Of a stretch of DNA of 64,000 nt, positions 1 to 64,000 are shown in pieces. Position numbers and translations under genes: made by a program. How positions within the stretch are numbered: the first letter of the stretch is position 1; every line of letters begins with the position of its first letter. Below the pieces are notes generated by a model. That model was not told the origin of the DNA and did no database searches. It saw nothing but the letters and a program-made list of their open reading frames with translations. The stretch is from Axinella damicornis (lineage: Eukaryota; Porifera; Demospongiae; Axinellida; Axinellidae). The DNA lies in assembly GCA_963931865.1 (NCBI GenBank), contig OZ007515.1, forward strand, positions 4,082,701-4,146,700, read 5' to 3'.

Positions 1-904
1 AAACCCGTATTTCGTACTGTAGGTCACATGTATTAATACTGTAGGTCACGTGAGAAATCCGTATTACGTACAGTAATTACGTCACATGCGCTACAGCAAA
101 TCTGTGACAGTTTCGTGTCAGAGACTAGCTGGTATTGACTACCTTTTGGGCTCCTGAAGAGGGCTGACTTACATCTCGATACTTTGGGAAGTCGAGGTTA
201 AACTCGTTCGTATACTCGGGCATCCCGTTTGAAATGGACTGTACAACTGCCAGTTATCGGCGTGGGTCCACCTTGGGCTTGGTACACAGGCCTTCTCACC
301 CAAGCGTTTGTAGCTTGCCGTACTAACGCAAAGGGTTGGCAACCAGAAATGAAAACATTGTCGCCAAGCAAGCTATGGCAACGCGCATTCGCTACGTTCA
401 TTGGTAGAGGAACGTGCAATGAAATTCCAGGTTTACATGATAAAATCAGTATCACCATAGTACCAAGCTAGACTGGAAACATATCACTCGTTTGTCGCCT
501 TCGGCATTGTTACTCGTGCGAAGTTCTGGTACTATGGTGATACTATACTACAACCTCTGTAAATGGTGCAGCTGACGGAATCAGTGTTCAAGCTCCTTGT
601 GAATGTGGTATATCCAGTGAAGCTGGAACATGGTCATATGCCCTGCAGGACATGGTCATACGTCCTGCAGGACATGGTCAAGTGTCTTCCTCAACTAGGG
701 TGTCCTCAATTAATGGGAGTCCTTTAAAGATTGGTACCACTGTGATTGAACCTTGTCTGTCTTCCATCCTATATTGTAAGTAATTAATAAACAAATGTGA
801 CAATAACATCCTGTTTAATAAACAACTACAACAACATCCTGTCATGCAGTCCGTAACTATGGTCTCAATTTTGAAACATTTCTTCCTCACAAATCATTCC
901 TACT

Positions 905-2855
905 TTTGTGCCATAGTTCAGTTGAAGTGAACAAAGTGCTGCAGTGTGTGATGCAACCAATGGCAACCACCAATCACTGGCGACAACGTATCCTATTGCT
1001 TTAGCTGCTCTGATGCAATTGATTTGATTTTGTCATGCAGCAAATATCTTCCCCATCACCGCAAACTTCCTATCTATCACCACACCCTTCCAAATAACTA
1101 TTACGTCATACTACATCACAGCATAACAGGTCCCATGACTACGAAGTTCACTGTCTGGGAGTTCAGCTGAAGTGAATGAAGTGCAGTTGTGTGTGATGTA
1201 AACAATGGCAACCACCATCACCCGGCAACAACATACAACAGGTCATGTGACTATGAAGTTCACTGTCAGGGATTTCTCCTTGAGGTGAATATCACAGTAT
1301 TCTGAGAAATTAAAACACTACCTAGTTACAGGTAAATTAATGAACCTCAAGAAGTTCAGTGTCATAATTTCCTATTTACTGCACTGGTAAATGAAGAAAA
1401 TTGAGTGTCACAATTCATCACAGCATCTACCACAATAGGGTGTACTGACAGTGAACTTTTCAGTATACACTGTTGTGGTAGGTGCTGTGATGATTTGTGA
1501 CACTCAATATTTCCTTAATTTACCAGTCAAATTAAATTACCTGACAGTGAACTTCTTGAGGTTCATTAATTTACCTTACCTGACAGTGAACTTTTCAGGG
1601 AACTGTATCCTTACAGTAAGGGTTAAGGCAATGAGGTAAGTGCCACCAGGAAGGGTTAATGTACTGAGGAAAGGTCATCAGTAAGGGTTAATGCACCAGG
1701 AAAAGGTCATCAATAAGGGTTTTAATGTGCTGAGAGAAGTGTCATCAATAAGGGTTAATGCACTCAGGAAAGGTCATCAATAAGGGTTTTAATGTGCTGA
1801 GAGAAGTGTCATCAATAAGGGTTAATACACTGAGGGACATCAGTAAGGGTTAATGTACAAAGGGAAGGGTGATCAGTAAGGGTTAATGTACAAAGGGAAG
1901 GGCAATCAGTAAGGGTTAATGTACAAAGGTACAAAGGGAAGAGTGATCAGTAAGGGTTAATGTACAAAGGGAAGGGCAATCAGTAAGGGTTAATGCACCG
2001 AGGGGAGGGTCATACTGTACCAAAGGAAGGGTGGTTAATGCACCGAGGGGAGGGGAGGATCATCAGTCCAGGAATAAGATCATAGCAAATTAATTATTAG
2101 AATGAGGCTGTGACATGGCTGAGTAACAAGGCTTCACTTTACCAAGTTGTGTGTGATGTAACCAATGGCAACCACCATCACCCGGCAACAATATATAACA
2201 GGTCATGTGACTATGAAGTTCACTGTCAGGGATTTCTCCCTGAGGTGAATATCACAGTATTCTGAGAAATTAAACACAGGTAAATTAATGAACCTCAAGA
2301 AGTTCAGTGTCATAATTTCCTATTTACTGGTAAATGAAGAAAATTGAGTGTCACAAATCATACCACAATAGGGTGTACTGACAGTGAACGTTTCAGTATA
2401 CACTGTTGTGGTAGGTGCTGTGATGATTTGTGACACTCAATATTTCTTTAATTTACCAGTAAAATGAAATTACCTGACACTGAACTTCTTGAGGTTCATT
2501 AATTTACCTTACCTGACAGTGAACTTTTCAGGGAACTGTATCCTTACAGTAAGGGTTAAGGCAATGAGAACAGAGCCATCAGGAAGGGTTAATGTACTGA
2601 GGAAAGGTCATCAATAAGGGTTAATGCACCAGGAAAAGGTCATCAATAAGGGTTTTAATGTGCTGAGAGAAGTGTCATCAATAAGGGTTAATGCACTGAG
2701 GGACATTAGTAAGGGTTAATGTACCAAGGGAAGAGTGATCAGTAAGGGTTAATGTACAAAGGGAAGGGCGATCAGTAAGGGTTAATGCACCGAGGGTAGG
2801 GTCATACTGTACCAAAGGAAGGGTGGTTAATGCACCAAGGGGGGGGGGGGGGGGG
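905..2855. repeat. Duplicated ~0.96 kb block with foldback and ~30 bp minisatellites
   Basis: The block beginning gttgtgtgtgatgta occurs at 1186 and again at 2146, and the two copies stay alignable for about 450 bp (1186-1640 and 2146-2575). A more diverged copy of the first part lies near 930-1000. Inside each copy is an imperfect inverted repeat: a segment around 1320-1360 carrying ttaatgaacctcaagaagtt returns as its reverse complement around 1550-1575, so the block can fold on itself. Each copy is followed by a degenerate minisatellite with a unit of about 30 bp built around aagggttaatg (1600-2060 and 2550-2840). No coding potential was seen. Confidence 0.8.
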
Positions 2856-2857
2856 GG
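2839..2857. repeat. Poly-G tract (19 G)
   Basis: An uninterrupted run of 19 G closes the second minisatellite. It is one of nine G or C homopolymers of 19 bp or more in the window. Confidence 0.95.
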
Positions 2858-3494
2858 AGGGAAGGATCATCAGTCCGGGAATAAGATCATAGCAAATTAG
2901 AACGAGGCTGTGACATGGCCTTGGAATGAGTTTGTGACTGAGTAACAAGGCTTCACTTTACAAAGAAAATTAGCTCAAACTACCAGCTCACAAGGTTAAG
3001 CTTAAAATGTCCAAATGCACCCACTTCAGCCTCAACAGACGCATCAGCATAATTGACATAATTGAAAGCCACAAACAGCAAATCCTGTCAAGAAAGAATT
3101 TCCATGGTCTGAAGCACCTCCACACGACACGCAGACATAAACAAGGGGAATCTTTCGTCTAAGCTTTTCAAACCTGCCCACCATCAAATTGCCAATATTC
3201 GTGGGAAAATGCGCGACTGGCTGTTATCGATAAACTCACTGATGCTCATAACTTGCTAGAAGTGTAAACTCCAGGTCACGTCAATTCCTTTGTAGCTGTT
3301 GTGAGGTATTTTGCAAGTCGGCAGGGTATCATATGACACGGATGTTTAACATCGGGTCGGCGGAATATCAAGCAGACCAAGAATGTGTAAGCAATCGGAT
3401 TAGTCTAGGAGGGACACACAGGTGCATATAACTCCGCACTCATGAGGATGAATAATAGCAGCGTTCTCCACAAGTACCATCAAGGGACACCGTA

Positions 3495-3522
3495 CCCCCC
3501 CCCCCCCCCCCCCCCCCCCCCC
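3495..3522. repeat. Poly-C tract (28 C)
   Basis: An uninterrupted run of 28 C in intergenic DNA. The small reading frames overlapping it with poly-Gly are repeat artefacts. Confidence 0.95.
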
Positions 3523-5612
3523 AAATGTAACATGCACCCGCTTACAGGGCTGAAATACATCTAATGTAGCCCCAGAGATTGAATGGCAAGTCTTGCTAGA
3601 CAGTTCAAGCCCCTTCTTTGGAGTTAGATTGGTATTATGTTCCTTCTTTCTGGCAAATAATAGTAAACGGTTGCTGCTAGGCAACCAAGAGCCAACCCAT
3701 TAGAGTAGAAACCATGCAGTGGAGAAATGTTTGCATTAAGTTGAAATTCACCTCATTATACACACATAGAGTACCTTTACATGTACATACATGTAGAATC
3801 TGGTGAGATTACAGGAGCCTACTTGCTGACAGTATTTTCACTGACAAGGACAATACAACATGTGACCACAATGCATGACCATTACTCCCACAACCATTGT
3901 CACACACGCATGATGCTACATGTGACCTTGGGATCTCAGAGCTTGCACATCCATACAAGAACACATACTAAATTTAAATTCGTTGAAAGTGGAACATGTA
4001 CGCAACAATCTCCCATGACTGATGAAGACTTACATGCCTACCTAATAAGGAGACCTTGCGATATAGGAAACTGCAGTTGGAAACAAGATTGTGGATTGTG
4101 TGGGTGGACTAATAATATCATGGTGGCCATACTCCTGCATGGGGCTTCAGGAAGACACCTGGCCTCTGGAAGATACCTGGCCTCAGGCAGTCAATTTTGA
4201 TAACAGGGACATACTCTCAGGTCCCAAGGGTGGCTGCATCTACCACACTCACCGCTAACGTCACAAAAACATGTCACACTGCAGTCTCTATCAGCAAGCT
4301 ATACTGCTAAGATGAATAAAAACTGACAGAATTCGACATTACAGTGGGATCACCAAGGCCAACCATTACTGTCCATCATCGCCTGGCAGAAGAGTTCAAG
4401 TCCTCCATTGATTCTAGATCTCCCAGGCCAACAGCACAATCCACCACCACCAGGACCCAGAGCTAGACCTCAAGACCTTGAACTACAAACGTACAGGCAG
4501 AGAAGAGACGTTTCGGAACAAGCAGCGACGCAGGAAAAAAAGAAATAAGGGAAGTGTCAACAGCAGTATGAGCCATAATAGACAGAAGGTTCCACACTAG
4601 TAGTATACACACACTGTAATGTGCACACACTACCACTGTAGCAAGGTGCGAACCGACCCAGTGGTAAACTTTCTCCAGTGCATTCAAGATTGACCAGGTA
4701 AACAGCGCGAACTGGTTAGTATTTAGGTCTACTTCCATAATCCGTACATGCTTGCCACTGTCATTTCACAACGGGCATTAGAGTTGTGTTCCCAAGCCCC
4801 GCCCAGCTTTTTGTCGCTTGCAGCTGAAAAGCTAGGCGGGCCTGGGAGCGAGGCTAGAGTTGGGCAATAATTATCACTACAATAATTGCACTGCTGTGAC
4901 ATTGGGATATTGTGTAATACCAAAAATAATTCCTGAAATTTATTACCGGGCCCAACTCCGGCTAGAAGAAACAAATGTATGGCTTCATATGCAGAACACT
5001 GTACCGGGCAGATGTTTTGGGCTGAGCACAAGCCAGCAGCCATAAGCATGCTCGCCACAGAGCCAGCGTGTGCACCGGCGTGTGCACGTCCCGACAACAG
5101 AATCACCATTGTGCAAAAAGTAAGATTTGCAATGGTTTGCCTAAAAGGATCAGTATCTTTCACACTAATGCCAAATATGTACTTAGTGGGCGGTGAAGGA
5201 AATGGTTGGCCATGAGGAATCATCTGAACAGAGTTCAGCTGGTATGGTCTCTCAAAAGCTAAAAGTATTAATTTCCTCTCTGCTATGGATTCTGATGCCC
5301 TATGGCTTTAGTTCACTTGTATATTCATACACCACCCCAATATACTAGCTACCCTTTCCTTATAAGATCAAGGAAATAGGAAAGCAGGTTGGCTAGACAC
5401 AGCGCTGGAAAAGCATCACCTTCCAACTTGACTGTCTAAAACCTACTTTCTTGGCTAATTGCTAATTCATTCTCACTTCCTAAGCATCAAGCTCCCCCAA
5501 TCTCACAGTACAATAATTGACATAGTAGTATCTTATTTCCTAGGTTTCAACCCCAATTTTTGTCTGATGTACAAAAAGAAGGAGACCCTTAGCAGTGCAA
5601 CTGACAATAGCT
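3523..5612. other. Intergenic stretch without a supported gene
   Basis: Two reading frames of 139 codons (plus, 3781-4200) and 164 codons (minus, 4729-5223) are open here. Neither has a recognisable domain, a convincing start context, or neighbouring exons with compatible phase. Part of the second overlaps a foldback half-element at about 4792-4857 that ends in the family tip gcgaggctag. I treat the stretch as non-coding. Confidence 0.5.
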
Positions 5613-5999
5613 GGGGGGGGGGGGGGGGGGGGGGGAGGTCTGGGAATGAGGCTGTTGGGTGGAGGTCTGGGAATGAGGCTGCAGTGGCTCTTTTTGCAAT
5701 GAAATTTCCCACCTTTGGAAGTATCAGCAGTGGTCTCCAGTAGAATGCTCTCATCTAAAGTGAGGTATCTGTGTATATGTGCAGCTGCCTGCACAGGTGA
5801 GGAGGGAGAGAGGGATAGAGGAGGGAAGGAGGGGAGGGGGAGCAGGGAGGACAGAGGGCGAATGGAGGGAAGGAGGGAGGGAGGGAGGAGGGGAGGAAGG
5901 GAGGTATGGAGGGAGGGATGGAGGGAGGGAGGGAGGGAGGGAGGGAGGGAGGGAGGGAGGGAGGGAGGGAGGGAGGGAGGAGGGAGGGAGAGGGAATGA
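5613..5999. repeat. Poly-G tract (23 G) and (GGGA)n-rich microsatellite
   Basis: A run of 23 G occupies 5613-5635. It is followed by purine-rich DNA that becomes an almost perfect GGGA tetranucleotide array between about 5865 and 5990. Long Ser/Pro/Leu or Gly/Arg/Glu reading frames on both strands here are simple-sequence artefacts. Confidence 0.95.
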
Positions 6000-6467
6000 G
6001 GTAGGAAGGGAGATTGAAATGTAAATGGAATTCACATGCATTATATACTGATGACCAACACACAGCAGTCCAGGTGCAAACAGTGAAATAATGGTACCAT
6101 GTGCATAGGGTGCGCCCACCCACACGGTATTGTCACCTTGTGAAACCTCATAACTTTGGACACGAGATGTGGTTCCCTGCTGTCCATCTACACACCATCT
6201 AAACACCACGGCCATATTTAGCATGTGAATGCTAAGAATCAATGTTCAATAAAGTTTGCAGGCCAAAAAATAATCTAATGTTCCAGGTGGCCAAAATACC
6301 CTTTACATGAGTTTGCTGAGTTCAGTAAACCACTGCACAGCAATGCAAAAGAGTGGCGTGTCCATTGCAGTGGGAACACTCCTGGTAGGGGAAATTAATG
6401 TTTGAGCTCTTAGGGGAGGCACACAAAGATTCCTGTCATTGATTCTTCTGACTCTACCACCATGACC

Positions 6468-6591
6468 TAGCCTTGTTCCCAGGCCTTCTCACCCCAGCAT
6501 TTGTCGCCTGCAGTACTAACGCAGTAATTCCCCCATGTTAGTACTGGCAAGCAACAAACGCTGGGGGTGAGAAGGCCTGGGAAGGAGACTA
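6468..6591. mobile_element. Foldback MITE, TAGCCT family
   Basis: The element starts tagccttgttcccaggcc and ends with a near reverse complement of it. The arms of about 50 bp also share ttctcacccc and the internal tttgtcgcctgcagtac motif. It is flanked by CACCATGACC on the left and CACCACGACC on the right, a 9-10 bp target-site duplication with one mismatch. There is no coding capacity, so it is non-autonomous. Confidence 0.75.
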
Positions 6592-8280
6592 CACCACGAC
6601 CACCATCGTCCACTGAAACGTTAGCATAATAATTAGGCAGAAAGCTTGGTGGTGGAGATAAGAGCATAATAACAATGAAAATGACTACAGTGAAGTTTCA
6701 AAGTACTAACAATTAATAAATAAACTAGAGGTGCTCAGCAGAGCACGTACCCCATGCGCAACTTTGACTTGACAGCTATAGGCCTACCACATATTATTCA
6801 TATACAGCATGCACGATGAACTAGCTAGGCCATGATTTACAGCGATGTCAGCCATGCACTATGCAGAATAAGATACCGTAAGTTGTGGCAGTAATGTTAG
6901 AAATTGGGTGTGGTCAAGTTGTATTAATTAGAAGCACGACTTTCACGCAGGTTTTCTCAGCCTCTCGAGTAGATCTCTGGTCTGTGAGTTATGTAGACGC
7001 TAGTATTTTCTGAATCCTGACACTTCTATCCTGAAATAACCCTTCAACAAGGCCTCCACTGCTCAAACCGCGCTTGGACTGCGGACAGACTGACAGACAC
7101 AAACCGATCACTCTACCCCCTGCTGCGCATGCGCATGGGGTAAAAAAGAGTCAAGGGGCGGTAGTGCCCAGTACAGAGCATACTGTTTTCCCATTGTCCG
7201 CCATTTTTTCATTTCCACTTCAACCACCATAGGCGACCACGATTGGACAATCAGAGTGAGGTATTCCAGGAAGTGATTAGAAAGTCGTACCATAACCTAG
7301 TAACATGGTCTATTATGACTGGCTGACAGTAATGTAGTGCAAGAGACTAAACACCGTGGGGAGGGGAGGGGAGGGAGGCATGGGAACGTATGAAGGTAAA
7401 CATTCAATCCCTAAAGTGCAAGTTTAAAACAATGTTGTGGGGCTAAGGCTTTCATGATCGGAATCACCATAGCAACATAAAGTGCAAATGGCCCTCTGCA
7501 GGTGAAGTTTAATTCTGTGACGAGTATGTATATTCAGCACATACGTAGCATTATAGCCTACTTGCAGCTACTCCTGTTCAATAATGTGTCCTCAGAAGAA
7601 GTCATGATTATACACGCATGTATGTAGCCGGTAGTACGAAGCGTATAACGAGAATGTCTTGCTGCTAAGAACCGTTCTCCACAATGAGCTAACTCAGCAT
7701 GGATCTTCGCATTAGGCAAGGAATGCAGTGCAGAACCTCGCTAATGCGTTCGTCCTCCTCGAGGGGACGCTTTCCATCTTCTCACTCACTCGCAACTGAA
7801 CTTACTGCACTGGCCCACGAAACCACGCTTGTTTATATGGAATGCGTATTGCAAGCATGCGCATGAGGCAGACACTGCGCATTGCGTAATCCAAGCAAAA
7901 TTTCTGCTACCACAAGTGCAACAGGTAACCACATGTATTGCTCCTGTAGTGTGAGTGACAAAAGTTGGGTGGTGGCATGGGAAAAAGGCTATAAGGCTTC
8001 TGTATCAGAGAGTTTGTTTAACGGGTCTCCTACTTCTTTGGGCAGCTGTTGCCACACATTAGCAACGTGATCATGGGGAACAGTTCGTTTGAGGAGTGTG
8101 TGTGTACGTGTGGGTGATACAGTTACAAGGTTCACATTATTGTTTGAGGAAATTCACCCACTGAAGACCAAAACAGCTTGAATGAGTAGGATGGCTAAAC
8201 ACAGGATGAGGTCAAGAGTAGACCACAGACATTATGGGAGTGAGTGCATATGCAGAATATGGATGTGCAAGACCTCTACT

Positions 8281-8678
8281 CTAGCCTTGTTCCCAGGCCA
8301 TCGCCCAGCTTTTCGTCGCTTGCAGTACGGTAAAGCAGGGAGGGCCTGGTACATTTCCTCACGTGAGCACGACGTAATCAAAAAATTGATAAATCGTCAG
8401 AACGTGGATGCAACGTTTTGCGTGTTATTCAACCATCTACACGTTCAACGCTCGGTGAGTATGACAGTCGCCCCCCGCTAGCTAGATACGTATGGTATCT
8501 TACTTGGTACCTTCGCTCTTCTTGCTGTTCTGAGACAACGTACACCCACATTCAACTTCCGGTCTTTCTACCCCTTTCTACCCTTGACGTCACTCACATG
8601 AGGAAATGTACCAGGCCCTCCCCGCTTTACCGTACTGCAAGCGACGAAAAGCTGGGCGTGGGACTGGGAACGAGGCTA
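8281..8678. mobile_element. Foldback MITE, TAGCCT family, ~400 bp with long inverted repeats
   Basis: The arms are about 90 bp: ctagccttgttcccaggcc through to tacatttcctcacgtgag on the left is matched by its reverse complement on the right, ending in gggaacgaggcta. The roughly 220 bp between the arms has no domain. The element interrupts a tandem repeat whose units (cagcttgaatgagt...) appear at about 8173, 8700 and 8836. Confidence 0.8.
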
Positions 8679-8929
8679 CAAGACACTCAATGTCACTGAA
8701 CAGCTTGAATGAGTTGGATGGCTAAACCGCAGGTTGAGGCCAACAGTAGAATGCAGGGCATTGTGAAGTGAGCCGGAATGAGCGCATATGCAGAACATGG
8801 AGCAATTGTGCACGCAAGACCTACAATGTCACTGAACAGCTTGAATGAGTATATAGGATGGTTAACTAACTTAACCTAAACACAGGTTGGGGTTAACAAG
8901 CTAACAAAATACTGTATGCACTTATTAAT

Positions 8930-9235
8930 ATTGCCCCCTTGCTTTTAACAATCCCCTTATATCCAATATAGCACTTAGTTCACCAAAACAGTGACCCATA
9001 TAAAACAGTGCTATACTGTCCAGTATTATATTGTTCACTAAAATAGTGACCGATATAAAAGATTAATAGCGTTATACCGTCCAGCATAAAAGCTCACTAG
9101 AATATAGACCCATATAGAATTGTGCTACACTACCCAGCATTAAAGCTCACTGAACTTGTGACCCATATAAAGTGCTATACCGTCCAGTACTACATGCAGT
9201 GCTACACCATCCTAAGTTATAAGTCAAGCCATAGA
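8930..9235. repeat. Degenerate tandem repeat, unit ~60 bp
   Basis: Variants of gtgacccatataaaa followed by gtgctatac and gtccagtatta recur five or so times. Non-coding. Confidence 0.6.
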
Positions 9236-9435
9236 ATGTAGTGGTAAAAGAGAGCAGCTATTGCTATAACGCCTTGCAAAGTCATTCAAAAAGACAGAAA
9301 CAAATGCAGCTGCTTCTGAGTGATAATTATGCATAACAAAGCCCAACTCAACTGCCCATGTGTCTCATTATTTTTTGTTACCTTTTCATAATCTCCACTG
9401 CTCAGTGATTGCTGTACACCATCTACACAGCTCTG

Positions 9436-9545
9436 TGTGGGAGGAGGAGGAGGAGGAAGAAGAAGAAGAGGGGAAGAGAAAGAGGAAGAGGAGAAGGAGG
9501 AAGAGGAGGAAGAGGGAGTGGGAGGAGGGGAGGAAGGAGGTCAAT
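9436..9545. repeat. Purine-rich GGA/GAA microsatellite
   Basis: Nearly pure purine tract of gga, gaa and agg triplets. Glu/Arg/Gly-rich reading frames over it are artefacts. Confidence 0.9.
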
Positions 9546-10640
9546 CATGGATAAGGAGAAGAAAAGACTACAAATTAACAAGCTACATATGTTGGTCTGG
9601 TGTAATTGCTAAATTTAGCACATAAATTCCATCCTATCATCAACACAGCTGTGCAATAGCAACTTCCAACAAGAACCTCAAGGCTTAAGTTCATTAACAT
9701 GGCTGCAGCACACACACTGACAGTGTCACAGACAGAAGGTGTTTGCACAGTCCCCTGGCGCAATGCTAATGTCATCTTGAGACTGGGGAGGATGGGAAGC
9801 AAGGGGATCATCCGGGGGTGTCAAGAACGCTAGACGACACATCTCAGCTACAAAAGGCAGACTTGCATGACAGTAAGTTGAGGGAACCGCAGGTGGTGAT
9901 TGTGTAAGTAGGAGCTAAGTGTTTGCTTGGACTGCGAGGGCATTCCCAGGGATTCATATTTCTTGAGGTGTTTATTGTATCTGAATATCCACAGCTATGG
10001 GGTGTTTTTGGATCAGGTTCTGTAATTACATTAGCATAACTAGCAAAAGCTAAAGAATGTTGCACAGGGAAGGACGGGAATCACAGTTCAAAAGCAAATA
10101 TGCATGCCAAATGTTAAGTGTCAGTCATACCACCCAAAATAAGGCGGAGAATTTGTGGAGTGTTGAAAGGCTCAAAGGTGAATAGGAGCTTGCAAACAGA
10201 CGACAGCACCTTCAGACAGAGAGGGAAGTCATACCTGGCTACCCCACAGTACTGAGCAGGATTCCTTCCCAGGCCTGGCCTCAGGCTGGGTCATTAATCA
10301 CTTGCATACTGCAAGTAACGGAGATGCAGCGTAGGTCTGGAGGTAAAGGTCGGGTCAATACGATTCTGGGTATGAGACCAGGTGATGGTATGGGAGTGAG
10401 ACAATGTAGAGGTCTGGGTATGAGACCAGGTGAAGGTCTGGGAATGAGGTTAGATCACGCATGTCTAGCTGTTAACCTTACCCAATTTGAGTACAGAATT
10501 GAACTATAACTGCTCCATAAGGAGGGAGAACATGTGAAAGCTTTTGCTTTACAAACAGGAATTAACACTCTTGCAGCTAGCTTCCTGCTGGTTTCCTGTA
10601 GGATACATACTCATGGACTACAACAGACCTTATTCTGCTA

Positions 10641-10994
10641 ATATAAAATTCCAGGTTTCTGTTGCTATGACAACAACAACCCTTGTAACCATTGGTCATC
10701 ATGCAGATAGGCTGCATCCCAGATTTGAAGTAAATGTGTCCAATTACAGCCTCCCAAAATCCATGATTTACCCATTGAAACCCATACAAATCCATTTTTT
10801 CCCCATTGGAGGCGGCTCCAGTAGAGAAGATTGATTTTGTAATGATGGCATTAATGGGAAAATCATGAAGTTTGGGAGGCTATAACTCGGACAGTATACA
10901 TCTGACTTCAAATCTGGGGTGCAGCCTATCTGCATGAGTGTACAAGGTTTTGATGTTGTTGTCATAGCAACAGAAACCTGGAATTTTATTTTAG
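10641..10994. mobile_element. Long foldback element, arms ~150 bp
   Basis: The left arm starts with aaaattccaggtttctgttg, and the right arm ends with its reverse complement. Similarity between the arms continues across about 150 bp, around a spacer of about 50 bp (10796-10842). The tips differ from the TAGCCT family, so this is a separate foldback family. Two overlapping open frames on opposite strands result from the symmetry and show no domain. Confidence 0.75.
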
Positions 10995-11689
10995 TGACTA
11001 TTATGGGTAGTGCAAGCAGCATGATCCCAAGATTTGAGACTGGGCAGGTTGCAATCGGAACAAGTGGATTAGTTTTAGCTTCATAGACAGTTCTCAGCAC
11101 AAACAGCTGCATTATAGTTCCCCGTAAAAGCACCTGTATTAGCTAGTTCTCTTTGTCTGTTGCTTAGCAACTGAAAAATTGAAATGGATGGGTGGAGGTG
11201 ATAATGGATTGCCAGGGCAACAGACGTCAAATTAGTCGCAATCCCCAGACGAAACAGCATTGCCCTTCACCAGCATTCATCTTTGGCGGCTCATGCTGCC
11301 TCGCTGTGTGCGGGGATTGCTATTTCTGATCAAAAATGTGACGTGTAAAAGTAGCCCAGAGCTACATAAACCACTGTTTATTACACACACACAAAGGTTG
11401 TTTCAAAACAGTCCGAAATGAGTCCTTTTAGAGAGCATCTAGAGTCAAGAGAACACGACATACCGGCTACCAAAAACACCACACCTCCTGCAAGCTCATT
11501 GTGAGTGTCTGGATGGACAGTGGTGCTGGCTTCTGTTGAAGCTCACAATAGTTAGCAACCTAATAATGGAAGGGGAGAACTAGTTGTTGCCATAACACCA
11601 GCAGAGCAGGGATCAAACAGCAGTCCGAGATCAAAAGGGACAGCTGTTTTTCATAGTAGCAGTATGAAGATAAGGACATCAGCAATATG

Positions 11690-12020
11690 GGATGTAGTGT
11701 GGTGAGAGTAAATGCAGTGATGAGGGAGTGGGACGTGAGGGAGTGTGGCGGTGAGAGAGTGCGGAGGTGAGGGTGTGTGGAGGTGAGGGAGTTGGAGGTG
11801 AGGGAGTTGGAGGTGAGGGAGTGTGGAGGTGAGGGAGTGTGGAGGTCAGGGAGTGGGAGGTGAGGGTGTGTGGAGGTGAGAGAGTGCGGAGGTGAGGGTG
11901 TGTGGAGGTGAGGGAGTGGGAGGTCAGGGAGTGTGGAGGTCAGGGAGTGGGAGGTGAGGGTGTGTGGAGGTGAGGGAGTGTGGAGATGAGGGAGTGGGAG
12001 GTCAGGGAGTGTGGAGGTCC
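11690..12020. repeat. Minisatellite, unit ~16 bp
   Basis: Imperfect tandem array of gtgaggga, gtgtggag and gtgggag blocks (consensus close to ggaggtgagggagtgt), about twenty units. Confidence 0.9.
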
Positions 12021-12638
12021 GGGATGTATTCGAGTAATGTCATTCAAAATTAAGGTTTTTAAGTGCACATTTTCTTTGTGTGTAGGCGCATGCACTTACT
12101 AACAATGCACTACAATTCGGTCGACGGTAATGTTGACAATAAACAAGAAATGATGTTTTGCTTCACTCACATAGCAACACAATGCTGATGCCAATGGGGT
12201 GCATGCAGGATGCTTAATGGAGGGAATCCTGAAGAATTATTACAAAGCCACCTGCATTCACTGACACTGGGTGCGATCCGAAGGGACTATCAAAACAGTT
12301 ATAGGCTGTTTGGTGTGGAGCCCCACCTAATTTAACAAACAATGAACCAATTGAGTCCCTGGGTGCCGCAGCACAATATACCTTGACAACACCACCCAGG
12401 ACCAACCAAGTCCCTGGAGACCACACCAAGGACCAATTGAGTCCCTGAAGACCACAACAGCTTTGAAAACACAAGATATTTGCAATCAAAAATAATTGGA
12501 AATTTGGACCACTGACTTATATAATGAGGGCGCTTTATTGGTTTACATATGGGCTCATTCACTGACATCACCTTGCAATGCAGTGAGCCAAGGCAATGAC
12601 TGAGGGGAAACCTAACAAACAAACCAGTTTGACTACTA

Positions 12639-13248
12639 CCGTATAGCGGGATATTTTCGTAGGTGCAAAATTTCGTATAAGTGGCCATAAGCCCCTCAGC
12701 AGAAATTTTCGTATTTTAATTTTCGTATGCGCCTGCGCATTGCCACGCCCCCTAGCACTACGCGCATACGCAAATAAGTGTCGTCTTTCTGTTTTCGGTT
12801 GAGGCAATGCACAATGGTGAAAGGGTACGTCTACAATGCTGATATCTGGGCCTCTGTTGTTGGCAAGAATTTCGGAATAGCCGCCTGGTTGGCGGCATAC
12901 TCGCCGTTGTTGCTAGTCTCGCGGGGACCCCGCGAGACTAGATCGTTGCTGCTCAGTGAACTGACTTACTTTCATTTGTCGCACTTCCCACGCTGAGTCT
13001 CATTATTGTAGCAGGCTAGCTAACGGGTGTAGACGGGTCCACTGGAGTCTGGAAGGCCGTTCGAAGGCTAGAAATACCGTGATAAAACCCCACCGCTTGC
13101 TCGCCGCTTCCACGTGTTCGATTGCCCGTTCAAAATTTGACGTTAAAATTTCGACGGTTAAAATTTTCGTACTTTTTATTTTCGTATCTCGAGGCTTCAT
13201 ACGAAATATACAAAAATTAGCACCGTACGAAAATTTCCCGCTATACGG
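12639..13248. mobile_element. TA-flanked MITE with CCGTATAGCGGG termini
   Basis: The left end CCGTATAGCGGG and the right end CCCGCTATACGG are perfect 12 bp terminal inverted repeats, and similarity continues inward through the ttttcgta motifs. The element is bounded by the dinucleotide TA on both sides, as in Tc1/mariner-type insertions. It is 610 bp with no transposase. A perfect palindrome at 12909-12935 (tagtctcgcgggg...) inside it looks like a small nested TAGTCT-type foldback. Confidence 0.8.
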
Positions 13249-13754
13249 TATCAGGTGCACAGACAGCTGGTTTTTCCCCACTGGTTGTTTATGCCAGTTA
13301 CAAAGCTCTTACACCCTCTAAATCGCCTCATTTAATTTATTCGTCACTGAGCTCAACAACAAGTTTATGATCACATTAATAGTAATGTCGGTACAGCAAA
13401 TGCTGATAGGATCAGATCAGGTCACCACGGGCTATAGATTCCGATATGCAAATATGCTACTAAGGAACTACCAGAAGGGCATGAATATCCACCATAATAG
13501 GCTAAAGTCATATAAGGAGTTGGAAGAATATGTAGATGACGTAATTGAGCTGCAGTGAATATCGGTAAGATACTAAAACAGGTGTGGTGTCCATGGCAAC
13601 AGCTGGAGCAGCTGGAATACCCTCCAACAGATAGGAAGTGGTTTGGAGAGCAACAGGTGTGACCACAGAGAGCTCTATTGTTGTCCCAAATGCTATTTCT
13701 GTCCTGAGTGACAGCAACACATAAATATTACCGTATTTGCAGGACAAGGAATTG

Positions 13755-14620
13755 CCAGTTTGCAAGACAACAGCAGGCACTGCATGGCAGTGTCTGCTCC
13801 AAGAATGTGCGTTAGAAGGTGTTATGCTCGATTCCTGCTGACCCTGAGGCTACTGCACGATGACACTGAAGAGAAGCCTCTAGTTAGATTGCAGCAGGCA
13901 TTGCATATGGCAGTGTCTGCTCCAAGAATGTGCCTGTTAGAAGGTGTTACGCTCAATTTCCTGCAGACCCTGAGGCTTCAGCTACCGCTACTGACAACAG
14001 CCCTGAGACAGGAGGAAGCCTAAGAGACAGGCTCTAGCCAGATTGCAAAGCTGGACTTCCCAACCAACAAGAGATCCGGACCAACCAGACCTTGAAAAGC
14101 TAAGACACTGGTTAAATTGACAACAAAAACCCACCACAGGAAGAATAGAAGTGTTAAAACTGAGGAAGAGGCCACAAATACCAGACCTTATAGAAGCAAA
14201 AGTAAATAGACAGTTTCCTGTATGCGTGACACTCTGATGTAATCTTGAGTTGCAATACCTATAGCTTGCACTACCAGCGGTTGCAATGGCTGCTACCAGG
14301 AGTGCAGTTGCCCCTCGGAAGAATAGAAATAGAAGTGTTAAAACTGAGGAAGAGGTGACAAATACCGGGCCTTATAGAACCAAAAGTAAATAGACAGCTT
14401 CCTGTATATGTGACACTCTGATGTAATCTTGAGTTGCAATACCTATAGCTTGCGCTACCAGCGGTTGCAATGGCTGCTACCAGGAGTGCAGTTGCCCCTC
14501 GGAAGAATAGAAATAGAAGTGTTAAAACTGAGGAAGAGGTGACAAATACCGGACCTTATAGAACCAAAAGTAAATAGACAGCTTCCTGTATACGTGACAC
14601 TCTGATGTAATCTTACGCTA
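13755..14620. repeat. Two tandem duplications (~120 bp x2, ~180 bp x3)
   Basis: A block containing gcagtgtctgctccaagaat is present at 13788 and 13911. A block of about 180 bp carrying gaatagaagtgttaaaactg and tgacactctgatgtaatctt follows at about 14150, 14325 and 14505. The short reading frames crossing these units lack any recognised domain. Confidence 0.8.
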
Positions 14621-14871
14621 GGAACTGTGTTTAAAAATTGTTGATGTACGTAACTGCAAGAAGGGCTAACTATTCTCTGAAATATCCACCGAATAAAGTG
14701 GTATTTTGTGCTGTTCACTGTAAAATATTTCACTGCAAAATATTTCACTTCAGAATATTTCGGAAAAACCATATGTACCTTCAAATCAATGACATCATCA
14801 ACTCTCTTCATGGCAGCATAGACATGGCTCTGAAAGGGGAAAAGCAAAGCACACATGATCTCATTGCAGCA

Positions 14872-14917
14872 CAGCCTCATTCCCAGGCACCGTACCGAGC
14901 GCATGGGAATGAGGCTA
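14872..14917. mobile_element. Mini foldback element (46 bp) with perfect 9-bp TSD
   Basis: The element runs from cagcctcattcccaggc to gcatgggaatgaggcta and is flanked on both sides by ATTGCAGCA (14863-14871 and 14918-14926). It is essentially two family tips with about ten bases between them. Confidence 0.8.
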
Positions 14918-15139
14918 ATTGCAGCAAAGGCCTTAGCAAACATGTAGTCTAATGACCTGTGAAGAAGATACAGCCTTGGGCCATCATTGTTAATTGACAT
15001 CACTGCTGCTAACTAGTAGTAACTATGTACTTGGTCAACATAGGTAATTTTCACTTGTAGTGGTATGCATGTGATTGGGGTGAGCCTGAGCAAGCCTGTG
15101 GGAGCAGTACAGTAGTCCATTCTTGCAACAGTCGTCTAG

Positions 15140-15630
15140 TTAACTCTTTAGGGGCCAAATTCTTTCTCTAGGTCATTTTCAGTCTATAGAACACTTAAAC
15201 ATACCCTAATTTCTGTTCCCTGGCATTGCTGGGCTCGAAACTGCTCACACAGGTAATTTCAGCTATACTGAGCATATACGTGACTTAACCACACCCACCA
15301 ATTAACGAGCTTGCAATCAAGCCTCCCGAGAAATGCCAACCTGCCGTAGCTGAAAAACGGGCGATGTATGCTGGAAATGGAGGCCCTACAAGGCAAGACA
15401 GCTACTTTCTAAGTCCAGTTATGCCAAAAACGGCGGAAATGGCCCTCCCAGTGCCGACCAAGACCTTTCTATCGCGGAGCCCAGACACGGCCATGCTGTT
15501 TGCACCCTTCGGGTGCACCCACCCACCTCCCCCTGCCCCGCCCTCTCTGCTGGCGCAGAGCCTATCTCTCAAGGACATTGCCGGATGTGACATCATGAAG
15601 CTGAAAGTCTCATGGCACCTTAAGGCGTCA
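15140..15630 (+). mobile_element. TTAA-MITE copy A (right end lost)
   Basis: It starts TTAACTCTTTAGGGGCC and is collinear with the copy at 51368-51876 over more than 450 bp. The shared region includes the block with ggaaatggaggccctacaag and the gcaccc-ttcgggtgcaccc stem-loop. The expected right terminal repeat is not visible. A 112-codon reading frame across it is also partly open in the other copies but has no domain. Confidence 0.75.
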
Positions 15631-16443
15631 TTAGCTGGTAAACGGTTAACATGGTTTTATGCATTAGTTAGCATCTGGTATCATCCCATAACGAAAGTAT
15701 GAGCGTGTACATGGAGGGACGAATAGTCACTGATTTAGACGTCCAACTAGAACAAAAACGGGGTTAATCCCACCATTAATGATAATGACAATAATGATAA
15801 TGACATCACACATTAATGACATCACACAGGGATGACATCACACAGTAATGACATCATCGCATGGAAACCAGTTTGTTGATCACAGTGAAAGTTGAGAGAT
15901 TACACACAGAGTAGCCCACAAATATCACAGACATGCTTTGAAGCAGAGAAATAATTGCACTCTTATCACTCCCACTGTACGGTCTGTCACAAAGCTGGTT
16001 GACAGCCGGCACCAATAATAACACAGGTGGCAAGCCATATGCTGTTCAAGCAGGACTTGCACAGCTGATAACAAACTCCATGCTGCTTTGAGTGGGTGAG
16101 AGTTTGGTGTAGAGTAAGTGGGACATAACAGTCGTGTTTTGTGTAGTTAGGGAAGGCCAAAGATGGGGAAGAGAAATTTGGCTGTCAAACAAACTGATGC
16201 TATTAGTGGTCAAGGGCATTCATGCATGTGACAATCGTATGCTTCCTACGTAACTGCGACTTTTGTGTGGCAATTGAAAACACAATCATATATGGAAGAA
16301 CTTGAAAATTGGAGAAATATCCCGCTTGCCTTTGCGAGGTCCAGCACGCGAACCTTGCTGCTAACAGACTCTGCCAGCTCACTGGCTCTGATAATAACAC
16401 TACTGAGTTCTTGGGCATCACCGTGGAGGGTTTTCAGGTTGGG

Positions 16444-16445
<2 letters not shown>

Positions 16446-16488
<43 letters not shown>

Positions 16489-16500
16489 GTATGTGTGCAT
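16446..16500. repeat. (GT)n microsatellite
   Basis: About 20 GT repeats, followed at 16553 by a solitary left tip of the TAGCCT foldback family (tagcctcgttcccaggcgct). Confidence 0.9.
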
Positions 16501-17084
16501 AGGGAGGACAGAGAAACAACATTCAAAATCATTGAGCTCACGGCGAACACTAGCCTCGTTCCCAGGCGCTCGCTTTAGGCACACACCCCAGTTTGTACCC
16601 CCCAAAAGTGGGAGTCCTTGCAAAAATGTGCTTCAGAAGGTTCTGAGTATTACATTTCTCAAACCTTTCAGGTATTTCTTCAAAGGGGGCGTATGATTTT
16701 GTCTCGGCACCAAAGTGCCGAGACACAGTGCTGGATGCGTAGGTACGTGGTACGTACGTCGCTTTTCGCAATGCACCCGCCGGCGCAAGTGCAGCAACCT
16801 GCTCTACACGCTTAATAGGGTGTCAAACATACTTATAGCCTGCAAGTACATCATCGAAAATGATTATGGGTTTTGCTTGGCTGCTCATGAATCCACTTAA
16901 GTACTTAGTACTTACCAGCACTGTCCCAGGACAATGAATACGGACTCATCCATATGCTGCACTCAGTCATCCCATGGGCCATAGCTAGCTAGATAGATGA
17001 TTACTGAAAGAAATTGGCCTTGAACAAGGTGTTGTCTAGGTCCATTCATGAATTAAAACGGCCCACCTGGCTCTGACTAAACAT

Positions 17085-17175
17085 CAAGCCCAGACACGAC
17101 CATACTGCTTCACCCTTTGGGTGAACCCCTGACCCACCCTTTGCTCACACAGAAGTTGTGACAGAACCTCCAAGG
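17085..17175. mobile_element. Fragment of the TTAA-MITE family
   Basis: Contains gcccagacacgaccatactg and the ctttgggtga stem of the internal block found in the copies at 15.1, 51.4 and 56.0 kb. Truncated on both sides. Confidence 0.6.
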
Positions 17176-17454
17176 ATATTGACGCTGACTAAAGTCTCAA
17201 AGCTAACAGGTTTTGCAGTCATAAATGGCAGCTGCCATGTCCTCTGCATGATTCTAGCTGATACCAAGTCGTGCGGAGACACATCAAGTCTTTTTAAAGA
17301 CTCACTTGTTACTTGATGTGTTCGTGTGTGCAACAGAAATCACACAGGTGCATAGGTTATTCAACCAATTAGGGAGTGACAATCATGACATGAAATGTTA
17401 GACTGGAGGAGACTAAAGCAGGACGATTCATGTTCCAGAAGGACGAACTATATT

Positions 17455-17512
17455 TAGCCTCATTCCCAGGCGCTCGGTAATTGCAATTACCGAGCACCTG
17501 GGAATGAGGCTA
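17455..17512. mobile_element. Perfect foldback of the TAGCCT family (58 bp)
   Basis: The sequence tagcctcattcccaggcgct returns as its reverse complement, ending cctgggaatgaggcta with a central ggtaattgcaattacc. I do not see a convincing target-site duplication here. Confidence 0.75.
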
Positions 17513-17515
17513 GGA

Positions 17516-18105
17516 CCATATTCAGTACAATGGACAGACAAAACAGCAAACACTGATCTAAACGTCTCATGACTTGTCGTAATCGTCAGAGCATTTCCTG
17601 AGCTACGTGTACAGTCACACAACACTGGAGCGGGACAATTTATGTCCCATATTCAGCACAATGGACAAACAAAACAGCAAACATTGACATAACGTCTCAC
17701 AATCGCTTAAGCTCTCCTGAGGTACGTACGTGTACAGTCACACAACAAGCTCAATTTCATCACTGGAGCGGGACAATTTATGTCCCATAGTTCAGCACAA
17801 TGGACAAACAAAACAGCAAACATTGACATAATGTCTCATAATCGCTTAAGCTCTCCTGAGGTACGTACGTGTACAGTCACACAACAAGCTCAATTTCATC
17901 ACTGGAGCGGGACAATTTATGTCCCATATTCAGCACAATGGACAAACAAAACAGCAAACATTGACATAACGTCTCATAATCGCTCAACAAGCTCAATTTC
18001 TACAGTGAAGCAGGACAATTTATGCTCCATATTCAGCACAATGGACAAACAAACAGCATACACTGATATAACGTCTCATAATCGCTAAATCATTTCCTGA
18101 GGTAC
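17516..18105. repeat. Tandem repeat, unit ~103-140 bp, five copies
   Basis: Units starting near 17516, 17647, 17784, 17924 and 18027 share attcagcacaatggacaaac, aacagcaaacattgacataa, cgtctcataatcgct and a ggtacgtacgtgtacagtca segment. A 102-codon reading frame inside the array simply reads the repeat. Confidence 0.9.
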
Positions 18106-18186
18106 GTGTCACACAAATCCTTACCTCAGTAATATGTCATTGTTAGTGTAAGGATGCAATACATTAATTGCAGCAGTACATTATTG

Positions 18187-18220
18187 CCCCCCCCCCCCCC
18201 CCCCCCAAAAAAAAAAAAAA
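18187..18220. repeat. Poly-C (20) followed by poly-A (14)
   Basis: Twenty C directly followed by fourteen A. Confidence 0.95.
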
Positions 18221-20860
18221 TTGCTTATTTGGTTAGAAGGTTCTGCAATTTTTGACTTGGAATTGTTTATACAGTAGGTACAGTGAATGTTTGCTGAGAG
18301 ATTATTTCAAGGTGCTCAGAAAGCTGAGAACAGCAAGTACGTTTCCTTTTTGCAAGGGTGTGTTTACACTGTCTCTGCACTGCTAAAACAACTTGAGGAG
18401 TTGTAAGTGCTCTGTTATGATAGGGAAGACCAGGTCTGGAATCAGTGGGTGGATGATGGCGGTCAATCACTGGAATGTCTGGTACTTACCATAGCAACAA
18501 GGTACCACAAGAAGTTACACTCTTTACCAACCATACTACATTGGCAGTCAGCTTTCATAAGATGCTCCAGCAATGCTAACTCGCTCTAATGGAAATCGAT
18601 CTTGAGACTGCTTTCTAGGACTGTGCATGGCTCACCCAGTTCCAGCGAAGAGCATTTCACATCCAAACCCTTTTGGTGCACCCACCAACCTCTCCCTGTC
18701 CCTCTCTTCCAAAGGAAATTGCCATTACAAAGCTTAAAGTTTCTTGGTGGTCTACTGATGTGCAATAGCTCATTGGTTCGCTCAGTTTTCTTGCCTTTCA
18801 TTCACGTACCCATTAAGCACGACGACATGCACACTACAGAAAGTACACTACACTTAACATACGTACAGCATTTGCTGGAATGTAGCCATCCGAATGTCCA
18901 ACTGCGTCTGCTGCTCTAACAGAAGGTCCAGCTCCTTGCCTACTGCTTCCTGTGAAACAGCAGATACATCACATCAAGTGAGGAATGATGACGGAAATAT
19001 TCCCCTGAAAGTAATGTTCAATCATCACTACCCATCTAAATTCCAACAGCATAGGATCTGTTGGTGAGGCCAGGGGCGGCGGAACAGGCCCGGCAACTGC
19101 CGGACCAATGTATTGACAAACCAAGGTATACTTACACTGAGCGTCCTCCTCTGTGGATACATAGTTACGCACTGGGGACCAGGCTTGAGGGAAAGTCTGT
19201 TTACGAGTCCAATGTGTCTGGAGGACATATTATCCGGGCGTTTGTTGAGTACGATGGGCGAACAACAAACTGGTTACGTGCTAACTACCACGTGCGATTT
19301 AGAAAGGGGTGGAGCCAGGAAATAAGCAGCAAAAAACTTGTATATAGCCTGTAAGTAGGCGTGGGCTACCAGCGCAGCGTACATTTCCTTTCTACGTCGA
19401 GAGTGAGACGGTCACGGATTGCACGGAAACGAGAGAGCAGTGGCAGTGCAGTGCAAAGCACGAAGGTGCTACGAGTGCCCATCCAGGCAACTGAAAAATG
19501 ACCCTGAAAAAATGTTCACGCTTTGCGCGGAACACATATCGGCGCTACGCGCCTCTACACACTACCTTCGGCAATGAAGGTTTTGCCCTACCAATCCCAA
19601 ATTGCTTCCGCCGCCTCTGGAGGCAGAATGCCATGGCCGGAAGGTGGCAATATTCGTCACAAAATCATGTGACTAAGCACTTCCACAAGGCAAAAGAACA
19701 CAGAGCAGCTAAACAGAAGCTGCTCAATCTAATTGGCACGGTAACTGTGCTACGACAGTCGACACAGTGGTACTTGGTAAGTTCAAAGCTGCTTACACAT
19801 TAAATTTTGAGATCTTTACTATTTTTGCCGTGTGTTGTTACGGATATAAGGGAGGTCGTTTCGGTTGTTTTTCAGGCTGTAACGTCTAATGCAACTGCTC
19901 TACGCCCAGGTCGCCTTGAGGTGACTGAATCTACCTAAACTAGTTATGGCAACCCCTGAGGCAACAAGGGGAATGTAGATTGTACAAAAATGAAGTCATA
20001 GCACTCTTTCTCCAATTCTCAAGTAGTCTTGATCCCCACCCACAGCTTTATAGTGCTCGCAGTACAAACAACATTCCAACCATTTTTTTTGCACTGCGAA
20101 AAGCTGACCCGAGGAACTAACTGGTATGGAATGCAGGAATCAAGGTCCAAGGGGTGGTCACTCCATTACACGTTGTACTTAGAGCTGCGACCAGGGTGAA
20201 CAGCCTGTGACCATCCCAAAATTGCCTGCGACCATGTGGCCACGCTACTAAACTGCTGGTGACCTTAGGTGTGACCGTCGCAAAAATCTACTTGTGATGG
20301 CATGTGTGATTTTTTGGTAGTATACGGAGCAATACAGTAAGCCACACCTACATGTGCTGTATACGGGGCCACAAATCCTGGTTGAAGCTCTAAGTATGGT
20401 GCTTATTGGAGGTGTGAGCGGGTTTATTTTGGTGGCACTTTCCAGCCAGTCTTGTAAGACAACACGCCACCCATAAATTATGGGGAGGGAGGCTTCCAAA
20501 ACTAAATCACAGTAAGTTACAAGTGGTTATGCCCCAAAATAATATAATGTGACCATACAAGACCACATTCGATGGGGAGAATTTCTAATTGGAGAGCATC
20601 TTGGATTTGGGCTTCAACATCATGTTGGGACTAGTTTTATCAGGACGGCAGATACAAACTTACTTCCTGACATCCTAGCTCTTCCAGCAAGGATCTGGCC
20701 TCGTTAATACTCCTAACATCCAAAATTGTCTTTTCCATTCCTAGTCTCCCTATAGCTAGGCCTAAGCGTGGTGCGAACCGTTATGATTATGCGTGGGTTC
20801 AAAGCGCGCGGAACCGTCTACGCGGTAAGACAGGAATTCGAGCACTTTCAGTACTTCTGC
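18221..20860. other. Intergenic stretch upstream of the fibrinogen-domain genes
   Basis: Another fragment of the TTAA-MITE family lies at about 18640-18760. No exon with a recognisable domain was found. Short frames at 19061-19354 and 19498-19803 have no supporting splice sites that I could connect. Confidence 0.4.
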
Positions 20861-20871
20861 CAAGCAAAGCG

Positions 20872-20878
20872 TATATAA
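20872..20878 (+). promoter_or_regulatory. TATA box of the first fibrinogen-domain gene
   Basis: TATATAA lies 102 bp upstream of the chosen ATG (20980), with a pyrimidine/AT-rich leader between. The paralogous gene has TATAAAA at nearly the same distance. Confidence 0.6.
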
Positions 20879-20979
20879 ACCATCCAACCACTTTGGAAGT
20901 GCAAATTAGTTTTGCAACGATAACCTTATTTACAGGTGTTCTGCAAACCCAAACTTCAAGCCCATCTAAGGACTTCACT

Positions 20980-21945
20980 ATGGCATCAGCAACCGTCATC
21001 TCCGCCGCGGCAATCGCATTCTTCGTCAGTCTGTGCATCAGCGCAGATGCTGCACCAGTCGCAGCCGCCCCTGCAGCTCGGAGACAACTCTGTGATTTGA
21101 CACCCGACAAAGAAGAAATCCTGAACCGAAGACGTAAGTCGATCAGTCCTTTCCTTCATGTGTCTTGCAAATACTTTTCAATTTGCAATCGCTAGCTAGC
21201 TAGCTAGCTATATATTTTTTCAATTTGCAATGCACGCGACCGCGCCATAAATTGTTTTTTTCCTCTTATTTCAGATGTGCCTCTGCAGAACTGCAAAGAG
21301 CTAAACGATTATGGATTCAAAAAGACGGGGCTATACGTTGTGCAACCAGGTGACAATGCTGGAGAATTCGTGGTATACTGCGACATGACACTGCTCGGAG
21401 GAGGTTGGACGGTCATCCAGCGAAGAGTGAACGATTCCCTCACCTTCAACCGAAGCTGGGATAGCTACAAAAACGGTTTTGGAGACTTCGCGGTGAATTT
21501 CTGGCTGGGACTCGACAAGATCAAGCGACTAACAAATTCAGGGTCTGGGAACATGGAACTGTACATTGGCATGGAGACCTTTCTTGGTACAGCACCGTTC
21601 TCGAGATACGGCATCTTCAACCTTGAAGGCGACAGCTACAAACTCCACATTGGCAGATTCAATGGCAGCAGCACAGGAGGTAACTCTCTGAGGACCCATG
21701 ATGGAGAGAGCTTCTCCACCTACGATGCCGATCATGACTCACACACAAGCAAAAATTGTGCTGCTCTATTCAAGGGAGGATGGTGGTACAGACAATGTCA
21801 TGATTCCAACCTGAATGGAGTATACTACAATAATGGAGTAATGGCAGATCCTGCAATTCCCGATGGTATCATTTGGGAGGATGTGACAGGTGACCACTCA
21901 TCGCTCAAGACCAACGTCATGGCTATCAGACCAGCGGTCCAGTGA
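20980..21945 (+). CDS. Secreted fibrinogen-related domain (FReD) protein 1
   Basis: Two exons: 20980-21133 and 21275-21945 (gtaag donor, tttcag acceptor, phase 1), giving 274 residues. An ATG 29 codons upstream is in frame, but the chosen one directly precedes a signal peptide (MASATVISAAAIAFFVSLC). Exon 2 is a complete fibrinogen C-terminal domain: it starts PLQNCKEL, has the WTVIQRR core, a calcium-site-like YDADHDSHT segment, and GGWWYRQCHDSNLNG near the end. The four canonical cysteines (in NCKEL, YCDMTL, NCAAL and QCHDS) fit the two family disulfides. An extra Cys in exon 1 (QLCDL) could link subunits. FReDs are commonly secreted lectin-like recognition proteins; the ligand is unknown. 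Exon structure matches the next gene, so the pair arose by tandem duplication. Confidence 0.93.
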
Positions 21946-22960
21946 TGTATCACCTTGAATATTTAGGAATTAAAATTATATTACTGTGCTTGTGCAGTCT
22001 CCCCTACTGCATAATATATCCGTATACCACTTTATACCCTTTATATTAATGTCCACTGTTTTGTATTTCAGTTTTTTAAATTTGTATCCTGCCCATTCTC
22101 TGATGCCCCAATGTGATTTTATCATGGCTGTTTATGGTGATAAGATGTTCCAATTTGTACTGCATGACTTCACAATTATTATTTTTATGAAAATTCTTTA
22201 GTCTCCACACCAAATCTAACCCCCAATGATACTTGTTCTTTACAGTCTTAATAATAATATAATAACAATGAAGGAATGGTTTGGCAGGCCGTATGGATGA
22301 TATGGAAAGAAACTAGAGGTTTGGTCTTTATGACAAGGATACGTATACTAGTAGATTACAGCCTAGAGTGAGTTTCAACTACAGACTGGAAGAAAAATGG
22401 AAGAAAAAGTGCATGTCTTATGCTGGAAAGATATGTTTACAAATGGGTAGCAGTGGAACTTCTAATAATCATGACTGTATATAGAGTGATAGCTCACTCT
22501 AATTTTAGATAACCTTAATTTTAAAGTCATGCTGTGACGCAACAGGTATGAACAGGTTCGGCATGCTACTGGAGTTGGGAGTCTGTGGTTAGCATGAGGG
22601 ATACAACTGTAAAGAAAGACCACTCTCACCCATGAAGAACTTCACACATTTGTTCATGTACTCTGGATGGTACTGGCCTACATGTACTAAAGTTTCCATC
22701 AATCATCTTTACCCTATACGTAGCTAGCTAGTGAACCTTACGCCTAGTATAAGCGTATGGATCAGAAGTACATTGAAGCAGTATAATGGCATGGTTCAAT
22801 ATTCTGACTCAGTGCTGGGTGGAGTGTCCGGCTATGGTGGGACTTTGCCAGGTGTCCTGATCATCCATAATATTTCTTGCACATAATTGCGAAAGCTCAG
22901 CCCCTCCCCAGCCGAGCATGCGCAGAAGTGCTAACGATACGTAGACAAAACATTGCAGGT
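21946..22960. other. Intergenic spacer between the two FReD genes
   Basis: About 1 kb of AT-rich DNA without recognisable exons. An aattaaa motif about 20 bp past the stop of FReD 1 may serve as a polyadenylation signal. Confidence 0.5.
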
Positions 22961-22961
22961 G

Positions 22962-22968
22962 TATAAAA
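22962..22968 (+). promoter_or_regulatory. TATA box of the second fibrinogen-domain gene
   Basis: TATAAAA lies 91 bp upstream of the ATG at 23059, mirroring the promoter geometry of FReD 1. Confidence 0.65.
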
Positions 22969-23058
22969 ACGAGAAACAAATGCATATTGACAGTTACAGT
23001 TTCTCGTATTACTAAGTTGTGACTTTGCGTGACACGCACCGAATACAGCTCTTGCAAG

Positions 23059-24075
23059 ATGCATATAACCAGCATACTATCGTCAACGCTGCTCGCAGTA
23101 ACGTTGCTACTTCAGTCTGTGGTGGACTCAAGACCAGTGGTCAGCAAAGCCGATCGCCCACATATTCGTAGCCGCAGATCTGCAGACCTTGGGGATATTT
23201 CTGCAGGAGCCAGTGGAATCTTAAATGAAGAACGTAAGCCTCCTGGGGACATAATAATGCTCTTACCAATGCGTTCTTGTTGTTGTGTGTCATCACCATT
23301 TAATTGCTAACGTCACCGCACGGCGGTATGCCCACGCCATTGTATGATACAGATCAACTTGTAATGACTGGCGCTATTGTTTTTCTTCTCCCCTAATGCA
23401 GACGTACCGCTGAAAGATTGCAAAGACATAGACGATTTAGGACTTACCACGAGCGGACTATACAGGATAGACCCCCAAGATGGCAATGGAGAGTTCACTG
23501 TGTTTTGTGACATGACCCTTCTCGGTGGAGGTTGGACAGTCATCCAACGTCGAATCAACGATTCATTGGATTTTGAGAGGAACTGGGACGAATACGTCCA
23601 TGGATTTGGAAACTTCAACGAGAATTTCTGGCTAGGTCTGGACAAAATCAAGCGTATTACAGATATGGGCACGTACGAAATCTACATCGGCCTAGAAAAC
23701 TTCTACACTACTGGAACAAAAACTGCTTGGGCGAAGTATGCGTCTTTCTGTTTAGGAAGTGCCGCATCGAACTACCCGCTAACATTAGGCACTTACGATT
23801 CCGCCAGTACGGCAAGGAACTCTCTGGGTACCCACAGCGGTGAAGCCTTTTCTACAAAAGACAAGGACAATGACTCGCATACAACAGAGCACTGTGCACA
23901 GACGTACAAGGGTGGATGGTGGTACAAGAGCTGTCACGATTCGAATCTGAACGGAAAGTGGTACGACAACGGCGTGCTGGCCGACCCCAACGTAAACGAC
24001 GGGATCATATGGGATGATTGGATTTCCAATACATACTCTTTGAAAACGTCAGTCATTGCCGTTCGCCGGACGTAA
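23059..24075 (+). CDS. Secreted fibrinogen-related domain (FReD) protein 2
   Basis: Two exons: 23059-23233 and 23402-24075, phase 1, same intron position as FReD 1, giving 282 residues. The start is the ATG that begins a clear signal peptide (MHITSILSSTLLAVTLLLQS); an in-frame ATG ten codons earlier would weaken it. The short N-terminal linker carries RSRRS, a likely furin-type cleavage site absent from FReD 1. The fibrinogen domain begins PLKDCKDI, contains WTVIQRR, a KDKDNDSHT calcium-loop motif (closer to the canonical DxDND than in FReD 1) and GGWWYKSCHDSNLNG. Four family cysteines are present, plus one extra in SFCLGS. Probable secreted carbohydrate- or pattern-binding protein; function beyond the domain is inference. 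Confidence 0.93.
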
Positions 24076-24608
24076 ATGCAACAGCAAGAGAGCAAACGAG
24101 AACTCAACCATTCACATGTACATGATTATAATATTAATTTGTATTCATCGACTAACAACAGCTCATCAGGCATATTTCACTTTTCGTTGTGCGACTGTGT
24201 TGCAAACTACATTATGATTATGACTGCTGCGCAGTCATAATAGTCTATTTTAATGCTAGGATTAATTATACGTTTCACATTATATTGCTGTATAAATCAG
24301 GTAATGATAAAGACAATAATAGCTATTCAATTTTCATTGATCCACTGCTGGCAGTAGCCCCACCCACTTTTGGGAGTTGATTGTGTTAATGAATAACAGT
24401 TCGTTACTGCGTTACTACAGCAACAACTTACCAAACATAATCTTACCGTCATCAAAAGAGGCTGCAGAGGGTAACTGATATGGCAGTAAGTTAGGTATGC
24501 ATGCCACAGATTGACAAACTCAGCTAGCTATAGTTGTTGCACTGTACGTGACTAGCTCGTGACAGAACAGAGAAATCAACTTTGGGAGTTAGATCATGAT
24601 TGAACAAC

Positions 24609-25799
24609 ATGTGCACGAAATCAAATAATTTTTTGGTCCATCTCGAGTTACCCTTTGACACCAGATCGCCATTGATTAAGGGCCTGCACTCACACAGCAA
24701 GGTGTCACTTCTGCGGACTAGAATCGAGGAAGATATCGGAATCCTAGCTGAGACGTACCACCTGACCTACTTGGATGCAGCCCCACTAGAAGACAGCAGG
24801 ACTTTGCGCAGCTACGATGTAATCAACGGAGCAACTTTGAAGGTCTGTCCTTGGGGGAATTGGTCTGATTTGCTAATAGCATCCTACTTTGGCAATGCCA
24901 CAGAATGCTTTTCTTGCTCAATGGGGATAACAAAAGATTCAGAATGGAGCAAGCACTGTGCTTGGTGTACTCTTTACATCGCATCACACAGTGGACACTG
25001 TACGCTAGTTGCTAATCTGCTGGAACGTACTTCTGTTGCGATCAACCTTCAGAGCCGCTCAGGGTGGACAGTCTTGCATGCAGCCGCACGGATGGGGCAG
25101 TGGAAAGTTCTGTGCATCTTGGTTGACAATGGTGCTGATGTTAGGATCACCAACAGCATGGGTTTAACTGCCTTTGACTTAGCTCGCCAGTATGGTCACA
25201 AGAAGTGTGAGCAGAGCTTGAACTTTTGCATGTGGGGCCTTCAGAAGCACAGAGTTGTGCGAGAGAGACGATACGACTACAGCGCTCGAAAAGCTCACAC
25301 AAATGCCACCAGACAAGCACACCAGTACAGAGACTCCACACTGACAACTTGGCGTAGGGGAACACATGGTCAGATGTACATGATGCAAGTCCCAAACCCA
25401 ATTACTGTTGGCGATGTTGTTAAATTTGAGAGGGAATCTACTAAGAATGCTGGTCAGATTAGAACTGGGAGAGGTGAGAGCAGACAAACATGCGTCCTCC
25501 CTTCCATCAAGCTGCAGCCTGCTTCACCCCAGACCTCAGGAGATGTACCCAGGTCTCCACCACCAGCTAGCATAACCTTGAGTGGCACCACTGATCAAGA
25601 AGGACAGGGGAGAGGAAAGAAGCTGGACTTCAATTATGGTTGGTTTGATCCTCTGCGATCCCAGCTACTCATCCCACCAACTCATGACGTACTGACATAC
25701 GCAAATCCATCATCTTGCCAGCTAAGACCCAGATCAGTGCTCAACCCAAATGGCTACCAAACCCCTCTGCACCCTTTTCCGGTGCAGAGAAAACTATAG
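24609..25799 (+). CDS. ANKUB1-like protein (ubiquitin-like plus ankyrin repeats)
   Basis: A single uninterrupted frame of 396 codons. I start it at ATG 24609; the frame continues a little upstream only through a non-ATG codon. Residues ~9-85 form a ubiquitin-like region (FLVHLELPFD... SYDVINGATLKVCPWGNW). That last segment resembles the junction of vertebrate ANKUB1, where a similar sequence leads into the ankyrin part. Residues ~115-200 contain ankyrin signatures (TLYIASHSGHCTLVANLL, TVLHAAARMGQWKVLCILVD, LTAFDLARQYGHKKC). The C-terminal half is Ser/Pro-rich and probably disordered. The lack of introns, in contrast to its neighbours, suggests a retrocopy or a large single coding exon with unseen 5' non-coding exons. 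ANKUB1 has no established biochemical role, so function is unknown. Any other UBL-ankyrin protein is the main alternative. Confidence 0.75.
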   Translation: MCTKSNNFLVHLELPFDTRSPLIKGLHSHSKVSLLRTRIEEDIGILAETYHLTYLDAAPLEDSRTLRSYDVINGATLKVCPWGNWSDLLIASYFGNATECFSCSMGITKDSEWSKHCAWCTLYIASHSGHCTLVANLLERTSVAINLQSRSGWTVLHAAARMGQWKVLCILVDNGADVRITNSMGLTAFDLARQYGHKKCEQSLNFCMWGLQKHRVVRERRYDYSARKAHTNATRQAHQYRDSTLTTWRRGTHGQMYMMQVPNPITVGDVVKFERESTKNAGQIRTGRGESRQTCVLPSIKLQPASPQTSGDVPRSPPPASITLSGTTDQEGQGRGKKLDFNYGWFDPLRSQLLIPPTHDVLTYANPSSCQLRPRSVLNPNGYQTPLHPFPVQRKL

Positions 25800-25866
25800 C
25801 AGCAAAATCGAATTCGGAGTGCATGCATCATTTGCAGAATCTGGTCTGTAAAACATGCCTGTGTTT

Positions 25867-25915
25867 ACAGCCTTGTTCCCAGGCCACACACTTTCCTGGC
25901 CTGGGTACGAGGCTA
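25867..25915. mobile_element. Small TAGCCT-type foldback
   Basis: cagccttgttcccaggcc and its inverted partner ggcctgggtacgaggcta around about 12 bp. No clear duplication. Confidence 0.6.
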
Positions 25916-26156
25916 ACTTGTATGTGTTAAGTGTCAACATAGTGATGTATCCTAAAGAATAGATAGGAACTTATTCTGATAGCTATGATTGATTGCTGAT
26001 CTGAACAATAAGTTGCAACCATGAAATAGCCTAGCTGTCTGTTCTTCGAAGTACATCAAACAGTTACTGTATACTCTGTTGGATCAATAATTTATACACA
26101 CACTTCAACACACTCTGTCAATGTACACTGTGAACTCCGGGTCAGAACACGTGCAA

Positions 26157-26861
26157 TCACATTCCAAAAGGGCCGTGCTCGTGTTGTACAATCCAGATGC
26201 TGTCTTCAACTCGGAGATCATCAGCAACGACCTGCTCCCAGGACAGGTGGGTCCCATTCACCACCTTCAGTCTCCCATATCCTTTTCGGTTCACCCACCA
26301 TGATCTGTAGGCCGACCAGGGACCTAGTGGAGAGGGCATGGGTCACGGGATCCCATCACAGACCTTTGCCTATACAGGTCTCCTACTGTATGCAGTCTAA
26401 ACATAGCCTCGTTCCTAGGCCTCCACCCAGATCTCGCAGCCATGGAGGATTTTTCTCCACGGCTGCAAGATAAAATCTGGGTAGAGGCCTGGGAACGAGT
26501 TTAGTCTACACTGCCATATATATGATTTACTGTGTACTTTCAAATACAAAACGTACGGTGCATACTGCAAAATGAATGTCAAGGTCTCATAGTAGTTGGA
26601 CATACCCCTTGGCCCTAGCATGGGGTCAATGCACTCCCCCAGGAATTCATTGCAGCCGGCAGTGCCAGAGATGAGGTGCACTGGAGCCTTGGGGTCAGTG
26701 TAGTTGTTGGCAGTCACATGTTCATCATATACTGGCCACAGACGCTCGTACGAGTGCTCGTGCGCCTCGAAAATCACATCCACACCATACTTGTAAAACA
26801 GTCCCTCCAGACTGCATGTACAGGAGCACAACAGACCGGTGTGTGTGTGTGTGTGTGTGTA

Positions 26862-26893
<32 letters not shown>

Positions 26894-27587
26894 TGTGTGT
26901 GTGTGTGCGCATGCGTGTGATATGTTATGATGTGGTGTGCGCATGTAGCCTTGTACCCAGGCCTTCTCACCCCAGCGTTTGTTGGTTGCAGTACTAACGT
27001 GGGGGAAGGCATGGTAAAACTCATCAAGTGCAGTCACCGCAGTGATGTACATGGATGTTGGGTGGATGTGTGGAGGAGTGGCACATTCTTGGAAAACCAC
27101 AAGTGAGTGCTCTACCGATTACAGCCGGCACCACAGTGAGTGTCTAGCGGTCGACATCAGGCAGTCTTGGCGATGCTTCTTGGGTCCAGAAAGTGGCTGT
27201 ACAGAAAGAATGCGACACTCCTCCACACAACGTCCATGTACGTCACTGCATATGGCGAGTTCTACCAGGTCTTCCCCCGTGTTAGCACTGCAAGCGACAA
27301 ACGCTGGGATGAGAAGGTGTGGGTGTGAGACTATGTGCTTGCACATACAGCAGATAGACTTGCCACACAACTATTCCACATCCAGCTTACCCTGCTCTGA
27401 CCTTTGACTTAGGTCTGGTGCAATCGTTTCCATCAACATTGGAGCAATACATGGGTCTGTGGCCGTAGGCGATGATCCATGGCCTGATGCTCCGGTTCTC
27501 AGGGGCTGCGGCGTAGTGGAGGTCTTGCTCCAACCACGCAAACTGCTCTTCCACTCCCCATCCATCAAAGTAGACCTCTGTAGAGTA

Positions 27588-27642
<55 letters not shown>

Positions 27643-29697
27643 CGCCTGACTATCACCAAAATAGCTAGCAGGGTTTTGAATGATTCTATTAGAAAGTTGC
27701 ACGTTGGCCAATGACCGGGGTCATTGCTAATTGATTTTGGTATCGATAAATGCTTCTCCTGAGAGCTTATGAATCTTGATATAAAAGTAGAACCCCTGTC
27801 AGTATATGTTAAAGACCTGGGTCTCAAATTCAATCAGCAATGACCCCTGAAGTAGCAAAGGTCAACCGTGTCCTGTCTCCTGAAGCTGGTGGGTGTGGTT
27901 ACGAATTACTAGAATCTCTCTTAATGTAGCTCTGATTTGTTAAATTAAATCTCTTTTCTGTTGTTTCATACTTTCAAGCGATCAAATACACTATAGGGAG
28001 AGACGCGACATGGCGTCCTGACCTGATAAAGTGCACTGTAGCAATGTCCCAGGAGTACCAGTGAGGGCTTGAGGTGGACGGCATTGAGAAACGGTTCAGG
28101 TAGTGGCTGAAGTTGTGACCACTTTCTGTGAATCAGAAGAGGAAGTTATATATCAGATCCAAAGCTGGTAAGATGTGAGTTTGAAGCCTAACCATGGTTT
28201 CCTGGACAGGTCATGTATGGTAGGTAACCGGCCAGGTCCTGGATTCGGTTCATGAACTCATCACCATTCTGCAAGTCAGAACAAGGTACATGCAAATTTG
28301 ACATACCTGTAGTGAGTGTAGTCTCATTCCCAGACCATTCCCCAAGGTCTGGAATGAGACTATCTCTACCCATGCACAGCGCTGTGCCCTCCCAGTTGCA
28401 AAGCACTGGAGGGCAAGTGGTTGTTGCAGTCACTATTATGCATACGGAACAGTTTCACCCTCTACCAATTGCTACAACCCAGGCTGAACTAGCTTCGTTC
28501 CCTGGCACTCGGTAATTGGGGAGAAGAAAAAACAAACAAAAACAAAAATACCAGGCGCTCTTCTCCCCAATTACCGAGTGCCTGGGAATGAGGCTAGGGT
28601 TGAACTAGCCTCATTCCCAGGCCTTCTACACCTCCAGTTTTGATCGCTTACAGTCTGTTCGGTAAACGATCAAAAACTGGAGATGCAGAAGGCCTGGGAA
28701 CGAGGCTAGTGAACGACATTCTCCAGTAATCCGTCATTGATCAAATGTTGTAGTACTCATGGAAGGATGAAACAAGATGCTGACAACACTATCGTGATTG
28801 TCATAGTACACTGACGCTTTCACTTTGTGGTGGAGTTATGAGCATTACACCTTTCTGCGGGGTCGCCATTGCTCGATTTGACCATTTTTGCAGAATGTAA
28901 CATAATGTAAAGTGTGACTAATTGGGACAACACATAAGCTAGCCGCTTATGAGCAGCCTAGGAATGAAGCTAGCTGTAAATAAGAGCTGTTGGATGTAAA
29001 CAGAGTCTGCTCAAGTAACCACATAGTGAGAGTAAACCTGAGACATCATTCTGACTGGTGAGTTTGCCCTGTCAGCGAGTTACACAACCATGGGGTTAAT
29101 GCTATTCACGTACCACTCCTCCATCACTATCAAGGTCATAGGCAAAATCCCCCACATGGAGTATAGCGGTATAGTCCCCTGAGGCAACCTCCCAGATGAG
29201 AGCAGGGAGGCTCTGTGCACCTCCATGGCGACCCATGTCTCCATACACTAAGAACTCTGGAGACCAGTCCTGTTTGAGAGGTTTGGGATGGAGTGGAAGA
29301 GGGAAGGAGGTAGGGAGAGAGGGAGGGATGGAGGGAGGAGTGAGTGAGCGAATGAGGGTGGGAGGGAGGGAGGGAGGGAGATGGGGATAGAGAGCGGAAG
29401 GGAGGGAAGGAGAGGGAGGGAGGGAGGGAGGGAGGGAGGGAGGGAGGGAGGGAGGGAGGGAGGGAGGGAGGGAGGGAGGGAGGGACGGACGGAGGGAGGG
29501 AGGGAGGGAGGGAGGTGGAGGGAGGGAGGGAGAGGGAAGGAGGGAGGGAAGGAGGTGGAGGGAGGGAGGGAGAGGGAAGGAGGGAGGGAGGGAGAGGGAA
29601 GGAGGGAGGGAGGTTGACGGAAGGAGGATGTTTATTTGCATGGTACATGCAGGGTCACGGTGCAGCTGTACGCAGTGTTTACTGCATTCACCCTTCT

Positions 29698-29735
<38 letters not shown>

Positions 29736-31098
29736 ACCCTCCCTCCTCCATCCTTCTCTCTCCATTGTTCTCCCTCCCTCCCTCTTTCCCCCTCCATCCC
29801 TCCCTTCCTCCCACCTCAACCACTACTAGAGTGCAATGAAAACGGTTCAAAATTAATATGAAGTAGTTTATAGATGACTGCATCTCACCTGCCCCTCTTG
29901 CATTGCTGTGAAGCGGAAGAGTTCACTAGTATTGGAGCCACTCTGCACTGCATACCAGTACACGGCACCTGGAGCAAGATCCTGGACAAGTATACACGAC
30001 GAGTCAATTCCATGGTACGAGTGGATCTTACAGCCCGTTTACACTAGCGCTCTGGATCGATCCAGCTCGAACTGGAGCGAATCTGCCCTTCTCGGTCTGT
30101 AGTGTAAACGGGCTGTTAGACTGTCATGAACTCACATTAGGCATTAGCCTCGAACCAGGCGCTCCAATGCACCTGGTTTCGAGCCATGAGCCCAATCCGG
30201 TCCAGACCTATCTTTGTTTCCCTATTTTCTCACTGGTTGACCAAATCTAGTAACTGTAAAGGCACTGTCGAACTTATGGTTGACTAGCCTCGTTCGCTGG
30301 ACGTAGGAGAAATGGCCTGGAAACTTCTGCGAGCACAAACCGTGTACGGATGTAATGCCATGGCAATTGCACTAGCTCATTCAAGCAGTGAATATCGGAT
30401 TAGTGCACGTGATACTTCTGATTCTTGCAGCTGCTGAGAACAGCCCTTTCCTGCTCGTGGAAGCAACTGCTTACTGCAGGTTCTGCTACGGAAAAGTCGA
30501 ACAAAAAAAAATAACGTGCAGAGCGCCTACACTAGCAGTCTAGCATGATCAAGAAATCGACTAATGCAATGAATGGGTGTGACTGCAACATTTCAACACA
30601 TGATGCAATTGGGGTTTACTGTCATGTGACAACGTTCTGAAATTTGATTGGTATTGTCGCCGGAAGTAACAGTTTGAACTCACTTAAGTACCTGGGAAAG
30701 AGGCTAATGGTTGATCCACTTGACCCCGATCCACAATCCGCACATGTGAAAGATACTACACACCACCACATTCTGTTTTCAGTTTGAGCAGACCATTACA
30801 ACATCAATCGACCAAAATTTTACATCACCAATCACTGGACTAATACCTGCAGAACCACTTTGTGCACGTAGTGGAGACCTTTGGGGTTCCCTTTAGTGAA
30901 CTCGTGACACTCCCCGTTTGCCTTCATCACAAGGTCGTAGGGAGAGGGTCCGTAGAGCACCGTTGAAGAGGAGATCTCTGATGTGGACCACATGACTACC
31001 ATCTGCGAGGGGGAGTAGCCGTATGCCAGGTGGATCTGCTCCGGCTGGGATTGCCCCAACTGAAAGAGCAGGAGCGAGAGCAACAGCTGAACGAACAT
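26157..31098 (-). CDS. Purple acid phosphatase (ACP7-like), copy 1
   Basis: Eight exons on the minus strand: 31098-30847, 29981-29889, 29269-29114, 28268-28193, 28125-28023, 27588-27391, 26811-26606, 26323-26157. Phases agree at every junction, giving 416 residues (human ACP7 has 438). Exon 1 encodes a signal peptide (MFVQLLLSLLLFQLGQS) followed by PEQIHLAYG. The dinuclear metal ligands of the family are all present: GDMG, GDFAYDLD, GNHE, YGHRP and AHEHSYERLWP. The product should be a secreted or lysosomal metallophosphatase that hydrolyses phosphomonoesters at acidic pH; the substrate is unknown. Several acceptors sit directly beside simple repeats: a TC array before exon 6, TCCC repeats before exon 3 and CA repeats before exon 7. 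A near-identical paralogue lies at 36.7-40.8 kb on the same strand. Confidence 0.93.
26404..26503. mobile_element. Foldback MITE in phosphatase copy 1, intron 7
   Basis: Arms contain tagcctcgttcctaggcc and ggcctgggaacgagttta plus a ccacccagat stem. Flanks GTCTAAACA and GTCTACACT match at seven of nine positions, compatible with an aged 9-bp duplication. Confidence 0.65.
26840..26920. repeat. (GT)n microsatellite next to the exon 7 acceptor
   Basis: GT repeat with atgtgt interruptions, about 30 bp upstream (in gene orientation) of the copy 1 exon 7 acceptor. A much longer GT array occupies the equivalent place in copy 2. Confidence 0.9.
26946..27333. mobile_element. Foldback MITE (~390 bp) in phosphatase copy 1, intron 6
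   Basis: The left arm tagccttgtacccaggcc, ttctcaccccagcgtttg and tagtac run through to catgtacatggatg-like sequence, and the right arm is its reverse complement, ending gagacta. Arms are about 100 bp. It is related in sequence to the elements at 6.5 and 56.6 kb. Flanks TGTGC.../TGTGC... suggest a decayed duplication. Confidence 0.7.
27589..27641. repeat. (GA)n array forming the polypyrimidine tract of exon 6
   Basis: About 25 GA units on the plus strand. On the coding strand this is a TC tract that ends in the AG acceptor of phosphatase copy 1 exon 6. In copy 2 the same position is only partly GA and continues into CA repeats. Confidence 0.95.
28319..28362. mobile_element. Tiny TAGTCT foldback
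   Basis: tagtctcattcccagacc and ggtctggaatgagacta flank about ten bases. No duplication is visible. Confidence 0.6.
28490..28597. mobile_element. Foldback MITE with poly-A-rich loop
   Basis: Left arm tagcttcgttccctggcact then cggtaattggggagaag; the right arm is the reverse complement, ending gggaatgaggcta. The loop is an A-rich segment with caaacaaaaacaaaaat. Flanks AGGCTGAAC and GGGTTGAAC match at seven of nine positions. Confidence 0.75.
28605..28709. mobile_element. Foldback MITE abutting the previous one
   Basis: Starts ctagcctcattcccaggcct and ends aggcctgggaacgaggctag. The stems include cctccagttttgatcg and its complement. It lies eight bases after the preceding element. Confidence 0.8.
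29280..29733. repeat. (GGGA)n array and poly-C (33) in phosphatase copy 1, intron 2
   Basis: A long GGGA/GGAA array (29280-29620) and, after 80 bp of unique sequence, 33 consecutive C (29701-29733). On the gene strand the array gives TCCC repeats just upstream of exon 3. The paralogue has a degenerate version at 39755-40025. Confidence 0.95.
30028..30118. mobile_element. Short MITE with CAGCCCGTTTACACTA termini
   Basis: The 16-bp terminal repeat CAGCCCGTTTACACTA is present in perfect inverted form at both ends of a 91 bp element. It is preceded and followed by TTA/TAA. Different from the TAGCCT family. Confidence 0.75.
30285..30706. mobile_element. TAGCCT-tip element (~420 bp) with 9-bp TSD
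   Basis: Begins tagcctcgttcgctgg and ends acctgggaaagaggcta; inside the tips the arms share little. Flanking ATGGTTGAC (30276-30284) and ATGGTTGAT (30707-30715) form a 9-bp duplication with one mismatch, which supports the boundaries even though the inverted repeats are short. Confidence 0.75.
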
Positions 31099-31505
31099 AA
31101 TTTGCTGCTAGCTAGTCTGAAATGATTACGATCCGACCCTTGCCCTGCCGCCTACAGTCTCGTTCCCAGACGTCCACGCCCACCGCTGGGGCGCGCGTAG
31201 ACGGGGCTGGGCACGAGACAGCTGCAAACTGTCAGTCATTTCTGTGGAACTATAGCAACTCTATTGTTTGATCGCTGCAAGTGATGCAATTTTTCTTGAC
31301 AACAAAGGAAGCTCATGGTCTGCCTCCTTACTCTTATTGCAATTTCTTTAAACAAACTGACTGTGTGTATGATCGGTACAATACAGACCCTCTGGCCGCC
31401 AACCCTCTCACAGAGCTGCCAAACTCAGTGCAGCAATTCCCAGCTAGATTTACTCACAAATTGGCAGTACTATAGTATCAAATGTAACGTTCTCAGAGGA
31501 ATTTG

Positions 31506-31863
31506 CTAGCTATGCATTGCTTGCTGGCTGGTGGCCGAGTGGTTAAAGCATTCGACTGCTAATCGAAAGGTTGCAGGTTCGAATCCCACCATTGCCATAG
31601 GAGATTTTCTTTCTCCTAGGAGTTGACTCAGCTCTACCCTAAAAAAAATGAGTAGGTGTGTTCTTGAAGGTGTTTCACCTGAAACAGTTCACACCGCATC
31701 CTTCGGAGGGGATGTAAAGCCGGGGGACCTGGGTTCATGCATAGGCTCTGCCTTCTCCAGGCCCTCGTTAGCCACCATCGTGGTAAACCCCTCAAGGGTA
31801 GTCAAGTGCAAGCTTGCTGAACAGGTAGTCACTTGTGTGTCGCCTGTTTAAGAAGTATAGAAC
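31506..31863 (+). mobile_element. tRNA-Ser-headed SINE with 22-bp target-site duplication
   Basis: A tRNA-like head (31525-31597) has box A TGGCCGAGTGG, box B GGTTCGAATCC and a GCT anticodon in a five-pair anticodon stem. It lacks the long serine variable arm and has mismatches in the acceptor and T stems. A conserved-looking body follows, with gcatccttcggaggggatgt and aaagccgggggacctgggtt. The insert is bracketed by GTAAC-G/A-TTCTCAGAGGAATTTG at 31484-31505 and 31864-31885 (one mismatch in 22 bp), as expected for target-primed reverse transcription. Non-autonomous; it would depend on a LINE not seen here. Confidence 0.85.
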
Positions 31864-32494
31864 GTAACATTCTCAGAGGAATTTGTGATGCACTGTTTGA
31901 ACTGGCAACACACAAGTGACTGTATACCACTTCAGCAAACATTACACAGTTTTTCAGACAAGAAAGACTACTAAGTTGGACACCAACCCTATCATGTGCA
32001 TGCCCTCTCCGCCTCTGCTATTACCTATGTCTTCTGCACTCCTGCCCCACCACAATCTGCTGCAGCTGCACTATGATCTCTGGCCTGCCGCTACAAACCT
32101 CTGCCCTATATATATATCTACTATGCCACCAACCTATATCTCCCTCCGTAGCAGTCCGTGCACTGCAGATCATGAGATCAGCTCTCTCTCGCCCCTCCTA
32201 TGCTGTCAACCTCTCCCCTACTGTTTTCTAATGACTCTTTATGAGTTTCGTCAAAGAACTGTCGAAGAAATGAACATCTCTTTGATAAGTATGCACTTCA
32301 CCAAATAACTTCCCTGTAACTATGACTGTTCCTCTATAATAATACAGTTGCATGGTGTCCACTTGAAAGTACTTTTTAATGACTTGTCATGAATTTGTGT
32401 AGGTAATGGTTGCTGAAACAAGATACTCGGATGCATTATTGAGGTGCACGATTAATAAAGTTGCGGAACATGCCTGCATAATTATATTTTATAA

Positions 32495-32625
32495 GGTTAG
32501 GGTTAGGGTTAGGGTTAGGGTTAGGGATAGGGATAGGGTTAGGTTTAGGGATAGGGTTAGGGTTAGGGTTGGTAGGGTTAGCGGGTAGCTGGGGGTTAGG
32601 GCTATAATAGGGTTAGGGTTATAAT
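32495..32625. repeat. Interstitial telomere-like (TTAGGG)n tract
   Basis: Runs of ttaggg with atagggt and tttaggg variants, then further dispersed ttaggg words until about 32670. TTAGGG is the ancestral metazoan telomere repeat. Genes continue on both sides, so this is interstitial. Confidence 0.9.
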
Positions 32626-32694
32626 TATTGACATTCAAAGAGTAGGATTAGGGTTAAGTTACAGTTAGGGTGAACATATTCATGTATAGAGCAT

Positions 32695-32960
32695 CATGCA
32701 CACACCCCACCCAACCCCGTCCACCCCCTCCCCCAACCCCACCCACCTCCCCCAACCCCATGCACCCCACCCACCCCCTTGCACCCATGCTCCCCAACCC
32801 CCCTCCCCCAACCCCACCCACCCCCCTCCCCCAACCCCATGCACCCCACCCCCCCCCCCCCCCCCCCAATGCTCCCCACCCCCCAATGCTCCCCACCCCC
32901 CCAATGCTCCCACCCCCCAATGCTCCCCGCCCCCCCAATGCTCCCCGCCCTCTGAGCGAA
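32695..32960. repeat. C-rich minisatellite (ccaatgctcccc / caccccacccac) with poly-C
   Basis: Tandem units of about 12-20 bp, with a 19 C run at about 32849-32867. The adjoining segment at 32975-33040 (gtgagggctcacctcacctt...) reappears at 55885-55945, again next to a C-rich minisatellite. The two arrays therefore probably belong to one composite repeat family. Confidence 0.8.
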
Positions 32961-34211
32961 GATGCAGCAAGGGTAAAGTTAGGGTGAGGGCTCACCTCAC
33001 CTTAACCTCACCCAAGCTAAACCTAAGCCGCAATGGCTAGGACACAATTTGACTCACTTTATATACTCGCGAAGCCTGCTGGCAAACGCGTGCAGGCATG
33101 CCTGCACGCGCTCCCGGGTACCCGTAATACTCTTATTTGATTGGTTCAAATTATGGCGGGAATCGCCCGCCAGCTGTGCACGCGTAAGCTGTTCCCAATG
33201 TTGAGCGTGTTTCCGTCTCTGTCGTTTTTCTGGATGCCATTGCCCTCCTCTAGTTGGCCCTCTGCCACTGGCGCTCCCTCCATCGTTGCTCCCTCCATCG
33301 TTGGACGTGTACTTGACGCTGTACGGTAGACTATGGTACGCGGTACGGAGGTAGCCTAAGCACTGACACCGTTTGGGATTTTTAAAGTTTGAAGGCGTTG
33401 TGTCTGAGATCGAGAACGAGCTTTAGGTCGGAGCTAGGTGATGGGGAACCGTGTACGCATATATTGGGTGCTGTGTAGGCTTACGTGGAGGGAGTGGGGG
33501 AGGGAGGGTGAAAGAGAGAGCTAAGTTCCTTGTCCTTGAAAGTAGTGTTTTCCTTCAGTGGTTGAAGAGGGAGAAGGAAGCCAGGGAGAATTAAACTATC
33601 CTGAATGGTTAGGCCATTACCCCCGCAGAGACAACTACTGCCCAGTTCTGGACCTCAGAACACTGTGTTGTGATGTGTACATAATTTTTCCAAGGATTCA
33701 GAGTATAGCTAGCGGAGTTGTGAAGCCTGAACCTGATCCTAGGTAGGCCAGTCATCTTTTTCTTTTCAAGGTGTATAGGCTCATTGAGTTGAGTGGGTTA
33801 TTTCTACTGTTAGTTACCTCAATCTAAGGAGCTTCTTCACACACAACTCTGACATTGTCTAGGGACAAACCTTAAGAGAAATATTGGGAATGGAGTGAGT
33901 CCTTAAAACTATACCGCTGATGAGAAGCTAGTGGGGAGATGAGTGATGGTGAGACAAACGACTTCCATGCTGTGTTCATGAGTAAACCACTGAGTCATCT
34001 CCTGACTTGTGCATCCTTGGATAGGAACTGTCTGTCATTAATTCTACAAATGAGCTCAGAAACTCTCTCCAGTGGGTGGACATTTGAAATCTTCATGATC
34101 AGATCAAGCATGTGTTACCTCTGCATACCAGCCGTATTGTTTTGCAATAGTGTTACTAATGATCTAGATGGCTAACTTAAACCTTCATGTTTCTGTTGCT
34201 TCTCGAAGCAG

Positions 34212-36110
34212 CTGCAGCAGACTGGAAGCAGTCGCGGCAGACTGCGGTCGATCCTCCTGGTACTCATAGAAGAAAAACAGGGACAGCATCCAGATACACT
34301 CGCAACTCCTCTGAATGTGTGCCTAGCGTGCTCGCTCTACCACTGAAGGTGATTTCTGTCACAACTGTTGGGCAAAGACTGGGTACATGCTACACAAACA
34401 TGGTGCCAGGTAGGACGACTTTAAACTCCATACCCTCCTTGTGCAGAAATCCAGAGTGTACTGGCAAGAGTAGACTTCAGTTTGCTAAACAACATACTGT
34501 CGTCCCATTCTCAAGGTGCTCTTCACCTTCTTTGAGGTCTGTGGAGACCCCAGGATCTAGTATTGCAGGCAAGCTGTTGAGCCGAAGGGAAATTACATGG
34601 ACATTACTGCTGGAGTGTTGAAGATGATATGCACAGTCATGTGCCCTGTTGGTGGATCAGATCAGGGCTAACATCGTGATTCACAATATTACAAAAATGG
34701 TCTGCATCTTACTATTCTTCTTCCCTCACCACATGCACACACACATGCATCCAGACATGAAGTCCAAGAGCGTCCAGGCAGATCGAGAATGAGGCCCTCA
34801 AAGAGAATTAAGGCAGAGGAGTGCACGATTGACCTAGAGATCATCAAGCAAGGAGATCAGTGAGTCTGGAATGGATTGCACTAGCTGCTACCGATAGCGT
34901 TGTTTACACACTTGAGCAACGATGCTACTAGAGCTGTGCCAGTTGTTGCATGTACTACGGTGTCTACAGTATAACTTGAGGAGTGGCTATGTTTCAGTAC
35001 GCCAGACCAGAGCCTCCATCGTCTGTTGTTTTGCTGCTATGGCTATGGCTGTTTGAAGTTTGGTCTGGTCCATCAAACCGAGAGTAGCTATGTCCCCAGT
35101 TGTCTTCTTCTGTAGCAAGGCAAAAAAAACCCGTAGTCTCTCGAAAATACGCCAATGGGCGATGAACTTAGTGGCTGCTCAAAGAGGGGGATGGGCGTAT
35201 TTTCGAGAGACCACGGTACTGTTCAAGCCCCGTTAGGATTGCCCACCTGGTCAGACACATGCCACATGGCAGTGACTTCGAGTATGTAATAGCAAATCAC
35301 CTAGTGACCAGCTTCCGTTCTGTATTTTCAATTCTGCAATAGGCACTCTATATAGCCAAATTTTTACGTCCATGTCCATTTGTTAATCAGCCATGTTTGT
35401 TTACAGGAAGAAGTGGGTGTGGATAACAATACAAACTACAGATTTCCTTTGGTTGGTGGTGCTGGAGAATTGGCAGAGTGGCTGATGTACAGAACCTGGA
35501 AGTAGAGGAACAAATGAACGGTGATTGAGGTCTTACATTATCAGTTTACTTCGAGATGAGCCTTTAGATTTCTGACCCAGGGTAAATTGCACGAGGTAAC
35601 TTAGGTGTGCTCTGCAGATTAATGACTCCTTCACTAGTTCAAATACATCTCTTTCCCTTTCTTCCTCCGGAGACACGGCATCGAGTTGAGGATGGAGGTG
35701 GATCATGAACTGAGGGAGGAGGACGACATGGGCTGGAACGCTGTCAAACAGGTGATGGTGGAAGAGAAGGAGAGGGGGAGGGAGAGGGGAGAAGTAGAGT
35801 GGGACGTGAAATGATAGCCCGGGAGACGGGAGAGATGGTGTAGGCGGAGAGCGGGAGGTGAGAGGGGAAAGGAGGGAGGGGAAGGAGAGTTGGGGTAGGT
35901 GGTGAGGGGAAGGGGGAGAGATGGATCGGTGTAAATATGGGAGAGTGGGTATGTATATAGGCACTGAGTGTTGCGATCACCTGTGTGTGTGTGCGTGTAT
36001 ATTGACAGTGGTCACTTAGTCTCATGGGCCAGACACTTGCGGCACCCACCAAAACAAGGGAAAAAGCATCTGACCCACAGACTAAGCATGTATCACTGAA
36101 GAGAAACTAG
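34212..36110 (+). CDS. Unrecognised spliced gene (3' exons)
   Basis: Four candidate exons join with matching phases and canonical sites: 34212-34409 (gtagga donor), 34778-34859 (gtgagt donor), 35673-35751 (gtgatg donor) and 36009-36110, ending in TAG. Together they give about 153 codons. The product is basic at first, then contains RPSKRIKAEE, which reads like a nuclear-localisation signal overlapping a SUMO consensus (IKAE). An acidic stretch (VDHELREEDDMGWNAVKQ) and a Lys-rich tail follow. I recognise no domain. The 5' end is not resolved: a frame at 33559-33742 has a good acceptor and donor but its phase does not connect directly. The gene lies between the two phosphatase copies on the opposite strand. 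It could be a chance chain of open segments. Confidence 0.35.
35131..35217. mobile_element. Small MITE with CCGTRGTCTCTCGAAAATACGCC-type ends
   Basis: The left end has gtctctcgaaaatacgcc; the right end is ggcgtattttcgagagac in inverted orientation. The spacer is about 45 bp. It lies within the second-to-third exon intron of the putative gene at 34.2-36.1 kb. Confidence 0.7.
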
Positions 36111-36281
36111 ACATGAACTATGATTGGTTCTGTTACTGGTTCCACTGACCAATGTTGCACCTACATATAACTTTCCAGCTATGACTCTGTGTACAGTGGT
36201 ACTTCTATAGGCCTGTAAGCAAGTAATGTTTTGAACCAGTCGTATCCTATTGATCTGTACGTCTATATCCCTTCAGTCGAG

Positions 36282-36283
<2 letters not shown>

Positions 36284-36313
<30 letters not shown>
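36284..36313. repeat. Poly-G tract (30 G)
   Basis: Uninterrupted run of 30 G in the spacer between the unrecognised gene and phosphatase copy 2. Confidence 0.95.
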
Positions 36314-36315
<2 letters not shown>

Positions 36316-36730
36316 CAGGAACTATCATCTCTATACCAGTTCAAGTTCCCATTGCAAGAATTCTGAATGATCATTCAAGTTAGTGTGCAGCATTAGGATT
36401 TTTCACAATCATTGGTCAACCCATGCATAGCTGGCCTCATTCCCAGTTGGCCGTACCGATCTAAAATAGCCTCCACTGGGCCTGTGATAGTTGTAATGAG
36501 AGTAATGGCCTCACCTGCCCTTCAGCTTACTGTAATTATGTTGATGTATCGCAGTATGCCAGTGTGCATAATAATGCTCTTGCAGTACGTCAATTGCATA
36601 TCGATACAGTGAAACACAACATTGTTGCAGCTCTAGTTGGTAGGGAGTTAATACTTATCATAGTGATGATACACATACATACACCCATCAAAGTAGTCAC
36701 CAACATAGTAAATAAAATGCACAGCTCTGA

Positions 36731-37541
36731 TCACATTCCAAAAGGGCCGTGCTTGTGTTGTACAATCCAGATGCTGTCTTCAACTCGGAGATCATCAGCA
36801 ACGACCTGCTCCCAGGACAGGTGGGTCCCATTCACTGCCTTCAGCCTCCCATATCCATGTCGGTTCAGCCACCATGACCTGTAGGCCGACCAGGGACCTA
36901 GTGGAGAGGGCATGGGTTGCAGGTATCCCATTGTTGTTACTGCATAAGGTGTATACTGTGATGTATAAGGCATTTGCATGTGACGTTCGTGGAGGTACAT
37001 GTGGTTGAATGAGGACTTAGTACGCAAGTTGATGCACATGCAAAATGCACTCTAAATCACTACCCAGTATCTATGCTGGCTGAAAAATCCAGACCCCCCC
37101 CATACAAGCTTCTATATACAACAAGGATGGCCAATGGCCATCATGTGCAGAATTGTTGCTGACTTGCACAGAATAAATATAAATGTTTAATACTGTTGAG
37201 AATTTAGAATGTTCTAGCCTCTAGCTCCTGGGTACATGTATGATGTCATAATGTACAGCGCACACTTAAGACATCTCAACAGGTGTTATGCAGTACCACT
37301 TACCCCTCGGCCCTAGCATGGGGTTAATGCACTCTCCCAGACTCTCATTGCAGCCGGCAGTGCCAGAGATGAGGTGCACTGGAGCCTTGGGGTCAGTGTA
37401 GTTGTTGGCAGTCACATGATCATCATATACTGGCCATAGACGCTCATATGAGTGCTCGTGCGCCTCCAGAATCACATCCACACCATACTTGTAAAACAGC
37501 CCCTCCAGACTGCATGTACATGTACAGGAGCACAACAGACC

Positions 37542-37638
<97 letters not shown>

Positions 37639-40600
37639 TGTGATGTGGTATGTGTGCATGATGTGATGTGGTGTGTGTGTGTGTGGTCGATGTGATGTGG
37701 TATGTGTGTGTGTGTGTGGTCGATGTGTGTGTGATGTGATGTGGTATGTGTGTGATGTGATGTATGTGTGTGATGTGATGTGGTATGTGTGTGATGTGGT
37801 GTGTGTGTGTGATGTGGTATGTGTGAATTGTTAAGCACAACAATGCACCTACCCTGCTCTGACTTTAGACTTAGATGTGGTGCAATCGTCTCCATCAATG
37901 TTGGAGCAATACATGGGTCTGTGGCCATAGGCGATGATCCACGGCCTGATGCTCCGGTTCTCAGGGGCTGCGGCGTAGTGGAGGTCTTGCTCCAGCCATG
38001 CATGCTGCTCTTCCACTCCCCAGCCATCAAAGTAGACCTCTGTAGAGTAGCTGCGAGAGAGGCACACACACACACACCTTAGCCTCGTTCCCAGGCCTAC
38101 CCTGTTTTTTCTGTTCTTCGGTTTCTGTTGACAATAATACATGGATGCGGAAGGGCGGCAAAAAACGCCTTCTACATCGTGCGACAGACGTTAGTATATG
38201 GAAATATGACAAGAAAATTTACGGAGATTTTCAACAGAATACGGAAACTCAGCGAATCCCAGTAGGACAAATTATTTACTCCTCAATGGGGGTGTAGCCT
38301 TATTTAATGGATAGCCCAATGTTCAGAGGTTCAGGACTACATAAAGGTTGGAAGGAGAGATGCTACATGGCCTCATTCCCAGGCTCTCTCCGGCCGCCTA
38401 AAGAAAAACTGGTTTTGAGGAGAGTGCCAGGGACTGAGGCCAGACGCTACATGGTGTCCTGACCTGATGAAATGCACTGTAGCAATGTCCCAGGAGTACC
38501 AGTGAGGGCTTGAGGTGGACGGCATTGAGAAACGGTTCAGGAAGTTAAAACCACTCTCTGTGAATCAGAAGAGGAATGTTCTGAATCTGAAGTAATTTTT
38601 TCCAATCGCGAAGGGGTCATACAACTAAGTGTACTTCTTCCAAATCAGTAGCTACATCAGACGTTAGGGCAGTAAGATGTGGGACCACTGTTTGGAACAC
38701 CTAACCATGGTTTCCTGGACAGGTCATGTATGGTAGGTAAGCTGCCAGGTCCTGGATTCGGTTCATGAACTCATCACCGTTCTGCAAGTCAGAACATAAT
38801 ATTCGTTCTCAATTCTAGTCATGTACTGACTATATCTTGCATCTACTGCACTACACTGTACAGGTGTTCTACACAAGAGAAGAAACTTTCTTTACATGGG
38901 CATCGGAGCAGATCTGGTCCCAGGCCCTCCGATCCACGGTCAGTGGTCAATGCTACTCAGGCTTGAGAGGAGTTGATGCAAAAATCTGATGAAGGGCATA
39001 GGAAACACTTTTGCTATGGTCAGGCCAAATAACAGAATGCTCTATCAAAGTTTGTGCTATGCACCTCACACAGAAAATTTTTCAGACTTGTATGTGGTTG
39101 TGTGAAGCACAGGTCTGGGTGCATGCTCTCCCTCTCCCCATCCACCCCCCTCCCCCACATCCCATCCACTCACCCTCTCCCCATCCACCCCCCTCCCCCT
39201 CTCCCCATCCACCCCCCTCCCCCTCTCCCCATCCATCCCCTCCCCCTCTCCCCATCCACCCCACTCCCCACTCCCCTCTCCCATCCACCCCCCTTCCGCT
39301 CTCCCCATCCACCCCACTCCCCTTCCGCTCTCCCCATCCATCCCACTCCCCTCTCCCATCCACCCCCTTCCACTCTCCCCATCCACCCCACTCCCCTCTC
39401 CCATCCACCCCCCTTCTGCTCTCCCCATCCACCCCCCTTCCGCTCTCCCCATCCACCCCCTCCCCCTCATCCCCCAGGAATTTAAGAGCTCTGAGATCGC
39501 ATTTGCCGACTTTTCAAGCCAAGTAAGTATCACCATACAGTCTACCAAAGTAGCCAATAACATAATGACATCAAACTTACCACTCCTCCATCACTATCAA
39601 GGTCATAGGCAAAGTCTCCCACATGGAGTATAGCGGTATAGCTCTCTGACGCAACCTCCGAGATGAGGGCAGGGAGGCTCTGTGCACCTCCATGGCGACC
39701 CATGTCTCCATACACTAAGAACTCTGGAGACCAGTCCTGTTTAAGGTTCAAGTGGGTGAAATAGAGGAGGGAGGACGGAGGGAGGGGAGGGAGAGGGGAG
39801 GGAGAGGGGACAGAGAGAGGACGGAGGGAGGGGAGGGAGAGAGGGAGGGAGAGAGGACAGAGAGAGGGGAGGGAGAGAGGGCGGAGGTGGAGGAGGGCCG
39901 GGAGCGAGGACAGAGGGAGGAGAGAGGACAGAGGGAGGAGAGAGGACGGAGGGAGGGAGAGAGGACAGAGAGAGGGAGAGGGAGAAAGCAAGGGAGTGAG
40001 TAATTGGGAAGGGGATAGAGGGAGGGGGTGAATGTTGCCAATCAATGGTGACTCCAGCAAAAACTATAACACATTGCACATAATAGTGATGCAAACAGTA
40101 CGTCTCACCTGCCCCTCTTGCATTGCTGTGAAGCGGAACAGTTCACTAGTATTGGAGCCACTCTGCACTGCATACCAGTACACGGCACCTGGAGCAAGAT
40201 CCTGGACAAATATATATAATAATAATAATCCTAGACTATCGAACAGGAATCAGTCCATTATTATAGGTAACGGACATATGCACATTCAGAACTGGCAATG
40301 GCCCTAGTTTACTCTAACCACTGCCCCACTTCCTTAGTGTTCGACAGTCAATCACCCAGAAAGAAATTCAAAATGATTATTGGTCTGCAGGAAGTAGGGC
40401 GATGGGTTAGGGACAGTGCTGAATGGGCACCCACGTCGAAAGAATTTTCATCATCATTCACAAAAGAACAGGACAAGGTGTGTATGATTTGTCTAATACC
40501 TGCAGAACAACTTTGTGCACGTAGTGGAGACCTTTGGGGTTCCCTTTAGTGAACTCGTGACACTCCCCGTTTGCCTTCATCACAAGGTCATAGGGAGAGG

Positions 40601-40763
40601 GTCCGTAGAGCACTGCTGAAGAGGAGCTCTCTGATGTGGACCACATGACTACCATCTGCAAGGGGGAGTAGCCGTATGCCAGGTGGATCTGCTCCGGCTG
40701 GGATTGCCCCAGCGGAGAGAACAGGAGCGAGAAGAGCAGAACCAGGGGAAACATGGTAAACAT
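36731..40763 (-). CDS. Purple acid phosphatase (ACP7-like), copy 2
   Basis: Eight exons: 40763-40500, 40201-40109, 39736-39581, 38781-38706, 38557-38464, 38050-37853, 37509-37304, 36897-36731, giving 417 residues. A second in-frame ATG at 40754 would give 414. Signal peptide MFPLVLLFSLLFSPLGQS, then PEQIHLAYG as in copy 1. All metal-ligand motifs are retained (GDMG, GDFAYDLD, GNHE, YGHRP, AHEHSYERLWP). The clearest difference is in exon 5, where three codons (Ser-His-Tyr in copy 1) are missing in frame. Exon boundaries and even the intronic microsatellites are shared with copy 1, so the pair is a recent tandem duplication or has been homogenised by gene conversion. It is divergent from BOP1, with 76 bp between start codons. 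Confidence 0.93.
37543..37830. repeat. Long (GT)n array with gatgtg variants
   Basis: About 45 perfect GT repeats followed by tgatgtg-rich variants, in phosphatase copy 2 intron 6 next to the exon 7 acceptor. His/Thr-rich frames across it are artefacts. Confidence 0.95.
38368..38442. mobile_element. Foldback MITE with 9-bp TSD in phosphatase copy 2, intron 5
   Basis: Begins tggcctcattcccaggctct and ends agagtgccagggactgaggcca. Flanked by GATGCTACA and GACGCTACA (one mismatch in nine). Copy 1 lacks it at the equivalent place, so it was gained after the duplication, or lost from copy 1. Confidence 0.8.
39118..39475. repeat. Minisatellite, unit ~24 bp, CCATCCACCCC-rich
   Basis: Array of ctctccccatccaccccc units with ccttccg and ctcccct variants, in phosphatase copy 2 intron 3. 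Pro-rich and Gly/Trp-rich frames here are artefacts. Confidence 0.9.
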
Positions 40764-40839
40764 GGTACTTCTTGCGCAAGGGGAGGGGCTCGTCTGCGCA
40801 TGCGTACAGATGCAACCACGTGGTCTTCCGTATGCAGAA
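40764..40839. promoter_or_regulatory. Compact divergent promoter, phosphatase copy 2 / BOP1
   Basis: Only 76 bp separate the two start codons. TGCGCATGCGTA at 40795-40806 matches the NRF-1 palindrome with one deviation; NRF-1 sites are typical of bidirectional housekeeping promoters. No TATA box is seen. Transcription starts cannot be placed from sequence alone, and either gene may have an unseen 5' non-coding exon. Confidence 0.55.
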
Positions 40840-43800
40840 ATGTCAAAGAGGAGCGTTTCAAGCAGGGAAATTGCTGGCCCTTCAAGAGCTAAAACTTTGG
40901 AAGACTTCGCCATAGATGTAAGTATATGTACGAACACAAAGCACCTGCTGATTATGGAGTTAAGGGGCTCATTGGCGGTGTGCGTTAATTAGATGGTGAT
41001 GTCTGCCACCAATTCCTGCAGCCTTCGGTGTCCATTGAAGATGCAGAGTCTGATAGCGAGTCAGACGGGAGCTACTATCCTGGGTTGGACAGTGAACCAG
41101 ACACAGAGGAGGAAGAGGTAATAAAGTGTGGTGGATATTGATTGTTTATACCCAGACCCTATAAGGTAACGGAGGGGGTTTCCAGACAGTCTTTTAATTC
41201 CGGACACGCAATTCATGCCCCTCGCATTCACTCCGTTAGCAGTTCTTCCGAATTATGGTAAGTGCGCATGCATACCCTACCTTCGAACTTTCCAACGCTG
41301 TGCAGTTGTTAGCAAAAAATGCTCCTAGAGAGCGAAAGCTGGGGCTGTGTCCGGAAACCCCTTGCTGTCCGGAAACCCCCTCCGTTACCTTAGCTTCCCT
41401 CTGTGTGGAATGGGTCCAGTTTGGCCATGTGAGACATGCTGTACCAGTGGAGGGAGCGGGACAAGCAGAAAGGGTCTGGTGAATAACTCCACCCTAGAAC
41501 GGATCCACGGCTGCATTCAATCGTACCATCGATCAATAATGCCATATGTTGGCCAGATTCTACTAATGGGAAGGAAGGGTTTTTGTCACGATGTCATGAC
41601 GTCATCATTGAATATATGGTTGAAAATCGAACATTTGAGCAGTTTCTGACTAATTGTTCTGTAAGCAAAGTTTGTGATATTGAAATGCTGTGGATCCGTG
41701 CCAGCTACTATTCACCAAACTCTTCCCTCTCCCTCTCCGCTAGAAAGGTCTGGGAACCAAACTAGTTCCCTGTCCCTTCTGTTGGCTTCCTGTCTGGTTC
41801 AGGATACCCTCCCCCTCCTTCTTACTCTGAGCTGATCTCCCTTGTGCTTCTTGTAGACATCCTCGGAGGGAGCAGGGGAGCTGGGATCTGGTGCAGAGGA
41901 GAGCAATGAAGCAGTATTATCATCATCACTGGAGAGTGATCCAGAGGATGACGCCCAGGAAGGAGAGGGGGGAAGGGTGGAGGAGGAGCAGATGGTGGAG
42001 GCTGGAAGAGCATGGAGGGAAGCGTGGAGGGAAGCCGAAGAGACTGATACCTCAGATGAAGAGGTTTGAACTTTATGGTAGTATCACCTCGGATCTTTTT
42101 CCGGTCAACTAATCCATTCTGATGTGTAATGTTGTGTAGAAGTTTGGGGTATGTATGACAATGACACAAGTGTCATCTTCGATCCCAACTGCAGGAGATT
42201 CGGAACACTGTGGGTAACATTCCTCTTGAGTGGTACGATGACTACCCCCACATTGGGTATGATTTGGACGGGAGGAGAGTGTACAAGCCCATGAAGGGAG
42301 ATGAGGTATGTACAAGTGTAGTGTGTCTGTGGGTGGGTGTATGGGGATGTGTGTGGGGAAGCAACGCACTAATCACTGCGGTGCACGTGCCGTTAGTATT
42401 GATGGGGGAGATTTCAATAAATTTACCCATCACCTCATGAATTCACTTAAATTCCCTCTACCCCCCTCCATCCCTCCCGCCCTCTCCCTCCCTTTGTCCC
42501 TCCCCCTCCCTCCCGCCCTCTATCCACATCTCCATCCATCCCTCTCTCCCTCACTTGGTCCCTCCCCCTCCCCCCATCCATCCCTCCCTCCCGCCCTCTA
42601 TCCATGTGCACGAATAGCTAGATGAGTTTCTTGCCAAGATGGAGGACCCAAGCTACTGGCACACCGTACATGACAAGCTCACGGGGAAGGACGTGGTTCT
42701 CAGTGACCAGCAGCTGGACATGATCCAGAGGATTCAGAAAACAGAGTACCCCGAGACAAGCTACAACCCTTATGAGGTGGGTCTGTGGGTTCCGTTTTTG
42801 TACAGCGATCGTTACGGTGTGGGCATAATTCACACAATGGTGTGATTGTTTGGCTACACTAGTGTCTTTTGACAGTTTCAAGCATAGTAAAGACTTTGAA
42901 TGCTTATGGCGGAGGCAGCCAGTGTCCAATGCTGTTCTGCCTGGGCTATATATGTTTAAGCACCCACAGCCCTACGTGGATCACTTACATGTACCTCCCC
43001 TTGTCCGTATCCATAGCCGATCACTTACCTCCCCTCTTCCATGCCCTCAGCCCTATGTGGATCACTTCACGCGTGACAAGATGCTACATCCACTCTCCAA
43101 TGTCCCCAAACCCAAGAGCAGCTTCATCCCATCCAAGTGGGAGCGTCGCAAGATTGTGAAACTTGTGCACGCCATCAAGATGGGCTGGATTAAGCCAAGG
43201 ACACGCCCAGAGAAACCAAAGTTCTACATTCTGTGGAGGGACAATGAACAGGTGAATGTGTAGTATCACGCATGGTGCACTACACCATTAATCTCCTCCG
43301 TCCTGGCCTTCCTCCCCCCCTTCTTCCTTCCATGGTTCCACCCTCCCTCCTTTCCGCCCTCCCTACTCTTTCCTGTCCCTCCCCTTACTCCCTCAATCCT
43401 TCTTCCTTGCAGGCTGATCGCGCCAAACATCATATGCACATTCCTGCCCCTAAGATGAAGCTACCGGGTCATGAGGAATCCTACAATCCTCCTCCGGAAT
43501 ACCTCCCAACCCAGGAGGAGGTGAGCAAGCATCACCTCACCCTTGATTTGAGTACTGTGTACGTACAATGTCATTATGTTCCCAATTCCATTCCAGGCTA
43601 AGGAATGGCATGAAACAGAGCCAGAAGACCGACCCAAGAACTTCCTACCTCACAGGTCAACGAAGCACTAGTGCAGGCGTGATAATCTGTTGTGCATTCA
43701 CTTCCTTCTCCTCATTGATTTCCTCTTCCACCCCCTCCCCCCTCCCTCCCCTCCTCCTCCTCCCCCTCCTCCTCCTCCACCTCCCTACCACTCACTTCCC

Positions 43801-46797
43801 TCCTCCTCCTCACTTCCCTCCTCCTCTTCCTTTCCACCCTTCTTCCTGTTCTTCTTTTTCGTTTGTTTTCCCCAGGTATGGCAGTCTTCGTGAGGTGCCT
43901 GCCTACCCAAACTTCATCCAAGAGCGATTTGAGCGTTGCTTAGACCTTTACCTCTGCCCAAGACAGAGAAGAATGAGGGTACATACTATATGGTTGTGTC
44001 CATGACCCATACTGCATTGTCCCCATTCCATGCTGTGCCTTATCCGTGCTGTGTCATGTTGTGTATCCATATTCCATGCTCTATATATTCCCTGCAGGTT
44101 CAAGTGGACCCTGAGGATCTCATTCCCAAACTGCCCAAACCCAAAGACCTACACCCATTCCCAACCACAGAAACCATTGTGAGCTGTGTGTTATATAACA
44201 CCCAGAGGTGGCTGTGATGGAGGCTGTCTATAGAGTTGTGTGTATCTGTCGTGGTAAAAATGGACCCCCCAAAATTAGCTCCCCTGGAACCAATGTTTTG
44301 ATGAATATGGGCCCCCGGAACTTATTTCATTGCAAAATTTGCTGGTAACAATTACATGCACATAGGTTCTATGCAGCCTGGTGTGTAGATATTGCAGTTG
44401 TTTGGTTTACACAGGCTTAGGAAAGAAAGGAGGTGACTCCAGATTTTTCACCTCCTTTCTTTCCTAAGCCTGTGTAAACCAAACAACTGCAATAATTACA
44501 TGCACACATGTCCAGTGCTGCCATCACACGTCATGGACTGTCAGTGAAATACATAGACAATCCATGAACGTTCAAACTGGCCTCTGCCATGTCACTGTCT
44601 CGACAATCAACTAGTCTATTTTATCTTCAGCTCCAGCTCCTCACTCGTCAAATTCACACTAGCTAGATCGATCGTACTCATAAGCACGTACGTGGTTAGG
44701 TTACGCATGCGGCACGCGAGCAAGGCATGATCGATGCGGATACGTATTCCTGGTTTCACCTTTGGGCCTTTGTGGAACCGCTGGCCCATGGGGGAAGAAA
44801 TATTTCAAGGGGGTCCAGAAAAAATCGTTCCGGGGGAAACCAATTTTATGGCGGTCCAAACTAAACATGACATAAATCTAACCCTTGTGTCTGTAGGTGT
44901 ACGAGGGACACACTGCGCTGGTGAGATGTGTGAGTGTGGAACCTCTTGGCCAGTGGATTGCCTCAGGTCAGCCATGCAGCTGTCTGTGACTGTCATGTGG
45001 CTGGCTACAGGTCTCAGTAGTATTGGGTCAGCCATTTCTGCAGGAGGTCATGGTGACCACTGGGTACAAGAGGTTGTTGCCATAGCAACGGATACAGTAA
45101 TTTCATTGCAGGCAAACAAGGTCTATTGTTTGCTACTTGACTGAGAGCGCAATGAATTCATAACGAAAGTGGGCCAATTGACCTCAGAAACTACCTTAAG
45201 GTCATTATATTTTTTGCTGGTACTAATCGGAAAGTATCAAACCTAGTATTAGCAATACGTGATGTCACATACATGTGCATTATTGGAGCAAGCGGTAAGC
45301 TAGCCACCAACCTGGGATCCACATGCGCAAGACCTGAGACATCATTCTGAAAAGTGAATTTTTTTGTCCTTTACCAACAGACTGAGCAGTATATACGGTC
45401 GCCACTTGAACAGTCTCCAAGAATCCTGGTAGTTCACTTGCCAAATCTGCTGCAAATCGCTAAAATTAGTATATACCCGTAAATCGTTAACCTTGGTACA
45501 ATGAGGTGTGAAAGGAGTCACAATCAGGATGTGTGTGATAAAATCGGTAGTGCTGACTGCAGTGTAGTAGATATTGATACTGTGTGTTGACTATGTCAAC
45601 TAGGGGAAGTTTCTACAACTGGAGCAGCCTTTGTACATTCTGTACTGTATGATACTGAAAACGCTATAGTAACCGGAGGAGATCTCAGAATGCTTAATTG
45701 TGACAACTGCAAGTCATGAGCATAGATTTCTGATCCTTACTTGGAGAACAGCAGTGACATACATGTAGTGGACATTGAATGATGCACTTTCAATGTTTGT
45801 GCTATTCCTACTACAGTATATATTAGAGTGCATGATGACATCATCACTTTCATTGCAACACTGCCGCAATGATGATGATGTCATCATGCGCTCATATGTA
45901 TAGCATCATCCCAATGTATTCATACCTTACATGTTCAATTCAGCTCAGTTCATTTTGATTTGAATGTCACAGCTCCGATACGGAAAGTTTTCATGCAGGT
46001 CCTGCGCTTGAGTTACATAAATGGCATAATTATTGCTCAAACTTGTTTTTCTGAAAGGGCAGGCATATTCCTTCTTTTAAGGCAAACCACCCTTCAACAG
46101 AAAAACCAAAGGCTTTAGTGGGATTTGGACCTAGGACAGAACTTGAGTTGAGCACTAGAGAGTCTCACTCTACAAGTGCACCACCGCACACCCTATGTGT
46201 GCAGGTGACCTGCTGTATAGTCTCGTGCCCAGATGGAATCCTACAGAATAACCGTCGTCTGATGACTTCCAACATTCTCGGTCTTCATTTAATATTCATA
46301 GTTCAGCTAACCGCCTGAAACCAGACAGAACCGGAAGTCTATGCGTGAAATGATATACATAATTGCAAAAGAAATTTGAATTTTCTATAGCTCCTTGCTA
46401 TTAACCAAGAGAAAATTGATACGATTTCATTGGCAGTCTGAAATTCCTGCCTAAAAAGGTGTGACTTCTTAACGAAGACTGCAAAGTCGCCAGACCCTCT
46501 TTACTGCAAGGGGTGGGGTCTGGGCACGAGACTACCTGCTGTATAATTTGAATATCAACATTATCAAGTTGCCCCCTATCTGCATGTTTATTGAGAGCTT
46601 TACCTGTAGCCTCAGATGATGAGACAGTGAGGATGTGGGAGGTGACCACGGGGAGGTGTGTGAGGACGCTCCGTCTCTCGGGGAGACCACTGTCTCTCGC
46701 CTTCTGTCCCAATGGTAGTCTCACCCTGCTGGCAGCTGCCGTGTGAGTGGGCTGGAAGGGAGGGAGCGAGAAGGGGATAGAGGGAGGTAGTTGGTTT

Positions 46798-46838
<41 letters not shown>

Positions 46839-49800
46839 TGGAATGGAGACTGATGTGCTAGCTATCTTGGGTTAGGAAGGAGATATAAAGCTGGGATTTG
46901 CACCATTGTGATCAGCATGAATGGAGCATTTTAATGATGTCCATTGTGATGTCGGTGTTGAATTTTGACCCAAGAGCATGGATTATAGCCTTTGGCTGAC
47001 TGCGAATAATGCGACTGAGATCATTTGGAAGCTCTCTTTTATGCTGACCACAATGGCACAATTCCCAGTTTCATATCTCATTCACTTACCATACCCAGTG
47101 CAACGTTCTCTTCCAAGTCTATTCCAAATACCAATTCTGGTCCATTTTTGTCAGAAATGGCACATCAGTCACCGTGGAGTGCTGTTTAATGCCAACCAAA
47201 ATTGGCATGTCAAATGTGGGTTTCCAAAAACAAAAAAATGCCAACGATGGAGGAGAGAAGGTTTAGAGGGGGATAGAGGGAGGTAAGTGTGGGAAGACCC
47301 TTGTGCAAGTTCTGCATTGTTCAATCTCTGCAGTGATAACTCCGTGCACCTCATCAACCATGGCCTGGGTGACAGGCTGCTCGTCTCCATGACAGATACC
47401 ACCCTATCAAACTTCACTGAGTCACAAAGTAAGTGCGTGTACCAACTGTCGGAATGTGCAAGTGTGCTGCAGCCTTACCTACATATGTCTGCTCTAGCTG
47501 ACTCCGCCCCTCATGCTGTTGCCTGGCAACCGGCAACAGAAGAAGATCGGGGAAGAGGATTTAGACTGTGCATACGTCATACAAAGGTCGGTCAAAGGTC
47601 AAACATCACCCTCGTAGCACACTTGTGTAATGTATTTGACATTTTGAGTTGTCTTTTGAACCGTGGCTCTGCCATGGTGTCCAGTAACCCTTGGATATGC
47701 TGTTAGAAGATTATGTCATCCTAAATTCCCAATTCTCATATGAAACTCTTGCTTTTCAGATTGTGAATCAGGTTGTATGGCACAGAAAGGGTGACTACTT
47801 TGCAACTGTTCTGTCGGATGGTAATTCTAGTGAACTTGTAATCTTCTTGTGAAGTGTAACCATGACTCATCCTGTTGATCTTGTGTGTGTGCAGCTGCTG
47901 GCAGTGCTGTCTTCATCCATCAGCTGTCCAAGAGACGATCACAGGTATGTGGTCATTTGTAGTCCTTGAACAAAAGACGCGTCCGGATGCAGAGATCCAT
48001 TTGCGTCCGGACGTTTATGTACACGCCCCCCCAGTAGGCCCAGCTCGTACCCCCGGTAGCCCCAGCTCAACAGAGAGGAGTGGTATGTATAGTGTGTCCA
48101 GCAGCCTTAGTGGGTGTTCACATTCAGTTGGCATTCCGTGTTCACATGTATCCTTGGAAACCAAGTGCTGCCGGTCCAGTGACGTATCTGGTATGGACTA
48201 TTAAGTGTTTGTGTACATGTCTCTCCAGAATCCATTTAAGAAGTTGAAGGGCTCGATCCAGAAGGTGATGTTCCACCCTCTGAGACCGTTCTTCTTTGTG
48301 GCCGTGAGTCAACATCATGAGTAGTGATGGTAGAACTGTTTGCCTGGCTGTGACCTGTGACCAAGTATGGACATTACATAAGCATGATGTAATGGGTGTG
48401 ATGTGTATTCCAAGTCTCACAGCTATATCAGTGTATGTCTGCACTATGATACCTGTCTAGACTGCTTGCATGTCACCTGATGACACACCCATTGCATAAG
48501 CCAATCACTTCACACTATGCTTCTTAAAATTCCCATTGCTAATTACTAATTGCATCATAATTATCATTGTACTCAGGATGTTGTTTATGACACCCTCAAC
48601 CAGGTCGCACACCATATTAGGCCTGCTGAGAGTAGTTGTCTAGTTAACAGCCAAAGGCAAGTGCATTATTCGGGAGACCATTAGATTGCCGGAGTGCACT
48701 AAAGCCCGTAATGCACTGCAAACTGGTATCTAAACTACTTAGTGCAACTCACTGACCCGAAACAGCCGTTGATCTTTGAAAAGTGTGCATTATCTAGATA
48801 AATGCACACTAAAGTGTGCAATAAGCGATTTAATGCTCCATCATGTGATTGAGTCTGAAGCGTCTGATTCGTTGAGGGTCACGTGAGTAGCACTAAGTAG
48901 AAGTAAAGAGCAGAGCAAGAAGGAACACTGCCTCACGGGCATGCACAATTTGCAAATAAGAAACAGCGTCTATTAATGAGAATCAAGGTATGTGTGTTTC
49001 ATTCCCTTTGTTGGATGGACATACTATTTGTATAACACGATCACTGGCCTTGCTATGCTCGCTAATTCTTGCTGCTTGGCATAATGGTGTATAGACTGGG
49101 GTGGTAGCCTACAACGGGCAAGGAATACAACCGACATAGCCTCGTTCCCACCGCCAATATTCGATTGCTTCCAGTATGAAATGCGGTGGGGGAAGGCCTG
49201 GGAGATCTGGTCACGTGCGATGACGTCAGGTAGACAGATGGTAGACATATTGTTGATCCATTCCCGGCGTTGTGAACAACGAACGGTATCAATCATCTGC
49301 CTTGCGAACGCTCTGGCATCCAGTCACTGGACGGACAGTACAACACAGGACGTCGTGATTCTTTGCTAGGCACCGCCCTCCGTGTGTCTACCATGTGTCT
49401 AGATCTCCCAGGACTTCCCCCGCCGTATTTCATACTGGAAGCGATCAAATACGGGCGGTGAGAACGGTCTGGGAATGAGGCTACAACCGACAACCATTGC
49501 AGCTCACAGGTCCTTTCAGTACACCTACAAACCCGAATCGTCTAACCAGTACTGTAGTACACAGCATCCCACTTCCCATAGTGCTTATGTAATGTTGTGT
49601 TTGTTGGTACATGCAGACTCAGTACTGTAGTACACAGCATGTCATAGTGCTTACGTAATGTTGTGTTTGTTGGTACATGCAGACTCAGTACTGTAGTACA
49701 CAGCATGTCATAGTGCTTACGTAATGTTGTGTTTGTTGGCATGGTACATGCAGACTCAGTACTGTAGTACACAGCATGCCAAAGTGCTTACGTAATGTTG

Positions 49801-52469
49801 TGTTTGTTGGTACATGCAGACTCAGGTGTACATCAAGGTCTACAACCTGGCCAAGCAGGAGTTGTCCAAGAAGCTGCACTCGGGGGTGAAGTGGGTCTCG
49901 AGTATCGACATACACCCTCAAGGTACAACGGGTCTTCTTACTACCGTATGGCTGGAAAATTTGGCCGGAATTCAATTTGGCGGATTGGCTCTAAAAAGCT
50001 GTGGATTGTATTTGGCGGATTAAAATTTAGCGGATTTGGATATTTACAGAGCGAGAATGACATCATACTAACCGCATAGCTGTGCGGCCGTGAGCACTCA
50101 GTGGTTTACTTGCGAAAATCTTGTGTTGGTAGGCTGCGGAGTTTGCGGTGGAGAGTTGTGTTTGAGGTCACCACGTCTACAAAACCTGGGATGCGAGTGT
50201 AGGAGAGGAACTGCCGTGTAAGAAGGATAGTGGTAACGAAAAAGGACCCATACGCAGTAGCAGTGATGCGAAGTAGCACCATGTACCCAGGAAGATATCA
50301 GCTGCTTGCTCGCAATTTCTGGCAGATCAGAGACAGATGTACTATAATACTATGAGTGTGTGTGTGAGAGCGTCGCTACCAGACCCAGCCCACGCGTACC
50401 ATAGATTGACATCATGACAAAAGATTGGCCGAATTTAATTTGGCGGTGCGTTCATAATCTGTCAAACCGCCAAATTAAATTCCCCGCCAAAGTTTTGCAG
50501 CCATAAGGTATGCATAATCAGTATTAATGTGCATGGATGATTGTGTGTTTGGTACTATTAGTACATGTATGTGCATACTCAGGAGACAATTTGATAATCG
50601 GGAGCTATGACAAGAGGCTATGCTGGTTTGACATGGATCTCTCCAATAAACCGTACAGAGTTATCAGGTAACTGTATAATTCTCTAGCCTCGTTCCTAGG
50701 CCATTCCCACCTCCAGTCTTTGATCGCTTGCAGTATCCAAATATGGAAGGGGAAGGCCTGGGAGATCTGGTCGTGTTGAATAGACAGATGGTAGACACAC
50801 GGGGGGGGTACCTGACTGTAATAATTCGTGTTTTGCATTGACTAAGGCTTGTCCCAGTACTACATTGCAGTAGTGCCATATCTGGACAACTGTTGGGCGT
50901 TTTTTGTTGTCACTTTGCACAATTATCCTCTCTTCCATGCATGGCTGTGTTAAAATAAACACTTTATTGTTGCTGTTTACCTAGTCTTGCCACTTGTGTA
51001 TACCAGCACACACAAGGGTCTACTTAATCCTACAATATTTGTGTGTGAGAAACCTATGCGCATTTGCCAATTTTAGGTACTTATTGGCGTACTGGGCGTT
51101 TTGCAATCTTAGCTCCTCCCTCAGTTATTGGAGTCGCTTTGTGCTCTTGTAGTAGCCACTGTGCCAACTGCGACTTCCCAGCGAGAAGGACGCTGCAATC
51201 TGAAGAACTGTGGACCACCTTCGCTCTTGTTATGATACACAGGGCCGCAGACCATTACTGCTGTGTGGAGTGCTCGTGAATGCTCATCGCATGGTTCGAA
51301 ATCGTTCGAAGCACTCGCAAAGTCTGCAGAAAGTAAAGTACACACAAATATTGTAGCATTAATTTAATTAACTCTTTAGGCCCAAATTTCTTTCTCTAGG
51401 TCATTTTCAGTCTATAGAACACTTAAACATACCCTAATTCTGTTCCTTGGCGTTGCTGGGCTCGAAACTGCTCACACAGGTAATTTCAGCTACACTAAGC
51501 ATATACATGACTTAACCACACCCACCAACTAACGTACTTGCAATCAAGCCTCCCGAGAAGTGGCCAACCTGCCGTAGCTAAAAAACGGACCATGAACACT
51601 GGAAATGGAGGGCCTACAAGGCAAGACAGCTACTTTCTAAGTCCATTTATGCCAAAAACGGCGGAAATGGCCCTCCCAGTGCCGACCAAGACCTTTCTAC
51701 CGCGGAGCCCAGACACGGCCGTGCTGTTTGCACCCTCTGGGTGCACCCACCCACCTCCCCCTGTCCCGCCCTTTCTGCTGTCGCAGAACCTATCTCCCAA
51801 GGACATTGCCGGAAGTCACATGATGAAGCTGAAAGTATTATGATGACATTTGGCGCTATGGGCCCTAAAGGGCTAAGGTATACATGCTGAGTTCTATTGT
51901 CTTATAGAGTTTCTGTATATAGGTATTCTGTATACGGGCTGTCTATTATCTCGACCCAGTTATCTGAATTATGGATAAACTGTTGTATTGTAATTACTTT
52001 GTGCAGGCACCACAAGCAGGCGATCAGGCAGGTGTGCTACCATTCCTGCTATCCCCTCTTTGCCTCTTGTGGCGACGACGCAGCTGTCATAATCTGTCAT
52101 GGGATGGTGTACAAGTGAGTTGGCGTAACAGGATTACATGCTAGCGAGATGACGTGTAATTCGCTATGTCAAATCCTTGAAAACTTTGTGTAACCTGTTT
52201 CGGAAGAGAGCAAGAAAAATTATGTATTTTTCTCTCGCCTAGTGACCTGATGCAAAACCCGCTTATTGTTCCCGTGAAGGTCTTGAGAGGTCACACTATT
52301 GTCAACAACCTTGGTAAGAAGACTCCTACCAGGTCTTGCATAGCTGCTTGCATTAACCCCGACTGCATTCATCTTCTGGTCACTAGGTGTACTGGACTGT
52401 CAGTTCCACCCCACACAACCCTGGCTGTTCACCGCTGGTGCTGACTCAACTGTCAGGCTTTACACATAG
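40840..52469 (+). CDS. Ribosome biogenesis protein BOP1
   Basis: Twenty-two exons with agreeing phases give 741 residues (human 746): 40840-40917, 41022-41117, 41857-42063, 42195-42305, 42618-42776, 43051-43251, 43413-43520, 43597-43655, 43876-43978, 44098-44178, 44897-44966, 46610-46742, 47334-47428, 47498-47586, 47760-47820, 47895-47944, 48229-48303, 49820-49922, 50583-50667, 52007-52114, 52243-52313, 52387-52469. The acidic N-terminus is followed by the BOP1NT domain ([65 protein letters not shown]), then WD repeats ending in [13 protein letters not shown]1 is the scaffold of the nucleolar PeBoW complex (PES1-BOP1-WDR12), needed for 27S/32S pre-rRNA processing and 60S assembly. Introns carry several transposons; exons 6 and 18 have duplicated acceptors. 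An in-frame upstream ATG is possible. Confidence 0.97.
44391..44492. mobile_element. Perfect foldback element carrying a tRNA 3' remnant
   Basis: Arms of about 43 bp (ttgcagttgtttggtttaca, caggcttaggaaagaaagg, aggt) are perfectly inverted. The centre reads gactccagattttt, which is identical to the 3' end plus T-run of the tRNA-like unit inside the related element at 63.2 kb. It lies in BOP1 intron 10. Confidence 0.85.
46218..46534. mobile_element. TAGTCT-tip element (317 bp) with perfect 9-bp TSD in BOP1 intron 11
   Basis: Starts tagtctcgtgcccaga and ends tctgggcacgagacta. Both sides carry CCTGCTGTA (46209-46217 and 46535-46543). The right flank is 75 bp from the exon 12 acceptor. Confidence 0.85.
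46800..46837. repeat. Poly-G tract (38 G) just after BOP1 exon 12
   Basis: Thirty-eight consecutive G on the transcribed (sense) strand, 57 bp downstream of the exon 12 donor. It could form a G-quadruplex in the pre-mRNA. Confidence 0.95.
48650..48905. mobile_element. Truncated copy of the TAATGCAC repeat family
   Basis: Shares gcactaaagcccgtaatgca, ggtatctaaactacttagtg and the tgattcgttgagggtcacgt block with 54680-54920. The large left hairpin arm is missing. Lies in BOP1 intron 17. Confidence 0.75.
49137..49483. mobile_element. Foldback MITE with perfect 9-bp TSD in BOP1 intron 17
   Basis: Begins tagcctcgttcccaccgcca and ends ggtctgggaatgaggcta. The arms also share the cttccagtatgaaat block, agatctcc and the gtagacacatggtagacac region in inverted orientation. 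CAACCGACA flanks both ends (49128-49136 and 49484-49492). Confidence 0.88.
49549..49825 (+). repeat. Tandem repeat of the BOP1 exon 18 splice acceptor
   Basis: Four units of 66-71 bp. Each contains gttgtgtttgttgg, tacatgcag and the first exon bases ACTCAG, placing candidate acceptors before 49617, 49683, 49754 and the real 49820. Use of an upstream acceptor would read into an in-frame TAA within the next unit. Confidence 0.85.
49944..50508. mobile_element. TA-flanked MITE with CCGTATGGCTG termini in BOP1 intron 18
   Basis: The left end CCGTATGGCTGGAAAATTTGG and the inverted right end CCTTATGGCTGCAAAACTTTGG are close matches, and TA lies on both sides. The interior contains repeated ttggcgga and gccaaatt words. 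It begins 22 bp after the exon 18 donor. It is similar in design, but not in sequence, to the 12.6 kb element. Confidence 0.8.
51368..51876 (+). mobile_element. TTAA-MITE copy B in BOP1 intron 19
   Basis: Starts TTAACTCTTTAGGCCC and ends GGGCCCTAAAGGGCTAA, an imperfect terminal inverted repeat. The left flank is TTAA and the right end CTAA. It is collinear with the 15.1 kb copy. A 101-codon frame across it lacks any domain. Confidence 0.8.
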
Positions 52470-52613
52470 TGTCATAATTTTACCATGGAAAGAATAATAG
52501 CATACAGTAGTATGAAACATGACGCAATCTCTGAATACAACAATCTCTCTGAATACAATAATTATTGCTGTTTAGGTTGCTAACTGAAATACTTCTGGGG
52601 GTGTTGCGGAGGT

Positions 52614-53823
52614 TCACGTTCTTGAGCAGGCACCAGAGCAATGTGTATGACTCTCTCTTTGACTGAGTAAAAAATCAACATCATCATCTACGCCAACATA
52701 GAATGATTGTCCGTGTCTTTGGTCACTGCCTTCTGAGTTTGTCCTATAGTGCACGTACTTTGCAATTGTCTCAAACGCAGCTTCAATCTCACACCGCTCC
52801 GGATCCTTGGCGGAAAGTTTGAAGTGGTGCTTGATGCCATGCGCATCTGCAAAGACATCAGGGTAACAGGGACCCATGCTCTTGTGCTCCGTATCAATGA
52901 GGTCATACTTGTTACCAACCAATACATGAACTGCATTTGGGGCAAATTTCTTCGCATCTTCCATCCATGTGGCTAAGTTATGAATTGATTTGTATTCTGT
53001 GGTGTCGTACACGAGCACTATTGCATGTGTGTAAGTGTAGTAGTTGTTGGTGATTGTTCTGTAGCGTTCGACTCCGGCAGTGTCCCAGATATCCAGCTGC
53101 ATAGACACAGGCAAGGGGGGGGAGGGGGGAACCCATGTAATTGGTACCATTTTCAGTTCCTGTGATGGAAATCACTTATCACCAATGCAACAATTGGGGG
53201 CTTCAATGACAACAGGGATGGAGAACACGCGTGGACTTGCCTATTCAGTGGCTACAGTTATATACTGGACGGTTTCATGTCACTGCATTGTTGTGGACTA
53301 GCTAGGGAACGCTCAAGACGGAGTGTGCAGCATGTAACTATATCGGCTTATAGGCTCTACATGTGTTGTACCTAGGCCTGCTAGCCGGCTATATAGCCAG
53401 AGTTTGGGTGCATGTATTTTTAAACTGCTCCATGTCCTGCATGTAGCTAAGTACACTAACTCGGGCTCGCCCCTGTATTCCAGGATGTGAAGTAGGCCTA
53501 TGGCAGGCAAATTGAGACTGAAACTTTTAATTATGGTCTCGCGGTCTAGTCTCGCGTGGCTAGCATGCTTGCTATTGATGCGGCTCGAGCGAGATATATA
53601 ATTTTATTGCAAATTATATCTCACCTACCAACAGTTTTTCTCCGTTGCTTAACGTGTAGGACTTGGTGCACGTATCCGTACAGATCCCATCCGTGCTGCG
53701 CTCGTGGAACGGCTCACCCCTGAGCCGTTTGAACAGAGATGTTTTCCCAACACCGTAGTCACCCAGCAGGATCACCTTGTATCTCCTCCGCTTTGGATAC
53801 CTTGTTTGCAGCCAGGTAGCCAT
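52614..53823 (-). CDS. Rab-like small GTPase A
   Basis: Two exons, 53823-53629 and 53096-52614 (phase 0), giving 225 residues. G1 is GDYGVGKTS, G3 is DTAGVERY, G4 is GNKYD and G5 is LSAK. The residue equivalent to the catalytic Gln (Ras Q61, Rab Q67) is Val, which in well-studied GTPases slows hydrolysis. The sequence after G3 (YRTITNNYYTYTHAIVLVYD) is Rab-like. The C-terminus ends CSGACSRT: no di-cysteine, but a Cys at -4 that could act as an atypical CaaX box. Gene orientation is tail-to-tail with BOP1 (145 bp between stop codons). The intron sits exactly before strand beta-3, as in GTPases B and C. Likely a vesicle-traffic or signalling regulator; specific role unknown. Confidence 0.9.
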
Positions 53824-54190
53824 GATGTGTCAATGTTAATTTTATGTGTAATTGCAACTTTCTTGCAACTTTTGTGCGCGCATTTAAACCCGCCCTAGCC
53901 CCTCCCAGATCTCCTACTTCCTGCCGGACCAATAACTGTGCAATTATTTGACCCGGGGTCAAAATTTGTTATAGGGGGCAAAATTGCACTCCAAGATTAA
54001 TTTTTGGTCCCCAATGCAGTTCCAAGTGCGGACAATAAACGTTGAAGCACTAATCTCTGAGTGGATGGAGTTATCCTCTTTCCCATGCAGGCCGTCTACA
54101 CCTCTAGATTTTGATCGCTTGCAATTGCAGTAGGGTTTGCAAGCGATCAAAAACTAGTGTAGAAGGCTGGGAACGAGGCTAATCTAAGCC

Positions 54191-54230
54191 TAGCCTCGTT
54201 CCCAGGCCGCGTGGGTGGAGAACGAGGCTA
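54191..54230. mobile_element. 40-bp mini foldback of the TAGCCT family
   Basis: tagcctcgttcccaggcc, a short spacer, then gagaacgaggcta, flanked by ATCTAAGCC on both sides. Because the upstream neighbour (54090-54181, itself a TAGCCT element) also ends gaacgaggcta before ATCTAAGCC, a small tandem duplication could produce the same pattern. Confidence 0.6.
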
Positions 54231-54600
54231 ATCTAAGCCCTAAGATAGATGTAATCAATCATAGTGAGGGATGCAGCAGATGCACTGCAACATATAATAA
54301 TATAATACATATAAGGTAGCTGCCCCAGCAGATAGACATGTAACCATTTCAATTAACCAACAAGCTATCAACAGGATGTGATTGTACTACATGTACAGTA
54401 CAGATTTAACATGATCATACATTGTACTAATTATCCATGCATGGTAGGCAAAGTTTCAGCGTTGAAGTTAACGTTAGTGAGCTAATTAGTTAACGTTGTT
54501 AGTTAAGTTGACGTTAGTGAGCCAATTATTATGAGACACTGTGGGTATTATGAGACACCCCAGTTTTGCTATAATATTATGTTTAAGTAATATTTATATA

Positions 54601-54940
54601 CCACTTTGCCGTGCATTACGGGTTTTAGTGCACGAGGGCAATCTAGTTAACGGTCGAGGGCGAGATAATGCACGAGCCGAAGGCGAGTGCATTATCCGCC
54701 CGAGACCGTTAACTAGATTGCCCGAGTGCACTAAAGCCCGTAATGCACGGCAAAGTGGTATCTAAACTACTTAGTGCAACTCACCGACCCGAGACAGCCT
54801 TTGATCTTTGAAAAGTGTGCATTATCTAGATAATGCACACTAAAGTGTGCAATAAGCGATTTAATGCTCCGTCATGTGATCGATTCTGAGGCGTCTGATT
54901 CGTTGAGGGTCACGTGAGTAGCACTAATACCTAATCATCA
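54601..54940. mobile_element. Hairpin repeat of the TAATGCAC family
   Basis: 54601-54756 is a near-perfect hairpin with arms of about 70 bp: ccactttgccgtgcattacg returns inverted as cgtaatgcacggcaaagtgg. The 180 bp to its right, including the palindrome gtgcattatctagataatgc, is shared with 48720-48900. Confidence 0.8.
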
Positions 54941-55559
54941 TTTGGCTAGGTAAGCCACACCCTACCAGCATAGAAGATTATACTAGCTTGCAGTTGGTAT
55001 TCTGGCAGTGCATTTTTTTATTAGAAACTACCCATAAATTTCATCAAAATTTACCACTATTCAAATGAGATTTGACAATGTTCAGGCAAAGTGATGATGT
55101 CTATAAATTCTACGAAACCCATAATACCGTCTCATAATACCTACACATATAATTATACCTTATACTTTTGCATGGGTACGTATTTACCCTAATCTATTTC
55201 TGCATGTAAATGAGTCAACCTTTGTGCTACCGCTTTTGCATAATCATGTTCTCCAAAAACTGGCTGACCGAGTGTACGATTGGTATTATTCTCCAAGAAT
55301 GGCATGGTTCTGAGTGGCAATGCTTCAGTCATTGCTCTGCCAAATTTACCACAGTGATGGATATTGTGGCCGAAGCTACAAAATCCAAAACTAGCCAAAA
55401 CTTTACTTCATGCAGTTTACTATACAGTACGAACCTAAGAACCTTTAGAAATATGTTTGACTATAATTATACTTCAGCAATCCCTTCTTGGTACATTGTA
55501 TATTACATCATCTGATACGGTACCTTCAAAGAGAGTCCTATTTGTCTCCAATTCACCAT

Positions 55560-55945
55560 GCACCAGCATATAGCCAGCTGCTCCACCAACCCAGGTTGCC
55601 CCACCTACCCAGGCTGATCCACCCAATGCACCCATCCACCATGCCATGGCTGCCCCATCTACACATGCTACCCCACCCCACCCAGGCTGCTCCACCCACC
55701 CACCCACCCAGGCTGCTCCACCCACCCACCCACCCAGGCTGCTCCACCCACCCACCCAGGCTGCTCCACCCACCCACCCAGGCTGCTCCACCCACCAACC
55801 CAGGCTGCTCCACCCACCAACACAGACTACCCCACCCACCCACATATACCTGAACTTCAGGTTAGGCCGTTAGGGTGGTGAGGGCTCACCTCACCTTCAT
55901 CTCACCTGAGCTAAAACTTAGCCTGAATGGCTTGGGTATACTAAT
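55560..55945. repeat. Minisatellite (~20-24 bp, CCACCCAGGCTGCTC) plus composite-repeat tail
   Basis: About ten units of ccacccacccaggctgctc, followed by gtgagggctcacctcacctt and a tail also present at 32975-33040. Confidence 0.85.
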
Positions 55946-56024
55946 TTAGTCAAGGTGCAGCCGGATACCGACAACACTGCCTGAGGTACAGAGCCTGGGT
56001 ACGATCGGCTATGCCTGAGGGTGT

Positions 56025-56552
56025 TTAACCCATTAACCGATAAATTATTTTTCTCCGGAGGTCTCTAGTAGCGTATGGATGCATTAAACCTACCATATCT
56101 CCAGTTCTCCCAGCTTATCAGCCCCCAAACTCCACACACCTGACCTTGCAGCAATCCTCTACACTTTCGTGACTTTAACCACACCCACCCATCAAGGGAC
56201 ATCCAATAGTCACGGCTCTCGGCCGACCATCGCTCGACTAGACTGAGAAAAATGCTTCACTGCTAGAAAAGGAGGGCCTACAAGGCGAGAGGACTGTTTT
56301 CTCAGCCCATTTGTGCAAAGGAGGACAGAAGTGGCCCGCTGCGCTCCAACCAAGGGCTCTTCAAGGCTAAGCCCAAACACGGCCATACTGTCTGCACCCT
56401 TCGGGTGCACCCACCCACCTCCCCTTGCCCCGCCCTCTCTGCTGGCGCAGAGCCTATCTCCCAAGCTGCAAGGACATTGCCGGAAGTCTGACATCACTGA
56501 TGAAATCTCATGCCGTCTAGTCTGTAGACGGCTTCATCGGTTAAAGTGTTAA
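56025..56552 (+). mobile_element. TTAA-MITE copy C with clean termini
   Basis: Starts TTAACCCATTAACCGATAA and ends with the reverse complement of TTAACACTTTAACCGATGA; TTAA is present at both ends. The internal block (aggagggcctacaaggcgag, gcacccttcgggtgcaccc, ctcccaagctgcaaggacat) aligns with copies A and B. TTAA target sites and TTAAC termini suggest a piggyBac-type transposase; this is inference because no transposase is encoded. Confidence 0.82.
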
Positions 56553-56613
56553 GATCAAATGGGAGGGCTCTATCCTCATACTCCATAGCAGTGATAAACA
56601 CCCTGTAGAAGCC

Positions 56614-56720
56614 TAGCCTCGTTCCCAGGCCTTCTCACCCCAGCGTTTGTCGCTTGCAGTACTAACACGGGGGACTGCAAGTGACAAACGCTGGGGTGAG
56701 AAGGCCTGGGAACGAGGCTA
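56614..56720. mobile_element. Foldback MITE with 9-bp TSD
   Basis: tagcctcgttcccaggcctt through ttgtcgcttgcagtactaac, with the full reverse complement ending gggaacgaggcta. Flanks GTAGAAGCC and GTGGAAGCC (one mismatch). Confidence 0.85.
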
Positions 56721-57093
56721 GTGGAAGCCTGAGCTTCTGCCTCATTAATATTGGTCTAAGTAAACCAACTGAAGGTGGCAGAGTGGATCTGGTTCCCAGA
56801 CCGTGACATGCAGTACAGAACCAGACATCTGACACAACACTGTACATCTGACACAACACTCCACACATTCTACATGTACATCGGGTCATATTTATCCCAC
56901 ACAATGACAAACAAAAATATTATTCTGCTTGTACACAGTTCTTTGAGTAGTACAGTCTGCACATCATAACACCATTAACCAGTAGTAGTCATCAAAACAC
57001 AAGGAAAAAAAAAGAAATCTGCTACATGTACATGTACTGCAAACATAGAGATAGTGATAGTGCGGAGGGTTTTGTATGGCTGTGCATATTTTC

Positions 57094-59293
57094 TCAACAT
57101 TTACACCCACTTTGCTGCTGCTGGGGTTGGTCTCCTAATTCTTCTCCTCCAATGACATCATCCGTTCCAAATGTTGGTTTCTTTTCCCCCGCAGCCCCTG
57201 CCCCACGTGAAGAGGGAGGTGACTTGTGTAGTGCCCTTGCAAGCTGCTCAAATGCCTCCGCAATACCAGAATTTGTTTTGCAGGAGATTAGAAACTGGAG
57301 TTCAAATTCGTGTGCGGTAGCGAAAGATTTTGCTGTTGTTGGGTCAATTTCAGGCTCAAGGTCTACTTTATTTCCAACAAGCATCCGAATTGCATTAGGT
57401 GCAAAGTTCTGAGTGTCTTTTATCCACTGAGCAAGGTAGTGCAACGACGCGGCTTCTGATACGCTGTACACAAAGACTGCAGCATGTGCGTTACGGTAGT
57501 AGTTTCTTGTTAGCGTTCTAAATCTCTCCACACCAGCAGTGTCCCAGATACTCAACTATGTGCGTGTGCATATGCATGAGGTGTGTACATATGCAGGAGG
57601 TGTGCGTGTGCATATGCATGAGGTGTGTGCATATGCACAAGTGTGTGTGCATATGCAGGAGGTGTGCGTGTATATGCATGAGGTGTGTGCATATGCACAA
57701 GTGTGTGTGCATATGCAGGAGGTGTGCGTGTATATGCATGAGGTGTGTGCATATGCACGAGTGTGTGTGCATATGCATGAGTTGTTTCGGCCACAGACCC
57801 AAACCAACCCCAGCGCGGATTGCTTCTAGTATCACACGCGTGATACTGGAAGCGATCTGCGCTGGGGTTGGTTTGGGTCTGGGACCGAGACTAATGCAGT
57901 CATGTGTGTGCACACGCATAATGTGTGTGTAAATGCAGTCATGTGTGTGCAACGAGGGCGTAAGAGTGCATGTCATCTGTCTGGAGTTGTCTCATAGTGA
58001 AAGCTGATTGTGTCCACTGTTCAAACAAACCCTACATTCATCTTCACAGCACAAAGATCACAAAGGTATAGGAAGACTTAACTACAATAGTAACACACCA
58101 TAGTATAGCAATGGGACACAATGCAGGCCTCTTCCCAGGCTCCTCCCCAGCTGTTTGTCACATACTGTACACTATGTGACAAAAAGCTGGGAAGGAGTTT
58201 GGGAGCAAGGATAGGCTTGAGGGTGAGGGTGTTTACATAACATTAAAGGGGAATTTCTAAAGTTCACAGGTGTGACTTGGTACAGATCAGGCATACAAAT
58301 GTAAGAGCAATGCTGAGACTAGTTTAGCAACTGGGAAAAGCATGACACTATGACCGTAACAGGTTAGCTGTTATGTATCTGTGACTGTAATTTCTGTACC
58401 GGTACAGGCCATTTCTATGATGTCAAACATAAACCCCAAGAAAAAACTTTCAAAAGGAAGCCGTGGAACTGATGCTAGCTACTATGTTCTCAGAACATCA
58501 ATACATCCAGCTACTATAGTGTGGGCCTAGTAGAGTGGCTGCATTGACGGCACGTGACTGAGTACATCCGCAAGCCAAAAGAACTTGGAGCTCAATCTAA
58601 TCGACACATAAGTTCCAAGCTGCTTGCATTTCTAAGATCACTGTAGAAATTACTACTTTCTTGCCCTGCAGTCCTAAGGAATAGGCCTGTAACGGAGGGC
58701 ATTTCATTTTTTTATATGGCTGGTGACATCAAACGCAGCTGCTCTATAGGCTGGATTGTATCCCAGTAAGGTAAGGCGGGGCTATTCCGACGGCGGGGTA
58801 ATTCCGATAGTTGGCTGTCTTTGTTACCGGACAATTCTTCTGTGGTACTGCAGGGTAGGTTGAGTATCAGCCTACCCTGCGGTACCACAGAAGAATCTAA
58901 CTTTGTCTGGTAGCAAAGGCAGCCAACTATCGGAATTACCCCGCCGTCGGAATAGCCCCGCCTTACCTTACTTGACGATTAGGGGAAAGCTGGTGGCATC
59001 CCTGCACTTACACAACAGCATATTAAACTAAACCCAAACCTTAAGATTAACCAACCTAAACTGCAGATCTCCCACACTGGCTATTAAACACTACCAACCC
59101 ACTAGCTGTTACCTACCATAACGGTTTCCCCGTCCACCTTCACGACTTTGGTGCAGCTGTCTATTCCCGTTGTCGCCGTCTGGTACTCGTCAAACGTATT
59201 GTCTTTCAGCCTGCGGAACAGGGAGGTCTTCCCCACTCCTAGTTCCCCCAGCAGAACCACTTTGTACGTTGGACCTCTGCTCGGCGCAGCCAT
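57094..59293 (-). CDS. Rab-like small GTPase B
   Basis: Two exons, 59293-59117 and 57555-57094 (phase 0), giving 212 residues. Motifs: G1 GELGVGKTS, G3 DTAGVERF with Val in place of the catalytic Gln, G4 GNKVD, G5 ISCK (Cys for Ala). Following G3, RTLTRNYYRNAHAAVFVYS is Rab-like. The C-terminal tail is Gly/Pro-rich, then Gln-rich, and ends CKC, a standard Rab geranylgeranylation motif, so the protein should be membrane-anchored. The single intron (about 1.56 kb) lies at the same place as in GTPases A and C. Its acceptor is embedded in a CA-rich minisatellite (57560-57785). The gene is divergent from GTPase C, with 285 bp between start codons, so they may share a promoter. Confidence 0.92.
57560..57785. 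repeat. Minisatellite (catatgcatgaggtgtg units) at the GTPase B acceptor
   Basis: Units of about 20-62 bp built from gcatatgcaggaggtgtgcg and gcatatgcacaagtgtgtgt. The first copy overlaps the last bases of the intron before exon 2. Confidence 0.9.
57788..57893. mobile_element. Foldback MITE, TAGTCT-like tips, in GTPase B intron
   Basis: cagacccaaaccaacccc through gcttctagtatcacacg is inverted on the right, ending gggtctgggaccgagacta. Stem of about 45 bp. Confidence 0.75.
58766..58971. mobile_element. Foldback element with GTAAGGTAAGGCGGGG ends
   Basis: Arms of about 90 bp are nearly perfectly inverted (gtaaggtaaggcggggctat, tccgacggcggggtaattcc, gatagttggctg, attcttctgtggtac). Loop about 25 bp. 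A separate family from the TAGCCT elements. Lies in the GTPase B intron. Confidence 0.85.
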
Positions 59294-59578
59294 GTTTTAA
59301 TTCGCGAAGTGATTTGTCGCGTGATCAAAGGGGGAATTATTTTTGCTAATGAGTTCAAAGGTCACCGTGCCCCGCTAGCGCTACGCGCGTGTTGGAGAAA
59401 GCGGACACTAGCAGCTAACTTCCTGCTAGCGATTTCCGAACACATCATTCTGCAACAAAGCATGAAAAATATGTGTGTTGTGTGCAGTGTGTCTGTGTTC
59501 GCCACATTGAGTTCTTTTTAATTTTATGCGGCGACTTGCGCAGCCACGCCCAAAATTTTTCCGCCCGTACTAAACAAG

Positions 59579-61050
59579 ATGGCGCTTCACCCAGAGTACA
59601 AAATCATTCTCCTGGGCGATCCGCGGGTGGGAAAGACGACCTTTTTCCTCAGAATAAAGGAAGGGGATTTCGTGGACACGGAACTGCGACCCACAGCCAG
59701 TCTCGGAGTGGAACATCTGGAATTTCAACACAAAATCGGGGGCGTGGACGTGAAGGTTAGTCATCCATGCATGATACCACACTTATTGGTGCATAGTAAC
59801 GGCCCAAACCACTAAGGATCAGTGGTACTTGCAAATTTTTCGAACGACACCAAACTCGTCATCATTCGATTGAGTTGCAGTATAGTCTTGGAAACTGACC
59901 CTTTACGATCGCACGGGGAGGAAGGGTCTGGGCACGCGCTTACATTTGAGTTGTCCCCAGGACAGAATGTTGACCTGACAATCAGAAGCAGTGATTGCAA
60001 ATGACATCATGGAAATGATTTTTCTCCAGGCTTCAGTGTCGCCAGTGACTAGACACTGCAAATTCAATGTGCGATGCTGTGTTACCCACGAGTGTTTGAC
60101 AAAGGTTATGGGGAGCAACGTGCAGATCAACTGTGGTACCCGTGGTCTCGCAGTTGATCGCAAGTTACCCATGCATTCTGTCAGAATGTAGGGACGTGCC
60201 CAGACCCTTCCTCCTCCCACGTGTGAAGGGTCTGGTTCCGAGACTAGTAGTAGTAGTCTCACAGATCGGACCCTGTTCCACAGAGAGGGAAGGGGTGCGG
60301 TCTCATGCAAGTATTTGTCCTGCCATGACTCCAGATTGTGTCCCAATTGTATGGACTGACAAGTGCATGCTTTGCCAACCAAAACGTTTCCAGAAACCAG
60401 ATATCTGCTTGCACCAATACTAGCCATAACCTTGCAACCGTGCCCACTATTGGGATGAAGAAATGCGTGTTCCATGCTAGTCTCGTTCCCAGACCTTTCA
60501 TCCAGTGTGTATATTGCTTCCAGTATCCGCGCTGGGTCTGGAACTGAACCCCCTCCCACTTTGTAGAATTGTGTGTTGCTGCGAGACTAGAACAGTGGTT
60601 CATCAGTATATTGAACGATTGTTACAGATTAGCCAATATTTAGCTTTGTTATTTTACATGAGTACAGTCTGATTCATTACATGGCTTGTGTTCAGGAAAT
60701 CTGTCTTGCTGGAGTTATGCTGTTTTCATTAATGAGCAAAGATTTCCTAGTACTATGCTTTAGATCAGTGGACCGTAAGCACAGTGACACAACTTTCACA
60801 AGTGTAGTACAGCAGCGGACAAAGTTGAGATCTTGTCTGCTTCGTAAATCCTTGCAAAACAGTAGTCAACTTTCTTGTCAGCAGCAGACCAAGTTGAGGT
60901 TTGCGTGTTCTTCCTTATACAGAGTACAGTAATCAATAAGCAGTAACATTGGCCACTCAAGATGGCCACAGCTTTTCGAGGATGATGAGGATTACAGTAC
61001 AATGAGTGTTGACTATTCCCTTTAGAGGGCCTGAAACTAAAACTTCTTGC

Positions 61051-61108
<58 letters not shown>

Positions 61109-61554
61109 ACACACACACACAGGCTTATTTACATGACACAGGAGGAGGAGAACGTTTCCGAACGCTGACATCCAATTTCTACCGCAATGCAGACGCAGCC
61201 ATTCTGATGTACAGTGTGGAAGACCAGTACACATTTGAGAACCTTCAGGAGTGGATAGAAAATGCACAAGACAGCGTAGACCTGGACAGTTTTGTCTGGG
61301 CCCTTGTAGGCAACAAATGCGACTTACCGCTTGAAATTGAGCACGACAGTATCAAGGCACGGTGTGAGCAGCTTGGAACGACTCTGAGTTTCTTTGCATC
61401 TGCAAAAACTGGTGAAAATGTTGTCAATGCTATGGAGAAGATAGTCGCAGAAGTGCACAAGAAGAGAGCCGGAAAGTTCGAAAAGACTCCTGGCCACGGA
61501 GTGGTGAAGGTACAAAGCACGAACCCTAATAAAAGTAAGTCCAAGTGTTGCTGA
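59579..61554 (+). CDS. Rab-like small GTPase C
   Basis: Two exons, 59579-59755 and 61123-61554 (phase 0), giving 202 residues. G1 is GDPRVGKTT, with Arg where Ras has Gly13. G3 is HDTGGGERF instead of WDTAGQERF, so both the usual Trp and the catalytic Gln are lost. G4 GNKCD and G5 ASAK are standard. The C-terminus SKSKCC is a classical Rab di-cysteine prenylation site. Altered G1 and G3 together predict poor GTP hydrolysis or altered nucleotide handling, but a working fold is indicated by the intact remaining motifs. The intron contains transposon fragments and ends with 43 C, then CA repeats, directly before the AG. First-exon sequence is closest to GTPase D (PEYKIILLG, VGKTTFF). Confidence 0.9.
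61052..61121 (+). repeat. Poly-C (43) plus (CA)n forming the GTPase C acceptor region
   Basis: Forty-three consecutive C (61052-61094) are followed by about thirteen CA repeats ending in the AG of the exon 2 acceptor. The normal mixed pyrimidine tract is completely replaced. Confidence 0.95.
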
Positions 61555-62216
61555 TGAGAAGAAACAAACTATGTTCAGTTGGTTATGTAGAAATGTGTGG
61601 TTATTATATTTTTGTCGGTGATGGGAAGGAGGGTGTTTTTTTGTTTTGTGCAGCAAAGTTTGATGTGTATGTATGTGTGGAGGTACATAAAATAACACCA
61701 CATTAGTAGTAGTATGTTGCCTCTTTCCCTGTTTTATGTTCTTCGGTTTGTGTTGACTGCGCTTCCGCTCCCATGAGTTTAATATTTCAGCACAAGCCAA
61801 AGACCATAAAATCAGGGTAGGCCTATGGACGAGGATAGGTAGCTAGTATGTACTCTAGCCTCACCTTAGCCTTGTTCCCAAACGGCCTGGGAACAATCAA
61901 GGCTATAATACTCCACCTGGGTTTCTGCTATAAGCTCGTGTTCACACAAATGTGGCATCTCTGAGCTGCCGATGTCATGCCGTCACCAGTAATTCTCTGT
62001 GGAATAATAGACGAACCAAATCCCCCACGTACATGACGTACGTGTACATGTACATAAAAATTTAATTATGTTGTTTGTGATGACGTCATGCGGAAGTCGG
62101 AGCGCCCGTCATGTCATTTCCGCTCTGGGCAACTCCCCCTTTCCGGATTGCATGCAGCCCCAGTACGTGGGTGTGGCTGCGTATTAAAGAGTAAGCTAGG
62201 ACTGGAGGGAGTAAAC

Positions 62217-62390
62217 ATGGCGTTTCTCCGGCCTCTGCCCGAGTACAAGATCATCCTCTTGGGCGAGCAGGGGGTAGGCAAGACGACCTTCTTTGCGCGT
62301 GTCAGGGACGACGAGTTCACCTCCTCCACGCTGACTACGGCTGTCGACTCGCTAACACACACAATGCGGATTGGAAACACTGAAGTCAAG
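62217..62390 (+). CDS. Rab-like small GTPase D, first exon only
   Basis: The first 58 codons end at a gtacgc donor in the same relative position as in A, B and C. The product begins MAFLRPLPEYKIILLG, with G1 GEQGVGKTT followed by FFARVRDDEF and a switch-I-like TTAVDSLT. I find no second exon with a G3 motif before 64000, so the rest probably lies beyond the window; a degenerate exon or a first-exon duplicate cannot be excluded. An in-frame ATG 43 codons upstream exists, but the sequence between is not GTPase-like. Without exon 2 the state of the catalytic Gln is unknown. Confidence 0.75.
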
Positions 62391-62403
62391 GTACGCTTAG
62401 GAT

Positions 62404-62472
62404 TAGTCTATCGAGCTAGACCAATTCTCTCGCTTTCCGGAAGAGAGAGAATTGGTCTAGCTCGATAGACTA
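62404..62472. mobile_element. 69-bp foldback with perfect 9-bp TSD beside the GTPase D donor
   Basis: tagtctatcgagctagacc, aattctctc and their reverse complement around cgctttccgga. GCTTAGGAT flanks both sides (62395-62403 and 62473-62481). The insertion is 13 bp downstream of the exon 1 donor and shares only the TAGTCT...AGACTA tips with the larger family. Confidence 0.85.
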
Positions 62473-63182
62473 GCTTAGGATCAATTGCCCATAGAGTAAT
62501 TTATTAGGCGTGTCGTCGTGTGTACAGGATTTACAGAGGTTATGCTGATCATAATATAGCAAGGTGCAGCTGCAAATTGTCACCTGGCAGCAAATCAATG
62601 TGGTAGACTAACTCAGAGAAGCGAGCAACCAGCATGAGGACAGTATCTATGACAGCTGCGCAAGGATGAAAACGGGAGAGATAAATACCAGTGGGAGGCC
62701 TGATGCTAGTCCCTCTTGAGTTGAAGCGAATCCAGCCAGAGTAAGTAGCTGACTATCACACATGCACATTGTGGTTTCCATGCATGTTCACTCAGTTATG
62801 GCTGAGCATAGTATACGTAGAAAGGCTTCATGGGAATAGCATAATACATGTAGACTCAAGGCTAACTTGCTTTGATCTGCTCTCTGCTGGAACTTGGAAG
62901 TGCAATTGGTTTCTAAGTTGAAGCTCGTGGTCAAGCTGATCAGGATTTCCAGTGGCCTGTAGGGAGTTTGGCTCCTTCATTAATTCATGGCCTGGGGCTC
63001 CCCACACAAAATATAGTCTTGAAGTAGGCATCCCACTCTAAACCCTAGTCCTGAACCTATGCTGACTAGCTTGATCAGGTGTCAGCCACAGAATAGCACC
63101 TTCTTATTTTAGAACCTTCTTAAAAAGAACTATTTTGATTCACCATATTTTTAACAGTTACAGTTACACATAGTTTCCTATT

Positions 63183-63345
63183 GCAGTTGTTTGCTTTTAC
63201 ACAGGCTTAGGAAAGAAAGGAGGTGAAAAATCTGGAGTCGCCAGGAATCGAACCTGGGTTGAGCCACGAGTGCCTTAACCACTAGGCCACAACTCCAGGC
63301 AACAACCAGACCCCCCACCTCCTTTCTTATACAGCATGGGCAGTA
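63183..63345 (-). mobile_element. Repeat with inverted flanks enclosing a tRNA-like Pol III unit
   Basis: The plus-strand left flank ttgcagttgtttgcttttac, caggcttaggaaagaaagg, aggtg equals the arm of the foldback at 44391. A shorter inverted match (cacctcctttct) lies at 63319-63330. Between them, on the minus strand, is a tRNA-like sequence (separate entry) followed by GATTTTT, a possible Pol III terminator. Confidence 0.7.
63233..63296 (-). pseudogene. tRNA-like sequence lacking most of the anticodon arm
   Basis: On the minus strand the seven-pair acceptor stem (GGAGTTG/CGACTCC, one G-U pair), the D-arm with box A TGGCCTAGTGG, and a perfect five-pair T-arm with box B GGTTCGATTCC are intact. 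Only 14 nt separate the D and T stems, about 8 fewer than needed for an anticodon arm plus variable loop. The total is 64 nt. It cannot decode but keeps an internal Pol III promoter. Confidence 0.75.
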
Positions 63346-64000
63346 CCGAAATACAACAGTCTCATACCCAGCCGACCAAATCCTGATCAGCTTCACATAG
63401 TTTCCTGTTCCATTTGAGAAAGTCCTGCTTCAAACCCAAGCACCTCCCCACGAGACAGCCATTCACGCCTACCCTGCCTTGGGTCTCATGAGCTGTGCAT
63501 CTGTGATCAGGCATAATGGTTGTCCTAGTGAGGCTGGGTGCCAAATTCTGTATAGGAAATTTGACTTGGGGCTGCCAGATCCCCTATGGCAACACTATAC
63601 TGCACTGCAGCAAGCTATCTCTTGTAGCCTGCACCAGACAACCTGTGAGGTTTAATGGCTAGGCGCGGCATCAATGGCCCTTGGCAGCATATCCAGGCTG
63701 GCAACCAGTGTATTGGCCACATTGTAGCTAAAGAATGGGTGTGTGGGTTGACTTGCATTATATTCCTAAAGTCCTGTCAGGGTTTGAGTATATTAATTAT
63801 GCACTAGCTCAGTACATAACACTCAAATCTGAGGTGTAGTGTGGGGATATCGTGGAGCATACCTGATTTTTTTTTTGTGGTTGATGTGGTATTATAGCCA
63901 TTGACAAAAGATTCATATGAACAGCAGAACAGCCTCTTATATACCAAACTCAACATGTTACTAATAATATAGAACACCATACACCATACAAATGTTCATT
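63346..64000. other. End of window, no feature seen
   Basis: Expected location of part of the GTPase D intron. I saw no G3, G4 or G5 motif and no recognisable repeat family. Confidence 0.5.

What the first reader, a model, noticed from the sequence alone, without database searches (positions are those of the whole stretch)
52614..62390. Cluster of four Rab-like GTPases that have lost the catalytic glutamine
Seen: four paralogues within 10 kb share one phase-0 intron directly before strand beta-3. Where exon 2 is visible, G3 reads DTAGVER (A, B) or DTGGGER (C) instead of DTAGQER. Known: this Gln (Ras Q61, Rab Q67) positions the water for GTP hydrolysis; natural substitutions occur in atypical GTPases such as Rnd proteins and Rab24. 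Inference: a lineage-specific expansion of constitutively GTP-bound or GAP-insensitive Rabs, possibly a defence or membrane-remodelling set.
Basis: partly seen in the sequence, partly recalled or inferred. Interest (0 to 1): 0.85.

Follow-up and report, generated by a model that had tools for sequence, protein, structure and literature searches.

The report
Ancient animal Rabs without catalytic glutamine
Four neighbouring genes in what is very probably a sponge chromosome encode Rab-type membrane-traffic switches that lack the glutamine normally linked to switching off, and they belong to an old Rab subfamily, found in many animal groups, in which that glutamine seems to have been lost once.

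Summary
Genes A-D are two-exon Rab-like GTPases with a phase-0 intron just before beta-3, and none has the G3 glutamine: A and B have Val, C Gly; D's second exon, starting 404 bases past the window, has Gly. The cluster continues to at least eight genes in 38 kb, none with Gln, plus three relatives elsewhere on the chromosome. The interpretation needs correcting. The trait is not lineage-specific: relatives of B with the same DTAGVER occur in another sponge, cnidarians, molluscs, a brachiopod, hemichordates and amphioxus. In a 76-row tree all 50 family rows, none with Gln, form one side of a well-supported branch, also with the Gln column removed. The intron is not diagnostic: a Gln-bearing Rab of the same genome shares it. 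The subfamily keeps the GTP-binding motifs and mostly the C-terminal cysteines, but has largely lost the switch-I Phe of the Rab effector triad. 'Constitutively GTP-bound' is possible but does not follow: TBC GAPs supply a glutamine in trans, and engineered Rab1/Rab35 Gln mutants hardly change basal hydrolysis. Best reading: an old Gln-less Rab subfamily, possibly 'RabX6' (untested), expanded in sponges. A defence role has no support here.

The parts
53629..53823 (-). Gene A exon 1 (G1 GDYGVGKT; start ATG; donor GTAGGT)
52614..53096 (-). Gene A exon 2 (G3 DTAGVER; NKYD; SAK; ends ...CSGACSRT, no clear prenylation motif)
59117..59293 (-). Gene B exon 1 (G1 GELGVGKT; switch I ATTGIDSC)
57094..57555 (-). 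Gene B exon 2 (G3 DTAGVER; NKVD; C-terminal CKC)
   Evidence: B is 73% identical over full length to Suberites domuncula Rab-like3
59579..59755 (+). Gene C exon 1 (G1 GDPRVGKT, Arg at the Ras G13 place)
61123..61554 (+). Gene C exon 2 (G3 DTGGGER; NKCD; C-terminal KCC)
62217..62390 (+). Gene D exon 1 (G1 GEQGVGKT); exon 2 (G3 DTAGGER, NKCD, ...NCCLRQ) lies beyond the window at C11:4147104-4147556
57556..59116 (-). Gene B intron, phase 0, before beta-3; holds a 60-bp tandem array (57564-57785)
53097..53628 (-). Gene A intron, phase 0, same site
59756..61122 (+). Gene C intron, phase 0, same site

Best explanation
A-D are sponge members of one old animal Rab subfamily, Rab1-like by nearest match, in which the switch-II glutamine was lost once, early in animal evolution. 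The place is Val in most members read, Gly in the C/D branch, and Met, Leu or Ile in further copies of this genome. How it most likely works (inferred): the proteins bind GTP and, where they carry C-terminal cysteines, sit on membranes. They hydrolyse slowly, and the off-step is not set by their own glutamine: either a TBC-type GAP supplies Arg and Gln in trans, or activity is set mainly by expression, membrane delivery and turnover. Because the switch-I Phe of the Rab effector triad is mostly gone too, they should recruit a different effector set from Rab1/Rab35, and they probably need a GEF that does not use the Rab's glutamine (TRAPP-like rather than DENN-like). Shown here: gene structure, Gln loss, motif retention, common ancestry in the rows tested, presence in many phyla, local expansion. 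Inferred: nucleotide state, GAP/GEF dependence, effectors. Confidence about 0.9 for the identity and single origin of the loss, 0.5 for the mechanism as a whole.
For: Gln at G3; of 120 listed relatives of B, 67 have a readable G3: Val 64, Ala 2, Glu 1, Gln 0 (the other 53); of 68 newly listed relatives, Val 53 (17 of them near-identical Pocillopora-type rows), another residue 9, Gln 5, unreadable 1; the five Gln rows all fall in the eight-row Rab1/Rab35 set of the tree; of the first 75 listed relatives of D, 70 readable: Gly 63, Ser 5, Ala 1, Glu 1; Gln rows begin with the 76th. Tree of 76 rows: 50 family rows on one side of a branch, 99/98; with the Gln column removed 99/98, 99% of 200 bootstraps; 100/98 with 13 long or odd rows left out; 100/97 with two more own Rabs added. 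Motifs in 38 V-type rows: P-loop Lys, Asp, Thr and Gly of G3, Lys and Asp of NKxD in 38 of 38; Mg-binding Thr 30, Ser 3; Val at the Gln place 31, Gln 0; effector-triad Phe 3 of 38 against 23 of 23 reference rows; Cys in the last four residues in 35 of 37 (leaving out B', whose end I had cut). Mechanism: passages of PMC3919270.
Against: No biochemistry, expression or RNA data for these genes. I chose the tree rows from capped hit lists, so a Gln-bearing member could have been missed. Rooting inside the family is open, and an all-sponge clade is neither shown nor rejected (p = 0.345). A and E-J are long branches. Gene A lacks a clear prenylation motif. In one search the Gln mutations strongly reduced TBC stimulation for Rab1 and Rab35, which speaks against easy GAP rescue. 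Val is not universal in the family (Glu, Ala, Thr, Ser, Leu, Ile also seen).
Confidence: 0.6

Rival explanations
1. GTPase-deficient, effectively always GTP-bound Rabs that work like Rnd or RhoH: no switching, activity set by amount and location.
For: Gln is absent in all 38 V-type rows examined, and the residue at the Ras G12 place (Ser in 17 of 23 reference rows) is Ala, Leu or Val in 30 of 38; defective Rho relatives lack the standard residues at places 12, 59 and 61 (passages of PMC8072805).
Against: Ras A59 equivalent kept in 36 of 38 rows; the reference Rabs do not have Gly at place 12 either; Gln-to-Ala in Rab1/Rab35 barely changed basal hydrolysis.
Confidence: 0.3
2. Lineage-specific sponge expansion that lost the Gln recently and independently.
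For: At least eight copies in 38 kb plus three more on the same chromosome; varied residues (V, G, M, L, I).
Against: Relatives of B with Val in many other animal phyla, joined with it in one clade; A-D alone as a clade rejected; Gly-type relatives in other assemblies.
Confidence: 0.04
3. Decaying copies: part of the cluster are pseudogenes or pseudo-GTPases that no longer bind GTP.
For: E, F, H have NDKG, NDTG, NATG in place of NKxD.
Against: A-D and G keep NKxD, open frames and splice sites; B is 80 and 77% identical to its two closest relatives P0001 and P0002 by the measure. Even E, F, H have open frames and splice sites.
Confidence: 0.06

Closest known systems
Suberites domuncula Rab-like3 (A1XKT6)
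   Same: Full-length relative of B, 73% identity, same DTAGVER and CxC end
   Different: Seen only as a database entry; no functional data seen. I take it to come from Cetkovic 2007 (small GTPases of this sponge), seen only as a reference and a sentence in another paper
RabX6 (Klopper et al. 2012, PMC3425129)
   Same: Described as a Rab1-group Rab that arose in metazoans and was lost in vertebrates (passages); B's best PDB sequence match is Rab1A
   Different: No RabX6 sequence could be compared here; whether RabX6 lacks the Gln is unknown to me
Rab25
   Same: Natural loss of the Gln: DTAGLER, residues 6-180 of my recalled sequence match PDB 2oil
   Different: Groups with Rab11A, not with this family; keeps the triad Phe
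Rab24 (and Rab20, recalled)
   Different: Groups with Rab5A in the tree, so a separate loss
Rnd1-3, RhoH
   Same: Small GTPases lacking the Gln and called GTPase-defective (passages)
   Different: Rho family; Rnd proteins are changed at places 12 and 59 too

Membership tests
Rab/Ras-type small GTPase | G domain with P-loop, DxxG, NKxD and Rab fold | tested here: met
   Pfam Ras for A-D; B model pLDDT 83.9, best PDB matches Rab43 and Rab1b. Not met for NKxD in the further genes E, F, H
Rab/Ras-type small GTPase | Catalytic Gln in G3 (usual, not universal) | tested here: not met
   A V, B V, C G, D G
Rab | Effector triad Phe-Trp-Tyr | tested here: not met
   Phe 3 of 38, Trp 36 of 38, Tyr 33 of 38 plus Phe 5, in V-type rows; at the Phe place A has Thr, B Ser (from its ATTGIDSC), C His, D Ser
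Rab | C-terminal prenylation cysteines | tested here: met
   B, C, D and 35 of 37 V-type rows (B counted among them; B' left out); not clear in A and B'
The animal DTAGVER subfamily | Falls with it in a tree made without the Gln column | tested here: met
   99/98, 99% of 200 bootstraps
RabX6 | Orthology to the named RabX6 genes | not testable with these tools
GTPase-deficient class (Rnd-like) | No measurable hydrolysis | not testable with these tools
   Needs purified protein

The most novel reading that the evidence does not exclude
A whole Rab subfamily, as old as the split of sponges, cnidarians and bilaterians, gave up the catalytic glutamine (absent in all 50 family rows of the tree) and, nearly everywhere, the switch-I Phe of the effector triad (3 of 38 rows keep it). 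It would be a standing class of Rabs that work with an outside-supplied or absent hydrolysis step and a different effector code, kept in sponges as a linked multi-gene cluster and with no vertebrate member among the hits listed.
Probability: 0.45. Interest if true: 0.7.

Novelty: new variant of a known kind. Interest (0 to 1): 0.5.

Why it matters
Single Gln-less Rabs (Rab24, Rab25) are known, but a whole subfamily kept that way across many animal phyla would be a natural experiment on what the Rab glutamine is for: hydrolysis, GAP docking or GEF activation. It also warns that some invertebrate proteins now labelled Rab-1-like, Rab-35-like, Rab-13, Rab-14-like or Rab-18 in databases form a separate group with altered active-site residues.

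Tried and rejected
Independent recent losses in A-D: rejected. Intron as proof of common origin: rejected; other Rabs share it. Long-branch artefact: a tree without 13 long or odd rows keeps the clade, though A itself stays long. Other Gln-less Rabs of the genome (L004 Asn, L006 Ala, L038 Met, L077 Ser) as members: they fall outside (L077 is a 54-residue piece). Defence role: not pursued; the fibrinogen-like and ankyrin ORFs at 21-26 kb are only neighbours.

Literature: 'DTAGVER'/'Rab35-like' gave 0 papers in the held library. Nine other searches showed, by title and start of abstract, no paper on this subfamily. I looked into seven papers, passages only: PMC3425129, PMC3919270, PMC3499445, PMC12847187, PMC8072805, PMC7818423, PMC7600811; PMC3499445 and PMC7818423 gave nothing used here.

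Rows left out before counting; 53 of 120 without a readable G3, of which 43 are open frames that begin (as M or V) at the residue in the Gln place, 9 have the G3 box replaced (see noticed) and 1 begins later; all 120 rows read Gly 63, Gln 33 (34 with one that my pattern misread), Ser 5, Ala 2, Glu 1, 15 not read; I count the first 75 as relatives of D because Gln rows of other families begin at row 76, so that cut was made after seeing the letters; one later row (P0220, Ephydatia, Ala) also looks like the family; 1 of 68 unreadable. L016 and L021 were not counted (no G3 seen), and the C10 gene (L057) was not placed. The 36 V-type, 3 G-type and 9 Gln-bearing protein rows of the tree are my selection from the hits. 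E, F, H and B' were cut short at the C-terminus in the tree rows.
Full report
WHERE IT IS. The window is C11:4082701-4146700 of an unnamed 226-Mb genome. The best named relative of gene B is Rab-like3 of the demosponge Suberites domuncula, 73% identical over the full length, so the source is very probably a demosponge (inference).

OBSERVATION. A, B, C and D are two-exon genes with GT...AG introns in phase 0 directly before beta-3. The codons for Val differ between A (GTC) and B (GTG), so Val has been kept through a silent difference.

THE CLUSTER IS BIGGER. Searching the same genome and reading the neighbourhood gave four more two-exon genes: E (DTSGMEE), F (DTGGLET), H (DTGGMER) and G (DTGGLER). 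That makes eight genes at C11:4135.3-4173.5 kb. Three relatives lie elsewhere on C11: B' (DTAGVES, 5.147-5.150 Mb), I (DTAGMER, 1.53 Mb) and J (DTAGIER, 1.48 Mb). None of the eleven has Gln. E, F and H have also lost NKxD (NDKG, NDTG, NATG), so they may not bind guanine nucleotide in the usual way. For comparison, 17 of 20 other small-GTPase G3 stretches fetched from this genome have Gln, read by eye. These searches score only the best candidates, so the number of copies is a lower bound.

THE INTRON. It is at the same site in all eleven genes, but also in the Gln-bearing Rab L020 (Rab43-like by sequence, recalled) and in L038; L032, also with Gln, has the same acceptor. Relatives in other assemblies show a short intron at the same site read through in frame (P0003, P0005, P0006) or a continuous spliced reading (P0002; P0123 and P0126). 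That supports the modelled exon join for B-, D- and C-type genes; that the continuous contigs are transcripts is inferred. I have no such support for gene A.

THE FAMILY. Relatives of B carry Val at the Gln place in 64 of 67 readable cases of 120 listed, Gln in none. A profile search with 15 members, which scored only the 7994 candidates sharing most words, listed 68 further proteins: 53 Val, 9 another residue, 5 Gln, 1 unreadable; 17 of the Val rows are near-identical Pocillopora-type copies. All five Gln rows lie in the eight-row Rab1/Rab35 set of the tree. Named members with Val come from Nematostella, Actinia, Montipora, Pocillopora, Haliotis, Ostrea, Aplysia, Liolophura, Lingula, Saccoglossus, Ptychodera, Branchiostoma, Macrostomum, Owenia and Amphiura. 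Exceptions among named members: Tubulanus Glu, Magallana Ala, a spider (Trichonephila) Thr, another Amphiura protein Ser, Exaiptasia Leu, Biomphalaria Ile. I met no vertebrate member, but only the best 120 were shown each time. Of the first 75 relatives of D, 63 of 70 readable have Gly. Nearly all carry no name; the named rows nearest to them are from the sponge Ephydatia (P0220, Ala; P0125, Ser, whose label I recall as Ephydatia).

THE TREE. With 76 rows the 50 family rows (11 own, 36 V-type, 3 G-type) are one side of a branch with support 99/98. With the Gln column taken out it is again 99/98 and present in 99% of 200 bootstrap trees. Leaving out 13 long or odd rows gives 100/98, with A in a seven-row set with B, B' and their nearest relatives at 96/96. 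Adding L038 and L077 gives 100/97. A-D alone as a clade is rejected, p = 0.0004; this mostly restates that the nearest relatives of B and of C and D lie outside the four. The 19 rows that I take for sponge, held as one clade, are not rejected, p = 0.345, so the order of events inside the family is open. Rab24, Rab25, L004, L006 and L038 lie outside the family: Gln was lost elsewhere too, separately.

LINKAGE. Of 55 B-type hits on contigs over 4 kb (rows named as other animals left out) and 43 D-relatives on contigs over 4 kb (first 75 rows), 15 contig lengths are exactly shared, against about 0.02 expected if lengths were unrelated and log-uniform. I read this as B-type and C/D-type genes lying on the same contig in other, probably sponge, assemblies. 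It rests on equal lengths, not on reading the contigs.

CHEMISTRY. In 38 V-type rows (36 plus B and B') the P-loop Lys, the Asp, Thr and Gly of G3, and the Lys and Asp of NKxD are kept in all; the Mg-binding Thr is Thr in 30 and Ser in 3. Two features change together: Gln to Val (31 of 38, Gln in none), and the effector-triad Phe, present in 3 of 38 against 23 of 23 reference rows. The place matching Ras G12, Ser in 17 of 23 reference rows, is Ala, Leu or Val in 30 of 38. The model of B is an ordinary G domain, mean pLDDT 83.9; its nearest solved structures are Rab43 and Rab1b.

HOW IT PROBABLY WORKS. In Rabs the switch-II Gln plays no direct part in hydrolysis in TBC-GAP complexes; the GAP brings Arg and Gln. 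Gln-to-Ala in Rab35 and Rab1 changed basal hydrolysis less than about 1.5-fold, reduced TBC stimulation strongly, and for Rab35 greatly reduced exchange by the DENN GEF, while TRAPP tolerated it in Rab1. In Rab5 it cut basal hydrolysis more than fivefold and left GAP action alone (passages of PMC3919270). So Gln loss does not by itself mean always-on. I think slow own hydrolysis with an external or absent off-step, TRAPP-like rather than DENN-like activation, and a non-standard effector set is most likely, about 0.5 as a whole. The Rnd-like always-GTP reading is the main rival at about 0.3.

KNOWN OR NEW. Gln-less small GTPases are known. RabX6 is described as a metazoan, Rab1-group Rab lost in vertebrates (passages of PMC3425129) and may be this family; I could not compare sequences. 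I saw no paper on a Gln-less Rab subfamily spread over animals in the searches named in Tried and rejected, which cover only the held open-access library. Hence a new variant of a known kind.

Noticed in passing
C11:4166-4171 kb (L011, L012), genes E, F, H: Three neighbouring Rab-like genes have lost NKxD (NDKG, NDTG, NATG) and have long, altered switch-I regions: candidate Rab pseudo-GTPases with open frames and splice sites.
   Followed up: partly
proteins P0009, P0016, P0017, P0019, P0023, P0024, P0035, P0040, P0046: Relatives of B read without an intron in other assemblies, in which the G3 box is replaced (for example WDGSKYDR); they may be retrocopies.
   Followed up: no
C10:12376333-12376731 (L057): Rab-like exon with VDTASRER in place of DTAGQER and the same acceptor site; not placed in the tree.
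   Followed up: no
C2:2291428 (L038), C3:5918758 (L004), C7:268119 (L006): Further Rabs of this genome without Gln (Met, Asn, Ala) that fall outside the family.
   Followed up: yes
62404-62472: Near-perfect hairpin in D's intron, 32-nt arms 97% complementary, 5-nt loop; possibly a small mobile element.
   Followed up: no
57564-57785: 60-bp tandem array (3.7 copies) in B's intron next to the exon 2 acceptor.
   Followed up: no
61052-61121: 43 C followed by 14 CA units right up to C's exon 2 acceptor site.
   Followed up: no
21208-24075: Two neighbouring fibrinogen C-terminal domain ORFs (Pfam E 2.3e-60 and 1.6e-63).
   Followed up: partly
24600-25799: Ankyrin-repeat ORF.
   Followed up: no
26415-40988: Purple acid phosphatase N-terminal domain at 40461-40988 (-), and two mutually similar stretches (26418-26924 and 37269-38078, -) that may be further phosphatase exons, suggesting a tandem pair; Pfam called neither of these two.
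   Followed up: no
C11:5146900 (L015), gene B': The CxC end of B is replaced by a longer tail with a possible splice donor; similar tails end P0021, P0025 and P0060, so a third exon may exist.
   Followed up: no
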